From contig JAQBTG010000021.1 of the NCBI GenBank assembly GCA_027624955.1, positions 1 to 60,620 of the forward strand: a stretch of 60,620 bases of DNA, given 5' to 3'. The position numbers were made by a program, and so were the translations under genes. Source of the DNA: Pseudomonadota bacterium (GTDB taxonomy: Bacteria > Pseudomonadota > Alphaproteobacteria > UBA828). Positions 1-60,620 of the stretch are shown piece by piece (position 1 is the first letter of the stretch; every line of letters begins with the position of its first letter). The notes beneath the pieces were generated by a model. The model had not been told where the DNA came from and ran no database searches. It saw nothing but the letters and a program-made list of their open reading frames with translations.

Positions 1-1
1 T

Positions 2-256
2 GTCCTACAAATTCAAGGTGTTGTTCTCACAATGTATGACAAGCGAAACAATTTGTCCGAGCAGGTCGCCGAGGACGTACGAAATCACTTGGGTTCCAAG
101 GTGTATGACACCGTTATACCGAGAAATGTGCGTATTTCAGAAGCGCCGTCTTTCGGAAAACCTGTATTACTATATGACATTCACTGCGCCGGTGCGCAGG
201 CCTACGCGCATCTTGCCAGCGAGATGTTGAAACGCGAAGGGATCAGAGTGTCATGA
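2..256 (+). CDS. parA: ParA chromosome partitioning ATPase (C-terminal fragment)
   Basis: This is the last 84 codons of ParA (Soj), the Walker-type ATPase that moves ParB-parS complexes during chromosome segregation. The reading frame is open from base 2, so the start and the Walker A and B motifs lie outside the window. Visible family landmarks are 'VVLTMYDKRNNLSEQV', then 'VIPRNVRISEAPSFGKPV', which is the conserved C-terminal ParA segment. The stop overlaps the parB start by 4 nt, so the two are translationally coupled as in most alphaproteobacterial parAB operons. Truncation is only due to the window edge. Confidence 0.95.
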   Translation, partial: VLQIQGVVLTMYDKRNNLSEQVAEDVRNHLGSKVYDTVIPRNVRISEAPSFGKPVLLYDIHCAGAQAYAHLASEMLKREGIRVS

Positions 257-1143
257 ACGCAGAATCATCGAATCAGGCACCACAACGCCTACGCGGTTTG
301 GGCTCAGGTTTGGCCACGTTGCTTGGAGATAGTGGCGGTGGCGATCGCTTAGCTGCTGAAACGACACCCAGTTCGGCCCGTGTGCTACCGATCGCCAGCC
401 TTCGGGCCGGCAGATTGCAACCGCGTAAAGAATTTGCCGATTCTGAGATAGCTACCCTAGCGGACTCAATTCGCCAACAAGGCATCCTCCAACCTATATT
501 GGTACGCCCAGCAAAGGGTTCAGACGGCGATTATGAAATTATCGCTGGTGAACGTCGGTGGCGCGCCGCACAGCGCGCGGGTCTTCATGAAGTACCTGTT
601 ATCATTCACTTCATTGGCGACCAGGACGCGCTGGAAATCGCTCTGATTGAAAATATACATCGCGAAAATCTAAATATTATCGAAGAGGCCGAAGCCTATC
701 AGCGGCTAATTTCTGACTTTGGCAATACTCAGGAGGAAGTCGCCCGGGCCCTCGGCCGCAGTCGCAGCCACATCGCCAACACAGTTCGTCTGCTAACGCT
801 TCCGTCCCAAGTTAGGGATCTCACCATTGCCGGAAAATTGAGCGCAGGTCACGCCAGAGTCTTGGTGGGTTCGCCTGATGCAGTCGAAATTGCTGAAAGA
901 ATCGTCGACGAAAACCTTAATGTCCGGCAAACAGAAAATATGATGCGCGCCGCGACCACCCAATCTAAGCCATCGCGCAATCCTGATTCCAAGAAAAGCG
1001 CTGATCTCAAAGACCTGGAACAAATATTGTCCAATCGTCTCGGATTAAAGGTGATCATTACCGAGAAAAAACGCGGAGGTAGCCTGAGCGTCCAATATAA
1101 AACATTGGAACAATTAGACGAATTCCTAAAGCGCCTAGATTAG
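253..1143 (+). CDS. parB: ParB chromosome partitioning protein
   Basis: ParB (Spo0J) is a parS-binding CTPase clamp that loads near the origin and works with ParA. The 296-residue length is usual. The CTP-binding 'GERRWRA' lies at residues 99-105, the second N-terminal motif 'ENIHRENLN' at about 134, and a helix-turn-helix with 'TQEEVARALGRSRSHIANTV' at about 160-180. A charged linker and a C-terminal dimerisation domain follow. The start overlaps parA by 4 nt. The 3' end overlaps the end of convergent holA by 4 bp, with no room for a terminator. A nearby replication origin is likely from known synteny, but no parS site was identified here. Confidence 0.97.
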   Translation: MNAESSNQAPQRLRGLGSGLATLLGDSGGGDRLAAETTPSSARVLPIASLRAGRLQPRKEFADSEIATLADSIRQQGILQPILVRPAKGSDGDYEIIAGERRWRAAQRAGLHEVPVIIHFIGDQDALEIALIENIHRENLNIIEEAEAYQRLISDFGNTQEEVARALGRSRSHIANTVRLLTLPSQVRDLTIAGKLSAGHARVLVGSPDAVEIAERIVDENLNVRQTENMMRAATTQSKPSRNPDSKKSADLKDLEQILSNRLGLKVIITEKKRGGSLSVQYKTLEQLDEFLKRLD

Positions 1144-2201
1144 CCGCGCGCCCTGCCAGCCCGCCCCGCCGCGCCGATTCGCACCAGGGCCCTCGCGCAA
1201 ATTTCATGAGCCGGCATGCCGGTTGTTTTGCAGTCGATTTCCGCTTCGCACAATATACCCATCGCCTGGGCAATGCGCGGCAAAGACCAATGCGTTGCCT
1301 GAAGGTGAAAGGCAGGCCGGTGCTTAAAAAATATTGGCGGGCGAAGAGACGAGATTAATTTTTCGAGGGACCCGCCAGCTGCTGACAGACCGACAACATA
1401 GTGCAGCTGTAGAAATCTCCGGGCGACGGAGCGCAGCGCACTAATAGGTTGAACACCCTGCTCGACGGCAAGTTCCAAAAAACGGTCCACATTTGCCAAT
1501 TCACCGTTCGCCACGGCATCAGCCAATTGATCGAGAGACCACACGCCGGCGTCCCCGGCACCATCCATGACGATCTGCAACGTAATCCGCGTCGCGCCCG
1601 TATCCGTAGATGGGTCATCGTTTAACGCAAAGAGAATCAATTTCCCCAGTTCATTCCGCACCTGCATGCGGTCGTTGCCTAGCCTTTCCAGTAGCCAAAA
1701 AAGGGCATCCGGCTCGATATTGGCATTTTTCGATGACAGGAATTCGGCAACATAATCTCTGAGGCTGTTCTGGTCGTCTTCATAACAGGCAACGGCACCG
1801 AGATCCGCGTCCCGCTCAAACAACTTCCGCAATGAAGATCCGGGCCCCAAATTGGCGGCTTCGACAACAAGCAGAGTATCCCCGCATTCAGTCTCAAGCG
1901 CTGCCGAGATCATTCCCGTGTGGCTATCTCCGGCATCCTTGAGCCACACCGCCCGTCGCCCGCCGCCAAATGGAAGCGCACCTAATTCATCAGCCAAACG
2001 GGCTGGATCGCCGACAATATCACGGGCCTGCAATTCACACAGACGAAAGGCGTCGGCCAAATCTTCCACAGCGAACTTGATTGCGCCCCTGGCACTCTCT
2101 CGCACCAATCCGGCATTTGGACCATAAATCAGCAGAGCCTTCACATTGGCGGGAGGCTGAGCGCAAATTTTTTGGCCTCGTGAGCCCTTGAACGCCACCA
2201 T
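1140..2201 (-). CDS. holA: DNA polymerase III subunit delta
   Basis: HolA is the clamp-loader delta subunit, which opens the beta sliding clamp within the gamma/tau complex. At 353 aa it has the usual length. The N-terminal segment 'ALLIYGPNAGLVRESA' and the following 'LGALPFGGGRRAVWLKDAG' match the family's P-loop-like but non-hydrolysing AAA+ domain. The C-terminal collar domain contains 'FFKHRPAFHLQATHW'. It is the last gene of a minus-strand operon behind lptE (26-nt gap) and converges on parB. The leuS-lptE-holA order is common in alphaproteobacteria, which supports the call. Confidence 0.94.
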   Translation of the reverse strand: MVAFKGSRGQKICAQPPANVKALLIYGPNAGLVRESARGAIKFAVEDLADAFRLCELQARDIVGDPARLADELGALPFGGGRRAVWLKDAGDSHTGMISAALETECGDTLLVVEAANLGPGSSLRKLFERDADLGAVACYEDDQNSLRDYVAEFLSSKNANIEPDALFWLLERLGNDRMQVRNELGKLILFALNDDPSTDTGATRITLQIVMDGAGDAGVWSLDQLADAVANGELANVDRFLELAVEQGVQPISALRSVARRFLQLHYVVGLSAAGGSLEKLISSLRPPIFFKHRPAFHLQATHWSLPRIAQAMGILCEAEIDCKTTGMPAHEICARALVRIGAAGRAGRARG

Positions 2202-2227
2202 GATTATTCCGCTTTTGGCTTTCGGTA

Positions 2228-2758
2228 TTAGGATTCTTTGCGATTAAAATAAACCACCAACAAATCGAATATTTCTTTACCGATTTCCTGTGCGGCGCGC
2301 TCCGCCGCGTTGTCCTCAGCCGAGATCGTTGCAAATTCAGAACCGACTACATTGTAACTGCCAACCGAAACAGAATTTCCCTCAAACACTGTGGCCCCGC
2401 TCGACAAATCGACCAAGGCGAACGATGCTCTCATCCGCAAATTTTGGCGCGTAGCCGTATTGTCCGACTGTATCAACAGGGCTTGCGTTGAGCTTTCAAG
2501 ATCGATCGACAACCGAAACTGCGGCACATCGGCAACACTTTTTGGCGATAGTTTTTCGTTTAACCGGTTGCGCAATAGCAGGCCGCTATGCCCGCTTATC
2601 TTGGCAACTTCAACTAGAGGCAGATACTGGCGAACAGAATTTGATTTATCCTGGCTATAAATTGGTGTGAAACCACATCCCGTAACCAACATGCTGGCAA
2701 GAATAGCCATCGTCACAAATCCGAACGACGCGCTTCGATGAAGGCTAAACCACGACAT
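2228..2758 (-). CDS. lptE: LPS assembly lipoprotein LptE
   Basis: LptE plugs the LptD barrel and helps insert lipopolysaccharide into the outer leaflet of the outer membrane. The N-terminus carries a lipoprotein signal: a hydrophobic stretch at residues 12-25 and the lipobox 'LVTGC' with Cys28, followed by 'GFTPIY', a hallmark of alphaproteobacterial LptE. The 176-aa length is typical. The start overlaps the end of leuS by 14 nt, so translation is probably coupled. Sequence conservation in this family is low, and the call rests on the lipobox, the GFxPxY motif and the position between leuS and holA. Confidence 0.9.
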
Positions 2759-5342
2759 TGACGATCTTGCCTTTTACGACAACCACCTTACGAACCGCCA
2801 TTCCCGCAATGGCACGTTGGACCCCTTCGTCGGCCAACGCCGCGGTTTCCGCGCTCGCATTGTCATGATCAATAGGCAGTTCAATGGTTGCCCGTTTTTT
2901 CCCATTTACCTGCACGGCCAGCGTCACGCTGTCCTGACTCAGGTATCTTTGCTCGGCTTGCGGCCATTCCAGTTGAAATAATGATTTATCTTTTTTCAAA
3001 TAGCCCCACAGCTCAGCACATATATGTGGGGTCATCGGCATCAATAGCCGGAGGACAATTTCCAGCCCAGTACGATAGACTAGCGCGCCGGCCTCTGAAC
3101 TCCGGTCCATTTCCCCGAGCTCATTTGTCAATTGGCGAACCCGCGCCACAGCTCGATTGAAATGAAATTTTTCCAAATCGTTCGTGACGCCGGCGATGGT
3201 TTGGTGAATGGTTCGCTGGGTGGCAAAAAGGTTTACATCCCCCGGTGGGATTATCGCATCGGTGCCGTCCTTATCTGAAGCGGTGGCGGCTTGGTCAAGC
3301 TGGGTTACCATCCGCCACACGCTGCCAAGATAACGCCAGGCACCCTTAATCCCGGTATCGCTCCATTCGAGATCACGTTCGGGTGGGCTGTCTGAAAGCA
3401 TGAAGAGCCGCGCCGTATCGGCACCATAGGAATCGATGATTTCTTCCGGATCGACGACATTACGTTTTGACTTGCTCATCGATACAGAACGGCCGACCGT
3501 AACCGGCGCGCTATCGCTAACGCGCACCAATCCGCCCTTGTCGTCGGATGTCACTTCTTCCGGATAGAGCCAACCACCTGCCGCGTCCTGGTAGGTTTCG
3601 TGACACACCATGCCCTGGGTAAACAGTCCGGCGAACGGCTCGTCGATCGACACATAGCCACAGCGTTTCATCGCCCGCACAAAGAAGCGGGAATAGAGCA
3701 AATGGAGGACGGCATGTTCGACGCCGCCGATATATTGATCCACCGGTAGCCAATGATCGACATCCGCTGCCGTCACCGGCTCGTCGGCCCGCGGTGAACA
3801 GAAACGCGCGAAGTACCAGGAGGAATCGACGAAGGTATCCATGGTATCGCTGTCGCGCCGCGCCGGTGCGCCACAGGACGGACAAGGCACTTCTCGCCAG
3901 CCCGTGTGATTGTCCAACGGATTGCCCGGCGTGTCGAAGGTGACATCATCCGGTAAGCGCACCGGCAATTCTTCGCGTGGCACCGCCACCACGCCGCAGG
4001 CAGCACAATGCACGACCGGAATCGGACAGCCCCAATAGCGCTGTCGAGAAATTCCCCAATCGCGCAATCTATAATTGATTGTCGCCTCGCCGATGTTGGA
4101 TGCGGCTAACCGTTCGATGACTTTCTCAAGTGCACTCGGGACATCGAGACCGTTGAGAAATCCCGAATTAATCAGTACGCCGTCATCGGTATAGGCCTCC
4201 GCACCGATCTCAAACGACTCGGCATCCTGGTCTGGCGGGCACACCACGGGGATTACTGGCAGTTCGTATTTGCGCGCGAATTCGAGGTCGCGTTGATCAT
4301 GCGCCGGGCAGCCGAAAATCGCCCCAGTGCCATAGTCCATGAGGACAAAATTCGCCACATAGACCGGCAATTCGCGCCCTTCTACAAACGGATGGCGCGC
4401 GCGCAACCCTGTGTCCACGCCAATTTTTTCTGCTTTTTCAATGACCTCTTCACCTGTACCGACACGATTGCAGTGCTCGGCGAAGGCCGCAATTGTGGGA
4501 TTCTCGCGCGCCAGCTCAGCGCTCAGCGGATGATTGGGCGACAGCGCGCAAAACGATGCTCCGAATAACGTATCCGGGCGGGTGGTATAGACCTCAAGCG
4601 GTTTCGCCGCCTCCTCGCCGCCCGTGCCGCCGAGCAGCTCAAAATTGACCCGGGCGCCGGTCGAGCGGCCGATCCAATTGCTCTGCATGACGCGCACTTT
4701 GTCAGGCCAACGTTCCAAACCATCGAGCGCTTGCAGCAGCTCGTCGCCATATTCTGTGATGCGGAAAAACCATTGCGATAGTAGGCGCTTTTCCACCACC
4801 GCGCCGGATCGCCAGCCTCGCCCTTCGATCACCTGCTCATTAGCAAGCACTGTATTGTCGACCGGATCCCAATTGACCCAGGATTCCTTACGGTAAGCTA
4901 GGCCGGCCTCGAGAAAATCCAGGAACATGCGCTGTTGATGGACGTAATAGCCGGGATGGCAGGTTGCGATTTCGCGTTCCCAATCGATCGACAGGCCCAT
5001 CGATTTGAGTTGGCGGCGCATGGTGGCGATGTTGGCGTAGGTCCACTCGCCGGGATGGATACCACGCTCCATGGCGGCATTTTCCGCCGGCAGACCAAAC
5101 GCATCCCAGCCCATCGGATGCAATACATTGAAGCCGCGCGCCCGTTTGTAGCGCGCTACCACATCCCCCATGGTGTAGTTACGCACATGGCCCATATGGA
5201 TTTTCCCCGACGGATAGGGAAACATTTCCAAAACATAATATTTCGGCTGCTGGGAATCGGGATCGGGCCGAAAAGCACCGTCAGTTTCCCAACTTGCTTG
5301 CCATTTGGCCTCTATTTCCTTGGCGTTGTATCGCTCGCTCAT
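2745..5342 (-). CDS. leuS: Leucyl-tRNA synthetase
   Basis: Class I aminoacyl-tRNA synthetase charging tRNA-Leu in the cytoplasm. The 865 aa form a full-length bacterial LeuRS. The HIGH signature appears as 'HMGH' at residues 49-52 and the KMSKS loop as 'MSKSK' at 622-626. Between them is the CP1 editing domain, with '[20 protein letters not shown]' and the zinc-knuckle-like cysteines in 'CAACGV' and 'CPSCGAP'. It sits between DUF3576 (114 nt upstream) and lptE (14-nt overlap), in one minus-strand transcription unit. No leader attenuator was recognised in the upstream gap. Confidence 0.98.
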
Positions 5343-5456
5343 GATGTCCGGTATGACGTCAATTTACTGTAGGTTGACGAAGAGAATATTTTGACGCCGT
5401 GGCGCCGCGCGGGCGTCGGTCTCGCGCGCCGTGCGCCTGCGGCTGGTGGCGTTCGG

Positions 5457-5996
5457 CTACTCGCCGATGCCGCCAGTGCGCAACTGGCGGGCACGCTCCA
5501 GAATCTTATTTTCGAGGCTGGTAACTGTCGACGGGTTGATCGAACTGTCTATCCAGTCACCTTTGTCGCTTTGTTGCTGCCGGAATACCGCGACGCGTAA
5601 GCCATCCGCCCGCAGCGCGCGGTCCAAAATAAATATTGTCATCTTGAAACGCTCGCTCGGCGAATCCGGCGGCGCGTACCAATCAGTAATGATCACACCC
5701 CCGAAGGGATCGGCCGAAGATAGCGGCATGAAGGAGATGGTATCGAGCGACGCACGCCACAAATGGCTGTTGACGCCGATTCCAGCGCCGCCTCCGCCCG
5801 CTTCCTCTTCTCCAGCGTTGCCAAAAAAGTTAATACCGCCCTCGCCGAAAACGCTGGTGCCGGCGTTAGGGCCGCGCGATGTCTTCGGGTTAGTGACCAG
5901 AACCTGGTCGGGATCGAAATATCCGCACGCGCCGAGTGCCGAAATCAGACCAGTTAGGATTACCGGGGCGATGAATATTGCTATGTTCAGTCTCAT
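5457..5996 (-). CDS. DUF3576 domain lipoprotein
   Basis: A 179-aa predicted lipoprotein of the alphaproteobacterial DUF3576 family, function unknown. It has a lipoprotein signal with 'LGAC' and lipidated Cys24. A Gly/Glu-rich spacer at about 55-75 precedes the conserved 'LWRASLDTISFMPLSSADPF' and 'GGVIITDWYAPPDSPSERFK' segments. It lies upstream of leuS on the same strand, an arrangement usual for this family. The neighbourhood with lptE suggests envelope work, but that is inference. The divergent intergenic region towards the porin probably carries its promoter. Confidence 0.87.
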   Translation of the reverse strand: MRLNIAIFIAPVILTGLISALGACGYFDPDQVLVTNPKTSRGPNAGTSVFGEGGINFFGNAGEEEAGGGGAGIGVNSHLWRASLDTISFMPLSSADPFGGVIITDWYAPPDSPSERFKMTIFILDRALRADGLRVAVFRQQQSDKGDWIDSSINPSTVTSLENKILERARQLRTGGIGE

Positions 5997-6473
5997 TGCG
6001 TCACTCGGTGCGGTTGCCCAAATTGTTGAGTATGCCCGCCAAATAAAGCGTGCCGTGCCACTGTTTTACCGGTTGAATGCGACGCAGTATAACGGTGTAC
6101 GCCTATCATATCACAAACTGGTTCAATTCGGCAAAATCATGGCGGACGCTGCGCCGCAGTGAAACAAATAATCGTCTCTGACACACTCGTGCGGCATTTT
6201 TGCAACGTGTTGCGAAAATGAAGAATGGGCACGTCCAATTTTGCTTGATCTTTGATTCAATAGGGATAGGTTCAGTTTCGGTCGACCCAAGTAGGGCGGC
6301 TGGACGAGCCTTTAGTCGGCAAGATGGTCACAAGAAAAATAGGAGTGATAAGCTCCGGAAGCTGGTGACTTTCATGTGCAGGCAGGCGACTTAATAGCGA
6401 TCACATCCAGGCGGTCTGGCCCTGCCAGCGACGAACTGGGAAACCATAATCTCTCCAGAGGAGGATTGAACAC
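5997..6473. other. Divergent intergenic region between DUF3576 and porin
   Basis: These 477 nt have no convincing gene. The short ORF at 6200-6394 has no ribosome binding site and no family resemblance. The region should hold promoters for the minus-strand DUF3576-leuS operon and for the porin. An imperfect palindrome lies at 6198-6217. A strong Shine-Dalgarno (AGAGGAGG, 6457-6464) sits 9 nt before the porin ATG. No -10/-35 pair could be assigned with confidence. Confidence 0.6.
6198..6217. promoter_or_regulatory. Imperfect operator-like palindrome upstream of porin
   Basis: Two 9-nt arms, TTTTGCAAC and GTTGCGAAA, are complementary except for one position and are separated by GT. The site lies 257 nt before the porin start and about 200 nt before the DUF3576 start. 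Its spacing resembles a dimeric regulator site, but no regulator can be assigned from sequence alone. Confidence 0.3.
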
Positions 6474-7694
6474 ATGAAAAAAACACTTTTATTGGGGACG
6501 ACCGCACTCATCGCCGCTGGCGTTGTGTCGAGCGGTGTAGTCCAGGCAGCTGAAGATCCGATCTCAGTTGGCGTTGGCGGTTATGTCCGCAGCGCCATGG
6601 GTTTTATCGACCAGAATAGCGCCGATGGCCAGTTTGCTAATGCTGCCAATAGCATGACCATCGCTAACGATATCGAAATCACCATTTCGGGTTCGACGAC
6701 GCTTGATAACGGCATCACTGCTGGCGTCAGCTTCAACATCGAAGGTAACGCCGATGCCACCGCCGGTAGTGAGTCTCTCGACGAACGTCATGCTTTCTTC
6801 CAAGGCAGCTTCGGCCAGATTAAATTTGGTCAGATCGAAAGCGCGCGCCAGGAAATGACGAATTTCGCGCCGAGCGGCAACTATAACTTCGGCGTCAACA
6901 CGCCGTTCTTCATCTTTGGCAACCCGGGTAACAACGGCACCACCGGTATCTTCAACGTCCGTACCTATGACGATGGCCTGGGCATCGAAGATAACTTGAA
7001 GCTGGTTTATTTCTCACCAACCTTCAATGGCTTCCGCATCGGCGCGAGCTATTCACCGGGCGACAGCAACGGCGATCAATATGGCGGTAATGCCGGTAAC
7101 GCTCTTGGCGGGCTCCAGAACAACGCTGCGGTTGCTGCTGAGTTCAGCAACAATTTCGGCGACTTCAATATCCGTTTAATGGCCGGCTACGAGGCCTACA
7201 CACTTGAGACTTGCAACGTCAATGCAGCAGGTGTGACTACCGTAGCTTCGAGAGTTACACAAACCCCGGCTCTTACCACTACTATCGCCAACGCATCGGA
7301 TCAGAATTGCGAAAATAATCCCGGGTCGACGCAGTTCGGCGGCAAAATTAGCTTCGGCGAATGGTCCATCGGTGGCGGTTGGCTTGAGTCCGATCAGGTT
7401 TCTAATAATGCGGCCGGCCGCGGCATGGAGCGCACGGACTATGATATCGGCGTGTCTTGGTGGTCCGGACCGTTTGGTGTGGGCCTTATGTATGGCAGTG
7501 CAGAAGTCGAGGTGGCTGCTGATAACACGACCGACGATTTCACGATTTACGAGCTCAATGGCACCTATGTGTTGGGCCCGGGGATTGATGTCGGCGCAAC
7601 CATCCGCAGAGGCGACTTTGATGATGGAACTGCAGTGGGTGGGTTGGACAACGAATTCACCGAATTCGCGATAAGTGCGGCTATGACATTCTAA
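6474..7694 (+). CDS. Outer-membrane porin (general diffusion, Porin_4-like)
   Basis: A 406-aa trimeric-type beta-barrel porin for passive diffusion of small hydrophilic solutes. It starts with a signal peptide ('MKKTLLLGTTALIAAG', cleavage near 'VQA-AED' at about residue 25). The mature start is 'DPISVGVGGYVRSAMGF', followed by alternating amphipathic strands. The barrel ends with the terminal Phe signature 'ISAAMTF' used by the BAM complex. A long loop at about 242-280 contains two cysteines ('ETCNV', 'QNCEN') that could form a disulphide. AGAGGAGG precedes the ATG, and a strong terminator follows 25 nt after the stop, so it is monocistronic and probably highly expressed. Confidence 0.93.
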   Translation: MKKTLLLGTTALIAAGVVSSGVVQAAEDPISVGVGGYVRSAMGFIDQNSADGQFANAANSMTIANDIEITISGSTTLDNGITAGVSFNIEGNADATAGSESLDERHAFFQGSFGQIKFGQIESARQEMTNFAPSGNYNFGVNTPFFIFGNPGNNGTTGIFNVRTYDDGLGIEDNLKLVYFSPTFNGFRIGASYSPGDSNGDQYGGNAGNALGGLQNNAAVAAEFSNNFGDFNIRLMAGYEAYTLETCNVNAAGVTTVASRVTQTPALTTTIANASDQNCENNPGSTQFGGKISFGEWSIGGGWLESDQVSNNAAGRGMERTDYDIGVSWWSGPFGVGLMYGSAEVEVAADNTTDDFTIYELNGTYVLGPGIDVGATIRRGDFDDGTAVGGLDNEFTEFAISAAMTF

Positions 7695-7718
7695 GCAGTC
7701 ATTTTATCTCGAAATTTT

Positions 7719-7749
7719 GGGGACGGCCCTTGGGCCGTCCCCTTTTTTT
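7719..7749 (+). terminator. Rho-independent terminator of the porin gene
   Basis: A perfect GC-rich inverted repeat, GGGGACGGCC with loop CTTG and GGCCGTCCCC at 7719-7742, is followed directly by seven T residues (7743-7749). It is the clearest intrinsic terminator in the window and isolates the porin from the sulfotransferase locus. Confidence 0.95.
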
Positions 7750-7798
7750 GCCTATCGCAAACCGGCTATTTCGGCTTCCATGCGTCATGCTGGTGGCA

Positions 7799-7812
7799 GG
7801 AGAATATTCTCC
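7799..7812. promoter_or_regulatory. Perfect 14-bp palindrome
   Basis: GGAGAATATTCTCC is fully self-complementary. It lies 36-44 nt before the candidate starts of the decayed TPR gene that opens the sulfation locus, and just after the porin terminator. The position suits an operator, but no regulator family is identified. It may have lost meaning now that the downstream gene is broken. Confidence 0.3.
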
Positions 7813-7834
7813 GCATTAGATTTCGACGCAGGCA

Positions 7835-8665
7835 TTGCGGTGGTGTGAGGCGGATGTGACACGGCGCGCGAATAGGGCTGGAGGCGGCACCCAGGATGCA
7901 AACGCCTTATGGGTGCGCGCTTCCGAGCTGGCCCGCGCCGGGCAAATCCGCGAGGCCGAAAAACTTCTCGTCAAATTAGCGAAAATTGCGCCCAACAATG
8001 GCGATATATTAGACTTTCACGGCACCCTGAAAGTACAAGCTGGCAAGCATGCGCAGGCTGTTCCCCTGATCAAAAGGGCGCTTCGTCTCGACGATGGCAA
8101 TTCCACCACGCATGGCAGCCTGTGGTCGCGTACGAAGGTTTGTCGAAACCGGACAAAGCAAAAACCCACTATCTTCGGGCGCTCAAACTTGATCCGAACC
8201 AGGCGCGCATACATCTAAATCTGGGCGCCCTGTTGTGGCAAGAAGGCGATCGTGGCGCCGCCGTAAAACACTATGAACAAGCTCTCACCGCGCTATGTCT
8301 ATCTGGGTCAGGCGATGCTTTTTCTCGGCCGCCTCGATGAAGCGCTCAGCTGCGGCGAAGTCGCCGTGCGGCTCCATCCGTCTTCCGCCAAGGGGCATAT
8401 AAATTTGGGCCGCGCCCTGCAAGCGGGCGGCCGCATCGAAGAAGCGATATCCCGTTTCCGTCAGGCCATTACACTAAATGAGCGCCTTGCCGAAGCTTAT
8501 GAGAACTACGCCTATGCGCGTCGCGTTGCCGAGGGAGACAAGTTTGCCGACGCCTTGTCTGCCGCGCTTGGCGCGCAAGGTTGGACAGACGGCGAGCATG
8601 CCCGCTTCCGTCGCTTAGCCGGGGTCGAGCAGTTATACTCGCACCGAGTCGTTTTCTGGCGATAG
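7835..8665 (+). pseudogene. Decayed TPR gene, paralogue of the TPR-sulfotransferase
   Basis: TPR coding runs through three frame segments. From 7835 (TTG; or GTG at 7856) to about 8115 the frame encodes repeats ending 'LIKRALRLDDGNSTTHG'. From about 8120 to 8285 the next frame continues with 'KTHYLRALKLDPNQARIHLN'. From about 8290 the first frame resumes with 'YVYLGQAMLFLGRLDEA' and stops at 8665. Alignment with the intact paralogue at 9530 shows a net loss of about 20 nt near 8290. It also shows that the C-terminal sulfotransferase domain is absent. The first shift could be a sequencing error, but the deletion and truncation point to real decay. Confidence 0.82.
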
Positions 8666-8674
8666 GCACAAACA

Positions 8675-9508
8675 ATGAGCAACATCATCTGGCTTGCCTC
8701 CTACCCCAAATCGGGCAATATCTGGCTGCAAGCCTTTCTGTACAATTTGATTTCCGACGCCCATCAGACACCGAGTGCGGAAATAATTCGCAACTTTTGC
8801 ACGCCGGAGGCGGCCGCCCTGCATTTCATGAAGTTGGATTCCCGCCCCCTCAGCGCTTGGTCGCGGAATGAAACGGCTGAACGCCGAGCCGCGGCACATC
8901 AGACCATTGCCGAGCTTCGGTCCGACAATGTTTTCGCCAGCACCCAGGCGGCTTTGGCGTCGCGCGGCGGCTCTGCCACCATTACTATGGAGCATACGAC
9001 AGCGGCGATATATCTGGTCCGCAATCCGCTCGATTTGGCGCTGTCCCTGGCGGCGGCGGATGAGTGCAGCATCGATGACGCGATCCTCCGGCTCGAGACC
9101 GAATATGAATCCGAGAACAGCGATCAATTCGCCTACGAATTCCACGGCAGTTGGTCGACCCATGTCTTGAGTTGGACCCAGCAGCGCCATGCCGGGCTTC
9201 ACCTCCTGCGCTATGAAGACATGCTGTCGGTACCGGAAAAATCTTTTGGGCCCGTGGCCACATTCTTCGGTTTCGATGCTTCGCCGGCGCGGATCGACCG
9301 AGCGATACGGTATTCCACGTTTGACAATCTAGCGGTGGAACAGGAAAAATCCACTTATGCGCGTAGCACCGAAGCTTCAACAAAATTACTTCGGGTTGGC
9401 AAATCGGATCAGTGGCGGGGCGTATTGAGCGCCGATCAGGTGCGCCGCGTCGTCGAGCGCCATGCTGAGCAAATGGAGCGTTTTGGCTATATCCCGGATG
9501 CCTATTGA
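8675..9508 (+). CDS. Sulfotransferase-family protein with degenerate active site
   Basis: A 277-aa Sulfotransfer_1-type protein, close to the copy at 14592. The 5'-phosphosulfate loop reads 'YPKSGNIW' (residues 10-17) with Ile where Thr is usual. The 3'-phosphate site 'IYLVRNPLDLALS' is kept. At residues 89-91, where the paralogue has Lys-Thr-His, this protein has Ser-Thr-Gln, so the catalytic Lys and His are missing. The C-terminal PAPS-binding segment survives as 'GKSDQW'. It follows the broken TPR gene by 9 nt and precedes the TPR-sulfotransferase by 21 nt. It is intact as an ORF but is probably inactive or altered in function (inference). Confidence 0.85.
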   Translation: MSNIIWLASYPKSGNIWLQAFLYNLISDAHQTPSAEIIRNFCTPEAAALHFMKLDSRPLSAWSRNETAERRAAAHQTIAELRSDNVFASTQAALASRGGSATITMEHTTAAIYLVRNPLDLALSLAAADECSIDDAILRLETEYESENSDQFAYEFHGSWSTHVLSWTQQRHAGLHLLRYEDMLSVPEKSFGPVATFFGFDASPARIDRAIRYSTFDNLAVEQEKSTYARSTEASTKLLRVGKSDQWRGVLSADQVRRVVERHAEQMERFGYIPDAY

Positions 9509-9529
9509 CGCGCTGAGACCGGAGATCGG

Positions 9530-11773
9530 ATGAACAGAAAAGAGCGCCGAAGTCGCCAAGCACAGACCCGCGCCGCGCCGCCGGGCAGCATGGATCCCGA
9601 ATTGCAGGAGATCATGCAGCAGGCGACGGGGCTTCATCGCGACGGACGCATCGACCAGGCGATGGCGGCTTATGAGGCTGTCCTCACGCGTCAGCCGCGC
9701 CATGCCGATGCGCTCCAGTTCTTGGGCGTCGCCAAGATGCAAAGCGGCCACGCCGATGAAGCCATCGGCTTGTTAAAGCAGGCGGTCGGCAGCGATCCCA
9801 AAAACAGCCGGGCGCACTACAATCTCGGCTTGGCGTTCCGCACCAATGGCAAGGAGCAAGATGCGCTTGTGTCCTTTCGCCGCGCCATCGCGGTAGAGCC
9901 ACGAAATTTTGAGGCGCATAACGCGATTGCCGGCATTCTGCTGGTCGCGCCCGATCAGCTCGACACGGCTGAGGCGCATATCCGCCGGGCCTTGGAGAAC
10001 AATCCAAAATATCTCCCAGCACTGAACAATCGGGCGCTTCTCCTGAAGGCGTGTGGCCGGCTGGAAGACGCGGTGAGCGAGGCGCGTGCGGCGGTCGCAT
10101 TGGCGCCACGAAATGTTCCGGCGCTGGTCACGCTGGGCGCGTTATTGTTGGAAATGGGCGAAACGGAGGAAGCCGAACAAATTCTTCGCGACGCCGTGGC
10201 GCTCGCTCCCGAGGACGCTAGCGCGCATACCAATTTAGGCGCTGCGCTCATTAATAGGGGCGCACAGGAAGCGGCCGAGGCGGAATTCGAACGCGCGCTG
10301 GAACTTGACCCGGACAACAGCGAAAGCCTGAATGATCTTGCGTTGATCCGTAAAAATCAGGATCGGCAAGACGAAGCCGTAGTCCTCCTGCGCCGCGCGT
10401 TGTCGGTTAAACCCGACGACGCCGCCCTGCATGTGAATCTTGGTGCCATTCTGTGGCGGAAGGGAGCGCATAATTCCGCCATCACTCATTACGAACGAGC
10501 TATCGCATTGGACGCTAATTTTGCCGAAGCTTATGTTTATTTGAGTCAGGCAGCGCATTTCCTCGGACATATTGATGATGCGATGCGTTGCGGCGAGGCC
10601 GCCGTACGGCTCGATCCATCTTCCGCCAAAGGGCATCAGAGTTTGGGCAGCGCACTGCAGGTTTGCGGCCGTATCGAGGAGGCGATTTCCCATTTCCGCA
10701 AGGCGATCACCCTGAATGGGCGCCTTACCGGGGCTTATGTAAACTATGCTCATGCGCGTCGCGTGGCCGAGGGGGATGCGTTTTCTGACACCCTGCTTGT
10801 CGCCCTCGCCGAGCGGGATTGGAACGATAATGAGCGCGCCGACCTGCATTATGCCGCCGGTAAGGTGGAGAGCGACCGCGGCAGTCACAAAGCGGCCTTT
10901 ACCCATTGGGCGCAAGGCGCCAGCTTGCGGCGCAAGGCCATTGAATATGCCATAGCGGACAGCCGCAAGATTTTCGATAGTTACCAGGCGATCTTCGATT
11001 CGCAGCTTCTCGAACGCCGTTTGCGCAATCCCGTTGAAGGGCCGACACCTATTTTTATTGTCGGCATGCCGCGCTCCGGCACGACCTTGGCTGAGCAAAT
11101 TCTGGCCAGCCATCCACAAGTCGCCGGCTTGGGAGAACTGCCTCATCTCAGCATTATCGCGAACGCCTTTTTCGAATGGTCAAAGACCGACGGCGGACAT
11201 CCATTCGCCTTGGCCGGGTTTGATGAAACCAATTTGGCGAGCGCCGCAAAGCTCTATATTGACAAGCTCGATCGAAAAAAAAGCGAGCCCTACATCAGCG
11301 ACAAAATGCCGGGCAACTTCCAATATTTGGGCCTCATTTACTTGCTGTTTCCCAATGCCCGTATCGTTCACTGCCGCCGCAGCGCTTTGGATACTTGCCT
11401 CTCCTGCTTCATCACCAATTTCGTCCACGGCCAGGGGTGGAGTTTTGATCTAAGAGAAATTGGCGAATATTACGGTCTCTATCTCGATTTAATGGCGCAT
11501 TGGCGGCGCGTGTTACCGCTGCCTATTTACGACATCCAATATGAATCCGTTGTCGCCGATTTACCTGGACAAGCGCGCCGCCTGCTGGATTTTTGCGGAC
11601 TTGATTGGCATCCCGATTGTCTTGAATTTCACCGATCCAAGCGACCCGTGTTTACGGCCAGCAACACCCAAGTGCGCCAACCCATATATGCAAGCTCGGT
11701 GGGGCGCTGGCGGCAATACGAGGAGCAGCTCCAGCCGCTGATCAACAGTTTGCCGCCCGATTCCATTCTTTAG
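9530..11773 (+). CDS. TPR-repeat sulfotransferase fusion
   Basis: A 747-aa protein with about a dozen tetratricopeptide repeats (residues about 20-430) joined to a C-terminal Sulfotransfer_3-type domain. The PAPS 5'-loop is 'MPRSGTT' at 513-519, and the 3'-phosphate motif has Arg616, Arg617 and Ser618 in 'CRRSALDTCLSCF'. TPRs probably bind an acceptor protein or partner while the C-terminal domain transfers sulfate. No signal peptide is visible, so it is cytoplasmic. GGAG 5 nt before the ATG supports the start. The N-terminal half is nearly duplicated in the gene at 12015. Downstream cysD-cysNC would supply PAPS. The substrate (glycan or protein) is unknown. Confidence 0.9.
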   Translation: MNRKERRSRQAQTRAAPPGSMDPELQEIMQQATGLHRDGRIDQAMAAYEAVLTRQPRHADALQFLGVAKMQSGHADEAIGLLKQAVGSDPKNSRAHYNLGLAFRTNGKEQDALVSFRRAIAVEPRNFEAHNAIAGILLVAPDQLDTAEAHIRRALENNPKYLPALNNRALLLKACGRLEDAVSEARAAVALAPRNVPALVTLGALLLEMGETEEAEQILRDAVALAPEDASAHTNLGAALINRGAQEAAEAEFERALELDPDNSESLNDLALIRKNQDRQDEAVVLLRRALSVKPDDAALHVNLGAILWRKGAHNSAITHYERAIALDANFAEAYVYLSQAAHFLGHIDDAMRCGEAAVRLDPSSAKGHQSLGSALQVCGRIEEAISHFRKAITLNGRLTGAYVNYAHARRVAEGDAFSDTLLVALAERDWNDNERADLHYAAGKVESDRGSHKAAFTHWAQGASLRRKAIEYAIADSRKIFDSYQAIFDSQLLERRLRNPVEGPTPIFIVGMPRSGTTLAEQILASHPQVAGLGELPHLSIIANAFFEWSKTDGGHPFALAGFDETNLASAAKLYIDKLDRKKSEPYISDKMPGNFQYLGLIYLLFPNARIVHCRRSALDTCLSCFITNFVHGQGWSFDLREIGEYYGLYLDLMAHWRRVLPLPIYDIQYESVVADLPGQARRLLDFCGLDWHPDCLEFHRSKRPVFTASNTQVRQPIYASSVGRWRQYEEQLQPLINSLPPDSIL

Positions 11774-11856
11774 CCGGCACCGGGCTGGCAGTGAGGAAGA
11801 AGGACTAAATTAACTAGCCGCTCTGGGCGCCCCCCAAAGTTGATGGCCAAACCGGA

Positions 11857-11898
11857 AATATGATGGAGTGTTTCGGCTATATTCTGAACGCACATTGA
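11857..11898 (+). pseudogene. Remnant of a deleted sulfotransferase gene (last 13 codons)
   Basis: Read in frame from 11857, the sequence encodes 'NMMECFGYILNAH' and a stop. It matches the extreme C-terminus of the sulfotransferase at 8675 ('EQMERFGYIPDAY' and stop), and the nucleotide match continues as TGAGGCG versus TGACGCG. It lies exactly where a sulfotransferase gene would be expected between two TPR genes. The rest of that copy is gone. The downstream leader (CCGGAGATC before the old ATG) also matches the leader before 9530. Confidence 0.75.
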
Positions 11899-11986
11899 GG
11901 CGCCGGAGAATCGCTTCCCTCCGGACCGGTGCGAGGTTAAAGTCCGGCGCCCAGGCGAGACGCTGGCCGCTAAAACCGGAGATCAA

Positions 11987-12025
11987 ATGAACAAAGAAGA
12001 GTCCCGCCGCCGCGATGCCGGGTAG
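11987..12025 (+). other. Ancestral start turned into a 12-codon upstream ORF
   Basis: ATG at 11987 is preceded by GGAG with 5-nt spacing, as at the intact paralogue start (9530). It now encodes 'MNKEESRRRDAG' and stops at 12023-12025, inside the start region of the TPR-methyltransferase, which uses another frame. Compared with the paralogue's 'MNRKERRSRQAQTRAAPPGS', a short deletion has shifted the frame. Ribosomes may reinitiate at the overlapping ATG 12015 or at 12027. Confidence 0.6.
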
Positions 12026-14573
12026 CATGGATCCCGAATTGCGGGAGATGATGCAGCGCGCCACGGGGCTGCATCGTGACGGCCATATCGATCAAGCGGT
12101 GGCGGGTTATGAGGCTGTCCTCGCGCGCGAGCCGCGCCATGCCGATGCGCTCCAATTCATGGGCATCGCCAAAATGCAAAGCGGCCACGCCGATGACGCC
12201 ATCCGCTTGCTAAAGCAGGCGGTTGGCAGCGATCCCAAAAACAGCCAGGCGCACTACAATCTCGGTTTGGCGCTCCGCGCCGAGGGCAAAGAGCAAAAAG
12301 CACTCGCTTCGTTCCGCCGCGCCATCGCGGTAGAGCAGCGAAATTTCGAGGCGCATAACGCAATTGCCGGCATCCTGTTGGCCGCGCCTGATGAGATCGA
12401 AAGGGCCGAGGTGCATATCCGCCGGGCCCTTGAGCACAATCCAAAATATGTCCCGGCACTGAACAATCTGGCGCTTCTCTTGAAAGCACGTGGCCAGCCG
12501 GAAGAAGCACTAAGCGAAGCGCGTGCGGCGGTGGCGTTGGCTCCCCATTATGTTCCGGCACTGGTCACACTCGGCGCATTGTTGCTGGAATTGGGCGAAA
12601 CGGAGGAGGCTGAAAAAATTCTGCGTGACGCCGTAGCGCTCGCGCCTCATGACGCGAATGCGCATATCAATTTGGGCGCCGCGCTAAAATTCATCGGCGT
12701 GTTGGCGGCGGCGGAGGCTGAGTTCGAACGCGCGATAGAACTTGATCCTGATAATTATCAGGCGTTGAATGATCTTGCTTTGGTACGGAGCAACCAGGGG
12801 CGGCTGGATGAGGCTGAAGCCCTCTTGCAAAATGCGCTGTCGTTCAATCAGCATGACGCCACTTTGCATATGAACCTCGGGGCGCTTTTTCGCCGCCAAC
12901 AAAAATGGGGCGAATCCATCACCTGTTTTCGCCGCGCCCTAGATCTCGACGCCGGAAATGTGGACCGCGCCCAGGCCTTCGCCAACAGCTTACGCGGCGC
13001 CAATTTCCTGCAAGCCAACGCGCAATTGTGGAAGGATCTGGAGCGCTGTCTCAAGATTGAGGGAATCGACCACGAGCCTCTGGCGGCGCCGGCTGCCCGT
13101 TTGCTGCGAAACTCTCATCAGGTTGCGCCGCTGGTCCACGCGGCAGAGCGCGGCGATTTCACCTTGAGCGCGCAAGAGGTACAGAAGGGTGATGTGCTGG
13201 CGCCGTTGTGTACGGATTTTGCCAGCCTTCTCTTGCAGCGAGTGATTGTCCCGGATGCGGCTCTGGAAAAACTTTTTACGGCTATACGCAAAAATCTACT
13301 GACGCTCGCGGTTGCGGGCCGTTTGCCCGAACAGATAACGCAGCAAACACTACATTTTCTTTGCACGCTGGCTCGGCAATGTTTTCTCAATGAGTATGTC
13401 TATCTCCTGAGTGGCGAGGAAAAGGCCAACGCAGCGGTCCTGCAACAGCAAATCGACGACCGCCTGCGTCAACCCGATGAACGCCCGCCGCGTGCCGCCG
13501 TCGCGGTTCTTGCCTGCTACCGTTCGTTGGATGGGTTGGTGTCGAGTGGAAATTTGGCGGGCCATGAATGGGCTGCGCGCGACGATGCCTACGGCCACTT
13601 GATTACGCAACAAATCCGCCACGCCGCCGCCGAACGGAAACTGGCGGCGAACCTGCCCGAGCTTGGCGACAGCGATGATGAAACTTCCAGCAAGGTGCGT
13701 CGTCAGTACGAAGAAAGCCCTTATCCACGCTGGACCAGCCGGGCCCGGCTCAAATCGATGCCGGTGCGTGCGCTGCTCGGTGATCTCTTTCCGCACGCGA
13801 ATCTCGCCGGCTTGAATATCTCGGCTGAGCCCGATCTGTTGGTTGCGGGCTGCGGCACCGGGGCGCATGCCATCGCCGCAGCTTTGCACTACCGAAATTC
13901 ACGCGTGCTGGCGATGGATCTCAGCCTGGCCAGCCTGGCCTATGGCAATCGCCAAGCCGAGGCGTTGGGCATTGATCGCATCGAGTGGGCACGTGGCGAT
14001 ATTCTCGCTTTGGCCGGATTTGAGCGCCGTTTCGACATGGTTGATTGCGGCGGCGTGTTGCATCACATGCGCGAACCGATGACGGGGTGGCGCATTCTGC
14101 GCAACTTGCTGAAACCCGGGGGCGTTATGAAAATAGGCCTCTACAGCGAACTGGCGCGTGCTGATTTCGTTCAACTGGGCGCAGATTTGGTGACGGATGA
14201 AGATCCGGCGGATCGCATCCGATCCTATCGCCAGGAGATCATCGCTTTGCCCGACGATGCGCCGTTGAAACGGGTATTGGCGCTGCACGATTTTTATACC
14301 CTTTCGGAATGCCGCGATCTTCTTTTTCATGTCGAGGAGCATCGTTTTACCCTGCCTGAGATCGCCCGCTGCTTGGACGCGTTGGACCTTGAATTTATCG
14401 GCTTTGAGATGCGCGAGCGTGCGGTCATCGATCGTTACCGGGCTCGTTTTCCCAATGACCCCGGCGCCCTAAATCTCGAAAATTGGCATCTCTTCGAGAC
14501 CGACAATCCCCATACATTCGTGGCGATGTATCAATTCTGGGTCAAGCCGCGCGACGTGCCGGCTGCCGGCTGA
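12015..14573 (+). CDS. TPR-repeat SAM-dependent methyltransferase
   Basis: An 852-aa protein. Residues about 5-330 are TPRs very similar to those of the protein at 9530. A helical linker without recognised domain follows (about 330-560). Then comes a class I methyltransferase domain with 'YEESPYPRW' (565-573), SAM-binding 'AGCGTG' (611-616), 'MDLSLASLAYG' and 'DMVDCGGVLHHM'. The YxxxPYPRW lead-in is typical of TPR methyltransferases in alphaproteobacteria. The start is unusual: the ancestral ATG with Shine-Dalgarno at 11987 is out of frame, so 12015 or 12027 must be used. It likely arose when the C-terminal sulfotransferase domain of a TPR duplicate was replaced by a methyltransferase. The acceptor is unknown. 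Confidence 0.87.
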   Translation: MPGSMDPELREMMQRATGLHRDGHIDQAVAGYEAVLAREPRHADALQFMGIAKMQSGHADDAIRLLKQAVGSDPKNSQAHYNLGLALRAEGKEQKALASFRRAIAVEQRNFEAHNAIAGILLAAPDEIERAEVHIRRALEHNPKYVPALNNLALLLKARGQPEEALSEARAAVALAPHYVPALVTLGALLLELGETEEAEKILRDAVALAPHDANAHINLGAALKFIGVLAAAEAEFERAIELDPDNYQALNDLALVRSNQGRLDEAEALLQNALSFNQHDATLHMNLGALFRRQQKWGESITCFRRALDLDAGNVDRAQAFANSLRGANFLQANAQLWKDLERCLKIEGIDHEPLAAPAARLLRNSHQVAPLVHAAERGDFTLSAQEVQKGDVLAPLCTDFASLLLQRVIVPDAALEKLFTAIRKNLLTLAVAGRLPEQITQQTLHFLCTLARQCFLNEYVYLLSGEEKANAAVLQQQIDDRLRQPDERPPRAAVAVLACYRSLDGLVSSGNLAGHEWAARDDAYGHLITQQIRHAAAERKLAANLPELGDSDDETSSKVRRQYEESPYPRWTSRARLKSMPVRALLGDLFPHANLAGLNISAEPDLLVAGCGTGAHAIAAALHYRNSRVLAMDLSLASLAYGNRQAEALGIDRIEWARGDILALAGFERRFDMVDCGGVLHHMREPMTGWRILRNLLKPGGVMKIGLYSELARADFVQLGADLVTDEDPADRIRSYRQEIIALPDDAPLKRVLALHDFYTLSECRDLLFHVEEHRFTLPEIARCLDALDLEFIGFEMRERAVIDRYRARFPNDPGALNLENWHLFETDNPHTFVAMYQFWVKPRDVPAAG

Positions 14574-14591
14574 ACAGGCACGGGTTGTTGC

Positions 14592-15428
14592 ATGGGTAAT
14601 ATCGTTTGGCTCGCTTCTTATCCGAAATCCGGCAACACCTGGCTGCGCGCGTTCTTGCTCAACCTGATCACCAATTCCGAACAGCCTGTGGATATTAACA
14701 AGATGGCGGCGCTGACACACGGCGACAGCCAGGCGAACTGGTATGCCGAGTTTGATGCCCGCCCGCCGCCGGCGTTAAGCGTTGAGGATTTAGCGCGCCT
14801 TCGGCCCAAAGTGCATGCGCGCATCGCCGCAAGCTCTGTCAATTCGGTTTTCGTGAAAACTCACAATGCCCTGGTCGAGGTCGCCGGCACCGCCATGATT
14901 AGCCAGTCTGAGACCGCCGGTGTGATATATGTGGTGCGCAATCCTCTCGATATTACGCTCTCTTACGCCGACCATTTAGGCATGCAGGTGGACGATATTC
15001 TCGATCTCATGGCGAGGCGCGGATTCGAAACGCCAGTCAGTGCAAGCCATGTACCCGAACATCACAGTGATTGGTCGAGCCATGTCAAAAGCTGGACTCA
15101 AATCGCACATCCCGCGCTTCATGTCGTGCGTTACGAAGATATGGCGTCCCGGCCGGCCGTCACCTTTGCCGCCATTGCGCGTTTCCTTGGCTTGAATCCG
15201 GCGCGTGAGGCTTTGCTGCGAGCAGTGCGTTTTTCATCCTTCAAAGTGCTGCGTACTCAGGAGAAGAAAAGCGGCTTTGTCGAACGCACGCCGGTGCAAA
15301 AGTCTTTCTTCCGTTCAGGAAAGTCGGGAAACTGGCGCACTCAGCTAACGCCAGCACAAATTCGCCGTTTGCTCGGCAATCACCGCGAGCAGATGGAACG
15401 GTTTGACTATGTGCCGAAGGGATACTAA
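14592..15428 (+). CDS. Sulfotransferase (intact catalytic motifs)
   Basis: A 278-aa Sulfotransfer_1-family enzyme transferring sulfate from PAPS to an unknown hydroxyl or amino acceptor. The 5'-phosphosulfate loop is the canonical 'YPKSGNTW' (10-17). The catalytic segment is 'VFVKTHN' with Lys89 and His91. The 3'-phosphate site is 'IYVVRNPLDITLSY', and the C-terminal 'FRSGKSGNW' corresponds to the RKGxxGxW motif. It follows the TPR-methyltransferase by 18 nt and precedes cysD by 46 nt, so enzyme and donor synthesis are adjacent. No signal peptide is seen. It is the active counterpart of the degenerate copy at 8675. Confidence 0.92.
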   Translation: MGNIVWLASYPKSGNTWLRAFLLNLITNSEQPVDINKMAALTHGDSQANWYAEFDARPPPALSVEDLARLRPKVHARIAASSVNSVFVKTHNALVEVAGTAMISQSETAGVIYVVRNPLDITLSYADHLGMQVDDILDLMARRGFETPVSASHVPEHHSDWSSHVKSWTQIAHPALHVVRYEDMASRPAVTFAAIARFLGLNPAREALLRAVRFSSFKVLRTQEKKSGFVERTPVQKSFFRSGKSGNWRTQLTPAQIRRLLGNHREQMERFDYVPKGY

Positions 15429-15474
15429 AAGACGGCAAGAAATTGGGTAATTTAGTAAATACCGAAATTATTTT

Positions 15475-16281
15475 GTGAATATGATGCTGGACCATTTGGA
15501 AGCCCTTGAAAATCAAAGCATTTATATCATCCGCGAGGCCTATAACAGGCTCGAACGGTTGGGTATGTTGTGGTCGCTCGGCAAGGATTCCAACGTGATG
15601 TTGTGGCTCTGCCGCAAGGCGTTCTTCGGCCATGTGCCGTTTCCGGTGGTGCATGTCGACACCGCCAAGAAATTTGCCGAAATGTATGCGTTTCGTGAGC
15701 ATTACGCCAAGGAATGGGGCCTCAATTTGATCGTCGGTGATTGCCCGCCGATCGAAGACATGGACGCCACCTTGCCGCCGGCGGCGCGCGCCGCGGCGCG
15801 CAAGACCGCGGGCCTTAAATCCTTGTTGGCAAGCGAAGGCTTTACCGGTGTGTTTGCCGGCATCCGCCGCGATGAAGAAAGCACGCGTGCCAAGGAGCGG
15901 GTGTTTAGTCCGCGCGGCGAAGCGGGGCAATGGCATTTCAAGGATCAGCCGCCAGAATTCTGGGATCAGTTCAAGACGGATTTTCCGCCGGGCACACATA
16001 TCCGCATCCATCCGCTGCTGCATTGGTCTGAAATAGATGTGTGGCTCTATACCAAGCGGGAAAACATCCCGACCGTGCCGCTCTATTTCGCGCGCGACGG
16101 CAAACGCTACCGCTCGCTCGGCGACGAAGACATCACCTCCCCGATCGATAGCGAGGCAACGACGATCGATGAAATCATCGCTGAGCTACGGGTTACGACG
16201 GCGGCCGAGCGCGCCGGGCGGGCGATGGACCATGAAGCGGAAGATTCCTTCGAGCGCTTGCGCGCTGACGGTTACATGTAG
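15475..16281 (+). CDS. cysD: Sulfate adenylyltransferase subunit 2
   Basis: CysD makes adenosine 5'-phosphosulfate (APS) from ATP and sulfate with the GTPase CysN. The PP-loop reads 'SLGKDS' (residues 34-39), and the family segment 'GIRRDEESTRAKERVFSPR' is present. The 268-aa length is slightly below the usual ~300. The start is GTG at 15475, giving 'MNMMLDHLEALENQSIYII'; in-frame ATGs follow at 15481 and 15484. The next gene, a CysN-CysC fusion, begins 6 nt after the stop. The position directly behind sulfotransferases suggests PAPS supply for sulfation, although a role in assimilation cannot be excluded. Confidence 0.94.
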   Translation: MNMMLDHLEALENQSIYIIREAYNRLERLGMLWSLGKDSNVMLWLCRKAFFGHVPFPVVHVDTAKKFAEMYAFREHYAKEWGLNLIVGDCPPIEDMDATLPPAARAAARKTAGLKSLLASEGFTGVFAGIRRDEESTRAKERVFSPRGEAGQWHFKDQPPEFWDQFKTDFPPGTHIRIHPLLHWSEIDVWLYTKRENIPTVPLYFARDGKRYRSLGDEDITSPIDSEATTIDEIIAELRVTTAAERAGRAMDHEAEDSFERLRADGYM

Positions 16282-16287
16282 CCCGCC

Positions 16288-18270
16288 ATGGCCAAACCAC
16301 CCCGCAAATTCGTTGTTTTCACTGACGGCACACACACCGACGGCACACAAGTGGCCGGTGCACAGGTGGCAGGCGCACAAGCGCCCGGTGCGCGCCGCCT
16401 CGATATCGCTATCGTCGGCCATGTCGATCACGGCAAATCCACTCTGGTCGGCCGCCTGCTGCACGATACGGGCACGCTTCCTGATGGCAAGGTCGAATCA
16501 ATTCGCAAGATGTGCGAACGCCGCGGCATGGCTTTCGAGTGGGCCTTTGTCATGGACGCCTTCCAAGCCGAGCGCGATCAGGCAATCACCATCGACGCGG
16601 CGCATATTTGGTTCAGCACGAAGATGCGCGATTATGTGATCGTCGACGCGCCGGGTCACCGCGAGTTCGTCAAGAACATGGTCAGCGGCGCTGCGTCTTG
16701 TTCGGCGGCGCTGCTGGTGATCGATGCTGCAGAAGGGGTGCGCGAGCAATCCCGCCGCCATGCGTATTTTCTTCATCTGCTCGGTCTCAGCCGCATCGTT
16801 GTCGCGGTCAACAAGATGGACGCGGTCAATTTTGATGCCGCGCGGTTCACCGTCGTCGAGGCAGATATTCGTGATTATTTGGCTGGGCTTGGTATATCGC
16901 CAAGCCATGTTGTTCCGGTGTCGGCGCGCGATGGCGACAATATCGACAAACGGTCTGACCGCAGCCCTTGGTATGATGGGCCAACTGTTACCGAAGCGCT
17001 CGATGCGATCGAGTTGCCGGAAGCTGATTCCGAAGCGCCGCTCCGCATGCCGGTACAAGATATTTATCATTTCGATGACCGCCGCATCATTGCCGGGCGA
17101 ATTGAATCGGGCGCGTTGGAAGTCGGCGATGAGCTGTTGTTCTCGCCGTCCAACAAAAAGGCGCATGTGCTGCGTATCGAAAGCTGGCCGGAGACGGACG
17201 CGCGCACCAGCGCCGAGGCGGGGCAATCGGTCGGCCTCATTCTCGATGATCAGATATTCATCGAGCGCGGTGAAGTGATCAGTCATGTCTCTCGGCCGCC
17301 GCTCGAATCGAACGTCTTTCGCGGCCATGTATTCTGGCTCGGCAAAGAGCCGCTTGCCGCCGGAAAGCGCTACAAGCTCAAGCTCGGCACACATGAGGCG
17401 CCGGTGGAAGTGCAATCCATCGACCGCGTCATCGATATCGACGATCTCGCGATGACTGAAGTTGCTGCGAGCGATGCGGTGATCGAACGCAACGGCGTCG
17501 GCGAAGTGGTGTTGCGCGGCCGCGCCATGTTAGCGCTGGATGAGTTCGCGGAAAACCGCCGCACGGGCCGGTTCGTTATCGTCGACGGTTACGACATCGC
17601 CGGCGGCGGCATTATCTCGATGCGCGGCTACCCGGATCAACGCCAGCTCATCACCGGCAAGTCGAGCAACCTGTTTGCTGTCGATGCCGGTATTTCCCTG
17701 GATTTGCGGCGCCAACGTAACGGCCATAAAGGCGGTGTGGTGTGGTTTACCGGGCTTTCCGGTTCGGGCAAAACCACAATCGCGCTCGAGGCGGAACGTC
17801 AGCTTTTCCAAAAAGGCTATCAGGTCTATGTGCTCGACGGCGACAATGTGCGCGGTGGGCTGAACGCAAACTTAAGTTTTTCGCCGGAAGACCGGGCGGA
17901 GAATATTCGCCGTGTCGGTGAAGTGGCGGCGCTGTTCGCTGATGCCGGTTTCGTCGTGCTCACAGCGTTCATTTCGCCGTACCGTTCGGATCGCGTGCGT
18001 GCCCGCGCGGCGGTCGAGCGTTACCCCAGCGGGGCGTTTCACGAAGTCTATGTTAAGGCGCCGCTAGCGCTCTGCGAAGAGCGCGACCCAAAGGGCCTGT
18101 ATCGCAAGGCGCGGGCCGGCGATATCCTCGAATTCACCGGCATCTCCGCACCCTATGAGGCGCCCGAGACGCAAGACCTAATCGTCGACACCGACGCGCA
18201 ATCGGTGGAACAAAGTGTTACCGCTTTGGTTTCCTATATTGATGGTGAATTCGCGATCGAAACTTCCTAA
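16288..18270 (+). CDS. cysNC: Bifunctional sulfate adenylyltransferase subunit 1 / APS kinase
   Basis: A 660-aa fusion that drives APS synthesis (CysN GTPase) and phosphorylates APS to PAPS (CysC). CysN part: P-loop 'GHVDHGKST' (44-52), 'DAPGH' (120-124), 'NKMD' (175-178), then EF-Tu-like barrels. CysC part from about 475: P-loop 'GLSGSGKT' (489-496), '[10 protein letters not shown]' and '[10 protein letters not shown]'. The P-loop is of EF-Tu type (HVDHGKS) rather than the SVDDGKS of enteric CysN, so it belongs to a divergent subfamily. Residues 13-34 are a short low-complexity repeat (TDGT, QVAGA). The 3' end overlaps convergent ThiE-like by 4 bp. Confidence 0.95.
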
Positions 18271-18863
18271 TCCGCGAAAGCAGCGATGGCGGCAATGCCC
18301 GCAGCGCGCCCGTTCAACAGCCGAGCCGCATTATTCGGGTTGATCCCGCCAAGGGCGTAGACCGGTAGCCTCGACCTTGCGGCCAATAAATTGAATCCTT
18401 CTAACCCGAGCGGCCGCTCTTCCGGATGGCTCGCAGTTGCGAAGACCGGTGACAGAAGCGCGGCATCGGCGCCGCACATTGCAGCCTGATGTAGCGCCTG
18501 TCTTGAGTGCGCCGCCACCGTGATCAGCCAGTGACGGCGGTGGCGCCAGCGCCGCGCTTCGCCGGCCCGCGCTTCGGGCAAATGAATTCCCGCGGCCCCG
18601 ACGCGCATTGCCAACACTGCGTCACCGGCGATAAGCAGTTTGAGGCCGCGCCGCCGCGCTACCTCGGCAAGCTGGCGGGCTAGCGCTTCGCGCGCCACCA
18701 GGTCGTAATCGCGCAGCAGCACGGCGCTGCCGCGCGGCAGCCGCTCCGCCGCACCGGCCGGATCGGGCAGGCGTTGGGCGTCGGTGATCAATAAGAGCGG
18801 CGGCAGGCCGCAGCCTGCGGCGTTCTCTGAATTGAGCCGTTTCGCCAGCTCTGTTAGCTTCAT
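18267..18863 (-). CDS. Thiamine phosphate synthase/TenI-like protein
   Basis: A 198-aa TIM-barrel protein of the ThiE/TenI family. Family landmarks are '[13 protein letters not shown]', 'AAGIHLPEA', '[17 protein letters not shown]' and '[15 protein letters not shown]'. Several ThiE substrate-binding residues differ. The QLREK segment reads 'VLLRDYD', the ND motif reads 'GD', and HLGQxD reads 'HLPEA'. The protein is therefore better described as ThiE/TenI-like than as a proven synthase. It is alone on the minus strand, overlaps the end of cysNC and is divergent from yggS. No thiamine riboswitch was seen before the start. Confidence 0.75.
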
Positions 18864-18901
18864 CGAATTCTTTTCATGGGCAACGAGGTGGACAGGCTGT
18901 C

Positions 18902-19600
18902 ATGGCGCAAGAAAGCATGCAATCGGATGGATCGTCATCTGTTACCGCGAATTATTCGCGAGTTGTTGGAGCCGTTGCCGCCGCCGCCAAGGCGGCCGGC
19001 CGCGACGTGGCGGATATTACCCTGATCACCGTGTCGAAAACACGCGCGGCGGAATTTATCCTGCCGGTGCTGGCTACCGGACAGATTGATTTCGGTGAAA
19101 ACAGGGTGCAGGAAGCCGAAAGCAAATGGCCGGCCCTGAAAGCGCAATATCCTGCGGCGCGGCTTCATCTCATCGGTGCCTTGCAAAGCAACAAGGCGCG
19201 CGAAGCGGTCGCTCTGGCCGACGCTATTCACTCGCTCGACCGCGACAAGCTGGCCCGCGCGGTTGCAGATGAAATGGCACAATCCGGGCGCCGGCCGGAA
19301 TGTTTCATCCAGGTCAATACCGGTGAGGAAGCGCAGAAATCGGGTGTGCTGCCGGGCGACGCAGATGCCCTGATCGAGGCTTGCCGGGAAACATACGCCT
19401 TGCCGCTGGTCGGGCTCATGTGCTTGCCGCCGAACGGCGAGGAGCCGGCGCCGCATTTTGCCCTGCTCAGAAAAATTGCCGAGCGCCATGGTCTGACCAA
19501 ATTGAGCATGGGCATGACCGCTGATTTCGAGACCGCCATCGCCTTCGGAGCCACGCATATCCGAGTCGGCAGCGCAATTTTCGGTGCGCGGCCGGTTTAG
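18902..19600 (+). CDS. yggS: YggS family pyridoxal phosphate homeostasis protein
   Basis: A 232-aa PLP-binding protein of the YggS/PLPBP family, which buffers PLP and affects amino-acid and keto-acid balance without known catalysis. Lys46 in 'LITVSKT' should carry PLP. Also visible are 'IDFGENRVQEAESKW', 'LHLIGALQSNKAREAV', 'FIQVNTGEEAQKSG', 'LSMGMTADFETAIAFGATH' and 'RVGSAIFGAR', the phosphate-binding end. Length is standard. It is divergent from the ThiE-like gene and convergent with the L,D-transpeptidase homologue. Confidence 0.94.
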   Translation: MAQESMQSDGSSSVTANYSRVVGAVAAAAKAAGRDVADITLITVSKTRAAEFILPVLATGQIDFGENRVQEAESKWPALKAQYPAARLHLIGALQSNKAREAVALADAIHSLDRDKLARAVADEMAQSGRRPECFIQVNTGEEAQKSGVLPGDADALIEACRETYALPLVGLMCLPPNGEEPAPHFALLRKIAERHGLTKLSMGMTADFETAIAFGATHIRVGSAIFGARPV

Positions 19601-19619
19601 AGCCGCCCAGCGATTCTCG

Positions 19620-20165
19620 TCACTCTGATTTCTCAACGCAGAGCCGTGCACACGGATGCACGGCGCTGAGAATAGCCAGCAAATCCTCTTTACGTAGCGC
19701 CACGCCGCCATTCGTCGGTTTGAGGTCCTCGCCCGAGATATGCAGGAACACCGCACTTCCGGCACCCGGCACCACAGGATTGTCATTCTGGCCGAGCACG
19801 ACGATTACGTCGTAGAGCGAATCTGTGCGCCACAGAAGTTCGCAACTCGCCTGCACGGGTTGGCGGATCTGGTGATTATAAAGCGGGTGCTCGGCGTCGT
19901 TGCACCAGCCGTCGCGCGGCGACAGCGGCGCCAGAGGAAGCGCCGTGCGCGGTGGCGCCAGCCGGTCGGGGCGATAGAGCACGCGGCGCAAGGGAAACAT
20001 GCCAAGCGGCGTGGCGCCGTCCCCCTCGATTTTCTCGCGGCGGACGCCGCCCTGGCCCAGCGCGCACGGAAAGCGGGCCTCATTCCAGCGCAGTATTCCC
20101 GATTCATCGACCCTCAGGTCGCGGCTTTCCGGAGCCGTATTTCGATCGGATGGACCACCGCTCAT
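19620..20165 (-). CDS. L,D-transpeptidase (YkuD) homologue lacking the catalytic Cys
   Basis: A 181-aa YkuD-type protein related to short alphaproteobacterial L,D-transpeptidases that crosslink peptidoglycan or modify its stem peptides. Fold landmarks are 'EGDGATPLGMFPL', 'VVLGQNDNPVVPGAGSAVFL' and the active-site His142 in 'FLHIS'. The nucleophile position of the usual 'T(E/N)GCVAL' motif reads 'TNGGVAL', with Gly154 encoded by GGC where Cys (TGC) is expected. There is no signal peptide. The ORF is otherwise intact, so it is either a pseudoenzyme, a very recent inactivation or a base-call error. It converges on yggS and lies 9 nt after the unknown gene upstream. Confidence 0.82.
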   Translation of the reverse strand: MSGGPSDRNTAPESRDLRVDESGILRWNEARFPCALGQGGVRREKIEGDGATPLGMFPLRRVLYRPDRLAPPRTALPLAPLSPRDGWCNDAEHPLYNHQIRQPVQASCELLWRTDSLYDVIVVLGQNDNPVVPGAGSAVFLHISGEDLKPTNGGVALRKEDLLAILSAVHPCARLCVEKSE

Positions 20166-20174
20166 GCCCGCATC

Positions 20175-21125
20175 CTAAATTTTGGAATCCAAGAGATCGC
20201 CGCGATCGTGCGCGCCGCCAAAGGATTTTTCGTATTTGTCGAGAGCCCTACTCATGGCTTCGGCGACCCAATCAGGCGAGGCTGGATCGACGCCCGGCGG
20301 CACAGCTACTTCTGGCCAATCCATTTTGTTGCCGGCCGAGAATACAGTGTCCGAAGCCGCGGAAGCGTGCGGGATGAGCGTCTTCGCTTCTTTCGAATGA
20401 AGGATTGCGTTGCGCACAGCTGTATCGATCGCGGGAGTCTCCACCGAGTCGGGCACGACGCCGAGCGAGGACAGCAGCAACGCTTTCTGTCCTTCATCCA
20501 TGCGGTCGAGAAATCCAAGCGCGTCTGGGCGCGGTGTCAATTCGGCCGGATTTTCTTCGGGCGCGATATCAATCAGCGGCGCCGGCGTCGGGCCAGCCGC
20601 GGGAGCGATTCTGGTCAGAACTTCAGTTTCCGGATCGCTTACCACTGGTGTCGGCGTAAACGCGGCGTTGCGGCTCTCGTCTTCGCGCGGATCTGAATCG
20701 AACAGCGCCAGCGCAAGTTCTCCGACATCTTTGCCGGCTACCTGTTTGACCACCGCATTGCCGAGCGCCGCCGCGAAGCCGATCGAGCCGCCGAAAATGG
20801 CGCCACCCAGAATGCGTGCGCCCTGGGAGATCGTATCGCCGGTAAGTTCGCGGTAGATGGTTGAGACGAGGGGAATATGCTGTAGTGGATTGATGAGATC
20901 GAGAAAATCGTCAAAGCCGAAGCCGTCAGCACCGAAAAACGCCTCGGTCTCACGCTCGGCCAGCACGCTTTCGCCGTCCAATCCGGCGGCCTCGGCGATG
21001 ACTTGGCTGAACTCCCTGCCGCTATTCGGCTCTCTCGGCGCGCCGGAGAGACCAAACAATTTGTCATGGTATTGAACGCTCGCGCGATCGCGCGTGCTCA
21101 TGAATTGCAGATTGTCGAATGCCAC
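20175..21125 (-). CDS. Conserved hypothetical protein with Gly/Ala-rich helix
   Basis: I cannot name this 316-residue protein. GTG at 21125 is preferred because AAAGGA lies about 6 nt upstream; a longer form from 21140 is possible. The best structured part is about 80-150: 'INPLQHIPLVSTIYRELTGD' followed by a glycine- and alanine-rich hydrophobic helix 'GGAIFGGSIGFAAALGNAV', which could insert in a membrane. The rest is acidic and Pro-rich, suggesting disorder, and the C-terminus is 'ALDKYEKSFGGAH'. It lies just upstream of the L,D-transpeptidase homologue on the same strand, so the two are probably co-transcribed. Confidence 0.7.
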   Translation of the reverse strand: MAFDNLQFMSTRDRASVQYHDKLFGLSGAPREPNSGREFSQVIAEAAGLDGESVLAERETEAFFGADGFGFDDFLDLINPLQHIPLVSTIYRELTGDTISQGARILGGAIFGGSIGFAAALGNAVVKQVAGKDVGELALALFDSDPREDESRNAAFTPTPVVSDPETEVLTRIAPAAGPTPAPLIDIAPEENPAELTPRPDALGFLDRMDEGQKALLLSSLGVVPDSVETPAIDTAVRNAILHSKEAKTLIPHASAASDTVFSAGNKMDWPEVAVPPGVDPASPDWVAEAMSRALDKYEKSFGGAHDRGDLLDSKI

Positions 21126-21250
21126 GGCGAATCCTTTCACGTTACTCTTGCAAAAGGCGGGCCAAAAATTGGTGGTGCGATATCAAAAGCTTTTGGCGGT
21201 GCTTCACAGTCAAATCACCACAGCGGCAAATTTTGCCGGGCTGAATGCGC

Positions 21251-21856
21251 CTAGGATTCGCTGATTCGTGCTTCGAGCGTGGCCCTGACCGCGGGCCAGA
21301 TTTCGTCGATTACCGCGAACTGGACGGTGTCGCGCACGCGGCCTCCGGGCATCACCATATGGCGGCGCAACAATCCTTCCTCCACCGCGCCCAATTTCAA
21401 GATCGCGCGGCGAGCGCGCTGGTTGAGCGCATCGGTCCGCAGTTCGACCCGCTGGGCGCCCAGTGTCTCGAAGGCATGTTCTAGCAGTAGCAATTTTGCC
21501 GCCGCATTGGCACGCCCGCCCCAATGGCTTGGCGCGAGCCAGGTCCAGCCAATCTCGAGGCGGCGGTGCTCCGCTGCGATATTCAAATAGCGGGTGCTGC
21601 CGACGAGCGCACCGCCTTGCGTCATTCGGATGGCAAAGGATAGTTGCTGCCGGGTTTTCTCCAATCGACGGGTTTCCGTAAACCACGGCTCCAAGCTGTC
21701 TGCGTCGGACAGATCGGCGGCCATGTATTGCCAGATATCAGTGCCCCGTGCCGCTTCTCTAAGGCCGCGCAAATGATTCCGCCGCAATGGTTCTAGCATC
21801 ACCACCGGTCCACTCAATGTGGTGGCCGAAATATTCATAGGTGCGTCACCAGCCAT
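21251..21856 (-). CDS. GNAT family N-acetyltransferase (RimJ/RimL-like)
   Basis: A 201-aa acetyl-CoA-dependent acetyltransferase of the RimJ/RimL type. Family features are 'LRRNHLRGLREAA', 'QGGALVGSTRYLNI', 'RLEIGWTWLAPSHWGGRANA', which is the acetyl-CoA-binding strand-loop, and 'AILKLGAVEEGLLRRHMVM'. Members acetylate ribosomal-protein N-termini, amino acids or small molecules; the substrate here cannot be told. It is divergent from the response regulator (about 100 nt between starts). Confidence 0.88.
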   Translation of the reverse strand: MAGDAPMNISATTLSGPVVMLEPLRRNHLRGLREAARGTDIWQYMAADLSDADSLEPWFTETRRLEKTRQQLSFAIRMTQGGALVGSTRYLNIAAEHRRLEIGWTWLAPSHWGGRANAAAKLLLLEHAFETLGAQRVELRTDALNQRARRAILKLGAVEEGLLRRHMVMPGGRVRDTVQFAVIDEIWPAVRATLEARISES

Positions 21857-21961
21857 CGATACCTCGCCATTGCGGTTTGATGAATTTTCACCATTATCTA
21901 TGTCCTGTATAGGTGACGGCTATTTACCTTATCTGATGATGACATTGCTTCGGATGTGTTT

Positions 21962-22651
21962 ATGACTACCCGCAAGAGTATCTTACTGGTCGACGATGAC
22001 GACGCCTTGCGCCAATCCCTGGCCGAGCAGCTTGGCGTCTACGAGGAATTTTTCGCCACCGAGGCGGTCAATGGCGGTGAGGCGCTTGAAATCGTCAAAA
22101 CTAAAAGCTTCGATCTGGTTTTGCTCGATGTTGGCCTGCCCGACATGGACGGTCGCGAATTGTGCAAGCTCTTCCGGCGGAACGGCGTCAAGGCGCCAAT
22201 CATCATGTTGACCGGCGCCGACAGCGAAGCCGACACGATTCTTGGCCTCGATTCAGGCGCCAATGATTATGTCACCAAACCATTCCGCCTCGGCGTCCTG
22301 TTGGCGCGTATCCGCGCCCAGTTGCGCCAGCATGAACAAAGTGAGGATGCGACCTTCAGCATCGGCCGATTTACCTTCCGCCCGGCCGCTAAGGTTCTGA
22401 TAGACCCAGATACCGAGCGCAAAATTCGCCTGACCGAAAAGGAAACCGCGATCCTCAAATATCTTTACCGCGCCCGCGACGAAGTGGTCGGACGCGATGT
22501 CCTTTTGAACGAAGTCTGGGGCTACAACGCCGACGTTGCCACACATACGTTGGAAACCCATATTTACCGGCTGCGCCAGAAGATTGAGGTAGACCCTTCC
22601 AGTGCTCAGCTTCTGGTAACGGAAGGCGGCGGTTACCGGCTCGTGCGATAA
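21962..22651 (+). CDS. OmpR/PhoB-family response regulator (orphan)
   Basis: A 229-aa two-domain transcription factor. The receiver has the acidic pocket 'LLVDDDDALR', phospho-acceptor Asp56 in 'LLDVGLPDMDG', and Lys in 'DYVTKPFR'. The C-terminal winged helix has 'LTEKETAILKYLYRARDEVV', 'LLNEVWGYNADVATHTLETH' and 'YRLRQKIE'. ATG 21962 is chosen; GTG 21956 is an alternative. No histidine kinase lies next to it, so the partner must be elsewhere. It converges on the MFS gene with 1 nt between stops. Confidence 0.95.
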   Translation: MTTRKSILLVDDDDALRQSLAEQLGVYEEFFATEAVNGGEALEIVKTKSFDLVLLDVGLPDMDGRELCKLFRRNGVKAPIIMLTGADSEADTILGLDSGANDYVTKPFRLGVLLARIRAQLRQHEQSEDATFSIGRFTFRPAAKVLIDPDTERKIRLTEKETAILKYLYRARDEVVGRDVLLNEVWGYNADVATHTLETHIYRLRQKIEVDPSSAQLLVTEGGGYRLVR

Positions 22652-22652
22652 G

Positions 22653-23888
22653 TTAACGCGCGCCGCCGCGCGGCGCCAACATCAGGCTGAGCGCCAGGGC
22701 TGCAAATGCTCCGGCCACTGACACGCCGCCGAACACCTGGCCGATGCCCTGCCATGAACCCATGCTAAGCAAAACGGGCGGCAGCAGGATCGGCCCCAGC
22801 AGGACTCCGAAATTGCGCCCGGTCATGATGATACCGAAAGCGCTGCCGCCGGCGTTTGCGGCGCCGAGGATCAGCGCTGGCGCCGCGAACAGAAAAGTCG
22901 CCGAGATTCCTGCAGCGATGCCGAAAATAATGAGCCCTGCCAACCCGAGAAGGCTGTTGTCCAAATAGGGTAACCCAAACCAAACCGCAGCCTGAAAGGC
23001 TAGGCTGAGTGCGAGGACGGGGGCGAGTGGCATCCCGGCGCGCAACAGAAAGCCGCTCGCGATACTGAAGATAAGTATCAAAATTGACGGTATGGCATAG
23101 GCGAGAATGGTGGACTCGGCGCCCAGACCTCGCGCCTCCACCAAATATTGCGGCAGCCATGTCAACATGGCGAACATTTCCGTCGACCACAGGGTAAAAC
23201 TCGCCGCCACCAGGGCCAGTGCCAAGCGGTGGCGCCGGGAGAAATCGCCAAGCGGCATGGGGCCGCCGGAGTTTGCCGCGGCGCGGCGTGGCGCATTGTG
23301 GATCGCCGCGCGCCAGCCCAATCCGATCACCACCACGGTGAGTCCGATGCCGACCCACCATACCGGGCGCCATTCGGCATTCCCGACAAACGGATGCGCG
23401 ACGCCCATGGCAATCAATTGCCCCAACGGAATCCACGCCGCAAAAAGCGCGATGGCGATGGTCTTGTGGCGGCTGCTGGCACTGGTGGTCGCCAGCACCG
23501 GCGCGGTGACGGCGAGAATCGCAAAGCCCAGTCCCTCAAATCCGCGCGCCAGAAACATTAAGGGAATGGCGGCAGGCGCGGCCAAGGTAACGACGCTGCC
23601 GACGATAAAGAGCAACGCCGCGGCGAGCAGGAACGGCGGCATCCCGTACCGCTGCAATCTCGCGCCCAACAAGGCTGAGGTGGCGAGACCGATGGCGGCA
23701 TAGATCGACATAAAGCCGCCGGCCGCGAACAGACCGTAGTCATATTGCCTGAGCAGTATCGGCAGGACCGGTGGCAGCTTGAACAAATGATAGGCGGCGA
23801 GCGCACCAAGGCCGAGGCCGAGCGCAACACCAGACCAGCTTGTCGGCGGCTCCACCGCGACGCTGGCGGAATGAGGTTCTGACGCCAC
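22653..23888 (-). CDS. Major facilitator superfamily transporter
   Basis: A 411-aa inner-membrane protein with about 12 hydrophobic segments and a central hydrophilic loop near residue 200 ('RAAIHNAPRRAAANSGGPMP'). The motif-A region after TM2 reads 'GARLQRYGMPP'. The order 'ARGFEGLGFAILAVTAPVL' resembles the CynX/NimT-like branch (cyanate or nitroimidazole exporters), but the substrate is unknown. It lies head to tail with the enoyl-CoA hydratase gene upstream (33-nt gap), so they may be co-transcribed. Confidence 0.88.
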   Translation of the reverse strand: MASEPHSASVAVEPPTSWSGVALGLGLGALAAYHLFKLPPVLPILLRQYDYGLFAAGGFMSIYAAIGLATSALLGARLQRYGMPPFLLAAALLFIVGSVVTLAAPAAIPLMFLARGFEGLGFAILAVTAPVLATTSASSRHKTIAIALFAAWIPLGQLIAMGVAHPFVGNAEWRPVWWVGIGLTVVVIGLGWRAAIHNAPRRAAANSGGPMPLGDFSRRHRLALALVAASFTLWSTEMFAMLTWLPQYLVEARGLGAESTILAYAIPSILILIFSIASGFLLRAGMPLAPVLALSLAFQAAVWFGLPYLDNSLLGLAGLIIFGIAAGISATFLFAAPALILGAANAGGSAFGIIMTGRNFGVLLGPILLPPVLLSMGSWQGIGQVFGGVSVAGAFAALALSLMLAPRGGAR

Positions 23889-23921
23889 TAAGTTTCCGAG
23901 TTTGCTGTCAGATTTATGGGT

Positions 23922-24680
23922 CTAGCGGCCGGTAAAACGTGGCGCGCGTTTTTCCTTGAACGCCCGAATGCCTTCTTTGGCGTCCTCGGAGCGGAACGAG
24001 TCCAGCGCGATTTGCCGCGCCGCCGCTTCGTCCAACTGTCCCGCCGCGATATCGTTTAAGAGACCCTTCATACCCGCGACCGCGCGCGGCGAGAGGGCGG
24101 CGATGCGGGCCGCTAATGCGTCGCATTCACCGGCCAGCGCCTCAGGTTCAACCAGACGATCGAGAAAGCCGATGTTCAGCAATGTCTCGCCGTCCATGCG
24201 CTCGCCGGTGAGCAACAGGCGCTTGGCGGCGCCGAGGCCAACGCGCGAGACGATCCGCTTCAATCCGGACGCGAAATAGATCAGACCAAGCGCCGCAGGC
24301 GGCAGACGCAGTTCCATGCCGATGACGCCGATGCGGAAGTCGCAGGCCAGCGCCAATTCGCAGGCGCCGCCATAAACCGAACCGTTGAGCGCGCAGATGA
24401 CGGCCGGGCGTGCCTCTTCGAGCCGCCGGACGGTCCGCTCGAACTGATTCTTCTCCCAATCGGCGCCTTCGATTTCGCTGATCTCGAACCCCGCGCTGAA
24501 ACATTTCGCTCCGCTCCCGGTAAGAATGATCACGCGAACATCCGCGGCCGCATCGATTTGTTCGATTAGTGTCTCCAGACGCGTCAAGTCAGCCTCGCGC
24601 AGACGGTTAAGTTCCGCTTCGCGCATGAGCGTCAATGTGGCGCAGTGGCCATCTATGGTCAGTTCGATCGACGGAGTCAT
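23922..24680 (-). CDS. Enoyl-CoA hydratase/isomerase family protein
   Basis: A 252-aa crotonase-fold protein acting on acyl-CoA thioesters. The start at 24680 gives 'MTPSIELTIDGHCATLTL', the usual crotonase N-terminus; a longer frame to 24746 adds an unlikely basic leader. The oxyanion-hole segments are 'KCFSAGFEISEIEGAD' and 'ALNGSVYGGACELALACDFR'. The hydratase catalytic Glu region reads 'RLPPAALGLIY' and does not show both canonical glutamates clearly, so isomerase or another crotonase activity is possible. The C-terminal 'EGIRAFKEKRAPRFTGR' is typical. Confidence 0.9.
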   Translation of the reverse strand: MTPSIELTIDGHCATLTLMREAELNRLREADLTRLETLIEQIDAAADVRVIILTGSGAKCFSAGFEISEIEGADWEKNQFERTVRRLEEARPAVICALNGSVYGGACELALACDFRIGVIGMELRLPPAALGLIYFASGLKRIVSRVGLGAAKRLLLTGERMDGETLLNIGFLDRLVEPEALAGECDALAARIAALSPRAVAGMKGLLNDIAAGQLDEAAARQIALDSFRSEDAKEGIRAFKEKRAPRFTGR

Positions 24681-24874
24681 GAGGATTTCTCTGGTTGGCG
24701 AAGGTTGCGAGAGGCGACGGCGGGCCGGCACGGCGAATCTGGGCAAACCCTACTTCAGGTGAGCGCTCCTGTGTAGACGACGTGAAAAAGAATGTATTCG
24801 ATTTGGGGTTTCGCCCGAGCGGCGCTTGAGGCAGACTGCGGCCAATTCTAGATGAAACTTTGGCGGGGAAACGC

Positions 24875-25708
24875 GTGGCCACAGAGCTCGAATTTTTCGT
24901 GCGCTTTTGGGGCGTGCGAGGCAGCATCCCCTGCCCAGGAGAGGCAACCTCGCGCTATGGTGGCAACACATCGTGCATCGAAGTGCGGTGCGGCGAACAT
25001 TTGCTGATTTTTGATGCCGGGACCGGATTTTCAGAACTGGGAAAGAGATTGCGCGGCGAAGGCCCGCTCGATGCTGACCTATTCCTCACGCACACCCATT
25101 ATGATCACATTTGGGGCTGGCCGCATTTTTCTCCCGGCTTGGACGCGGAAACGCGGCTTCATATTCGGGCCGGGCATTTGATTCCCGAGCATCGTATCGA
25201 GGACCTTATGCTCGGTCTTTTGAATGACCCCCTAAATCCCCTAAATTCAGAGACCCTGCGCGCCAATATTGTGTTCGAAGATTTCATCATCGGTGACACC
25301 ATCGAACCTCGGCCTGGTATCGTGGTGCGTACCGCCCATCTCAATCACCCCAACCGCGCCTCTGGTTACCGTATTGAATTTGACGGCCGCTCCATTTGTT
25401 ATCTGACTGATCACGAACACACTGAAGACGGTCCCGACGAAGCGCTGGTCGAATTGACCAGATCAGCAAATCTGGTGATTTATGATTCGACCTATACGGA
25501 AGAGGAATATCCTAAACATGTTGGTTGGGGTCACTCGACCTGGAACGAAGGCGTCAAGCTGTGCAACATTGCGGACGCAGGAACATTCGTTGTTTTTCAT
25601 CACGATCCGGGACATGACGACAAGTTCATGGACCAAATAGCGCATGACGCGGCCGCGGCGCGCCCCGGCACTGTCGTCGCGCGCGAGGGTTTGGTGCTGC
25701 GCCCTTGA
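24875..25708 (+). CDS. MBL-fold metallo-hydrolase
   Basis: A 277-aa metallo-beta-lactamase-fold hydrolase of the 'FWGVRGSIPCPG' subgroup. The dinuclear metal site is 'HTHYDH' (73-78), with further ligand regions 'RTAHLNHPNRASGYR' and 'CYLTDHEH', and a late 'FHHDPGHDD'. The GTG start at 24875 is preferred because GGGGA lies about 8 nt upstream; TTG 24860 is the alternative. Members are often phosphodiesterase-like, but no substrate can be inferred. It precedes the methyltransferase gene by 16 nt on the same strand. Confidence 0.88.
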   Translation: MATELEFFVRFWGVRGSIPCPGEATSRYGGNTSCIEVRCGEHLLIFDAGTGFSELGKRLRGEGPLDADLFLTHTHYDHIWGWPHFSPGLDAETRLHIRAGHLIPEHRIEDLMLGLLNDPLNPLNSETLRANIVFEDFIIGDTIEPRPGIVVRTAHLNHPNRASGYRIEFDGRSICYLTDHEHTEDGPDEALVELTRSANLVIYDSTYTEEEYPKHVGWGHSTWNEGVKLCNIADAGTFVVFHHDPGHDDKFMDQIAHDAAAARPGTVVAREGLVLRP

Positions 25709-25724
25709 CCAAGCGCGCGATGTC

Positions 25725-26564
25725 ATGAGCATGCGCCGCACGGTGATGGGTCTGGCAACAGTATTAGGGTTGGCGCAGAAGGGTTTCTTTATTCCCTATC
25801 GTTATGCGCATGCCTTGCCGCGCCCGGGCGGGCGGGCGCCTTACGCCGTTCTCGGTGAATTGCTACATGCGTATGAGGATGATTTCCGCACCTTGCTCGA
25901 AGGCATGGATGGGCTCCTCCCCGACCTCAAGAAAATTAGCGTGGATTCGCCGCCCGAGCCGCGCTGGAACCAGGATTGGTTTCCCCGCCTTGATGCGGCG
26001 GCGGCCTATACCTTGGTGCGGGCTGGACGGCCGCGTCATATCGTTGAAGTCGGCTCCGGCCATTCCACACGCTTTCTCGCCCGCGCCATGCGCGACGGTG
26101 GCATCAACGGCCGCATCACCGCCATTGATCCTCATCCGCGCAGCAGTCTGGCTGGCATTCCAGACCTCGAATTGCTGCGCGCGCCAGTGCAGGACATCGG
26201 CCTGCAAGTATTCGATTCGCTCAGTCGGGGCGATATGCTGTTTATCGATTCAAGCCATGTCCTGATGCCGGGCTCGGATGTCGACCTGTTGATCAACCGC
26301 GCCCTGCCCGCCCTGCCATCGGGCGTTCTGGTACATTTTCACGATATTTTCCTGCCTGATGACTATCCGCCGCACTGGGCGTGGCGCGGTTACAACGAAC
26401 AGCTTGCCGTGGCAGCGCTGTTGACTTCGAAATCCTACGCACCGGTGTTCGCCAGTCACTTCGTGGTATCGAGAATGCGTGAAGTTCTCGGCCGCACTGG
26501 CGTTTCGCGCATTTTACGACCGGAGGGCGCTTTCGAATCGTCGCTCTGGCTGCGCAAGATTTAG
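25725..26564 (+). CDS. Class I SAM-dependent methyltransferase (Methyltransf_24-like)
   Basis: A 279-aa protein with SAM-binding 'IVEVGSGHSTRFLARAM' (motif I at about 108-112), 'ITAIDPHPR', 'MLFIDSSHVLMPGSDVD' and 'VLVHFHDIFLPDDYP'. This set matches the Methyltransf_24 family found in cephalosporin-hydroxylase-like and glycan-modifying enzymes. The ATG at 25725 starts 'MSMRRTVMGLATV'. The 3' end overlaps the convergent P460-like gene by 4 bp. The presence of other methyltransferases at 29.6, 34.0 and 46.4 kb hints at a glycan role, which is inference. Confidence 0.87.
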   Translation: MSMRRTVMGLATVLGLAQKGFFIPYRYAHALPRPGGRAPYAVLGELLHAYEDDFRTLLEGMDGLLPDLKKISVDSPPEPRWNQDWFPRLDAAAAYTLVRAGRPRHIVEVGSGHSTRFLARAMRDGGINGRITAIDPHPRSSLAGIPDLELLRAPVQDIGLQVFDSLSRGDMLFIDSSHVLMPGSDVDLLINRALPALPSGVLVHFHDIFLPDDYPPHWAWRGYNEQLAVAALLTSKSYAPVFASHFVVSRMREVLGRTGVSRILRPEGAFESSLWLRKI

Positions 26565-27181
26565 CGCCGCAAAAATTCCTCCGGCAGCTCGAACAGGTGA
26601 TCGCGCTCTGCTACCTGGAGATGGCATTCGCCGCAAAATTCAACCGCCCGGTTGCCGTCGCCGCCGGTTGTGCCGAATAGCTTGCCGTTGGGCATGATCA
26701 TCGCGTAGCGCCAATCGCCGAATCTAGGCGCGAAGCCCGGCGGCATTTTCTCCATCGTAAACAGTGGCCCGCGTGAAATGCCGCCAGATTCGACCGCGGA
26801 AATCGAATCCTTGATTACGATACTGCCGACCGGCATCGGCTGATCCGCACTCGCTGTGAAGAAATCACTCGATTTGTCGTTGAGGTACACATTGACGAAC
26901 CGAGAGCCGTGCTGATCCGAAATATAGGGCGTGGTGTTGAGCCGCTTCCAGGCGCGGTAATCCATTTTATCCATACCCGATTTGAGATAGCCGGTGACCA
27001 AGCTGTCCAATAGCGCGTCGTAAATTTTCTCCGCCTCGTCGGGTGCAAGAGCACGCGGATCGAGAACGCGAATATGGCCGCCCTCGGGCCATCTTTCGAG
27101 AACCACGTCGTCTGCTGAAATATAAGCGGGCCAAAATACCAGAAAAAGCGCGGCGAGCATCAGCGTGCGAATACGAATCAT
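26561..27181 (-). CDS. Periplasmic cytochrome P460-like haem protein
   Basis: A 206-aa exported protein. The internal ATG at 27181 starts a good signal peptide ('MIRIRTLMLAALFLVFWPAY', then 'ISA'); the longer frame to 27280 would bury it. A single c-type haem site 'CGECH' is at residues 183-187 near the C-terminus. Before it come 'VNVYLNDKSSDFF', 'MPVGSIVIKDSI' and 'FTMEKMPPGF', the layout of the cytochrome P460 family. Known P460 members oxidise hydroxylamine, but most homologues are uncharacterised. It lies 124 nt downstream of the permease genes and may share their transcript. Confidence 0.8.
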   Translation of the reverse strand: MIRIRTLMLAALFLVFWPAYISADDVVLERWPEGGHIRVLDPRALAPDEAEKIYDALLDSLVTGYLKSGMDKMDYRAWKRLNTTPYISDQHGSRFVNVYLNDKSSDFFTASADQPMPVGSIVIKDSISAVESGGISRGPLFTMEKMPPGFAPRFGDWRYAMIMPNGKLFGTTGGDGNRAVEFCGECHLQVAERDHLFELPEEFLRR

Positions 27182-27305
27182 TACCAGAGGTCCAACAGTT
27201 GTGGCAGCCCTGAGCGATAGCAGCCCTGTGAGATATATGTTGCTGCAGGGCGCCGAGCGCCAATAAATCGCGCTCAACAATGCGTGATAGCGCGTGCGCG
27301 GTCTC

Positions 27306-28487
27306 TTATTTGTAGGGATCGGCGGCGTCGCGCAGACCGTCGCCGAAGAAATTAAACGCTAACACGACCAGAATAACCGGCACAACGGGCAGCATCAGCC
27401 ACGGATAGAGCGCCACCGCGTTGATGTTCTGTGCTTCGTTCAACAGCACGCCCCAGCTTGTGATCGGCGGGCGAAGCCCCAGCCCGAGGAAGGACAGCGC
27501 GGTTTCTCCGAGAATCATGGACGGAATGGAGAGCGTCGCCGAAGCAATCAAATGGCTCATGAAACTGGGGATCAGATGGCGCCCGATGACTCGCCTCGGC
27601 CGGGCGCCGAGCAGCATCGCGGCCGTGGCAAAATCTTCTTCGCGCAGCGCCAGGAGTTTCGAGCGTACGCCGCGCGCCAGGCCGGTCCAGTCGATCAGCC
27701 CGAGAATGATAGTGAGGCCGAAATAGACCATGATCGGCGACCAGTTGACCGGTAAGGAGGCGGAGAGCGCCATCCATAGCGGAAGCTCAGGGAACGAGCG
27801 GATGATCTCGATCAGGCGCTGGATGACGGTGTCTATCCAGCCGCCGTAATAGCCCGATATGCCGCCCAGAATGAGGCCCAACAGGAAGCTGATGCTGATG
27901 CCGATAAGGCCGACCGTCAGCGAGATGCGCGAGCCTGCAATGACGCGCGAAAACATATCGCGCCCTAGTCTGTCGGTACCGAACAGGAACAGAGTGCCGT
28001 CTTCGGCCGGACATATGAAATGGAATCGCCCAGGTATCATGCCCCAAAATTCATATTCATCGCCAAGGCAGAACCAGCGGATCGTATGGATTTTTGACGT
28101 ATCGCGTTCATAGACGCGCTGCAAATTCTCCATGTCGAGGTGATAATTAAAACCGTACACAAAGGGCGCACGCAGGCTGCCTTCGTGAAATAGCTGCACC
28201 GCTTGCGGCGGCGCGTAGATATGGTCGATATCGCGGCTGTGCAAATTATACGGTGCCACGAACTCGGCGATGATGATCACGAAATAGAGCACCAGAAGAA
28301 AGATGCCGGCGATCACGGCGATGCGGTGGCGCTTCAGTTTCCACCACATCATTTGCCATTGCGAGGCCATGTAGAAACGCGCCTGCTCGGGCGTCAGTTC
28401 ATCGGTCGAATAAGGATCGAACGGCGCGTCGCTGACGAAATGCTTCAGCGGTTCGGACCCGGAATCCTTTTGGTCGCGTTCGCTCAT
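27306..28487 (-). CDS. Oligopeptide-type ABC transporter permease (OppC/DppC/YejE-like)
   Basis: A 393-aa inner-membrane permease. After a cytoplasmic N-terminus comes TM1 ('IFLLVLYFVIIIAEFVAPYN'), then an unusually long periplasmic segment of about 100 residues, then 'LFGTDRLGRDMFSRVIAG', the OppC hallmark, and five more TM helices. The cytoplasmic EAA loop is 'REEDFATAAMLLGARPRRVI'. It overlaps the OppB-like gene by 4 nt. Its ATPase (35410) and binding protein (31721) lie further upstream on the same strand, separated by glycosyltransferase and methyltransferase genes. The extended loop resembles YejE-type permeases. Confidence 0.93.
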   Translation of the reverse strand: MSERDQKDSGSEPLKHFVSDAPFDPYSTDELTPEQARFYMASQWQMMWWKLKRHRIAVIAGIFLLVLYFVIIIAEFVAPYNLHSRDIDHIYAPPQAVQLFHEGSLRAPFVYGFNYHLDMENLQRVYERDTSKIHTIRWFCLGDEYEFWGMIPGRFHFICPAEDGTLFLFGTDRLGRDMFSRVIAGSRISLTVGLIGISISFLLGLILGGISGYYGGWIDTVIQRLIEIIRSFPELPLWMALSASLPVNWSPIMVYFGLTIILGLIDWTGLARGVRSKLLALREEDFATAAMLLGARPRRVIGRHLIPSFMSHLIASATLSIPSMILGETALSFLGLGLRPPITSWGVLLNEAQNINAVALYPWLMLPVVPVILVVLAFNFFGDGLRDAADPYK

Positions 28488-29482
28488 CGCGTCACACCGC
28501 CGGAGAGGCGAATGCGCGGGTCAAGCACCGCCAGGAGAATATCGGAGACGAACACGCCGATAACGGTGAGGAACGCCATAAACATGAGGAACGAGCCGGC
28601 CAGATACATATCCTGGGTGCGTAGCGCATCCAGCAGCATCGGCCCGGTCGTCGGCAGCGATAGCACCACCGAGACGATGGCCGCGCCGGAGATCACCTGC
28701 GGCAGAATATTGCCAATGTCCGAGATGAACGGGTTGAGCGCCATGCGGAGCGGATATTTGATCAACAATTTCCCCGGCGGCAGGCCCTTGGCGCGGCCGG
28801 TGACGACATATTGCTTCTGCAATTCATCAAGTAGATTGGCGCGCAAACGGCGAATCATGCCAGCCGTATTGGAGGTCCCGATCACGATCACCGGAACCCA
28901 CAGATGTTCGAGCACCGAGAGGAATTTCCCACCACTCCAGGGTTGGCCAAGATATTCCGGATCCATCAATCCGCCGATCGATGTGCCGAAAGTGATATTG
29001 GCGACATAGAGCAGCACCAGCGCCAACAGAAAATTAGGCGTCGCCAGGCCAAGAAACCCCAACAGGGTCAGGCCGTGGTCGGCGGCGCTATATTGATGCG
29101 TTGCCGAATACACGCCGATCGGAAACGACACGATCCAGGTAAAAATGATGGTCGTGAAAGAGACGATGAAGGTGAGAAATAGGCGGTCGCCGACGACGTC
29201 GCCAACCGGCATGTTATATTCGAACGAATATCCCAAATCGCCTTGCAGCATGCCCAGCAGCCAAACGCCATATTGCTCGATCATCGGCTTGTCGAGGCCG
29301 TATTGCTGGCGCAGGAATTCGATCTTCTCGATGTTGGAGCCTTCTCCCTGGGCCTGCAATTCGGAGATATAGGTGGTCAGATAATCGCCCGGCGGCAGCT
29401 GAATGATAATGAATGTCAGGATGCTGATCGCCAGCATCGTCGGAATCATGATCAGCATGCGGCGCACGATGAACGTCAGCAT
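28484..29482 (-). CDS. Oligopeptide-type ABC transporter permease (OppB/DppB/YejB-like)
   Basis: A 332-aa inner-membrane permease with the OppB N-terminus 'FIVRRMLIMIPTMLAISIL' and about six TM helices. Family motifs are 'LRQQYGLDKPMIEQYGVWL', 'GDLGYSFEYNMPVGDVV' and the EAA loop 'KQYVVTGRAKGLPPGKLLI'. It pairs with the OppC-like protein encoded immediately downstream (4-nt overlap). The TylF-like gene lies 103 nt upstream. The transported molecule is unknown. The surrounding glycan enzymes make a glycopeptide or muropeptide plausible (inference). Confidence 0.93.
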   Translation of the reverse strand: MLTFIVRRMLIMIPTMLAISILTFIIIQLPPGDYLTTYISELQAQGEGSNIEKIEFLRQQYGLDKPMIEQYGVWLLGMLQGDLGYSFEYNMPVGDVVGDRLFLTFIVSFTTIIFTWIVSFPIGVYSATHQYSAADHGLTLLGFLGLATPNFLLALVLLYVANITFGTSIGGLMDPEYLGQPWSGGKFLSVLEHLWVPVIVIGTSNTAGMIRRLRANLLDELQKQYVVTGRAKGLPPGKLLIKYPLRMALNPFISDIGNILPQVISGAAIVSVVLSLPTTGPMLLDALRTQDMYLAGSFLMFMAFLTVIGVFVSDILLAVLDPRIRLSGGVTR

Positions 29483-29521
29483 CGTGCAACTCCTGAGTCG
29501 CGCGCCGACCTGGGCCTGTCA

Positions 29522-29580
29522 CACAAAAACCCCGGCCGCGCGTCACGGCGCTGGCGCCAGCCCGTTATGTCAGCTGGGGT
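29522..29580 (-). terminator. Possible terminator after the TylF-like gene
   Basis: On the minus strand, the arms ACCCC and GGGGT (29529-29533 with 29576-29580) enclose a second hairpin around the palindrome CTGGCGCCAG (29551-29560), and the outer arm is followed by five U residues. It could end or attenuate transcription before the OppB-like gene. The outer stem is short, so confidence is low. Confidence 0.35.
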
Positions 29581-29585
29581 CTGTA

Positions 29586-30473
29586 TCAATCCCATTTGAA
29601 CCCGATCCGCGCCGCCTCATCGATGCGGCCAAGAAATATCGGCGCGTCGGCGAAATATTCGTCGGTGGCTTTTCGGGAACCTTCATAAGCACCGTAATCG
29701 TCGATAATCAAGGCGCCCTGGCGCGATAGTCTCGGATAGAGATGGGTCAGTTCGTGACGCGTCGAGCGATACCAATCAGTGTCCAGCCGGAGCAACGAGA
29801 TTTTCTCGGGCGCGGTGGTGGGTATGGTCATCTCCACATCGCCCTCAACAAAATGCAGCTTGCTCTCGGGATAGCCCGTGGCGGCCATATTGGCGCGGAC
29901 TTCCGTCAATGTCGCATGGGCCCATTCGTTATAGCCGTCGCGTTGAAACGCCTGCCAACGGGAAACCTGCTCCATGCCGTCCTTGCTGCGTACATCGACA
30001 TTCTCGGGCTTGGTCATGCCGGTATAGGTGTCATAGAGAAAAATATCGCGCGACCGGTCGCCCAGGGCTTCCAGTGTCAGCGCAATCATCATCGAGCTGC
30101 CGCCGCGCCATATACCGCATTCCACCATGTCGCCCGGGATATTGTTCCGAGAGATGAATTTAACAGTCTGATAGAGCGTGTACATGCATTCAACAGAAGT
30201 CAGGGTATAGGCGCGCGCGCGCTCGTAGAGCGCGATAAATTCCGGCTCCATGTCGTGCGGCACATTCAGAATCCGGCGGTGGCGGTCGTACTGAGGAATC
30301 TTGCGCAGCGAAAAATTATAGCCCATGCGGAACGCAAGTTTGCGCAAGCGGTGCCGGAAGACACTACGGAACAGTGCGGGAGCAAAGCCTATTGCTGCCC
30401 TGGGCGCTTCCGTCATTGGTCTGATGCCCGCTTTGGCTTTGGCGGTGTTGCAATTGCAGGCACTAGGCTTCAT
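29586..30473 (-). CDS. TylF/MycF-type sugar O-methyltransferase
   Basis: A 295-aa SAM-dependent enzyme of the TylF family, whose known members methylate sugar hydroxyls on macrolides and glycans in a metal-dependent way. Family features are 'NIPGDMVECGIWRGGSSMMI' (motif I), 'IFLYDTYTGMTKPE', 'KLHFVEGDVEMTIP', 'ISLLRLDTDWYRSTRHELTH' and 'QGALIIDDYGAYEGSRKA' with metal-ligand Asp residues. The start at 30473 overlaps the upstream glycosyltransferase by 11 nt; ATG 30416 ('MTEAPRAAIG') is an alternative. The pairing with a glycosyltransferase supports a glycan substrate. Confidence 0.9.
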   Translation of the reverse strand: MKPSACNCNTAKAKAGIRPMTEAPRAAIGFAPALFRSVFRHRLRKLAFRMGYNFSLRKIPQYDRHRRILNVPHDMEPEFIALYERARAYTLTSVECMYTLYQTVKFISRNNIPGDMVECGIWRGGSSMMIALTLEALGDRSRDIFLYDTYTGMTKPENVDVRSKDGMEQVSRWQAFQRDGYNEWAHATLTEVRANMAATGYPESKLHFVEGDVEMTIPTTAPEKISLLRLDTDWYRSTRHELTHLYPRLSRQGALIIDDYGAYEGSRKATDEYFADAPIFLGRIDEAARIGFKWD

Positions 30474-31695
30474 CCATCAGATTGTGCACGGTTTTGGCGT
30501 CGGCGTCGGGCTCCGAAGCGCGGTACAGCCACGGCGTCATCAGCCGGTTGACGTTAAACAGGCCCTCCATCAATCCTGGCACTACCACTTCAGAAGGCAG
30601 CTTTTGCTTGGGCATGGCGCGCAGCGCCGCGGCCATCTTGGCCGGGTCCCGTTTGTTGTCGTTGATGAGCACCTGGACCAGCCCAAGCTCCTGCGCCCGC
30701 ACGGCACGGATGCGTTGCTCAAGGCGCGGTTTCTCGCGCGGCACGATGAGCGCCCGTTTGTTGAACGACAGAATCTCGCAAAAAGTATTGTAGCCACCCA
30801 TGGCGACAACACCGGCGGCATGGGTCATCAAACTCTCCAGATGCGGATCGAATGTGATGGTTTCGACCCGCTCCAGTTTGTCGGCGCGTTCAGCGAAACG
30901 CGCGCGCGCTTCGGGCTGCATGAACGGTCCGAGCACCAGCAGCACGGGATAGGGCAGCAGCGGATCCGATTCATAGGCGCTCAGCACCCAATCCATCAGC
31001 TCCTCGCCATCGCCGCCGCCGCCGGTGGTGGCCAGCAGAAACGGGCGCTTGACGATGTCGAGGTTGGGCAAAATCGGCGCGGTGCCGACTTGGCGCGGCA
31101 GGTAGCCGGTATAGATAGTCTTGCGCTGGGTCTTCTCGCTCAGCCCCAAATTTTCTAGCGGATTGCATATTTGCGGCAAGCCATAGATCCAAATTTCGTC
31201 ATACAGGTCTTCCACCACCGGGCGGACGTTTTTTGAGCGCCACTCGGCGGCGAGGAGTTTTGGCTCGTCCATAACATCGCGCAGCCCGAGAATCAGGCGC
31301 GTGCCGCGCTCCTTCAGCATTTCCAGAGTTTCTTTGACTTCGCCGCGGAGACCAATCGGCTCCTTGTCGACGATGAACACGTCTGGGTCGAATATGCTCG
31401 CCGTGTGTTTGATGATGGAGGAGCGCAGCCTGAGCGTGTCTTCGATATCCATGTGCAGGCTGAGCGACGTGTATTCTCCGTTTCTCAGCTTGATCACGCC
31501 TGGCACGCGTACGAAATCCACGCGGGTGCGAAAATCGAAACTGCCGATGATCGGCGAGCCCGATAGGATCAGCACCGTCAATTGCTTGTTCTGTTCAACC
31601 AGATGATGGGCGATTGCCCGGCACCGCCGCAGATGCCCCAATCCGAACGTATCATGGCTGTATATCAGTATGCGCGAACTACCATTTTGGCTCAT
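30463..31695 (-). CDS. MurG-like predicted glycosyltransferase (COG4671 type)
   Basis: A 410-aa GT-B-fold protein resembling glycosyltransferase family 28/MurG. N-terminal 'ILIYSHDTFGLGHLRRCRA' is the signature of this predicted-glycosyltransferase group. The C-terminal nucleotide-sugar half has 'LLATTGGGGDGEELMDW', 'GVVAMGGYNTFCEILSF' and 'ALIVPREKPRLEQRIRA'. No TM helix is seen, so it is cytosolic or membrane-peripheral. It overlaps the TylF-like gene by 11 nt and follows the substrate-binding protein gene by 25 nt. A second relative lies at 38662. Donor and acceptor are unknown. Confidence 0.88.
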   Translation of the reverse strand: MSQNGSSRILIYSHDTFGLGHLRRCRAIAHHLVEQNKQLTVLILSGSPIIGSFDFRTRVDFVRVPGVIKLRNGEYTSLSLHMDIEDTLRLRSSIIKHTASIFDPDVFIVDKEPIGLRGEVKETLEMLKERGTRLILGLRDVMDEPKLLAAEWRSKNVRPVVEDLYDEIWIYGLPQICNPLENLGLSEKTQRKTIYTGYLPRQVGTAPILPNLDIVKRPFLLATTGGGGDGEELMDWVLSAYESDPLLPYPVLLVLGPFMQPEARARFAERADKLERVETITFDPHLESLMTHAAGVVAMGGYNTFCEILSFNKRALIVPREKPRLEQRIRAVRAQELGLVQVLINDNKRDPAKMAAALRAMPKQKLPSEVVVPGLMEGLFNVNRLMTPWLYRASEPDADAKTVHNLMDEA

Positions 31696-31720
31696 ATGCT
31701 TCGTTTCCCTGAGCTTCCGG

Positions 31721-33667
31721 TTACTCGTCGAACCAGAATGTATCGGGCATGTAGATGCCTAAATGTGATCCAGGATTCCAATTGTAAATTCCGACTTCAG
31801 GCACGTTGCGAAGGTTATTCGCCACGGCGACGGGCTGTAGGACTCCGCTGATAAGCCCGATCGTAAAGACGTTATCGGCATGGATGTCGAGAATATCATG
31901 CCAAATGCGTTGGCGCTCCGGTCCCTTACCGACACGGAACCATTCTTCGTGCAATTCCAAAAGCCGCGCTGCGGCGGGTAATTCGGGCGCCACTCCTGAC
32001 ATGCCTGAGGTCTCGTAATGTTGGCCCCACTGCGACCATTGCAAACTTGTTTGCCTGGTCGGGGAGAATTCTTCGGGGCTCATATCGGCGGTGGGCATGG
32101 CATTTTCGTAGCCGGTCCAGATCGACATTTGCGATTCGCCAGCGTAGATGCGGTTGCGGAAGACTTCGCGCTGTGATGGCTTGGTATAGACTTTGATGCC
32201 GATCTCAGCCCACGCATCTCGCACCAACTCCAGCACATCCGATTGCTCGGTATCTTCGCCTGCCGTCTCGACGATGATTTCAAGCCGGTCGCCGTCGGCG
32301 AACAAGCGGAATCCATCGTCGTCGACATCTGTCAGGCCGGTCTCGTCCAGCAAATGGTTTGCCGCCACCACATCATAGTTTGCCCATTCGTCGCGATAGC
32401 GCGGCTCAAACAGCGGGCTGCCAGGAAGCACCGTGTTGTTGCCCTCGATACCAAGGCCGTAATACATCACCTGATTGATTTCGTGGCGGTTGATCGCCAT
32501 CGACAGCCCACGACGGAAGCGCACGTCGCGGAACAGGGCGCGCCAGCGCTCATCTTTGATATTGAGGTTGGGGTACAACGCCAGGCGCGCGCCACCCGCC
32601 GTGCGCCACAGCCGCACAGTATAGTTGTGCCGCTCTTCGCCTTCCTTGAGAAATGTGTAGTCGCTAAAGTTTAAGTTCCGGGCCTGCAAATCCACTTCGC
32701 CCGAGCCAACCTTGGCCGGGATCAGCTTGCTGTCGGCCACCGTCATCGTGACCTCATCGAAATACGGCAGCTGCCGGCCGTTCGGGTCGACGCGGTGAAA
32801 ATAGGGATTACGCAACCCGACGAAGCGGGTCGCCGGCGGACGGGTTGTGTTGGTCCAGGGCTGCAGGGTGGGCAGGTCGGGATTGTCAAATTTGTACAGA
32901 TTGTCCTTGTTATTGTGCTCCGCCGCCCAACTCCGCAACAGCCGGTTGGTGAGCGCGCCCAGTTTCTTTTTCTTTTCTTTATATCGACCGTGAAATTGTT
33001 CGAGATAATGGGCCGGCCGGTAAATGAACAGCGGCGCCGCGCCGGCGAGCGAGGGTAAAAATGTCGGATTGGGCTGCGACCAGCTATAGCGTACCGTCGT
33101 TTCGTCGATAATCTCGACCACCGGCAGTTCACTGTTCACTCGCAGCGCGCGCGGTGGACCAGAAGGCGAGAGCTCTTCATTGTTGGCGACATCTTCCCAG
33201 TAATAGCGAAAATCTTCGCTCGTGAAGGGATGGCCGTCCGACCATTTATGTCCGTCGCGGAGTTTGAGCGTAAAGACGCGCTCGTTCTCGGCGATCACGT
33301 CGGCGAGAATATCAGGCACCAGGTCCAGCGCTTCGTTGTAGGTTACGAGACGGGTGTAGCCATAGACCGAGAACATTTTCACATCGTTGGAACGATGGAT
33401 CAGCATGCGCCACCGGCCGCCATGGCGGCCAGCCACGCGTTTTTTGCCATCCATCGCGACCACCCGCGGCTCGGTCGGCAGGCGTTCGGCAATCGGCGCT
33501 AGTTCGCCTGCGGCAACCCGCGCTTCGAGCGATGGGGTCTCTATATAAGTTTGGGCGTCAGCCCTCTCCGCCCCGCCCATGACGGCAGCGAGCAACACTA
33601 CGGCCAGCACGCTGGCCAGCAGTGCGGTGCCGGGCAATCTCAAGCAAAGGGGTTGTTGAACTGGCAC
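31721..33667 (-). CDS. ABC transporter substrate-binding protein, family 5
   Basis: A 648-aa periplasmic binding protein of the SBP_bac_5 (OppA/DppA/YejA) family, longer than typical ~540-aa DppA. A signal peptide covers residues 1-38, ending 'ERADA-QTY'. Family motifs are 'LKLRDGHKWSDGHPFTSEDF', 'FRDVRFRRGLSMAINRHEIN' and 'LPGSPLFEPRY'. The length and the phrase 'VYGYTRLVTYNEALDLVPDI' match a subgroup seen with extended-loop permeases. It heads the group with the glycosyltransferase, TylF-like enzyme and the two permeases. Its ligand may be larger than a dipeptide (inference). Confidence 0.92.
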   Translation of the reverse strand: MPVQQPLCLRLPGTALLASVLAVVLLAAVMGGAERADAQTYIETPSLEARVAAGELAPIAERLPTEPRVVAMDGKKRVAGRHGGRWRMLIHRSNDVKMFSVYGYTRLVTYNEALDLVPDILADVIAENERVFTLKLRDGHKWSDGHPFTSEDFRYYWEDVANNEELSPSGPPRALRVNSELPVVEIIDETTVRYSWSQPNPTFLPSLAGAAPLFIYRPAHYLEQFHGRYKEKKKKLGALTNRLLRSWAAEHNNKDNLYKFDNPDLPTLQPWTNTTRPPATRFVGLRNPYFHRVDPNGRQLPYFDEVTMTVADSKLIPAKVGSGEVDLQARNLNFSDYTFLKEGEERHNYTVRLWRTAGGARLALYPNLNIKDERWRALFRDVRFRRGLSMAINRHEINQVMYYGLGIEGNNTVLPGSPLFEPRYRDEWANYDVVAANHLLDETGLTDVDDDGFRLFADGDRLEIIVETAGEDTEQSDVLELVRDAWAEIGIKVYTKPSQREVFRNRIYAGESQMSIWTGYENAMPTADMSPEEFSPTRQTSLQWSQWGQHYETSGMSGVAPELPAAARLLELHEEWFRVGKGPERQRIWHDILDIHADNVFTIGLISGVLQPVAVANNLRNVPEVGIYNWNPGSHLGIYMPDTFWFDE

Positions 33668-34049
33668 GAAATCGCGATTCCGCAGCGTTGCCTAGCGGCA
33701 AGTCCTGATGGCGCACACCGCAGCGCGAACTGTGGCACACACCGTGGTCGTGCGGGCGCGTGTGTTGCTGTCGCAGGCATATCCGCCGCCGCGCATGTCG
33801 CGATGATTTTTCCCTGCCCGCGTCAGCGCGCAAATTGTAACCATTGTTTCGCCCCCAGAATTCCGGTCATTGCCTTCATTCACGTCTTATCGGCCCTTGC
33901 GCCTGCCGGCCGCCAAAGTTCGCTGAGGTTATCATATAGGCCTTTTCCGGTCGAACAAATCAATCGCGCTGGTAAGTCCCGGCTGGTGCCGTTTATTATT
34001 GCTTCAGCGCCGTTTGGGCGGCTGATGAAGGAGCCAATAAGTAGGCGAT
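33668..34049. other. Divergent intergenic region, no gene seen
   Basis: The 382 nt between the substrate-binding protein start (minus) and the methyltransferase start (plus) contain no supported ORF. They should hold the two divergent promoters. GAAGGAG lies about 20 nt before ATG 34050. The half next to the binding protein is GC-rich; the remainder is moderately AT-rich. No clear operator or structured RNA was recognised. Confidence 0.5.
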
Positions 34050-34553
34050 ATGGAAGACAGCCGTCTCGATCAATTCATTCGCCGGATAAAGGCGCAACGC
34101 GCCTGCTTAAATATGGCGGCGCAGCTGGTTGCCGGCATGGACGGCCCCATATTGGAATTTGGCCTCGGCAATGGCCGCACCTACGACCATCTGCGTGAAC
34201 TTTTCCCCGGGCGTGATATCTATGTCTTCGAACGCGACGTTTCCGCCCATCCCGATTGCATTCCCGATGCGGCGCACTTACTACGCGGCGAGTTTAAAGA
34301 AACGCTGCCTGACGCGTTGGCGCGGATCGGCGCTCCGGCCGTCCTTATTCATGGCGATATTGGCAGCGCCGACACGGCGCGCGACGCCGAACTTGTTGCT
34401 TGGCTCGGACCGGCGCTCCGCCCCTTGGCTGCGCCCGGTGCGGTCATCCTCAGCGATCGTGCGCTCGGTGCGGCGATTTGGCCGCTAGAGTCGCTGCCGC
34501 AGGGTGTCGCGCCGGGGGTCTATTTTATGTACCGCGCCGTGGCGCTGCCTTAG
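34050..34553 (+). CDS. Small SAM methyltransferase (Methyltransf_17-like), copy 1
   Basis: A 167-aa single-domain protein with the SAM loop 'ILEFGLGNGRTYDHLRELFP', then 'IYVFERDVSAHPDC', 'AHLLRGEFKETLPDA', 'VLIHGDIGSADTARD' and the end 'GVYFMYRAVA'. It matches the short S-adenosylmethionine methyltransferase family of alphaproteobacteria, function unknown. A paralogue at 46405 shares nearly every motif. This copy stands alone on the plus strand between two minus-strand operons and is followed by a palindromic element. Confidence 0.85.
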   Translation: MEDSRLDQFIRRIKAQRACLNMAAQLVAGMDGPILEFGLGNGRTYDHLRELFPGRDIYVFERDVSAHPDCIPDAAHLLRGEFKETLPDALARIGAPAVLIHGDIGSADTARDAELVAWLGPALRPLAAPGAVILSDRALGAAIWPLESLPQGVAPGVYFMYRAVALP

Positions 34554-34565
34554 AGCAATCCCCGA

Positions 34566-34654
34566 GCAGGTGGCATCACCTGCGACTACGCATTTGCTTG
34601 AATCAAATAGCGCGAGAGCATTTCGCGTGAACGCAAGTGAACGTGAAATGCTCT
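34566..34654. repeat. Intergenic element of three consecutive inverted repeats
   Basis: Three hairpins follow one another: GCAGGTG/CACCTGC with loop GCAT (34566-34583); ATTTG/CAAAT around 34592-34608; and AGAGCATTTCGCGT/ACGTGAAATGCTCT (34615-34654, one mismatch). The array lies between convergent genes and looks like a REP/RIME-type palindromic element of alphaproteobacteria. It may act as a bidirectional terminator or transcript stabiliser. No second copy was seen in this window. Confidence 0.65.
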
Positions 34655-34688
34655 AGGAGACGCCGCGAATCTTCATTCGGAAAAATTC

Positions 34689-35372
34689 CTACTTCGGGAG
34701 GTGAGCGAAATATTCTGCTTCGATGACCTCTTCTTCGCCTTCATCGGCGCCCGGCCGCATCCACGCCAATACAAGCGCCGACGTGCCCTTCTTCTGGAAA
34801 TATTCGAGCTTCAAGGGATACCATATGCCGGCTTCCACGCTGATGTCGGCGGGGCCGACTAAGCGGTCCGCGAGCCTACGCGGGTCATCTAGCAGCGGCT
34901 TGCTATCGTTTTGCCCGACCCACAGGCGCATGCCATCATTGACCAGGGCGAGAAGCTTGAATCGCCCCGATTCCGGAAAACGGACAAAGCCGGTAATGAT
35001 GGCAGCCACAATTGAGCCACGATCGGTGCCAAGCACTGGACCCTTCTGGTTGGCGACAAAATCTATATTCGCTAGCGGCGCGCCCGGATCCGGCTTCTTG
35101 TGATCCAACCAGCTATACAATTCGTCCAGAGAATTCAGCTTCATATAGTAGTAATCGACGGCGAGGCCCGGCTCGAGCACGTCGGCCTCAGGCTGTGGGT
35201 CGGCGGCTTGCGCGCCCTCTGCGTAGGCGGCGGATGACTGGAGCGCCATCGAAAGCGTGACGGAAACCGCGACAGAAACCGCGAGTGCAAGCAACATAAA
35301 AAGGCCTGGCGAAAAGGCAAAAGCCACGCGTGTCCGTGCCGCGCGATTTTTGAGTGTGATTAACATATTCAT
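34689..35372 (-). CDS. Exported PA14-like domain protein
   Basis: A 227-aa protein with a long N-terminal hydrophobic segment ('FMLLALAVSVAVSVTLSMAL') that acts as signal peptide or anchor, ending 'SSAAYA-EGA'. The rest resembles a PA14 carbohydrate-binding beta-barrel: 'VAAIITGFVRFPESGRFKLL', 'NDGMRLWVG', and 'ADISVEAGIWYPLKLEYFQK' before a final 'LVLAWMRPGA'. ATG 35372 is chosen because AAAGGA lies just upstream; longer frames overlap the ATPase gene. It is the last gene of the glycosyltransferase-ATPase operon (37-nt gap). It may bind the glycan product in the periplasm or at the surface (inference). Confidence 0.8.
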   Translation of the reverse strand: MNMLITLKNRAARTRVAFAFSPGLFMLLALAVSVAVSVTLSMALQSSAAYAEGAQAADPQPEADVLEPGLAVDYYYMKLNSLDELYSWLDHKKPDPGAPLANIDFVANQKGPVLGTDRGSIVAAIITGFVRFPESGRFKLLALVNDGMRLWVGQNDSKPLLDDPRRLADRLVGPADISVEAGIWYPLKLEYFQKKGTSALVLAWMRPGADEGEEEVIEAEYFAHLPK

Positions 35373-35409
35373 TTTCTGGAGTATCCTTTCGCTTCGAGCC
35401 GTTTGCCGC

Positions 35410-37305
35410 TCACGATGCGGCGGCGGATATGCCGGCTGCCCGGGCCGGATCGGCGCGCACAAAATGGCCAGGCTCGAATTCTACCAAACCCAAACTACCC
35501 GAGCCATCTATAGTGAACGGCTGCGGCCAGGCCGCGGGCGATGAAGCTTTGCCTTCCATCAACGCACTCAGATCGAGCTTGTTGTCGAGATTGGGCTCCG
35601 GCACCGCGGACAGCAGTGCCTGGGTATAGGGGTGTATGGGGTTCTTAAATAGTTGCTCGCGTGGCGCAATTTCGACCAGTCGCCCGGCGCACATCACCGC
35701 AATGCGTTGGGCGATGTAATCGACCACGGCGAGATTATGCGAGATGAAGAGATAGGTCAGTCCCAGCTTATCCTGCAAATCCTTGAGCAAATTCAGCACC
35801 TGCGCCTGAATGGACACATCGAGGGCTGAGACCGGTTCGTCGCAAATGATCATTTCTGGGCGCAACGCCAGCGCCCGCGCAATGCCGATACGCTGGCGTT
35901 GGCCGCCTGAGAAGCTATGCGGATAGCGCCTGAGATAGCGCGGGTCGAGGCCGACGAGGCGCATCAATTCCTGTACGAATTCACGGCGCTCCTGTTTGTC
36001 GCCTATGCGATGAATAATCAGCGGTTCGGCCACGATGTCGAAAACCGTCATGCGCGGATTGAGTGAGCCGAACGGGTCTTGGAAGATGAACTGGATCTTG
36101 CGACGGAACGGAATGAGCTGGGATGTCGAGAGCCCGCGTATGTCGATTTCCTGTCCGCGGTCGTTGAATTTGATCTCGCCCGAATCCGCGGCGATGGCGC
36201 GCAGGATCAGTTTGCTGAGTGTCGTTTTGCCACAGCCGCTTTCGCCGACCAGGCCGAGACATTCGCCGCGCCGCACTTCGAAGCTGACATCGTCAACCGC
36301 GCACAGGGTGCCCGCCGACTTGTCGCCAATAAGTCCGGCCTTGCGGATGATGAAGTTTTTGGTGACATGCGAGACCTTAAGCAAGGCTTGATCAGCGCCT
36401 GCCGCGTGCGGCTCGAACTTGGTTTGTTCGAGCATGGTCCCGGTTTCCGCTTTGATTTCGCGGATCGGCACCAGCCGTTCGCCGGGCTTCATGTTGAAGC
36501 GCGGCACCGCGCGCAACAAGGATTTCAAATAGGGGTGCTCGGCATTGCGGAAGATGTCCTCAGCCGTGCCGCTTTCCATGAGCTTGCCGTGATACATCAC
36601 AACAACCTCATCGGCGACATTGGCGACGACGCCGAGGTCATGCGTGATCATCAGCACCGCCATGCCGAGTTCACCCTGCAAATCCTTCATCAATTTGAGG
36701 ATTTGCGCCTGGATGGTGACGTCGAGCGCGGTTGTCGGCTCATCGGCAATGAGCAGTGCCGGGCGGCAGATCAACGCCATGGCGATCATTGCCCGCTGGC
36801 GCAAGCCGCCGGATAGCTCAAACGGATATGTTTTCAGCGCGCGTGCGGGATCGGGAAACCCCACCAGGCGCAATATTTCCTGGGTCGTGCTTTTAACCTC
36901 ATTCTTGCCGGCGTCGTAATGCAGGCGAAATGCTTCACCGACCTGATCGCCGACGGTGTGCAGCGGCGAGAGCGAGGTCATGGGCTCCTGGAAAATGATT
37001 GAGATCCGTCCGCCGCGGATACCGCGCATGCGCGCACTGTTGGGGTTGAGTTTGACGATGTCGATCGGCGGGCCGTCCGTCGCCGGATCGTCGAGCAAAA
37101 TCTCACCACCCTCAATGTTCGCCACTTTGGGTAGGATTTGCATGATGGTTTGCGACACGACCGATTTGCCGGATCCGGATTCGCCGACCAGCGCCACGGT
37201 GCCGCCCTTGGGAATGCGGAACGAGATGCCGTCGACCGCCTTGATGATTCCCTCGGCGACATGGAAATGAACTTTGAGATTGTTGACTTGCAGGAGGTCT
37301 GTCAC
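35410..37305 (-). CDS. Double ATPase of an oligopeptide-type ABC importer (DppD-DppF/YejF-like)
   Basis: A 631-aa cytoplasmic protein with two complete nucleotide-binding domains. NBD1 has Walker A 'GESGSGKS' near 39-46, signature '[16 protein letters not shown]' and Walker B '[12 protein letters not shown]'. NBD2 has '[12 protein letters not shown]' near 355, '[16 protein letters not shown]' and '[12 protein letters not shown]'. Each ends in an oligopeptide-type extension ('[10 protein letters not shown]', '[12 protein letters not shown]'). It is fused as in YejF. It overlaps the upstream small membrane-protein gene by 4 nt and sits in the glycosyltransferase operon rather than beside its permeases (27.3-29.5 kb). 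Confidence 0.95.
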
Positions 37306-37889
37306 GTCGCGCTCCCGCCACCGTCGTGGCGACCATCCCTGCCAACATTATCTGTGGCACCAGACATCGCGTCAGCCGAATCCACAACGCCCAGCGCGAT
37401 TAAATTCTGCACTGTCTCCAGGCCGAGTTCGAGCTCCCGTGCCCGCGCTTCGCGTGCGGCGCGCGCCACAAGTATTTCAAATCCTTCGAGCGTGGAATCC
37501 ATTCGAATCGTCCGTTTCTGTCCTCTCAGACGAAGCTGCATCCATCCTCCATGCCGGTCCCGTCTGGTCGAAAAATAGCTCAGCTTGACCTCGCGTAATT
37601 CGCTCCAAGTCACCTTTGAGCCCCACAGGCTACGCAACGTTACACCGCCATTCGAGACCTCGACAAATGTATTGTGACGGATCGCGGTGCGCAGGCCAAA
37701 TACGAAAAACAAAACCGCGAACCCGGCGAGAACACCGGTGACCGCCGGAAGTGGCGTGACCAGGGCCAGGGGAACCAAGGTGAAGGCCAGGCCCAGCGCC
37801 GTATAGAAATAATCCAGTATGATAGCGCGCGCCGGATAGCGCAGACGCTGGGTGGGGCGCTGGCTGGGCTGTTGGTTGGATTCGTCCAT
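37302..37889 (-). CDS. Small membrane protein with PH-like domain
   Basis: A 195-aa protein. ATG 37889 ('MDESNQQPSQRP') is chosen because it overlaps the deacetylase stop as TAATG; the longer frame to 38150 lies wholly within that gene. Two hydrophobic helices ('FYTALGLAFTLVPLALV' and 'VTGVLAGFAVLFFVFGL') are followed by a beta-rich segment 'VEVSNGGVTLRSLWGSKVTW', 'SELREVKLSYFSTRRDRHGG' and 'QLRLRGQKRTIRMDS', similar to bacterial PH-like (YcxB/bPH) domains. The tail is Gly/Asp-rich. Function unknown. Tight coupling to the deacetylase and ATPase suggests a membrane-associated accessory role (inference). Confidence 0.75.
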   Translation of the reverse strand: MDESNQQPSQRPTQRLRYPARAIILDYFYTALGLAFTLVPLALVTPLPAVTGVLAGFAVLFFVFGLRTAIRHNTFVEVSNGGVTLRSLWGSKVTWSELREVKLSYFSTRRDRHGGWMQLRLRGQKRTIRMDSTLEGFEILVARAAREARARELELGLETVQNLIALGVVDSADAMSGATDNVGRDGRHDGGGSAT

Positions 37890-38665
37890 TATGCGGTTGC
37901 CGCGCCGAACAAGTCGGCGGGCGCAATCCACTGGGCGCCGGGATGGTCGGTCGTGCGGGCGAAAAATTCCGCCAGGAACCGCCATGCAGCTTTGTCGTGG
38001 CGCAAATGATGGCTCAGCAAGCCGGTCGGCTCGTCGGCATCCGCAGTGCCCCGGCGGCGCGCCAATAAATGTTCGCAGGTAAGCTTCAACGCCTCGGTTT
38101 CGCCGACAAATACGGCGCCTTGGCGCCAATTGAGGATGTCGACATGACAATTTATCTGACTGAGGCCGGTCTCGGCTTGCGCCGCATCGCGGGCGCCGTA
38201 GGTCGAGATTGCGGCATAGCCGAGCGCCGGCAGGCGCGGTATCAGGTGCGGCGCAATGCGGTTCCAGGGCGGCACCAAAATTGGCAGAAATTGCGTCCCG
38301 AAACGCGCCGACAGCAGCGCCAGTCCGGCGCGCAACTGGCTCTCACACAGATCGGCCGGATGACTGCCGCCCAGTTCGATCTTTTTCTCATTATCGCGCG
38401 CATGGTTTGCGTGCGCGTAACCATGCTGCACCACCCAATGGCCTTGCCCGGCGCCAGCGCTGATCTGGTCCGCCGCTGCGTCGCTTAATTTGGCTGGTAT
38501 GACGGCGATCACCACCGGCGGCGCATCGCCGCCGGCGAGGCCGAGCAATTGGCGCAGCGCCGGTGAATCTTCCGCCGCGTCGTCGTCGCGCCACCACAAT
38601 CCGGCGCGCTGCCCGTTCCCGGCCCAGACGCTTAGTTCATCGTCCAACGCTTGCCAGTTGGTCAT
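37889..38665 (-). CDS. Polysaccharide deacetylase family protein
   Basis: A 258-aa NodB-like protein. The N-terminal 'GLWWRDDDAAEDSPALRQLL' supplies the catalytic/metal Asp cluster, and 'VVQHGYAHANHA' supplies the metal-binding His pair of the HxxxH type. Further features are 'PILVPPWNRIAPHLIPRLPA' and 'GLLSHHLRHDKAAW'. This WWRDDDA branch is found beside glycosyltransferases in alphaproteobacteria. It should remove N- or O-acetyl groups from a glycan or lipid-linked sugar. There is no signal peptide, so it acts in the cytoplasm. It overlaps the glycosyltransferase upstream by 4 nt. Confidence 0.87.
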   Translation of the reverse strand: MTNWQALDDELSVWAGNGQRAGLWWRDDDAAEDSPALRQLLGLAGGDAPPVVIAVIPAKLSDAAADQISAGAGQGHWVVQHGYAHANHARDNEKKIELGGSHPADLCESQLRAGLALLSARFGTQFLPILVPPWNRIAPHLIPRLPALGYAAISTYGARDAAQAETGLSQINCHVDILNWRQGAVFVGETEALKLTCEHLLARRRGTADADEPTGLLSHHLRHDKAAWRFLAEFFARTTDHPGAQWIAPADLFGAATA

Positions 38666-39801
38666 AATGAAACCGATTCGGATATGATTCGGGCGCTCTC
38701 TCCGGCCCCGGCGACGCCGATATTTACGTCGGGCCGCGGCGCCGCCCAGGCCGCGTCGACAGCCGCGGCGAGGCGCTCTGGTGTCATCCCGTCCTCGCGC
38801 ACAATCTGCGCCAATCCTGCCGCCGCCATGCGCTCAGCGCGCACAGTTTGTTCAGTTTCGCCCTTGGCGGCAAACGGGACGAGAACCGAACGCACCCGCG
38901 CGCTCACCACGTCCAGGACGGTATTGTAACCGGCCTGCGAAATAGAAAGATCGGCGGCTTCGAGAAGAGCGGGAAAATCGCTACGCGCGCGCTCCACGAC
39001 CGTGCCGTCATGCGCCAAGCGCTTCAGCGCATCGAACCATTCCGTCGGTAAATTGGGCCCCGCCAGCAGACGCCACCGCCGGTCCGCCAAGACACTCAAC
39101 TCGCGCGCTTCGAGGGCAGTTTGGAGGAGATGGGCACCGACCGCGCCACCACCGGCTGAGACGACAACTTCGCCCGATGCGCCGTAAGGCCCGCCGGGGC
39201 CGACGGCGCCGATATAGCCGGTATAGCGGATCAGATGAGAGATGCGCGCGGCTTCCGGAAAGCTCGCCTCGAACGGGATCAGCTCTGGGTCGCCATGCAC
39301 CAGGACGGCGCGGTACCAGCGCAGCGCCAGGCGTGCCATCTCGCTGTTGCGTGCCGGGTCGCCACGCTCCGTGAGGATGTCGCGCACCGACGCGAAAATC
39401 GCCGGTTTCGGCCGGCTGTGATGCGCCGCCTCAAACAGCGGCAGGAGTTCGGCGGCGAATTGACGCCGTCCGAACGGATACATTTCGGTGATGATCACCT
39501 GTGGCCGATGGGCGCGGTACAGGCTGATCAAGCGGTCGCGGCGGGCGGCGCGAAAGGCGCTATCGGGCTCGCGCCCGTCGGCATCCACGGTGGCTGAAAA
39601 GGTGGCGTCGGTGGACCGCAGCGGCGGCAATTGTTCGAATTTTGCGGCGCCCAGATCAAGTCCTTGCAGCGGCATGCCGCCGGACACCAGCAGCACGTCG
39701 AATTCGCGTTCCGCCAGAGCCCGGGCGAGGGCGGCGGCGCGCCGTAGATGTCCGATGCCGAGAAGATGCTGTACCCAGATCAGCGCCCGCCCCTCGCTCA
39801 T
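38662..39801 (-). CDS. MurG-like predicted glycosyltransferase, second relative
   Basis: A 379-aa GT-B-fold protein of the same predicted-glycosyltransferase group as the protein at 30463. Start 39801 ('MSEGRALIWVQHLLGIGHLR') overlaps the phosphatase stop as ATGA; the longer frame adds only phosphatase sequence. Features are 'LLGIGHLRRAAALARAL', 'VVVSAGGGAVGAHLLQTALE', 'LSISQAGYNTVLDVVSARVR' and 'VPFAAKGETEQTVRAERM'. In MurG-like enzymes the last two segments bind the nucleotide-sugar. Donor and acceptor are unknown. It is the fourth gene of a tightly overlapped operon. Confidence 0.88.
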   Translation of the reverse strand: MSEGRALIWVQHLLGIGHLRRAAALARALAEREFDVLLVSGGMPLQGLDLGAAKFEQLPPLRSTDATFSATVDADGREPDSAFRAARRDRLISLYRAHRPQVIITEMYPFGRRQFAAELLPLFEAAHHSRPKPAIFASVRDILTERGDPARNSEMARLALRWYRAVLVHGDPELIPFEASFPEAARISHLIRYTGYIGAVGPGGPYGASGEVVVSAGGGAVGAHLLQTALEARELSVLADRRWRLLAGPNLPTEWFDALKRLAHDGTVVERARSDFPALLEAADLSISQAGYNTVLDVVSARVRSVLVPFAAKGETEQTVRAERMAAAGLAQIVREDGMTPERLAAAVDAAWAAPRPDVNIGVAGAGESARIISESVSL

Positions 39802-40400
39802 CCCGCACTCGGGGCCGCGATCAGACTCACATTGCTGCGCGCCAGGCTGGGCCGGCCCTCGGCATCCAGGTGAAACTCCTGGGCGGCGTTCCAATCGAAC
39901 TTGATCGGTGGGCGGCCGAGCATATCCCAGCCCACGGCGCGGGCAAAAAGGGCGCGCACGATGCCCTTATGGCAGACGCCGATCACCGTGCCCTTATCCG
40001 CCGCGATCTCGCGCAGCCAGGGCGCCAAGCGCTCCTGCAATTGGCGCGGGCTTTCGCCGCCGGGGGCAGAAAAATCCAGGCCCCGCGCTTCGACCTCGGT
40101 CATATATTGCGGGTCATTGAGGCGCAATTCGTCGAGCGTCCGGCCTTCCCATTCGCCCCAATGCATCTCGACCAGGCGCGGCTCGCAGGTCAGTCGCCAG
40201 GCGCCCAATGCGCGCGCCGTCTGCACCGCGCGCAGCAAGGGGCTGGAGACCCAGCGTCCGTCGGCGAATTCCGCCGGCAAACGCCAGCCGGCGAGTTCGG
40301 CCCAGCCTTTTGCGCTAAGCGCAATATCCGTAAGTCCTTGTAGACGGCGCGCCTCGTTCCAGGCTGTCGTCGCATGACGGATCATGACCAACCGTGTCAT
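39798..40400 (-). CDS. Histidine phosphatase family protein
   Basis: A 200-aa member of the phosphoglycerate-mutase-like superfamily. The phospho-acceptor His is in 'VMIRHATTAWN', the second basic residue cluster in 'WVSSPLLRAVQTA', the catalytic Glu region in 'MHWGEWEGRTLDELRLNDP', and the second His in 'VIGVCHKGIVRALFA'. It is a small-molecule phosphatase by family. Within a glycosyltransferase operon it could act on a sugar phosphate or lipid intermediate (inference). It overlaps both neighbours by 4 nt. Confidence 0.9.
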   Translation of the reverse strand: MTRLVMIRHATTAWNEARRLQGLTDIALSAKGWAELAGWRLPAEFADGRWVSSPLLRAVQTARALGAWRLTCEPRLVEMHWGEWEGRTLDELRLNDPQYMTEVEARGLDFSAPGGESPRQLQERLAPWLREIAADKGTVIGVCHKGIVRALFARAVGWDMLGRPPIKFDWNAAQEFHLDAEGRPSLARSNVSLIAAPSAG

Positions 40401-41560
40401 TGTCGTGTCCCTCGTCGTATGGCCTGCGCCGCCGCGAGAGCCTGGTTCAAAACCGTAACTGCCGCCGTCATGCCGTGTTTCGATTCCGCCCGTGCCGCCG
40501 CCGCTTCGGCCATGGCCATCCTCCGCGCGTTGTCGCGGGTCAGATCGACCACCGCTTCGGCAAAATCAACTTCGTTCCACGGGTCGATCAGTATGCCGGT
40601 TTCGCCAGTGGCGACAATCTCAGACACGCCGCGCCAGTTTCCCGCGACCACTGGCAGTCCCGCCGCCGCCGCTTCTAGAAAAATCATGCCGAACGCTTCG
40701 TTCACCGCCGGCCAAACCAGCAAGTCCGCCGCCGCGTAGTAGGCGGTCAAATCTTCGGCGTTCTGTTTGCCGGCAAAAACTACATTGTCGCTGCCGATCG
40801 GCCGCAGCGCTTCCTCCACCGACTCGCGTGCTGAGCCATCGCCGACGACGAGCAACTGCCACGGCGGATCGGCGATCAGGTTGAGCGCGCGGCCCATCAG
40901 ACGGTAGGAGGCCAGCTTGTCGCCGGGGCGCATCATGGCGACCGTCAGCAACCACGGGCGATTTACGTCAAGGCCATGACGCACGGCAAGCGCCTCGCGG
41001 TGCCGCAGGCGTTCGGCGCGTGCCGCGCGGTAGGGCGCCGCCTCGAGAAACGGCGCGATGCGATGCAGGCAGGCCGGGTTCTTTACCACCGGCAAGAGCG
41101 CTTCCTGGTCTTCCGGCGTAAAAGACAAGATCGCGTCGGCGCGGGCGATGGCGCGCAGCGACGCTTCGAGGCCGGCACCATAGGGTCCGCCGCTCTGCTT
41201 GCGCGCGTAAGACGCCTCAGCGGCAACATAGGGAATGTCGAGCGCCGCACTGACCGCCGGGCCGAGCCAATCCGGTGCCTTGTGGTAGAGATGATAGGAG
41301 AACCAGAGATCGGGCCGTGGTGGGCCGTCGGCGGCCTGCCAGTCGGCGATCATCGCCGCCGCAATCGCGGCGCCGCGCTTCGCCAGCGCGCGCTGCGCCG
41401 CGCCATCGCCGTCACCGTCATAGGCGCGAAAATCCGACGCCAACGTCACCTCATGGCCGCCCATTTCAAGCGCCCGCCACAATAGTTGGGCGACGCGCCG
41501 GTCGCCCGAGGGCGACGGATGGTTGGGCGCCTTCATCGGCGCGTAAAAAGCGATGCGCAT
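40397..41560 (-). CDS. Glycosyltransferase family 4
   Basis: A 387-aa GT-B glycosyltransferase. The N-terminus 'MRIAFYAPMKAPNHPSPSGD' is typical. The C-terminal GT1/GT4 domain has 'PWLLTVAMMRPGDKLASYRL', 'QLLVVGDGSARESVEEAL', 'DNVVFAGKQNAEDLTAYYAA' and the donor-binding EX7E segment 'NEAFGMIFLEAAAAGLPVVA'. It has no signal peptide and is cytoplasmic or peripheral. It lies 3 nt after the first GT4 gene and overlaps the phosphatase by 4 nt. Known GT4 enzymes build LPS, capsule or glycolipids; the product here is unknown. Confidence 0.92.
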   Translation of the reverse strand: MRIAFYAPMKAPNHPSPSGDRRVAQLLWRALEMGGHEVTLASDFRAYDGDGDGAAQRALAKRGAAIAAAMIADWQAADGPPRPDLWFSYHLYHKAPDWLGPAVSAALDIPYVAAEASYARKQSGGPYGAGLEASLRAIARADAILSFTPEDQEALLPVVKNPACLHRIAPFLEAAPYRAARAERLRHREALAVRHGLDVNRPWLLTVAMMRPGDKLASYRLMGRALNLIADPPWQLLVVGDGSARESVEEALRPIGSDNVVFAGKQNAEDLTAYYAAADLLVWPAVNEAFGMIFLEAAAAGLPVVAGNWRGVSEIVATGETGILIDPWNEVDFAEAVVDLTRDNARRMAMAEAAAARAESKHGMTAAVTVLNQALAAAQAIRRGTRQ

Positions 41561-41563
41561 CCG

Positions 41564-42856
41564 TTAACGTACCGGCGTTGGAGCCACTGGCGCCAGCCCA
41601 AAGCGTGGCGCCAGCCCGAACCGCAGCGCCAGCGATTCGATGCAGGGCTCGAGGGAAAATTTCTCGTGCACCAGAACCCGTCCAGCGCTGCCGAGGCGAT
41701 CGCGCAAGCCTGCGTCAGTGATCAGGCGCCTCAGCGCCTGAGCCGCGCCGTCGATATCACCAGGAGCGACAAGCAGGCCGTTTCGCTCCGGCGCGATCAA
41801 TTCGGGGATGGCGGATATATTGGTCGCCACCACAGCGAGGCCTTGGGACTGCGCTTCCATCAGCACATTGGGCAGGCCGTCGCGGTCACCATCGGCCGCC
41901 TGGCGGCTCATCAGCGCAAACAGATCGGCGCGGCGGTAGGCGTCGAGCACGGCGGCTTGCGCCAAGGCGCCACGAAAGATGCAGCGGTCGGCGATGCCGA
42001 GGCGCTCGGCTTGGTCCTTCAAACGCTCCTGTAAGGGCCCGCCTCCGATTAGTTCAAATCGCCAATGCAGGGTATCGGGGAGGCGCGCCAGCGCAGCAAG
42101 TAGATCGTCATGGCCCTTTTTTTCAACCGCGCGGCCGATCGAGAGAATCATCATCGGATTCTCGGCCACGCTGCCGTCGCGCTCCGGTCGGGCCCCCAAC
42201 GGCTCCGGCAACTCTAGCGGCTGTGGCGCGGGTGGAAAGCGCGTCAGATCAAGGCCGTGATAGCTCAAATGCACGCGGCCCTCGGGCGCCAGGGCAGATA
42301 GATGCTCGAAGTTTGCCCGCGTGCAGGTCACGGCCCAGGTGCAATCCGCAAGCTTTTCCGATTTTTCCCAGCGCGCTGAAGTCCAAATATCCTTGGCGTG
42401 GGCCGAGCAGCTCCATTTGAGGCCACGCAACAGGGCGGCATAGCGCGTCACGGAGGCGGGAGTATGGAGAAAATGGGCGTGTAAATGGGTGATGTCGGGC
42501 GCTAATTCATGCGCCAGCACGAGGGCTTGGCCAAACCGGCGGATGCGATTGCGCGTACGGTCGCGGCGGAAATCGGCGAGCCAGCAACGCCGCGCGGCGG
42601 CGTAACCGGGGGCGCGCCTCAGGGCCCGCCAGGCGCGGGCCACGCGAATCGGCTCGTGGTGCAGATATTCCGGCAGATAGCACACGGGAGCGACGATTTC
42701 GCCGTGCACCGGATGGCGTTCGCGGTCGGTGGGATGGCGCAGCGAATAGAGCCGGATATCAAGGCCACGCTTCTCCAGCGCCCTGATTTCCTGCGCAATG
42801 AAGGTTTCGGAGAGCCGCGGATAGCCCTTGAGCACAAATGCCACAGCGTCGCTCAT
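41564..42856 (-). CDS. Glycosyltransferase family 4 (colanic-acid-type)
   Basis: A 430-aa GT-B enzyme and the first gene of the operon. The N-terminal 'VLKGYPRLSETFIAQEIRAL' is the signature of the WcaL/colanic-acid-like GT4 group. Later parts are 'HLHAHFLHTPASVTRYAALL', 'LSIGRAVEKKGHDDLLAAL', 'FELIGGGPLQERLKDQAERL' and 'EAQSQGLAVVATNISAIPEL'. The C-terminus ends with a near-repeat 'RFGLAPRFGLAPVAPTPVR'. It is divergent from the ABC exporter gene at 43000 (143-nt gap), so both operons may share a control region. Confidence 0.92.
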   Translation of the reverse strand: MSDAVAFVLKGYPRLSETFIAQEIRALEKRGLDIRLYSLRHPTDRERHPVHGEIVAPVCYLPEYLHHEPIRVARAWRALRRAPGYAAARRCWLADFRRDRTRNRIRRFGQALVLAHELAPDITHLHAHFLHTPASVTRYAALLRGLKWSCSAHAKDIWTSARWEKSEKLADCTWAVTCTRANFEHLSALAPEGRVHLSYHGLDLTRFPPAPQPLELPEPLGARPERDGSVAENPMMILSIGRAVEKKGHDDLLAALARLPDTLHWRFELIGGGPLQERLKDQAERLGIADRCIFRGALAQAAVLDAYRRADLFALMSRQAADGDRDGLPNVLMEAQSQGLAVVATNISAIPELIAPERNGLLVAPGDIDGAAQALRRLITDAGLRDRLGSAGRVLVHEKFSLEPCIESLALRFGLAPRFGLAPVAPTPVR

Positions 42857-42999
42857 AGCCGATGCCGCGCCTCGCCTGGGCGGTTGGCTCTACAGGTATG
42901 TAATTGCAAGCATTTCATGAACGCACTGTTTACCGCAGCGGGCCGGTACACTAACCTAGACCGCCGAGCCCGGGGAGCTATTAGCGAGCGTCTGTCCGT
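42857..42999. promoter_or_regulatory. Shared divergent promoter region of the GT operon and the ABC exporter
   Basis: The 143-nt gap separates the first gene of the minus-strand glycosyltransferase operon from the plus-strand ABC exporter. Promoters for both must lie here or inside the gene starts. No clear -10/-35 pair or operator palindrome was seen. A possible ribosome site GGGGAG lies around 42970, too far from ATG 43000 to be decisive. Confidence 0.4.
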
Positions 43000-45783
43000 A
43001 TGGACAAGAATATCTATAAATTTATCTTCAAACACACCAAGGGGCAGCAGCTTTATATCCTCTTGGTGACGGTATTCTCTATGCCGTTTTACTATGCTTC
43101 GCTTGATATCCCCAAGTTGATCATCAATTCGGCGTTGGAGGTCGACAATCCGGCCGTTATCGGCGATGAGTTTCCGCGCCCGCTGAAGATGTTCGGTATC
43201 GGATTAGTGGACATGGAACAGCTGACCCTGTTGGGGTCGCTGTGCATCATTTTCCTCTTTCTCGTGCTCGTTAACGGCGGCTTTAAGATGTACATCAACA
43301 TCTATAAAGGCCGCATGGGTGAGCGCATGCTGCGGCGTCTCAGATTCCTGCTCTATTCGCGCATCCTGCGCTTTCCATTGTCGCATTTCCGCAAGGTGAG
43401 TCAGGGCGAGCTGATTCCAATGATCACCGCCGAGGTCGAGCCGCTCGGCGGCTTTATCGGCGATGCCTTCGCCGTGCCGGCCCTCCAGGGTGGCCTGCTG
43501 TTGACGGCGATCTTTTACATCTTCTCACAGGATCCTCTGATGGGGGCGGCGTCGATCCTGCTCTATCCGGTTCAGGGCTGGATCATCCCGAAGCTGCAAA
43601 AGCGCGTGAATATGCTGGGCAAAGCGCGTGTGCGCGAGGTGCGCAAGCTGTCGGAGAAGATCGGTGAATCGGTTTCCGGTATTCAGGAAATCCACGCCAA
43701 CGACACAGCGCAGTATGAATTGGCCGATTTCTCCGAGCGCTTGGGCACGATCTACCTCATTCGTTTTCAGATTTACAACAAAAAGTTCTTCATCAAGTTC
43801 CTGAACAATCTGCTGGCCCAGCTCACACCGTTCTTTTTCTTTTCGATTGGCGGCTATTTGGTGATTGAAGGAAAAATATCGATGGGTTCGTTGGTTGCCG
43901 TATTGGCCGCCTATAAGGACCTGTCGCCGCCGTGGAAGGAACTGTTGACCTATTACCAAATTCAGGCCGATTCGCGGATCAAATATGACCAGGTGATCAG
44001 CCAGTTTGAGCCTCAAGGCCTGATGGATGAAGACAAACAATATTCGGACGCCGACGAGTTTGAGTCGTGGGAGGGCGAAGTCGCGGCGGCCAATTTGAGC
44101 CTGCAAGACGAAGACCAGGTGACCATCGTCAACGGCGTCAGTTTCAAGTTTCCGGTTTCCGATCATGTCGCCATCGTTGGCTCCTCGGGCAGCGGCAAGG
44201 AAGAGCTGATGTTGTTGCTGGCGCGCCTCATCGAGCCGACCGGCGGGCGGCTCAACGCCGGCGGTAAAGAGTTGAGCGACTTGCCGGAATCGGTGACCGG
44301 GCGGCGCATTGGCTTTGTTGGGCAGAACGCCTACATCTTTTCGTCCAGCCTGATGGAGAATCTGCTGTATGGCCTGAAGCATCGTCCGCGTGAGGAAGAG
44401 GAGTCCGCCCCGGCAGAGGCCGTCGAGACGTCGGAAGCCACCGAGGCGCAGGAACCCGCAGGAAAGCAGGCAAAGATACGGAAGAAGCGGAAGAAAGGCG
44501 GCGACGATCCGCCGGACGCTGCTGCGTCGCGCCGGAGTTGGCTCGCCGAATCGGCTCGCGCCGGTAATTCCAAGCATGATATTTATCACGATTGGGTGGA
44601 TTACGATGGCGCCGGCATGGGCTCGCCGGATGGCGTCGCGACGGCCGCGCTCAAGGCGATCAAAATCGCCGACATGGAGGAGGATGTTTACCAATACGGC
44701 ATGCGTGGCTCGCTCGACCCGACGGAGAGCGGCGAGGCGGCTGAGCGTATTCTCAAAGCCCGCGCCGCGCTGATGGCGCGCCTCAAAGAGCCAGCCTATG
44801 CCGAACTGGTCGAGCCGTTCGACCGCGCGAGCTATAATCTGAATGCCACTTTGGCGGAAAACCTTATCTTCGGAAATCCAGTCGGCGACGCCTTCGATAT
44901 GGAGAAGCTGGCCGAGAATTCCTATGTTTTGGAAGTGCTGGAAAAAGCGGATTTGATCGACGATCTGCTGAGCTGCGGCCACCAACTCACCGCCACGATG
45001 ATCGAACTGTTCGCCGATTTGCCGCCGGATCACGAATTGTTCCAGCGCTTCAGCTTTATCAGCGCCGACGATTTGCCCGAATACCAGACTCTGGCAACCC
45101 ATACCGATAAGGACAAGCTCTCCGAATTGGGCGTCGAAGATCGCACGCGTCTGTTGTCACTGCCGTTCAAATTGATCCCCGCGCGGCACCGGCTCGGTCT
45201 CATCGATGAGGATATGCAAGTTAAAATCCTCGAGGCGCGGCGTATCTTTCACGAGGAACTGCCTGAGGAATTGCAGAATTCGATCGAGATGTTCGACGCC
45301 GAAAAATACAATTCAGCGGCAACTCTGCAGGATAATATTTTGTTCGGTAAATTGGCCTATGGTCAGGCGCAAGCGGCGGAGAAAATCGGCGAGCTGGTCT
45401 CCGAGGTCATCGACGTGCAGGATCTGCGCTCCACGGTTATGGAGGTCGGGCTCGATTTTCAGGCCGGCATTGCAGGCTCGCGTCTTTCTTCCACGCAACG
45501 CCAAAAACTCGCCATCGCCCGCGCCGTGATGAAGCACCCCGAAGTGCTCATCTTGTCTGAGGCCACGGTGGTTCTCGAAAACACCACGCAAACGCGCATT
45601 CTCAACAATGTATTGGCGGAATTTTCGGGCAAGGGAGTCATCTGGTCTCTCCACCGCGCCAGCGACGCCGAGCGATTTAAACAAATATTGGTGATGAAGA
45701 ATGGCCGGGTGGTGGAAGACGGAGACTTTGCCGCATTGAACCAGCCTGGCACCGCGTTCAAGGAACTACTGGACAACGAATAA
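43000..45783 (+). CDS. Atypical ABC exporter with degenerate ATPase motifs and repeated Q-loop segment
   Basis: A 927-aa fused exporter. A type IV ABC transmembrane domain covers about 15-330 ('VFSMPFYYASLDIPKLIINS'). The NBD is unusual. Walker A at 394-401 is 'GSSGSGKE', with Glu where Ser/Thr coordinates Mg. The signature at 829-833 is 'LSSTQ', and Walker B at 850-854 is 'LILSE', with Ser for Asp but the catalytic Glu854 kept. The H-loop is His885. Walker A and signature are about 430 residues apart instead of ~100. The insert has an acidic/Lys-rich linker (about 465-510) and repeats of the Q-loop element: 'SSSLMENLLYG', 'ATLAENLIFG' and 'ATLQDNILFG'. A cyclic-nucleotide-binding protein gene follows. 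Confidence 0.9.
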   Translation: MDKNIYKFIFKHTKGQQLYILLVTVFSMPFYYASLDIPKLIINSALEVDNPAVIGDEFPRPLKMFGIGLVDMEQLTLLGSLCIIFLFLVLVNGGFKMYINIYKGRMGERMLRRLRFLLYSRILRFPLSHFRKVSQGELIPMITAEVEPLGGFIGDAFAVPALQGGLLLTAIFYIFSQDPLMGAASILLYPVQGWIIPKLQKRVNMLGKARVREVRKLSEKIGESVSGIQEIHANDTAQYELADFSERLGTIYLIRFQIYNKKFFIKFLNNLLAQLTPFFFFSIGGYLVIEGKISMGSLVAVLAAYKDLSPPWKELLTYYQIQADSRIKYDQVISQFEPQGLMDEDKQYSDADEFESWEGEVAAANLSLQDEDQVTIVNGVSFKFPVSDHVAIVGSSGSGKEELMLLLARLIEPTGGRLNAGGKELSDLPESVTGRRIGFVGQNAYIFSSSLMENLLYGLKHRPREEEESAPAEAVETSEATEAQEPAGKQAKIRKKRKKGGDDPPDAAASRRSWLAESARAGNSKHDIYHDWVDYDGAGMGSPDGVATAALKAIKIADMEEDVYQYGMRGSLDPTESGEAAERILKARAALMARLKEPAYAELVEPFDRASYNLNATLAENLIFGNPVGDAFDMEKLAENSYVLEVLEKADLIDDLLSCGHQLTATMIELFADLPPDHELFQRFSFISADDLPEYQTLATHTDKDKLSELGVEDRTRLLSLPFKLIPARHRLGLIDEDMQVKILEARRIFHEELPEELQNSIEMFDAEKYNSAATLQDNILFGKLAYGQAQAAEKIGELVSEVIDVQDLRSTVMEVGLDFQAGIAGSRLSSTQRQKLAIARAVMKHPEVLILSEATVVLENTTQTRILNNVLAEFSGKGVIWSLHRASDAERFKQILVMKNGRVVEDGDFAALNQPGTAFKELLDNE

Positions 45784-45888
45784 GAGAGAATTAATAAATT
45801 TATTCCTTCACCCCTTGGGCCTGTACGGCCGCGACCCGATATAAGTGAATTGTCCTGCGGCGGGACTGATAGGATTCAGGAGCAACTC

Positions 45889-46362
45889 ATGGCCACGGAT
45901 CTACAACAGGACGTCGATCTTCTTAGAAACGTTCCACTGTTTCGCAACCTCGACGCCGCCAAGCTCAAATTGTTGGCCTTTACCAGCGAGCGCCTCACCT
46001 ATGCCGCGGGCGACAGTTTGTTCAACCAGGGTGATTCGGGCGATACCGCATACGTGATCGTTGAAGGTGAGGCCGACATCATCATCAACACGCCGGGCGG
46101 CCCAATCGTCGTGGCAACGGTCAAGCAGAACGATTGGGTGGGTGAAATCGCCATTCTTTGCGATGTGCCGCGTACTGCGACGATCACCGCAAAAAGCAAA
46201 CTGACCACCTTGCGCATCTCCAAGGATGTGTTTTTCCAGCTGGTCATGCAGTTTCCACAAATGTCGGTCGAGGTCATGCGCGAGCTGGCGTTTCGGCTGG
46301 AGCGCACCAACCGCCGGCTGCAGGAGGCCGTTGGTAAATTGAAAGAGGCCGAACAAAAATAG
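45889..46362 (+). CDS. Cyclic nucleotide-binding domain protein
   Basis: A 157-aa stand-alone cNMP-binding (Crp-like) domain without a DNA-binding region. ATG 45889 is chosen because CAGGAG lies 7-8 nt upstream. The domain starts 'LLRNVPLFRNLDAAKLKLLA', then 'YAAGDSLFNQGDSGDTAYVI', 'QNDWVGEIAILCDVPRTATI', which is the phosphate-binding cassette with Gly-Glu and Arg, and ends in a basic helix 'ELAFRLERTNRRLQEAVGKL'. It probably senses cAMP, cGMP or a related ligand and may regulate the ABC exporter upstream (105-nt gap). The link is inferred from position. Confidence 0.9.
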   Translation: MATDLQQDVDLLRNVPLFRNLDAAKLKLLAFTSERLTYAAGDSLFNQGDSGDTAYVIVEGEADIIINTPGGPIVVATVKQNDWVGEIAILCDVPRTATITAKSKLTTLRISKDVFFQLVMQFPQMSVEVMRELAFRLERTNRRLQEAVGKLKEAEQK

Positions 46363-46366
46363 GCGG

Positions 46367-46402
46367 CGCGATATTTACCGCGATATTTACCGCGATTTTT
46401 AC
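46367..46402. repeat. Three tandem 12-bp repeats filling the gap before a start codon
   Basis: The unit CGCGATATTTAC occurs at 46367-46378 and 46379-46390, and with one change (CGCGATTTTTAC) at 46391-46402. The array occupies nearly all of the 42 nt between the cNMP-protein stop and ATG 46405. No Shine-Dalgarno is present in it. Copy-number change would alter spacing to the ATG in 12-nt steps. Confidence 0.9.
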
Positions 46403-46404
46403 CC

Positions 46405-46893
46405 ATGAGCCGGCTCGACAGCTTCGTCCGCCGCGCCGCCGCGCAGCGCGATTGCCTCGCCGACGCGGCGCGGCGGATCGCCGATCTCCCGGGGCCGGTG
46501 ATCGAATTGGGGCTTGGCAACGGGCGCACCTATGACCATTTGCGCCACCTTCTTCCGGCACGCGAGATTTTCGTATTCGACCGCCAAGTTGCCGCGCATC
46601 CAGATTGTGTGCCCGACGCAGGGCATCTGTTTCTCGGCGATTTCCGTGCGACGCTGCCTGACGCCATGACGCGTCTCGGCGCGCCAGTTGCTTTGCTGCA
46701 CGGCGATATCGGCAGTGGCAACGTCGTGAAGACGGCGGCTCTTGCCACCTGGTTGGCGCCGGCGATTCGGCCGTTGCTGGCGCCGGGCGCTGTGGTGGTG
46801 TGTGATCAGCCTTTGCATGATGCCGGCCTCAAGCCGCTTGAGGCGCCGCCAAGCGTCGAAGCCGAGCGTTATTTCATGTACCGCGCCTTGTGA
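46405..46893 (+). CDS. Small SAM methyltransferase (Methyltransf_17-like), copy 2
   Basis: A 162-aa paralogue of the protein at 34050. The SAM loop is 'VIELGLGNGRTYDHLRHLLP', followed by 'IFVFDRQVAAHPDCVPDAGH', 'FRATLPDAMTRLGAP', 'ALLHGDIGSGNVVKTAA' and the end 'RYFMYRAL'. The start at 46405 follows three 12-bp tandem repeats and has no visible Shine-Dalgarno, so its translation may depend on the upstream cNMP gene or be weak. Function unknown; membership of a glycan-modifying set is inferred from neighbours. Confidence 0.85.
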   Translation: MSRLDSFVRRAAAQRDCLADAARRIADLPGPVIELGLGNGRTYDHLRHLLPAREIFVFDRQVAAHPDCVPDAGHLFLGDFRATLPDAMTRLGAPVALLHGDIGSGNVVKTAALATWLAPAIRPLLAPGAVVVCDQPLHDAGLKPLEAPPSVEAERYFMYRAL

Positions 46894-46926
46894 CACCGGT
46901 GACTCCGGTGATTTTGGTGGCTGGCG

Positions 46927-47163
46927 TCACGCTCGCCAGAAGGGTTTGCTTGTTTCCTGCACGACGTCGGCCCGAGTGATACCGGCATCCTTTAACAAGC
47001 GTTCGTCGACGCAGCCCAATTCGCGCCGCTCATCAATGCGCGCCTGCCAAAGATAGAGAACATTCAAGACACAAGATCCGGCCGAAAGGATCGCCAAACC
47101 GCGCCGCGGCCGCACCATGTGGCGGGTTGCGGCGTCGCTACCGACATACTGTTCCCGGGCCAT
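46927..47163 (-). CDS. DUF1127 (YjiS-like) small protein
   Basis: A 78-aa protein with a C-terminal DUF1127 segment: 'WQARIDERRELGCVDERLLK', then 'DAGITRADVVQETSKPFWR'. ATG 47163 ('MAREQYVGSD') is preferred because GGAAGG lies about 8 nt upstream; ATG 47187 is the alternative. The family consists of small basic proteins of alphaproteobacteria, some linked to RNA turnover or phosphate and stress responses, mostly uncharacterised. It is divergent from the LysR gene. Confidence 0.85.
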   Translation of the reverse strand: MAREQYVGSDAATRHMVRPRRGLAILSAGSCVLNVLYLWQARIDERRELGCVDERLLKDAGITRADVVQETSKPFWRA

Positions 47164-47285
47164 ATTCGCCTTCCTTCCCGCAACCATAGCGCTCCTGCAC
47201 AGTGCAAGAATTATGGCGGTCGCGGGGTCGGCGCAAACGATAAGAATTCATGGAATGATAAATTTTTCTAATGTAATATATTGCA

Positions 47286-48245
47286 ATGTTTCGTAAAATT
47301 CCCCCGCTGAATGCGGTTCGTGCCTTTGAGGCGGCGGCCCGGCACCTTAGCTTTACTCATGCTGCGGATGAATTGAACGTGACTCAGGCGGCGATCAGCC
47401 ACCAGATCAAATCGCTCGAGCAATGGCTCGGCCTGCCGTTGTTTCGCCGCCTCAACCGTGCCGTCAGCTTGACCGAGGAGGGCGCTGCGTATTTTCCCGC
47501 GGCGACTCAGGCTTTGGACGGATTGGCAGGCGCGACCGCGCGACTGTTGCGCGACATCAATTCGCGTTCGATCACTGTGACGACACTCGATTCTTTTGCC
47601 GCTCAGTGGCTGATGCCGCGCCTAAAAAATTTCCGCCGGCGTCATCCCGAGATCGACGTGCGCATTCTGCCATCGGATGGCTTGGTAGATTTCAACCGCC
47701 AGGAAGTCGATATGGCGATCCGCTACGGCAGCGGCATGTGGCCCGGCGTTGCCGCCATACCCTTGATGACGGAGGAAATCTTTCCGGTGTGCAGCCCGGC
47801 CCTGCTCGACGGCCCGCATCCCCTCCGCACACCTAGAGATTTGATCCATCATACGCTGTTGCACGATGACATGACCCACGCGCATGGCGACGTGAACTGG
47901 CAAACCTGGTTGCGTGCGGTGGGTGCCGATGGCGGTATCGACAGCGAACGCGGCCCATTTTTTGGCCATTCCTATTTGGTGATTCAGGCCGCTGTCGATG
48001 GTCAGGGCGTCGCCTTGGGGCGTGGCGTCTTAGTCGCCGACGCTTTGGCGGACGGTCGCTTGGTGCGGCCGTTCGAAGCCATGGGCTTACCAGGCGACTT
48101 TGCCTATTATATCGCCTATCCTGAGGGAGCAATGCAGCGCCCTGCGGTCGCTGCTTTTAGCAATTGGTTGCTGGAAGAAGCGCGTACCAGCCAGGAGGCG
48201 AGTCATGGCGAAGAGCGTAGCCAAGCCGAAGCAAATCAATCCTGA
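47286..48245 (+). CDS. LysR-family transcriptional regulator (GcvA-like)
   Basis: A 319-aa regulator. The N-terminal winged helix has 'PPLNAVRAFEAAARHLSFTH' and 'AADELNVTQAAISHQIKSLE', the GcvA-group signature. The effector domain shows 'ITVTTLDSFAAQWLMPRLKN', 'VDMAIRYGSGMWPGVAAIPL' and 'AAVDGQGVALGRGVLVADAL'. The C-terminal tail is extended and its last 41 nt overlap the cupin gene start. The AT-rich upstream gap (47188-47285) is a likely autoregulatory site. Target genes are unknown; the cupin is the closest candidate. Confidence 0.94.
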   Translation: MFRKIPPLNAVRAFEAAARHLSFTHAADELNVTQAAISHQIKSLEQWLGLPLFRRLNRAVSLTEEGAAYFPAATQALDGLAGATARLLRDINSRSITVTTLDSFAAQWLMPRLKNFRRRHPEIDVRILPSDGLVDFNRQEVDMAIRYGSGMWPGVAAIPLMTEEIFPVCSPALLDGPHPLRTPRDLIHHTLLHDDMTHAHGDVNWQTWLRAVGADGGIDSERGPFFGHSYLVIQAAVDGQGVALGRGVLVADALADGRLVRPFEAMGLPGDFAYYIAYPEGAMQRPAVAAFSNWLLEEARTSQEASHGEERSQAEANQS

Positions 48246-48612
48246 AGGCTTTGCAATTTCGCGCGCGCGGGACGGTGGATTTAAGAGCGGCGGCTTGCGG
48301 CAGAAATTCGAATACCGCGATCTCGATATTGCCGCAGCGACGCAAGGCCGGTTTCATGCCCAAATCGTGCGCATCGGCGGCACCGGGCAGCAGGTCGCGG
48401 CGGAACATTGGCATGAGCTTGATTTCCAGCTTGTCTATATCCTCAAGGGTTGGATGACGTTCGACTATGAAGGCGTCGGCGAAGTGCGCCTCGAAGCCGG
48501 AGATAGCGTTCTTCAACCGCCCGGCATCCACCATGCCGTGCTCGGCCATTCGCCGGATCTCGAGCTGCTCGAAGTCACAAGCCCGGCTGATTTCAGCACG
48601 ACCGAGAGCTAG
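48205..48612 (+). CDS. Cupin-domain protein
   Basis: A 135-aa single cupin. ATG 48205 ('MAKSVAKPKQINPEGFAISR') is chosen; it follows GGAGG and lies within the LysR 3' end. The metal-binding motifs are 'AEHWHELDFQLVYILKGWM' (motif 1) and 'LQPPGIHHAVLGHSPDLELL' (motif 2). Enzyme, sensor and binding functions are all possible for such small cupins. Overlap with the LysR gene by 41 nt indicates co-expression. Confidence 0.87.
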   Translation: MAKSVAKPKQINPEGFAISRARDGGFKSGGLRQKFEYRDLDIAAATQGRFHAQIVRIGGTGQQVAAEHWHELDFQLVYILKGWMTFDYEGVGEVRLEAGDSVLQPPGIHHAVLGHSPDLELLEVTSPADFSTTES

Positions 48613-48638
48613 TTCACCGAGTCAGCGTGGCGGCCGGT

Positions 48639-49625
48639 TTACGAGTCGTCTTCGGCTTTACTCGTCGCGGCCTGCACGATGTCCCAGTTGGCGCGCAGGC
48701 TGTCGGTTACATTCAACGCGGCTTCGAGGGCCCTGAGACCATCCTCGCCACTCACCACCGGCGCCGTGCCGTCGCGCACCGCGGCGATGAAGGCTTCGAC
48801 CTCGCGCTCAAGCTCGTCCACTTCCTCATAGCTCTGCTCTTCCACATCGATGTCAGAAAAGCCGGCGACCGGCCCGGCGCTTTTCTTAGCAACGATGCGC
48901 GTCTTGCGCTTGTCGAAATCAACGGCGATGTAGGCGTCCGATTGGAAGATGCGCATCTGGCGCTCGGTCTTCAGACTGATGCGGCTCGCGGTAATGTTGG
49001 CGATACAGCCGTTGGCGAATTTAACCCGGGCGTTGGCGATATCTTCCGAATCAGAAAACACCGGCGCGCCGGCGGCGTCGATCGACGCGATCGGGGCCTG
49101 CACCAGCGATAGGATGAAATCGAGATCGTGGATCATCAGATCGAGGATCACGCTGACATCGGTGCCGCGCGGCTTGAACGGTGCGATGCGAAGGCTCTCA
49201 ATGAACAGCGGGTTGTTGAGGCGGCGGTGAAGAAATTGCGCCGCGCCGGAGAAGCGCGGCAGATGGCCGATTTGTAACACCAGGTTTTTTTCATGCGCCA
49301 GCGCGATCAGGCGTCGAGCGTCATCAAGATTGTCGGCGATCGGTTTTTCCAGCAGCACATGCACGCCGGCTTCGAGAAAGCCCTGTGCCACCTCGAAATG
49401 CGCCCGTGTCGGCACGGCTACTGTCACGGCATCGAGTTGTCCGAGCATGTCGCGCGGGTCGTCAAAGCCGGGAATGCCGTACAGCGCCGCCACTTCGCGC
49501 GCCTGCTCGCCGTTGCTATCGGCCACCGCCACCAGATCGGCGGCCGGTGAGGCGGCGATCTTGGCGGCGTGAAACTTGCCGAAATGGCCAACGCCGGCGA
49601 CGCCCATTCTTAGCTTTTTTGCCAC
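48639..49625 (-). CDS. Gfo/Idh/MocA family NAD(P)-dependent oxidoreductase
   Basis: A 328-aa sugar or polyol dehydrogenase-type protein. The Rossmann loop is 'MGVAGVGHFGKFHAAKIAAS', and the active-site 'EKP' motif is in 'HVLLEKPIADNLDDARRLIA'. 'LQIGHLPRFSGAAQFLH' and 'VSVILDLMIHDLDFILSLVQ' supply the second-domain His and Asp region. Members oxidise, reduce or epimerise sugars, including nucleotide sugars for surface glycans. The alphaproteobacterial relatives often sit in lipid A or LPS loci. It is divergent from the RraA-like gene. Confidence 0.93.
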   Translation of the reverse strand: MAKKLRMGVAGVGHFGKFHAAKIAASPAADLVAVADSNGEQAREVAALYGIPGFDDPRDMLGQLDAVTVAVPTRAHFEVAQGFLEAGVHVLLEKPIADNLDDARRLIALAHEKNLVLQIGHLPRFSGAAQFLHRRLNNPLFIESLRIAPFKPRGTDVSVILDLMIHDLDFILSLVQAPIASIDAAGAPVFSDSEDIANARVKFANGCIANITASRISLKTERQMRIFQSDAYIAVDFDKRKTRIVAKKSAGPVAGFSDIDVEEQSYEEVDELEREVEAFIAAVRDGTAPVVSGEDGLRALEAALNVTDSLRANWDIVQAATSKAEDDS

Positions 49626-49701
49626 GCTTCCTGTCCTTGCCCTTCAGGGCGCGTTATATATCCCGTTGCGATCACATGCGTGAACCAGAAAGGCCAGTCC
49701 A

Positions 49702-50427
49702 TTGATCGATACACCGCTGATGACCGATACACCGCTGAACGAACAGGAATTATCGCTGCTGAGCGAGATCGACACTCCCACAATCTGCAACGCGTTGGAA
49801 ATTGTTTCGCCGGAACGGCGCGCGGTCGGCTTCACCGTGAGCCATCTGCATTGCGCCTTTCCCGAATTGCCGCCAATGGTTGGCTATGCCCGCACTGCGC
49901 GGGTGCGCGCGGCGGCATCGCCTTCGGCCGACAATCAGGATCAGACCGCGGCGCGCCTGGCCTATTATCGCTATATCGAAGCGGGCGCCGGTCCCACCGT
50001 GATGGTGATCGAGGATATCGACACGCCGCCCGGTTTCGGTTCGTGGTGGGGAGAAGTGCATACCAATGTGCACAAGGCGCTGGGTTCGCTCGGCGTCGTC
50101 ACCTCCGGCTCGGTGCGCGATCTCGACATGATCGCCGAAGGTTTTCAGCTGCTCTCCGGTTCGGTCAGCCCGAGCCACGCCTTTGTGCATCTGGTCGATT
50201 GCGGCGGCGAAGTGAATGTCCATGGCATGGTCACACGCTCGGGCGATCTGATCCATGCGGATCGTCACGGCGCGGTCATCATCCCGCATGACGTAGCGCG
50301 CCAGGTGCCCGAAGCCGCGGCGCTCTGCATGCGGCGTGAAAAACCGGTGCTGGACGCCTGCAAGAGCGGCAATTTTTCCGTCGATATGATCGAGAAGGCG
50401 TTCGCCGAGGCCGGCGATATTCACTAA
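49702..50427 (+). CDS. RraA-family protein (aldolase/regulator-like)
   Basis: A 241-aa member of the RraA/dimethylmenaquinone-methyltransferase-like family, which includes 4-hydroxy-4-methyl-2-oxoglutarate aldolases and the RNase E inhibitor RraA. Key parts are 'GSLGVVTSGSVRDLDMIAEG', with the substrate-binding Gly-x-x-Arg-Asp, and 'RSGDLIHADRHGAVIIP' with the metal Asp. The start is TTG 49702, supported by AAAGG about 9 nt upstream; ATG 49720 is an alternative. The first 36 nt contain a short direct duplication ('DTPLMTDTPL'). Catabolic aldolase is likelier than RNA regulation. Confidence 0.87.
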   Translation: MIDTPLMTDTPLNEQELSLLSEIDTPTICNALEIVSPERRAVGFTVSHLHCAFPELPPMVGYARTARVRAAASPSADNQDQTAARLAYYRYIEAGAGPTVMVIEDIDTPPGFGSWWGEVHTNVHKALGSLGVVTSGSVRDLDMIAEGFQLLSGSVSPSHAFVHLVDCGGEVNVHGMVTRSGDLIHADRHGAVIIPHDVARQVPEAAALCMRREKPVLDACKSGNFSVDMIEKAFAEAGDIH

Positions 50428-50431
50428 GCGA

Positions 50432-51235
50432 TCATAAATTTAAATCGACAATAACCGGCGCGTGGTCGGACGGCTTGGTCCAGCCACGTACTTCTTTGAT
50501 CACCGCCACTGCGGCAAGGCTGTCCTTCAGCGCCGGCGTCACCCAGATATGGTCGAGCCGCCGGCCGCGGTTCGACAGTTCCCAATCGCGCGCGCGGTAG
50601 CTCCACCACGAAAAAATCTGCTCGTCCTCGGGCACAAAGTGGCGGATCGCATCGACCCAGTCATGCGAGTCATAGACCCGCGCCATCGCCGCCACTTCGA
50701 CCGGCGTGTGGCTGACCACTTTCAACAGCTGCTTGTGCGACCACACATCGTTTTCGAGCGGCGCCACATTGAGATCGCCGACCAGCACGAAGCGATTTGA
50801 TTTCTTGCGCCGTTCCGTGAACCACGCTGCCATCTCGTCAAGAAATTGCAACTTGTGGGCAAATTTTTCGTTTTCCTCCGGGTCCGGTACATCGCCGCCG
50901 GCGGGCACGTAAAAATTATGCAGCTCAAGCTTTTTACCGTCTTCGGCTTTCACCGTCACCCAGGCATGGCGCGCATCCTCCTTGCCGCACCAGTGGCGTG
51001 TCTCGCTGTGTGTGAACGGCAGGCGCGAGAGAATGGCGACGCCGTGATAGGCCTTTTGCCCGTGGATCAATTGATGCTGATAGCCGAGCGCTTCGCCCAG
51101 CCCCGGCGGGAACAATTCGTTCACCACCTTGATTTCCTGCAGGCAGAGAAGGTCGGGCTGCTGTTCGCTGAGCAGGCGTTCGATATGCTCGGTATGGATA
51201 CGGACGGAATTCACATTCCAAGTACAGATACGCAT
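50432..51235 (-). CDS. xthA: Exodeoxyribonuclease III
   Basis: A 267-aa Mg-dependent AP endonuclease and 3'-5' exonuclease for base-excision repair. Motifs are 'MRICTWNVNSVR', 'LLCLQEIKVVNELFP' with the metal-binding Glu, 'LVGDLNVAPLENDVW', 'VDAIRHFVPEDEQIFSWWSY' and the C-terminal 'WTKPSDHAPVIVDL' with the catalytic Asp-His. Length is standard. It lies 45 nt downstream of the hydantoinase B gene and may be read from the same transcript. Confidence 0.97.
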   Translation of the reverse strand: MRICTWNVNSVRIHTEHIERLLSEQQPDLLCLQEIKVVNELFPPGLGEALGYQHQLIHGQKAYHGVAILSRLPFTHSETRHWCGKEDARHAWVTVKAEDGKKLELHNFYVPAGGDVPDPEENEKFAHKLQFLDEMAAWFTERRKKSNRFVLVGDLNVAPLENDVWSHKQLLKVVSHTPVEVAAMARVYDSHDWVDAIRHFVPEDEQIFSWWSYRARDWELSNRGRRLDHIWVTPALKDSLAAVAVIKEVRGWTKPSDHAPVIVDLNL

Positions 51236-51280
51236 GGTGTTTTGATCTTTCTTTTTCTGTCACCTGTGACGGTCGCGCAT

Positions 51281-53179
51281 CTACTCTGCCGCTTGGTCCC
51301 TTTGCACCCAGCTCGGAAACACCGGTGGCGACGGCGGGGCGAGCCCGGTGTCTTCCTCGCAGCGCGCGATCAGCTCGGACAATGTGCCGCCTTTGTCGAA
51401 TAGCGGAATATCGTCGCCGCGCGCCGCGATCATTTTTTTGCGGAGTGCTGCGGTGGCGTCCGCATCGATGCTGAAATCACCGTCTGCTTCGACGATGACG
51501 ATGCCATAGCGCGTCGCCCCTTCAATCGTCGCCAGCCCACCTTCCACTTCCTCCAGAACAATTTCTGGCGGCCGCGCGAAGGGGTCACCCCAGCCGCCGC
51601 CGCCCCAGGTGCGGAAATGCAAAATATCGCCCGGCACCACTTTGACGCGGTCTACTTTGGCCGGCAGCACCGTGCGCGTGCCGTCGGCGCGCTCAAGAAT
51701 TTTGGAGCTGCGCGCACCCGGCAGGCCGCCCTTGACGCCCCACGGGTGAGTCAGCCAGCGATCGTCATGGATCGATACTTGGCCCTCGCGCAAAAAGCGG
51801 TAGCCGGTGTGGATGCCGTTGCCGCCGCGGTGCAATCCGGCGCCGCCGGTGTCGGGTATCGCCGCGTATATCTCGATTCTGAGCGGATACATCGCCTCGA
51901 CAAATTCATTCGGCACATTCATGAAATCCGGAAACATCGCGTGGCCGTCGGCGCCATCGCCTGACGGCTTGCCGGCGATACCGCCGAAGCCGATCTGATA
52001 TTGCTGAAACCACTCGCCATATTCATTGTGGCCGGAAAAGAAAAAATGCGGACTAGCGGAGAAGCCTGCGGCGCAGAGGTAGTCCGGATTGCCTTGGCCG
52101 AACAGGCCGTTCAGCACATCACACACCCGGGCAAGCGCATGTGTGCGGCCCGAAAGTGCCGCCGGCTTTTGCGGCAGAAGCAGGGAGCCCTTAGGTATTT
52201 TGATATCCATCACATCGTAAAAGCCGTCATTGAACAATATTTGCGGATCGGCGAGATAAATCATAAATACGCCGCAATACATTTTGGTCATTTCTTCATT
52301 GCAGTAGAAGTTAATGTGGCCGGCGGATTGCGGGTCGGTCCCGGTGAAATCCATCATCAGCTTTTCGCCTTCGCGCCACATGGAGCACGCAATGCGGTAA
52401 GGGCCCATGCCCAAGCCGTCGTCGCACACCCAATCCTCGAAATATTGTTTCTCCTCTGGAACATTGGCGATGATCAGATCGCGCACTGCGCGCCGGGTGC
52501 GCTCTAGCAGTTCATTCAGAGCCGAGTAATAGACATCGTCGCCAAAGCGGCTGGACAATTCGCTCACCCGATTGGCTGCCAGGCGGCAGCCCGCGATCAA
52601 CGAGTGCAGATCGCTGCGGTTCCATTCTGGCATGCGACAATTGTGCAGGATGAGCTTGAGAATGTCGCTTTGCAGAACGCCCTTTTGGTAGAGCTTCAAC
52701 GGCGGAATTATGATCCCTTCCTCGAAAATCTGCTGCGCGTCGGTTGGTATGCTGCCCGGAACGCGCCCGCCATTATCGGTCATATGGCCGAACATCGAGG
52801 CCCAGCCGATGACGCGGCCTTGCTTGAAGACCGGCAGCAGGACCAGCCAATCCGGCGTGTGGCTGATCGCACCGTCACAGGAATAAGGGTCATTGGTCAG
52901 GAAGATATCGCCTTCCTCTATTTCTCCTTCATAGACTTGCAAAAACGTATGGATAAAAGCGCCGTACTGGCCGACGACCATCTTGCCGTCACGGTTGGCG
53001 ATAAGCGGAAACTCATCATGCTGTTCGCGGATGCCCGGAGACATGGCGGTGCGGAACAGTACTGCGTCCATCTCAAACCGCGCACTTCTGAGCGCATTTT
53101 CGATGATATCAAGATCGACGGGATCAACATCGACGGTCTGAAACGGGGTTTGATTGGTCTCTATGATTGTCGCGGGCAT
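51281..53179 (-). CDS. hyuB: N-methylhydantoinase B/oxoprolinase family protein
   Basis: A 632-aa B subunit of an ATP-dependent hydantoinase/5-oxoprolinase-type complex that opens cyclic imide or lactam rings together with the A subunit. Family features are 'VDLDIIENALRSARFEMDAV', 'GDIFLTNDPYSCDGAISHTP', 'VIGWASMFGHMTDNGGRVPG', 'FTGTDPQSAGHINFYCNEEM', 'GRTHALARVCDVLNGLFGQG' and 'HRGGNGIHTGYRFL'. It is about 60-100 aa longer than many HyuB proteins, mainly in the C-terminal part after 'WGGGGWGDPFARPPEIV'. It starts 12 nt after hyuA. The true substrate is unknown. Confidence 0.93.
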   Translation of the reverse strand: MPATIIETNQTPFQTVDVDPVDLDIIENALRSARFEMDAVLFRTAMSPGIREQHDEFPLIANRDGKMVVGQYGAFIHTFLQVYEGEIEEGDIFLTNDPYSCDGAISHTPDWLVLLPVFKQGRVIGWASMFGHMTDNGGRVPGSIPTDAQQIFEEGIIIPPLKLYQKGVLQSDILKLILHNCRMPEWNRSDLHSLIAGCRLAANRVSELSSRFGDDVYYSALNELLERTRRAVRDLIIANVPEEKQYFEDWVCDDGLGMGPYRIACSMWREGEKLMMDFTGTDPQSAGHINFYCNEEMTKMYCGVFMIYLADPQILFNDGFYDVMDIKIPKGSLLLPQKPAALSGRTHALARVCDVLNGLFGQGNPDYLCAAGFSASPHFFFSGHNEYGEWFQQYQIGFGGIAGKPSGDGADGHAMFPDFMNVPNEFVEAMYPLRIEIYAAIPDTGGAGLHRGGNGIHTGYRFLREGQVSIHDDRWLTHPWGVKGGLPGARSSKILERADGTRTVLPAKVDRVKVVPGDILHFRTWGGGGWGDPFARPPEIVLEEVEGGLATIEGATRYGIVIVEADGDFSIDADATAALRKKMIAARGDDIPLFDKGGTLSELIARCEEDTGLAPPSPPVFPSWVQRDQAAE

Positions 53180-53191
53180 GTGGTCGCTCCC

Positions 53192-55252
53192 TCAACTCGG
53201 CCCGATCGGGCGGATCAAAATATTGCCGAACCTGTCGATCTCGCCGTTATGGCCGGGCAAGATCAGTGTGGTTGAATCCAATTGCGTGACGATCGCTGGG
53301 CCGACAAGGACATTGCCGCATTTCAGAAGATCGCGGCGGTACACGGCAGCCTGCTGCCATTCGCCATCGGCGAAGATATTCTCCTCCGAATATTTGGCGG
53401 CGCTGGCATCGGCGCTGCCGTCTTTGATGCGCTCGGCATAGGCTAGGGTCTCGCGCCCCTGCACGATGGCGCGGAGATTAATGAGCTCATGTTCGGTTTC
53501 AATCGCGAAGGTGTAGAGCTTCTCGTGCAGGCTGTCGAAAGTCTCGGCAATCGCGTTGAGGCCATGTTCGCGGAACGCGTCGATATCGACCGGCACCGGC
53601 AGCGACAGGATCTGGCCGGAATAGCGCACATCGACCTCGTAGCTGTTGCTGCGTTCGGATTCGGAAATTCCCTCGCCGTCCAGCGTGCGCGACGCGGCGG
53701 CGGTAAGTTCGGCAAATATATCGCCGACCTCGTCGGCGCTGGTTTCGGAAAAGCGCCGCATCAAGCTGCGCGAGGCTTCATCCCGCGAGCGCGTCGTGGC
53801 GTCGCCGTAGGCGCACAGCACCCCCGGCCCGGGTGGCACAATCACCGGCCAGCAATTCAAAATGCGAGCCAGCGCGTTGCCATGCAGCGGCCCGGCGCCG
53901 CCGAATGCCATGAGCGCAAAGTCGCGCGGATCATTGCCCTTCTGCACCGACACCAGCCTGAGCGCACCGATCATGTGTTCGTTGACGATATCGTAAATTC
54001 CCTGGGCGGCGCGCTCGGTGGAAAAACCGAGCGCGTCGGCGATGTGGCCAATCGCTGCTTCCGCCTTGGCGCGGTCGATTTCCATGTCGCCGCCGAGGCG
54101 TGACGAGGCCGGCAAATAACCCAGCACGACATTGGCGTCTGTGACGGTTGGTTGCACGCCGCCCTTGGCGTAGGCGGCCGGGCCGGGATCGGCGCCAGCG
54201 CTTTCCGGGCCGACGCGGAGCGCCTTGGTCAGCTCGGGCACATGGGCTATCGAGCCGCCGCCAGCCCCGACCGAGCGCACGTCGAGGGACGATGCGCGCA
54301 CCGTCAAATCGCCGACCGTGGTGTCGCGCCGGGTCTGCGCGACGCCGCCCTGGATCAGGCAGACATCAGTGGATGTGCCGCCCATGTCGAAGGTGAGTAA
54401 ATTATCGAAGCCGGCCTGGCGAGCAATCCACAATGCCCCGGCGACGCCACCGGCCGGGCCGCTCATGAGCAGGTTAACCGGTACGGTCTCGGCGCCGGCC
54501 GGCGTGGTGAGGCCGCCGTCGGAGCGCAGCAAATGGAGTTTCACTTTGCGCGAACGGCGCTTCAACTCGTCGCTCAAATTGCGCACATATTTTGAGACGA
54601 TCGGGCGCACATAGGAATTGCACACTGTGGTGATGGCGCGCTCATATTCCTGCATCTCCGGAATCACGTCGCACGACAGCGATACCGGCACGCCGGGCAA
54701 TTCCTCCGCGGCAATCTGCCCCGCCGCACGCTCATGGACATCGTTGGTATACGAGTTAAACAACGAGATGGTGAGGGCCTCGATACCGCGCCGTTTGAGG
54801 CGCCGGAGCGAGTCGCGCAACGCCGCTTCGTCCAGCGGATGGACAATCTCGCCCTTGGCGCCGATGCGCTCATTCGCTTCGATTGTAAGCCTGAGGGGCG
54901 CCAGAGGCGGGGTCTTGTTGAAGATCACCCAGGCGCCGAGGCCGCCGGGAACAAAGGATCGGGCGATTTGCAGAATATGGCGGTAGCCCTGAGTCGTCAC
55001 CAGGCCAACGCGCGCGCCTTGGCCGGTGAGAATGGCATTGGTGGCGATCGTGCTGCCATGCATCACCTGGTCGATTTCGGTTGGCTCGATGCCGGCCAGC
55101 TCGCACACCCGGTCGGTGCCGTTCAACACGCCGATCGAAGGATCGTCGGGGGTCGACGGGACTTTGGCGATGTGGAACGAAGAGTCTGCTTCGTTGATCA
55201 GCAAAAGGTCGGTGAAAGTCCCTCCGACATCGACGCCCAAACGATAGGACAT
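53192..55252 (-). CDS. hyuA: N-methylhydantoinase A/oxoprolinase family protein
   Basis: A 686-aa ATP-binding A subunit of the hydantoinase/oxoprolinase family. ATG 55252 ('MSYRLGVDVGGTFTDLLLI') is chosen because GGAGGGGG lies just upstream. The actin-like ATPase motifs are 'GVDVGGTFTDLL', 'LTFDMGGTSTDVCLIQGG' and 'SVGAGGGSIAHVPELTKALR'. 'MAFGGAGPLHGNALARIL' marks the C-terminal lobe. It forms an operon with hyuB and perhaps xthA. The 313-nt region upstream contains strong inverted repeats. Confidence 0.94.
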   Translation of the reverse strand: MSYRLGVDVGGTFTDLLLINEADSSFHIAKVPSTPDDPSIGVLNGTDRVCELAGIEPTEIDQVMHGSTIATNAILTGQGARVGLVTTQGYRHILQIARSFVPGGLGAWVIFNKTPPLAPLRLTIEANERIGAKGEIVHPLDEAALRDSLRRLKRRGIEALTISLFNSYTNDVHERAAGQIAAEELPGVPVSLSCDVIPEMQEYERAITTVCNSYVRPIVSKYVRNLSDELKRRSRKVKLHLLRSDGGLTTPAGAETVPVNLLMSGPAGGVAGALWIARQAGFDNLLTFDMGGTSTDVCLIQGGVAQTRRDTTVGDLTVRASSLDVRSVGAGGGSIAHVPELTKALRVGPESAGADPGPAAYAKGGVQPTVTDANVVLGYLPASSRLGGDMEIDRAKAEAAIGHIADALGFSTERAAQGIYDIVNEHMIGALRLVSVQKGNDPRDFALMAFGGAGPLHGNALARILNCWPVIVPPGPGVLCAYGDATTRSRDEASRSLMRRFSETSADEVGDIFAELTAAASRTLDGEGISESERSNSYEVDVRYSGQILSLPVPVDIDAFREHGLNAIAETFDSLHEKLYTFAIETEHELINLRAIVQGRETLAYAERIKDGSADASAAKYSEENIFADGEWQQAAVYRRDLLKCGNVLVGPAIVTQLDSTTLILPGHNGEIDRFGNILIRPIGPS

Positions 55253-55346
55253 ACGCCCCCTCCGCTTATGATTATTGCTTCGGGCCACGCCACTCGCAGA
55301 CCGAACGGCGCGAGTATTTCACGGATGAGCAGATGATGAAATGACG

Positions 55347-55380
55347 GCAAAGAAAAGACGGATCGGCTTGCGCCGATCCG
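55347..55380 (-). terminator. Terminator-like hairpin on the minus strand
   Basis: Arms CGGATCGG and CCGATCCG (55359-55380) form a perfect 8-bp stem with a 6-nt loop. Read on the minus strand, the hairpin is followed by the U-rich tract TCTTTTCTTT. It lies about 185 nt beyond the DUF1127 stop and 95 nt before hyuA, so it probably ends the DUF1127 transcript. Confidence 0.65.
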
Positions 55381-55390
55381 CCAGTTGTGG

Positions 55391-55484
55391 GGGACCCTGA
55401 GTAGGGTAGGGGTCCGTATCTGTGTCCGAAGGGCCGTTGGTCAGGCCCCGGGGGGGGATGGACGAAATCCGATACGGACTGACC
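55391..55484. ncRNA. Candidate structured RNA with mutually exclusive stems
   Basis: Three inverted repeats interlock. GGACCC/GGGTCC pairs 55392-55397 with 55410-55415. GTCCGTATC/GATACGGAC pairs 55412-55420 with 55471-55479, nine perfect bp. GGTCAG/CTGACC pairs 55439-55444 with 55479-55484. The first and second overlap at 55412-55415, so they cannot form together, as in a switch. It could be a 3' UTR-derived sRNA of DUF1127, a leader element of hyuA, or a protein-binding repeat. The strand is not determined. Confidence 0.4.
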
Positions 55485-55565
55485 GTTGATTAGGATGTGG
55501 CGTCGGTGGTGGGCACGGACAATTCAAAAAAACGTGAAGATCCAGCCCGCACCGCACCGGGCGCG

Positions 55566-55745
55566 TTACGAACGCGTCGGATGACTGCCGCGGCGCACAA
55601 GGCGGCCACTGACCACTGCGTCGATATCATTGCGTGAAATGCCGATATCGGCGAGCTGACGATCGCTCATGGCGCTGAGTTCATGGTTAACGCGGCTGCG
55701 GTTCTGCCAGCCGCGAAAGGTTGAGATCAAGGTATCGGCAAACAT
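55566..55745 (-). CDS. DUF1127 (YjiS-like) small protein, short form
   Basis: A 59-aa protein. ATG 55745 ('MFADTLISTFRGWQNRSRVN') has AGGAGAT 9-14 nt upstream; longer frames lack such a site. The DUF1127 core is 'HELSAMSDRQLADIGISRND'. Short DUF1127 proteins of this form are common in alphaproteobacteria, where some influence RNA turnover and nutrient responses. It stands alone with its own likely terminator and is the second DUF1127 protein of the window. Confidence 0.9.
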   Translation of the reverse strand: MFADTLISTFRGWQNRSRVNHELSAMSDRQLADIGISRNDIDAVVSGRLVRRGSHPTRS

Positions 55746-55960
55746 CGGTGTATCTCCTGAATACGGGTTGTTTGAGCTTTCCGGCATTGTTTCGCCGGCC
55801 GTCTCGCCAGCAATGCAAACCAACTTTCAGTTCCACATAACCAGCGTCTAAAACTCAATATGGCGTTTTTAGGAAATCTCACAACACACAGGATGGCACG
55901 CCTGACATGCGTTATACGCATATCAAAATACATTCAGTGCTGCGTCAGGTTAATAACTGG

Positions 55961-56731
55961 TTAATTCTTCGCGCGCTCCCGGGCGCGCTCCCGGGCGGCA
56001 TCGCCGAAGGCCGTAAATATCGCCAGGGAGAACGCGTTGTCGCGCACTTTCCATTCTGGATGCCATTGAATGCCGAGGCAAAACCCCGCCGCCTCTGTGC
56101 CGCTCAGCGCTTCAATCTGGCCGTCAGGCGCCCTCGCCTCGACGCGCAATCCGGGCGCCGGGCGGTCGACCCCCTGGGCGTGCAACGAATTGACCGCAAC
56201 GTCTTTGTCTGGCCACAGCTCGGCGAGAATTCCGCCGGCGACAATATCGAGGCCATGCACCGGCGCATATTGCGCCTCGCGCGCCAGGCTTTTGTCTTCG
56301 CGGTGGTCGAGCCGCCCGGCAACCTCGTGCACCGCCTGATGCAAGCTGCCGCCGAGCGCCACGTTAAACTCCTGACAGCCCCGGCAGATCGCCAGCACCG
56401 GCACCCCCGCTGCCACCGCCGCCCGAATAAGCGGCAGGGTGGCGCCATCGCGCTGGGCATCATGCAGGGTGCCATCGGCGCTGGGTGGGCCGCCATAAAT
56501 ATGCGGCTCGACATTGGACGGGCTGCCGGTAAACAGCAGGCCGTCGACATGCGCCAATATCTCGTCAGGCCCACTGGCCTCGCCGAGCGACGGAAGCAGC
56601 AACGGAAAGCCGCCCGCGCCGTCGCGCACGGCGGTGATGTATTTTTCGCCAACCACATGGAACGGGTGAATGCCGATCTCGCGCACGCAGGCCGAAAGCG
56701 CGATCAAAGGTGTCGGCGCTTCGTCAGTCAT
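55961..56731 (-). CDS. Gamma-glutamyl-gamma-aminobutyrate hydrolase family (peptidase C26)
   Basis: A 256-aa class I glutamine-amidotransferase-fold hydrolase. The nucleophile elbow is 'LAICRGCQEFNV' with Cys116, and the other triad residues are His224 and Glu226 in 'GIQWHPEW'. The N-terminal 'LIALSACVREIGIHPFHVVG' and 'LFTGSPSNVEPHIYG' fit the PuuD-like group. It would cut gamma-glutamyl amides such as gamma-glutamyl-GABA from putrescine breakdown. The C-terminus encodes a perfect 12-bp tandem repeat ('ARERARER'). It follows the LolA-like gene by 18 nt. Confidence 0.93.
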   Translation of the reverse strand: MTDEAPTPLIALSACVREIGIHPFHVVGEKYITAVRDGAGGFPLLLPSLGEASGPDEILAHVDGLLFTGSPSNVEPHIYGGPPSADGTLHDAQRDGATLPLIRAAVAAGVPVLAICRGCQEFNVALGGSLHQAVHEVAGRLDHREDKSLAREAQYAPVHGLDIVAGGILAELWPDKDVAVNSLHAQGVDRPAPGLRVEARAPDGQIEALSGTEAAGFCLGIQWHPEWKVRDNAFSLAIFTAFGDAARERARERAKN

Positions 56732-56749
56732 CGCCCGCTCCGCCGCCGT

Positions 56750-57436
56750 TCAACGGTCCTGGCGCGCTTCACGCGGATCGTCAAACACGAACAGCCTATT
56801 GTCGAGCACGATATTGGTCTCGGCGTCGAGCAACGCCACGGTCGTCACCAACCCTTGCGCGTCGATCACCTTCCACTGCTTAAGCTCCATCGGCGCTTCA
56901 CTAAAAAAAAGCGTGAGGCTGCCAAGGCCGGGGTCCTCGCGCTTAACCAGCGTGATGGCGAGCGCGCCCGAGCGCCGGCGGAATTCGGTAACGATCAGAT
57001 CGTCATTGAACTTGACCTCGTCGGAACTAAGCGCGCCAAGCGGCGTATCGAAAATCGGCCAGTCGTTTACCTGGCCAAGCTCGGTATCGTGAAAATGCAG
57101 CAACAGCCCGTCGCCCACGATCAACACCGGTGTCGGCGGCAAATACTCAACGCGCAGCCGCCCCGGCCGGCTGAGATAAAAAACCCCTTCGGCCGTGCCG
57201 CCTTCCGACGATGTTTGAAAAAACACGGCACGTATCGAATCGATCGAATTGAAATAATCCTCGGCGCGCTGCAACCAGCTCGCCTCATCGGCATTGAGCA
57301 CCGCCGGGATGGCGCCCTCAAACTCCGTCGATTCCTCGGCATGGAGCGGCGCCCAAGCCAGCAGCGCCCACAGCAGTATAGGCACTATCGGAACAAACAG
57401 GCGCGCTGTCGGGCGGGCTGAGAAATAACGGATCAT
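56750..57436 (-). CDS. lolA: LolA-like outer-membrane lipoprotein carrier protein
   Basis: A 228-aa periplasmic protein. The signal peptide ends near 'APLHA-EES' (about residue 33). The LolA fold is indicated by 'LQRAEDYFNSIDSIRAVFFQ', 'EGVFYLSRPGRLRVEYLPPT', 'LIVGDGLLLHFHDTELGQVN' and 'WKVIDAQGLVTTVALL'. It would ferry lipoproteins from LolCDE to the outer membrane. Alphaproteobacterial LolA proteins are divergent, and a LolA-fold paralogue is possible. It is the first gene of a pair with the C26 hydrolase. Confidence 0.88.
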   Translation of the reverse strand: MIRYFSARPTARLFVPIVPILLWALLAWAPLHAEESTEFEGAIPAVLNADEASWLQRAEDYFNSIDSIRAVFFQTSSEGGTAEGVFYLSRPGRLRVEYLPPTPVLIVGDGLLLHFHDTELGQVNDWPIFDTPLGALSSDEVKFNDDLIVTEFRRRSGALAITLVKREDPGLGSLTLFFSEAPMELKQWKVIDAQGLVTTVALLDAETNIVLDNRLFVFDDPREARQDR

Positions 57437-57700
57437 GCCGCCATTATGTAAGCGCTTGGGCAGAGTTCGCCAACTTTATCTGCGAGCGGCCGTTAATTGG
57501 ATTAAAATTAATATGGGCCGACAGCGCTACGCGGTGCTTGACCCACGGGTTCTTCATACTCGCTGGGCAAAAAGCGCGTGTTAGGCGAGTTGCAAAAATT
57601 TCTCCAGGTTAGTTTTGTTGGTGATCTACAACCGCTGGTACCTCGATTTTTTTCGCGGTAAGATCGTAACCTTGGGGCTCATGTAAAGAGGGCGGGGAAC

Positions 57701-58297
57701 ATGACAATCGCAATAATAATAATTTTGATCGTTGCCGCGTTGATCGTTCTGTGGGTGATCGCGATTTTTAACAGGTTGATTTCGCTGAGAAATCGCATCA
57801 ACAACGCGTTCGCCCAGATCGAAGTGCAATTAAAACGGCGTTACGATCTGATCCCGAACCTCGTCGAGATCGCCAAAGGCTATATCACCCATGAGCGTGA
57901 AACTCTGGAGGCGGTGGTCGCGGCGCGCAATGCTGCGGCGGATATGTTGTCCAAGGCCGCCGCCAACCCGAGCAGCGCTGGATTGATAAAAGATTTGATC
58001 GGCGCGGAAGGAAAATTGGCCGGCGCTCTGAGCGGATTGAACGTTGTGATGGAGGCCTATCCGGACCTAAAGGCCAATCAAAACATGATGCAATTGTCCG
58101 AGGAACTGACCAGTACTGAAAACAAAGTTTCCTTCGCCCGTCAGGCCTTGAACGATCAGGTGTTGGCCTACAACAACTACAAACAAAGTTTTCCGCCGAT
58201 GCTTTTCGCGGCTTGGTTCGGACATACTCAGGACGCCATCTTCCTGGAATTTGAGGACAGTGAGGCTATCCAAGACGCGCCGAAGGTTTCTTTCTAG
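57701..58297 (+). CDS. lemA: LemA family membrane protein
   Basis: A 198-aa protein with a single N-terminal TM helix ('MTIAIIIILIVAALIVLWVI'). A four-helix LemA domain follows: 'NRINNAFAQIEVQLKRRYDL', 'IPNLVEIAKGYITHERETLE', 'NQNMMQLSEELTSTENKVSF' and 'ARQALNDQVLAYNNYKQSFP'. The C-terminus ends in a conserved Phe-rich segment. The function is unclear; LemA genes commonly sit beside M48 proteases or DUF2207 proteins, as here (24 nt to the next start). GGGCGGGGA precedes the ATG. Confidence 0.95.
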   Translation: MTIAIIIILIVAALIVLWVIAIFNRLISLRNRINNAFAQIEVQLKRRYDLIPNLVEIAKGYITHERETLEAVVAARNAAADMLSKAAANPSSAGLIKDLIGAEGKLAGALSGLNVVMEAYPDLKANQNMMQLSEELTSTENKVSFARQALNDQVLAYNNYKQSFPPMLFAAWFGHTQDAIFLEFEDSEAIQDAPKVSF

Positions 58298-58321
58298 AGG
58301 CGCTCAGCTCGGGAAGCTTGC

Positions 58322-60259
58322 ATGAACTTCTTCGAAGCCCAGCACCGCGCGCGCAAAAAAACAGCGCTGCTTGTCTTCTTGTTTGGCTTGGCAGTGGTCA
58401 TCATGGCCTTGGTGACGAACTTTGTTTTCTGGGTGGCTTACCTTATTCGGGCAGGTAAACTTCATGAAATTCTTGGACCAGGACCCGAGGTCGTAAATTG
58501 GCCTGTATTTGGCGTTATAGGGATAGGTGTCGTCGCTGTCATAAGTCATGGCAGTTGGTCCAAGATGTCTCAACTATCGGCCGGCGGTAAAATCGTCGCG
58601 GAATCGCTCGGCGCAAAACTGATCGCACAAAATACGCGCAATCTAAAACAGCGTAGATTGTTGAACGTGGTGGCGGAAATGGCTGTCGCTTCCGGCACGC
58701 CGGCGCCGCCGGTTTATGTGCTCACGGAGGAGCGCGGGATCAACGCGTTTGCGGCTGGTTTTTCGCCCCGCGATGCCGTTATCGGGGTAACCCGCGGGAC
58801 CATAGATCATCTCGACCGAGATCAGTTGCAGGGCGTCATCGCCCATGAGTTCAGTCATATTTTCAACGGCGATATGCGCCTCAATATTCGCCTGACCGGC
58901 ATTCTGCACGGGATATTAATAATCGGGCAAATAGGGCGTTGTGTCGCATATGGCCGTCGGCGGAAGTCGCGCGGCGATTGGAGATTGTGGATACCCGGCT
59001 GGGTGTTGATGGCCATCGGGTTTGCCGGTTCATTTTTCGGTGGACTCATCAAAGCCGCAGTAAGCCGGCAGCGGGAATTTCTGGCGGACGCCGCTGCGGT
59101 TCAGTATACCCGCAATCCGGACGGGATCGCCGGCGCGTTGAAAAAAATCGGTGGGCTAGGCGCAGGGTCGAAAATTAAAACTCCAGCCGCCGCCGAAATC
59201 AGCCATAGCTTATTTGCCCAGGGCGTCTCCGGAATATTGCAATCATTATTCGCCACGCATCCGTCGTTGAGTGCGCGCATCCGACGCATCGATCCTGGCT
59301 GGGGCGGCAAATTCTTCAAGATCGATATTTCCGAATCCCGGTCGGGGGAGAAAAAAGGCATTGAGAGAATGTACGGCGCGCGAGGCGGCCGCGTAAAAAA
59401 AACCGCCACGATCGTCGCCAGCGCCACGATGGAGGATTTTGCACTGGCAATCGATCAAATTGGCAATCCGCGACAGGATACGATTGAGCACGCCAGAAAT
59501 CTTATAGATGCGCTGCCCGTGAGCGTTGTGAACGCTGCCGGCGAATCCTACGGTGCCCCCGCTGTGATTTATTCACTGATGCTGGATTCGGATCGTTTGA
59601 TACGCGAGCGGCAATTTACGCATTTGACAGAGCACGCTGAGCCGGACGTTGTCGCCTTAACGCGTACCTTCATGGCGGAAATGGCCGGACTGGATATCAC
59701 ATATCGATCAACATTAATCATAATGGCTGTCCCAGGCCTGAAGCAGTTGTCCGTAGATCAGTATCGAGTGTTTCGGAAAAACCTAACCGCGCTGATTGAA
59801 ACTGATGCAGAAGTCGACATGCTTGAATGGGTATTGCGGAAGATTCTGTTTAGTCATTTGGAGGAACATTTCTCTGGACCGATGCGCCGCAAATCACCGA
59901 CCTATCGTCTCGACCGATACTGCAAGGAAGTCGCACTAATTCTCTCCGCGTTGGCCCATGCCGGTCATCAAGCTCGAGTAGACATCGAAGAAGCATTCAC
60001 CGCGGCATCGGAAAAATTAAGCAATAGTGAAATTAGTCTGGTGGAGAAGAATCAAATTAGTCTGGCGGCTTTGGATCGCGCCCTGGACAGACTCACCCGA
60101 CTGGCGCCCGAGGACAAACCGCGCCTATTGAAGGCCTGCGCCGCTAGTGTCCTAAACGACCAGATAATATTGCCCGTCGAATTAAAATTGCTGCGCGCGT
60201 TTTCGGGGGTCCTCGATTGTCCGATGCCCTTGGTCCTCCCAGCCAAGGCGGCGAGCTGA
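58322..60259 (+). CDS. M48 family membrane metalloprotease (HtpX-like) with C-terminal extension
   Basis: A 645-aa protein, roughly twice HtpX length. Two TM helices lie at about 15-42 and 62-75. The zinc site is 'HEFSH' at 175-179 with the third ligand Glu252 in 'REFLADAAAVQYTRNP'. Two further hydrophobic segments lie between them ('GILHGILIIGQIG', 'WVLMAIGFAGSFFGGLIK'). Residues after about 330 form a helical extension without recognised domain. HtpX-like proteases degrade damaged membrane proteins. The pairing with LemA is common in proteobacteria. A truncated copy of its N-terminus follows 7 nt after the stop. Confidence 0.93.
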   Translation: MNFFEAQHRARKKTALLVFLFGLAVVIMALVTNFVFWVAYLIRAGKLHEILGPGPEVVNWPVFGVIGIGVVAVISHGSWSKMSQLSAGGKIVAESLGAKLIAQNTRNLKQRRLLNVVAEMAVASGTPAPPVYVLTEERGINAFAAGFSPRDAVIGVTRGTIDHLDRDQLQGVIAHEFSHIFNGDMRLNIRLTGILHGILIIGQIGRCVAYGRRRKSRGDWRLWIPGWVLMAIGFAGSFFGGLIKAAVSRQREFLADAAAVQYTRNPDGIAGALKKIGGLGAGSKIKTPAAAEISHSLFAQGVSGILQSLFATHPSLSARIRRIDPGWGGKFFKIDISESRSGEKKGIERMYGARGGRVKKTATIVASATMEDFALAIDQIGNPRQDTIEHARNLIDALPVSVVNAAGESYGAPAVIYSLMLDSDRLIRERQFTHLTEHAEPDVVALTRTFMAEMAGLDITYRSTLIIMAVPGLKQLSVDQYRVFRKNLTALIETDAEVDMLEWVLRKILFSHLEEHFSGPMRRKSPTYRLDRYCKEVALILSALAHAGHQARVDIEEAFTAASEKLSNSEISLVEKNQISLAALDRALDRLTRLAPEDKPRLLKACAASVLNDQIILPVELKLLRAFSGVLDCPMPLVLPAKAAS

Positions 60260-60266
60260 ACCCGCC

Positions 60267-60560
60267 ATGAACTTCTTCGAAGCCCAAGACCGCGCCCGGA
60301 GAAAAACGGTTTTGCTGGTCTTCTTATTCGCTCTCGCCGTTCTCGCCTTAGTCGTCATGACTTTTCTTTTTGTCTTGCTGTTCGTCGCGTTTGATCACGA
60401 CGCGGTGCACGACGGCGGATCGCTATTTGTGAGAATAGGTTGGCAAACCTATGCTCTCGTCGGTGCGGGCGTTGTCGCCGTCGTCGTCCTGGCCAGTGTC
60501 CTCAAGATCGTCAGCTTATCGGCCGGCGGCAGAACCGTTGCGGAGGATATGTCCGCCTAA
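60267..60560 (+). CDS. Truncated duplicate of the M48 protease N-terminus
   Basis: A 97-aa ORF starting 'MNFFEAQDRARRKTVLLVFL', almost the same as the start of the M48 protease. It keeps both TM helices ('LALVVMTFLFVLLFVAF', 'VGAGVVAVVVLASVLKIV') and 'SLSAGGRTVAED'. It then ends at TAA-TAG just where the protease continues into its catalytic domain. It lies 7 nt after the protease stop. It may be an inert partial duplication or a small membrane protein that pairs with the protease TM region. The 60 nt after it are AT-rich and hold nothing recognisable. Confidence 0.75.
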   Translation: MNFFEAQDRARRKTVLLVFLFALAVLALVVMTFLFVLLFVAFDHDAVHDGGSLFVRIGWQTYALVGAGVVAVVVLASVLKIVSLSAGGRTVAEDMSA

Positions 60561-60620
60561 TAGTAAAATAAATCACTGTTAATAAATGACAATTTTCTAT
60601 CCCTCCTGCGCCATACCACA

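Follow-up and report, generated by a model that had tools for sequence, protein, structure and literature searches.

In the 60,620-nt window analyzed here (the whole stretch of alphaproteobacterial DNA under study), a gene cluster for PAPS-dependent sulfation has very probably been reshaped by one unequal (homeologous) crossing-over, which would have acted on a gene order like that of a sister species and yielded a fusion gene and decayed copies. The evolutionary event is of a known kind, the Lepore-type rearrangement, in which unequal crossing-over gives a tandem duplication with a fusion gene. As in that case, two partly similar neighboring genes would have recombined to leave a duplicated block and a fusion gene; however, the stretches involved here are TPR modules belonging to two enzymes that differ in catalytic domain, and the fusion therefore exchanges a probable partner- or substrate-binding half. 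The rearrangement would therefore be a clean example of repeat-module enzymes exchanging probable partner-binding halves between different catalytic domains.

Layout of the locus and of its relatives

Gene order and domain content (Table 1) are as the initial annotation of this DNA had listed them. The TPR gene that it called broken is indeed so: in the alignment, the pseudogene at 7856-8605 carries a 1-nt deletion near position 8121 and a 20-nt deletion near position 8292 and is then truncated, the whole sulfotransferase domain (~930 bp) being missing. The intact TPR-sulfotransferase gene spans 9530-11773 and keeps an open frame across 747 codons. The conserved 5' end of the TPR-methyltransferase, with its ATG at ~11987 and encoding MNRKERRS... 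in relatives, is not in frame with the rest of the gene; this leader, gone from the methyltransferase gene (11987-12015), is still present in the TPR-sulfotransferase at 9530.

Table 1. Features of the sulfation locus in the 60,620-nt window
Feature	Position	Strand	Evidence and remarks
Porin, PF13609 (Porin_4), 406 aa	6474..7694	+	Pfam, 8.3e-34; first gene of the conserved neighborhood; 5' of the sulfotransferase in most relatives
Strong intrinsic terminator, then seven T	7719..7742	+	Directly 3' of the porin; similar hairpin at the same position in G002 and G003
TPR-sulfotransferase pseudogene, N-terminal TPR part of the original gene	7856..8605	+	blastn to the TPR-sulfotransferase of G002 and G003; alignment
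Sulfotransferase A, PF00685, conserved pseudo-sulfotransferase	8675..9508	+	Catalytic His replaced (STQ); PAPS-loop Thr replaced (SGNIW)
Chimeric TPR-sulfotransferase, N-half, from TPR-methyltransferase including its leader (from ~9518)	9530..10430	+	blastn; 40-residue windows; tree, 97/97
Recombination breakpoint, in register within one TPR motif (HVNLGAILW)	10430..10490	+	Sequence comparison
Chimeric TPR-sulfotransferase, C-half, TPR and TPST-like sulfotransferase domain (PF13469)	10490..11773	+	Orthologous to the TPR-sulfotransferase of G002 and G003
Remnant (last ~15 codons) of a second copy of sulfotransferase A	11840..11900	+	Similar decayed remnant at the same position in G003
TPR-methyltransferase, TPR and class I SAM methyltransferase	12015..14573	+	Starts at an internal ATG
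Sulfotransferase B, PF00685	14592..15428	+	Catalytic motifs all intact; kept in relatives
cysD, ATP sulfurylase small subunit	15475..16281	+	Sole CysD found in the genome
cysNC, ATP sulfurylase large subunit/APS kinase (makes PAPS)	16288..18270	+	Domain matches

The loci of relatives were found by a search of 60 genomes with sulfotransferase B and were then retrieved; the genome of the window is designated G000, and the genome closest to it comes from a marine metagenome. In the sister species G002, of the same genus (locus L111), the order is porin, TPR-sulfotransferase (566 aa), sulfotransferase A, TPR-methyltransferase, sulfotransferase B, cysD, and cysNC. G003 (L109) has a reduced form of this order that lacks sulfotransferase A. 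In another genus, G007 carries porin, TPR-sulfotransferase, an ortholog of sulfotransferase A with intact motifs, sulfotransferase B, cysD, and cysNC, its locus being split across two contigs that overlap at their ends (330 of 342 bases identical). G006 has porin, the sulfotransferase A ortholog, sulfotransferase B, cysD, and, at a contig end, the first part of cysNC; G009 and G012 have porin, sulfotransferase B, cysD, and cysNC. The constant frame is porin, sulfotransferase B, and cysDNC, with the inner genes gained or lost between genera.

The TPR-sulfotransferase and the TPR-methyltransferase are separate genes in both G002 and G003, and their TPR regions share only ~28% identity; the methyltransferase of the window aligns end to end with its orthologs in these two genomes. 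Relatives of the TPR-methyltransferase are widespread and were seen in Prochlorococcus, SAR11, Azospirillum, and Betaproteobacteria (L030-L108). No PF00685 sulfotransferase of the porin-linked family was found near any of these relatives, except on G003's own contig, and they are therefore of no help with regard to function.

Repeat pairs and a chimeric gene

The initial annotation saw three copies of one unit and proposed a self-comparison as a check; by blastn, the window contains instead two different main repeat pairs. One joins 9558-10446 to 11994-12883 (80.5% nt identity over 894 nt, E = 0) and the other joins 8294-8585 to 10532-10823 (75% nt identity). The leader and N-terminal half that had been described as common to the TPR genes are shared by the two intact ones, over the first of these pairs, but not by the broken gene, which instead aligns with the 3' portion of the TPR stretch in 9530-11773 and, at 70 to 76% nt identity, with the N-half of the TPR-sulfotransferase of G002 and G003.

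Comparison of the window with G002 and G003 by blastn assigned 7850-8605 to the N-half of the TPR-sulfotransferase, 9518-10443 to the N-half of the TPR-methyltransferase, and 10454/10487-11760 to the C-half of the TPR-sulfotransferase; 11863-18397 is collinear with G003. Residues 1 to ~300 of the chimera, together with its 5' leader, derive from the TPR-methyltransferase and the rest from the TPR-sulfotransferase. In 40-residue windows, the chimera shares 26 to 35 identities with the TPR-methyltransferase of its own genome and then mostly 25 to 37 with the TPR-sulfotransferase, the changeover falling at residues ~285 to 325, inside one TPR motif and in register. Because the microhomology at the breakpoint consists only of short shared runs (4 to 9 nt), the position of the crossover cannot be narrowed to a single base.

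In the tree of the N-halves, the chimera and the TPR-methyltransferase of the same genome formed a group (97/97) that excluded G003 and G002. These two N-halves lie at a synonymous distance of 0.66, whereas the methyltransferase genes of G000 and G003 are 0.90 apart, which indicates that the event is younger than the split from G003, but not recent. The C-half of the chimera is closer to G003 (dS 0.67) than to G002 (dS 1.20), which fits vertical descent. The short remnant at 11840-11900 had already been matched to the end of sulfotransferase A; it is the end of a second copy of that gene, at the place predicted by one crossing-over. The in-register fusion gene is flanked by parental gene ends in the order that unequal crossing-over predicts.

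Proposed history and alternative explanations

The ancestral order would have been that listed above for G002, from the porin to cysNC. In the lineage of this genome, after its split from G003, the TPR stretch of the TPR-methyltransferase on one chromosome copy would have crossed over with the TPR stretch of the TPR-sulfotransferase on the other. The block made up of the C-half of the TPR-sulfotransferase, sulfotransferase A, and the N-half of the TPR-methyltransferase would thereby have been duplicated once, giving the order TPR-sulfotransferase, sulfotransferase A, fusion gene (TPR-methyltransferase N-half plus TPR-sulfotransferase C-half), sulfotransferase A copy, TPR-methyltransferase, and sulfotransferase B. 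Later, the redundant first TPR-sulfotransferase would have lost its catalytic domain and its frame, the second sulfotransferase A would have shrunk to the remnant, and the TPR-methyltransferase would have lost its conserved first start. The end state would be the gene set of G002, except that the TPR-sulfotransferase bears the N-terminal TPR half of the methyltransferase. A single unequal crossing-over between TPR stretches predicts every piece.

Some observations run against this explanation. One event predicts a closer pair than the broken copy and the chimera, which are 72.7% identical in their 321-nt overlap (the tree of this overlap region is unresolved, at 62/59); faster evolution of the pseudogene, or a second, older event, would explain this low identity. 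The C-half DNA tree weakly groups the chimera with G002 (83/84) rather than with G003. Since G003 has no sulfotransferase A and retains a similar remnant, some of the loss may be older than the duplication or may have taken place twice; the decayed end in G003 may reflect shared or parallel loss. Furthermore, the genome is an 84-contig draft, and in a draft with repetitive genes mis-joined TPR repeats might produce such a structure; however, the repeat copies differ by ~20% in nucleotide sequence, too much for mis-joining, and the chimeric frame is open throughout, so that we consider an assembly artifact extremely unlikely. Gene conversion, in which TPR-methyltransferase sequence overwrote the N-half of the TPR-sulfotransferase without a tandem duplication, and the broken TPR gene and the remnant had separate origins, is unlikely. 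Recombination within TPR stretches would suffice for a chimera, and conversion is in keeping with the excess divergence of the overlap region; however, it leaves unexplained the methyltransferase leader directly 3' of sulfotransferase A, the second TPR-sulfotransferase N-half adjoining the porin, and the second sulfotransferase A end 5' of the methyltransferase, and would require three independent events.

The reading put forward in the initial annotation, that a cassette of TPR gene and sulfotransferase was triplicated, after which a methyltransferase replaced the catalytic domain of one copy and one of the sulfotransferases decayed, draws on the alternating order of TPR and sulfotransferase genes and on the strongly similar N-halves of the two intact TPR genes. 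We regard it as very unlikely, and it is contradicted by synteny with G002 and G003 and by the trees. The swap from sulfotransferase to methyltransferase is not supported, since the two genes already stand apart in both relatives with dissimilar TPR regions and the methyltransferase is colinear with its orthologs there and has relatives in many other bacteria. The similarity of the TPR genes within the window is strong because the sulfotransferase gene received the N-half of the methyltransferase gene. In addition, the broken gene lacks the shared N-half, and sulfotransferases A and B are old, separate clades. What survives of that proposal is local duplication followed by loss, here attributed to unequal crossing-over.

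Sulfotransferases A and B

In a tree of 82 family members, sulfotransferase A grouped with its orthologs from G002, G007, and G006, and sulfotransferase B grouped with the family B genes, each group falling to a single side of a branch (99* for both in the table of groups); the A set, where it is drawn in the complete 82-member tree, has a support of 88. The two proteins of the window are 40% identical in amino acid sequence. Both clades contain other genera of the family, and sulfotransferase B is therefore not a copy from the same event; the separate clades place the split of A and B before the genus arose.

The initial annotation was correct in that active-site residues of sulfotransferase A are missing (KTH has become STQ), but the decay is not ongoing: the catalytic His and the PAPS-loop Thr are lost in both G000 and G002, so that the loss is older than the duplication, and are kept in G007 and G006. 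The catalytic His expected of an active PF00685 enzyme, kept in 78 of the 82 family rows, is replaced by Gln in the window and by Arg in the G002 ortholog. Between G000 and G002, sulfotransferase A is 66% identical in amino acid sequence with an omega of ~0.15 and sulfotransferase B is 67% identical with an omega of 0.19, both frames being intact, although dS is near saturation and the omega values are rough. The omega of A resembles that of B and that of the methyltransferase. Sulfotransferase A is best read as a kept pseudoenzyme under ordinary purifying selection. Ongoing decay was ruled out by the loss in common with G002 and by this omega, approximate as it is. The catalytically dead protein may act as a partner or regulator of sulfotransferase B. 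G250 shows the same combination of one intact copy with degenerate tandem copies. An AlphaFold2 model of sulfotransferase A, built from three sequences, had a mean pLDDT of 49 and was not used.

Sulfotransferase B matches the PF00685 profile over its full length (102 bits, 4.6e-29, residues 5 to 271). K12, H91, R116, and S124 are all present; in this family these positions are the PAPS-loop Lys, the catalytic His, and the Arg and Ser of the 3'-phosphate site. Its closest solved structures are Teg12, Teg14, StaL, and SULTs (SULT1 enzymes), which are PAPS-dependent sulfotransferases. Like the cytosolic sulfotransferases of PF00685, it has the PAPS loop, KTH, and RNPxDxxxS motifs; unlike them, it belongs to a porin-linked alphaproteobacterial clade, and sulfotransferase A is without the catalytic His. 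Sulfotransferase A, sulfotransferase B, and the porin had no match in PHROGs and no named family in NCBIfam.

The porin-sulfotransferase pair across Alphaproteobacteria

The wider interest lies in the porin-linked sulfotransferase pair. Members of this sulfotransferase family were found in 92 of the 386 Alphaproteobacteria searched, and 40 loci were fetched (L123-L162). In 28 of these loci a porin lies 5' on the same strand at a distance of no more than 2 kb, and in 24 it lies within 500 bp; of the 12 loci without a porin so placed, 4 have a contig end within ~1 kb upstream. With one to six Porin_4-type matches per genome (24 genomes searched), chance adjacency would be ~0.1%, an order-of-magnitude estimate from the porin counts. 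A strong intrinsic terminator occurs in 28 of 32 porin-sulfotransferase spacers, where 0.35 is expected in shuffles. Several spacers are only 50 to 81 nt long, too short for a promoter of their own, and the sulfotransferase is there probably expressed by read-through from the porin. Read-through of this kind would couple the enzyme to the porin at a low ratio, as would suit an enzyme whose target is the porin or something produced in parallel with it.

Tandem arrays of the family were also seen, most of them behind a porin (L145 from G340, L148, L153, L141, L123, and L147). L145 has ~8 sulfotransferase copies, its upstream side being cut by a contig end, and in such arrays catalytic residues are lost in some copies.

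A literature search for porin sulfation, TPR-sulfotransferases, and porin-sulfotransferase gene pairs, with most subscription journals outside its scope, returned nothing relevant. The core of porin followed by sulfotransferase recurs class-wide, with no function on record found in that search, and points to an unrecognized surface modification in many bacteria.

Possible function of the cluster

The likeliest role of the cluster would be PAPS-dependent sulfation of the porin or of another envelope component; the sulfate acceptor is probably at the cell surface. That the porin itself is the acceptor we consider rather doubtful; an intrinsic terminator lies between it and the rest of the cluster. 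An extended form of this idea is tentative and, taken as a whole, unlikely: porin, terminator, and sulfotransferase would form a read-through pair across Alphaproteobacteria whose enzyme sulfates the porin before export, joined in this family by its own PAPS supply, a TPR enzyme resembling tyrosine sulfotransferases, and a dead paralog regulating the active one.

It is quite possible, though short of probable, that the sulfate goes onto a lipid, LPS, or capsule precursor, as with NodH and LpsS, and that the porin is merely a neighbor. The likeness of sulfotransferase B to small-molecule and glycopeptide sulfotransferases (the structures named above) favors such an acceptor, as does the porin's having its own terminator; against it stand the porin linkage in 28 of 40 loci from many families, the several spacers too short for a separate promoter, and the absence of glycosyltransferase and LPS genes from the annotated nearest neighbors (ParB, LeuS, and thiamine monophosphate synthase). 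Since porins commonly serve as phage receptors and nutrient gates, sulfate on or near them, if real, would bear on phage attachment and uptake and could be tested by mass spectrometry in cultured strains.

TPR-borne sulfotransferase domain and sulfate activation

Against the PDB, the TPR-sulfotransferase matches protein-tyrosine sulfotransferases across the length of its catalytic domain (6.7e-9), and one of its Glu residues aligns within the Glu-Glu pair of TPST. In sequence it is similar to TPST1 and TPST2 (PF13469), but it is bacterial and joined to a long TPR array.

In the nodH-nodPQ genes of Sinorhizobium and the raxST-raxP-raxQ genes of Xanthomonas, a sulfotransferase is served by its own ATP sulfurylase and APS kinase genes. 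The same arrangement is found here, with cysD and cysNC beside the sulfotransferase genes; unlike in those systems, a porin leads the cluster and two extra TPR-borne enzymes are present. No gene for a Nod factor or a RaxX peptide was seen in the cluster. RaxST is the subject of PMC4216712 and PMC6637879.

CysD and CysNC would supply cytoplasmic PAPS to sulfotransferase B and the chimera. A second CysD was not found in the 84-contig draft; elsewhere the genome has CysH, a sulfite-reductase-like gene, and a second Sat domain fused to a pyruvate-kinase-like domain. As CysH is present, cysDNC may serve assimilation too. The unusual fusion lies at a contig end (L163:774-2855; G000:C65), where one open frame, next to a KdsB-like gene, holds the pyruvate-kinase-like domain (59-380) and the sulfate adenylyltransferase domain (396-690), the latter truncated by the end of the contig.

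Follow-up and report, generated by a model that had tools for sequence, protein, structure and literature searches.

An ABC exporter-like protein with a degenerate ATP site, a duplicated insert and a cyclic nucleotide-binding partner in an alphaproteobacterial glycosyltransferase cluster

The window (the whole stretch of 60,620 nucleotides that was analysed) carries an open reading frame (ORF) for an ABC exporter-like protein, followed by a gene for a small cyclic nucleotide (cNMP)-binding protein. Both lie in a cluster with glycosyltransferase and importer genes, many of them related to genes of Sinorhizobium meliloti. The genes considered were as follows.

24860–25708, + strand, MBL-fold hydrolase (S. 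meliloti cluster orthologue, 39%)
27306–29482, − strand, two importer permeases (PF00528 on 28484–29482; 64–68% to S. meliloti)
30463–31695, − strand, GT28-type glycosyltransferase (50%)
31721–33667, − strand, importer solute-binding protein of family 5 (PF00496; 49% to S. meliloti)
35410–37305, − strand, Opp/Yej-type double ATPase serving a peptide-type importer, a conserved cluster member (PF00005 twice, PF08352; 58%)
37889–38665, − strand, polysaccharide-deacetylase-like protein (38% to an S. meliloti gene so annotated; no Pfam match at the default threshold)
38662–39894, − strand, GT28-type glycosyltransferase
39798–40400, − strand, histidine phosphatase, conserved in the cluster (PF00300; compared neighbourhoods)
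40397–41560, − strand, glycosyltransferase GT4a (matched best by the inferred smb21252, at 43%)
41564–42856, − strand, glycosyltransferase GT4b, divergent neighbour (54% to the S. meliloti PPP-cluster orthologue)
43000–45783, + strand, ABC exporter-like protein of 927 aa with a transmembrane domain (TMD), a degenerate nucleotide-binding domain (NBD) and an insert of ~310 aa
45889–46362, + strand, stand-alone cNMP-binding protein of 157 aa (PF00027, E 1.7e-19)
46405–46893, + strand, SAM-dependent methyltransferase (Methyltransf_17, PF12692, E 4.4e-58), third gene in many, not all, loci

The product of ORF 43000–45783 was assigned to the ABC exporter superfamily (ABCB/MsbA-like), as PF00664 (ABC_membrane, E 6.8e-19) and PF00005 (ABC_tran, E 1.1e-18) were both found in one chain above their Pfam gathering scores. 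It is thus an ABC exporter homologue by sequence. Its top family-level sequence matches were MsbA-like, yet below the cut-off: MsbA identity (TIGR02203) was ruled out at 193 bits against a curated cut-off of 602. S. meliloti MsbA2 was also ruled out. It is encoded in a separate operon at ~938 kb of pSymB (PMC3687685), and the orthologue of ORF 43000–45783 is located at 841.7 kb. No description of this degenerate exporter family was found in literature searches. The features of the protein and of its partner, all on the + strand, were as follows.

43000–44034, TMD, residues ~1–345 (PF00664), the best conserved among the large regions of the family
44179–44205, rewritten Walker A GSSGSGKEE, residues 394–402 (family pattern G-x4-G-[KR]-[DE])
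44341–44373, element 1, the true post-Q-loop segment SSSLMENLLYG (alignment to ABCB4 NBDs; family alignment)
44377–44545, variable, low-complexity charged linker, residues ~460–515 (length-variable in the alignment; pLDDT mostly <50)
44563–45039, insert unit A, residues 522–680 (HHalign against unit B)
44818–44874, element 2 in unit A, FDRASYN...ENLIFG, FDRASYNLNATLAENLIFG
45067–45534, insert unit B, residues 690–845, extending into the pre-signature helix (HHalign against unit A)
45292–45348, element 3 in unit B, FDAEKYN...DNILFG, FDAEKYNSAATLQDNILFG
45484–45498, degenerate signature LSSTQ, residues 829–833, canonically LSGGQ (family alignment)
45544–45567, degenerate Walker B VLILSEAT, residues 849–856, Asp replaced by Ser and Glu854 retained
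45643–45663, H-loop WSLHRAS, His885 retained
46141–46182, phosphate-binding cassette of the cNMP protein, GEIAILCDVPRTAT (aligned with PKG/PKA-type domains)

A preliminary description of this region had reported a Walker A ending in GKE, a Walker B LILSE, a signature LSSTQ and about 430 residues between Walker A and the signature. The three motifs were confirmed and the distance was measured at 435 residues, versus 103–104 in six canonical exporters from relatives. Motifs were then counted on 68 full-length homologues. The Walker A Lys or Arg is present in 60 of them, and the Ser/Thr that should follow is kept in only four and replaced by Asp/Glu in 52; Lys/Arg followed by Asp/Glu is found in 48/68. 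The Q-loop Gln is kept in 18/68. In the signature, Gly is found at position 3 in eight homologues and at position 4 in eight, and Gln is found in 57. The Walker B Asp is present in 8/68. The catalytic Glu and the H-loop His, which had been described as kept, are indeed kept in the window copy; across the family they are present in 38/68 and 25/68, respectively. The five scored ATP-site residues (K, S/T, D, E, H) never occur together (0/68), and all five are absent from 15 members that are conserved nonetheless. The copies of S. meliloti and Mesorhizobium are devoid of the Walker A Lys, the Walker B Asp and Glu and the H-loop His. A canonical Walker A was rejected as a mark of ancestral members: the two GK[ST] copies (L131 and L138) were nested rather than basal in the tree, which was a quick build with many weak forks.

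Repeated elements had been placed at bases 44818 and 45292, which was exact, and near 44338, where the first element starts at 44341. They had been taken as repeats of a Q-loop element. This holds for the first copy, located at the real Q-loop, whereas the second and third repeat only the downstream ENLxFG part. Units A and B are a genuine internal duplication (HHalign probability 98.8%, E 6.9e-17, 84 columns; probability <1% in the control with transmembrane segments) that is conserved family-wide, and the proposal of a non-canonical ABC machine is upheld to that extent. Asn621, Asn779 and Gly783 are invariant (68/68), the two Asn being those of the 'FD..YN...ENLxFG' elements. Conservation is shifted from the ATP site to these two elements in true duplicated units. 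The further suggestion that the nucleotide site had been rebuilt by duplication was only half borne out, for the duplication. Erosion or replacement affects the residues of the ATP site, and the duplicated elements are conserved, so loss of the ATPase fits better than a new ATP site, and the site looks dismantled rather than rebuilt. Residual binding or hydrolysis of ATP may still be possible in the window copy, because K400, E854 and H885 remain. The insert matched no known family in Pfam, NCBIfam or PDB sequences above chance level (e.g. DHC_N2, E 0.012), and no match to it was found in phage records or viral contigs.

Structures were modelled with AlphaFold2 from an input alignment of 9 sequences only. 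The full-length model (pLDDT 55.5) had a poor transmembrane domain and retrieved generic exporters with low TM scores in Foldseek. Structural comparison was therefore restricted to a model of the NBD only (pLDDT 74.6). This model was aligned to the ComA NBD over 240 residues (VIA-align Z 30.0, rmsd 1.9) and, in it, the NBD core fold is retained.

The insert profile was present in 131 of 385 sampled Alphaproteobacteria, about a third. In comparisons with near relatives, dN/dS was ~0.11 overall and 0.07–0.08 in the TMD, indicating purifying selection. In the family alignment, the mean top-residue frequency of the TMD was 0.63 over 333 columns. Because the insert recurs in so many genomes and dN/dS is this low, the motif changes exceed chance. 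Local gene decay or a sequencing or assembly error would explain the motif changes themselves and nothing more. Across the class, the homologues have uninterrupted frames of comparable length that carry substitutions of this sort. Together with the dN/dS value, this refutes decay or error, which deserves practically no credence.

The downstream protein had been described as cNMP-binding, in agreement with its PF00027 match. The probable start of the gene is ATG 45889, not TTG 45850. The protein has the cNMP-binding fold with the cassette G-E-x-A...P-R-T/S-A, a canonical pocket, and the cassette is kept in nearly all stand-alone partners; it is expected to bind cAMP or cGMP. The protein does not fit a Crp/Fnr transcription factor, since it has 157 aa and neither the C-terminal helix-turn-helix (HTH) nor another DNA-binding domain was detected in it with Pfam. 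The public label 'Crp/Fnr regulator' thus looks wrong. Gene pairing was scored on 66 loci. The cNMP gene is adjacent to the ABC gene in 53 and fused to it in eight, i.e. 61/66 together, and is missing from that position in the other five; the pairing is very frequent, not universal. The preliminary description had named two observations that would count against it, homologues with the insert but canonical Walker motifs and family members lacking a neighbouring cNMP gene. It largely withstood both, as the Walker substitutions recur across the class and 61/66 loci show the pairing. In two genomes, the ABC gene is away from the cluster and the cNMP gene is still within it. Class III cyclases were found in 42/43 family-positive genomes versus 15/24 negatives, and the sole cyclase-free positive genome is also without the cNMP protein (G128). 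The source genome encodes 19 class III cyclases; in S. meliloti and Mesorhizobium, a cyclase gene is located inside the cluster itself. Second-messenger control of the exporter, as proposed in the preliminary description, is a strong genetic inference.

At least 12 orthologues of genes from the S. meliloti PPP (phazolicin-protecting polysaccharide) cluster were identified across positions 24860–46362 of the window, the ABC and cNMP pair included. The gene content and order of the PPP cluster were recovered, and similar clusters were found in most wide neighbourhoods. The orthologous S. meliloti cluster was needed for phazolicin resistance in a Tn-seq study, where a surface polysaccharide was proposed as its product (PMC10128002). 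The text of that study counts nine genes without saying whether the ABC and cNMP pair belongs to them, names glycosyltransferase mutants only and describes no role for the pair. Insertions in cyaA were depleted in the same Tn-seq, and the single cyaA mutant changed little (PMC10128002). By analogy with these Tn-seq data, the window cluster would be expected to make a surface polysaccharide. Neither the window cluster nor that of S. meliloti contained a second recognisable ABC exporter half.

The reading that we tentatively prefer, at slightly less than even confidence, is that of an ATPase-degenerate exporter gated by the cNMP subunit, which would move the glycan of the cluster or license its export. 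An alphaproteobacterial MsbA/ABCB-like family would have given up its ATPase or reduced it to a structural role. The constrained TMD, presumably as a dimer and perhaps a homodimer, would move, flip or license the export of a glycan or glycolipid made by the glycosyltransferases encoded next to it, which in S. meliloti form the 'PPP' pathway of a surface polysaccharide. The duplicated helical insert would form a new conserved surface on an NBD that retains its fold with a dismantled ATP site, on which ATP may or may not still be bound. The small neighbour protein would bind cAMP or cGMP and dock on this surface. Binding of the ligand would open or close the paired NBDs in place of ATP, and glycan export would thereby track the cellular cyclic nucleotide level. 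A stricter version is rather unlikely: a glycan or lipid translocator using no ATP whatsoever, in which the cNMP partner, docked on the duplicated helical NBD platform, drives or gates the NBD movements.

It is about as improbable as this stricter version that the exporter is still driven by ATP, with the Walker A Lys/Arg and acidic residue, the catalytic Glu and residues of the insert making up a working site that the cNMP protein only modulates. K400, E854 and H885 in the window copy, the frequency of Lys/Arg and Glu in the family and the apparently intact NBD core fold of the model are consistent with this. The replacement of the Walker A Ser/Thr by Asp/Glu, the absence of the Walker B Asp from 60/68 homologues, the loss of most signature Gly and the conserved members without any of the five scored residues argue against it; a single ATP chemistry would hardly suit members both with and without the Lys. 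A non-transporting regulator or scaffold, i.e. a membrane-anchored cNMP receptor switching on the cluster glycosyltransferases or another exporter, is less probable again. It would account for the lost ATPase residues, the fused cNMP domains and the two genomes in which only the cNMP gene stays in the cluster, but the TMD is conserved beyond the needs of an anchor and the clusters contain no other recognised exporter half.

Most known heterodimeric exporters have an intact Walker A on the degenerate side, ABCG5/G8 being an exception, whereas it is rewritten here. That the protein is the degenerate half of a heterodimer, with the working-site partner encoded elsewhere, is accordingly doubtful and ranks well below the preceding readings. 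Other exporters are encoded in the source genome, and degenerate sites are common in heterodimers, where the dead site has a structural role (PMC7756269), but a partner half was not recognised among the genes of the conserved cluster or in the same operon.

The preferred reading, a cNMP-gated exporter, was compared with known systems. MsbA/ABCB-type exporters have a similar TMD and NBD fold, with ~104 residues between Walker A and the signature; the window family differs in its longer spacing, lost motifs, duplicated helical insert and nearly constant cNMP partner. TM287/288, TmrAB, TAP, BmrCD and ABCG5/G8 (Walker A Lys to Arg) likewise have degenerate motifs in an NBD that keeps its fold. Such heterodimers keep one catalytic site, whereas the window family is degenerate in every member examined and has no canonical partner in the cluster. 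In HetC of Nostoc and the cNMP-domain peptidase exporters, a cNMP-binding-type domain is required for the function of an ABC exporter (PMC10986499). HetC differs in having an essential catalytic ATPase residue and a C39 peptidase, in carrying the domain fused at its N-terminus and in binding ppGpp. The SthK channel and the PKG/PKA regulatory domains share the ligand-binding fold and cassette of the cNMP partner. SthK is itself a cNMP-gated membrane protein, but its membrane part differs, and in the window family the cNMP domain is in most cases a protein of its own.

ATP is the defining feature of ABC transporters. If the preferred reading were true, the ABC architecture could be re-keyed to another ligand, further than in CFTR for channel gating; a widespread, constrained family with a damaged ATP site in every copy examined and a retained cNMP-binding subunit would be the basis for this. 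The pair would also provide candidate genes for the exporter and the second-messenger input of an uncharacterised surface polysaccharide protecting rhizobia from antimicrobial peptides. The products annotated here as 'ABC transporter ATP-binding protein' and 'Crp/Fnr regulator' are probably something other than an ordinary ATPase and a transcription factor, respectively.

The degenerate ABC gene is followed in the window by a cyclic-nucleotide-binding (cNMP) gene and a methyltransferase gene:

43000-45783, + strand: ABC exporter-like ORF of 927 residues (domain matches: ABC_membrane, ABC_tran)
45889-46362: cyclic-nucleotide-binding protein, 157 residues (domain match), downstream of the ABC ORF
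46405-46893: Methyltransf_17 protein, after the cNMP gene

The motifs reported in the preliminary description were all confirmed, positions included. The ABC ORF carries GSSGSGKEE at Walker A, LSSTQ at the signature, VLILSEAT at Walker B and WSLHRAS at the H-loop; its three ENLxFG-type elements begin at bases 44341, 44818 and 45292. The distance from Walker A to the signature is 435 residues, versus 103-104 in six conventional exporters encoded by relatives. A second Methyltransf_17-like ORF (34050-34553, + strand), 58% identical to the 46405-46893 ORF, is present in the same cluster, and such a pair was also seen in several relatives (loci L105, L112, L115 and L132).

The ABC ORF is a member of a family, not a broken gene. 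Long orthologues were recovered by protein search in about 20 of 60 related genomes. Scanning 84 980 species genomes, with a reach limited to close relatives, gave eight genuine relatives, and every one of these came from an alphaproteobacterial record. It had been proposed to ask by profile search whether the substitutions are conserved: a profile of the insert only (alignment A1) had hits in 131 of the 385 alphaproteobacterial genomes and in 86 of the 276 genera, and losses at the ATP site extended across the members counted below. Of 299 genomes sampled phylum-wide, 25 were matched, all within Alphaproteobacteria. The insert was found in 257 plasmid records, chiefly of Rhizobium and Sinorhizobium; no match was obtained in the phage records or viral contigs searched. 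Against close relatives, dN/dS was about 0.11 for the whole ABC gene and 0.07-0.08 for the transmembrane domain, which indicates purifying selection.

Residues at the ATP site were counted in 68 full-length family members. The Walker A Lys position holds Lys in 38, Arg in 22 and neither in eight; the next residue is Ser/Thr in only four and Asp or Glu in 52. At the Walker B Asp position, Asp was found in eight members, Asn in 35 and Ser in 16. The catalytic Glu is kept in 38, the H-loop His in 25, the Q-loop Gln in 18 and each signature glycine in eight. No member combines Lys, Ser/Thr, Asp, Glu and His, and 15 have none of the five. The two copies bearing GK[ST] are nested within the family tree. 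The window copy is one of the less degraded; the S. meliloti copy reads GGTSGGGEA at Walker A, FNQP at Walker B and WVLANQ at the H-loop, and the Mesorhizobium copy is degraded as much. The ATP site is apparently dismantled family-wide, and the changes are non-random. Since Lys/Arg is followed by Asp/Glu in 48 members, the P-loop seems to have been rewritten as G-x4-G-[KR]-[DE]; this suggests that the [KR]-[DE] pair could form an internal salt bridge at the ATP-phosphate position.

The claim of an internal duplication was borne out. By profile comparison, residues 522-680 matched residues 690-845 (probability 98.8%, E 6.9e-17, 84 columns) over a stretch covering ILxAR...LVExFDxxxYNxxATLxENLxFG; control transmembrane segments remained below 1% probability. 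The true post-Q-loop segment matched both copies weakly (77-91%, E 1e-5 to 1e-6). Because the units match each other and this segment matches both, the insert looks like a repeated post-Q-loop segment. Asn621, Asn779 and Gly783 of the elements are invariant (68/68). Judged from sequence, the insert is a duplication and the part that selection keeps. No relatives of it were found in Pfam, NCBIfam or PDB sequences. Structural readings were taken from an NBD-only model (pLDDT 74.6), the full-length model being too poor for use. The predicted NBD retains the ABC core (Z 30.0 against the ComA NBD, rmsd 1.9 over 240 residues), and its insert is modelled as entirely helical; confidence is low for the linker (residues ~460-515).

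The expectation that the cNMP gene would always adjoin the ABC gene held for most loci. It lies directly downstream in 53 of 66; a script called 52 of these, and L129, which has two overlapping long frames, is the other. In a further eight the domain is fused at the ABC C-terminus. Four of the five exceptions (L131, L116, L139 and L146) come from genomes with a closely similar cNMP protein encoded at another site (51-61% identity). The fifth, the 2.0 Mb genome G128 (L121), keeps the ABC protein and lacks both the cNMP partner and a class III cyclase. It is the sole family-positive genome without this cyclase (42/43 versus 15/24 family-negative genomes; Fisher p 2e-4, genomes treated as independent and phylogeny ignored). 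Class III cyclase domains number 19 in the window genome. In two genomes whose cNMP gene is not adjacent to the ABC gene, G107 and G177 (L183 and L184), the cNMP gene occupies exactly the pair's usual place in the glycan cluster, still adjoining glycosyltransferases and a methyltransferase, and the ABC gene is elsewhere; because these clusters retain the cNMP gene without the ABC gene, its product may also serve glycosyltransferases.

The phosphate-binding cassette GEIAILCDVPRTAT is kept in nearly all stand-alone partners, and parts of it are gone in the fused forms of one lineage. Genomes of that lineage (L147, L148 and L149 in G174 and G349; L093 in G043) each carry up to three of these fused ABC-cNMP paralogues. 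In G302 (L182), a stand-alone cNMP protein (51%) was seen at a site without recognisable cluster genes. The annotation of the S. meliloti protein (L158, 13321-13785) calls it a Crp/Fnr transcriptional regulator, yet it has only 154 aa; no DNA-binding domain could be detected in its window orthologue, a domain search having found no helix-turn-helix.

The divergent neighbours of the ABC gene encode glycosyltransferases, a deacetylase-like protein, a histidine phosphatase and a peptide-type importer. The importer (27306-37305, - strand; peptide/oligopeptide type, with a double ATPase, two permeases and a family 5 binding protein) recurs as a conserved component of a glycan cluster in distant Alphaproteobacteria. 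The orthologous cluster on S. meliloti pSymB contains an adenylate/guanylate cyclase gene, as does that of Mesorhizobium. The S. meliloti reference record is unannotated there; counting genes from SMb21247/SMb21249 (products in PMC5498481) puts the first glycosyltransferase at smb21252, so that the ABC and cNMP genes would lie within smb21252-smb21271 (inferred tags). According to Travin et al. (2023; PMC10128002), phazolicin resistance needs nine genes of this range, which the available text does not itemise, and a surface polysaccharide, 'PPP' (phazolicin-protecting polysaccharide), is proposed as their product. Insertions in cyaA were depleted in the same screen, a single cyaA mutant showing only a small change (PMC10128002). 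Myxococcus attack induces seven of the nine genes (PMC10315480).

The comparisons above show homology, duplication, loss of motifs, pairing or fusion of the two genes, membership of the cluster and, as a prediction, the fold of the NBD core; we infer an ABC-cNMP complex, with its ligand, gating and cargo, as follows. Most likely, the transmembrane domain would still handle the cluster glycan or a lipid-linked form of it. The cNMP protein, bound to the duplicated insert, would move or lock the NBD pair, which ATP would no longer drive. One main rival is an exporter still driven by ATP through an unusual site. Another is one degenerate half of a heterodimer; a single degenerate site is well documented among exporters (PMC7756269), including ABCG5/G8 with its Lys to Arg change. 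The third is a receptor or scaffold without transport. HetC is an earlier example of an ABC exporter that has a cNMP-type domain; it differs from this family in keeping an ATPase residue that is essential and in binding ppGpp (PMC10986499). The literature searched, in which subscription papers were scarcely covered, gave no example that combines family-wide ATP-site loss, a duplicated Q-loop-to-signature insert and a separate cNMP subunit.

In S. meliloti 1021, the ABC gene on pSymB (L160, NC_003078.1, ~841723-844996) is read as two ORFs. The match there is 3274 long versus 3273 in most other strains, i.e. one base longer. This extra base and split ORF, real or a sequencing error, may have hidden the ABC gene in the model strain.
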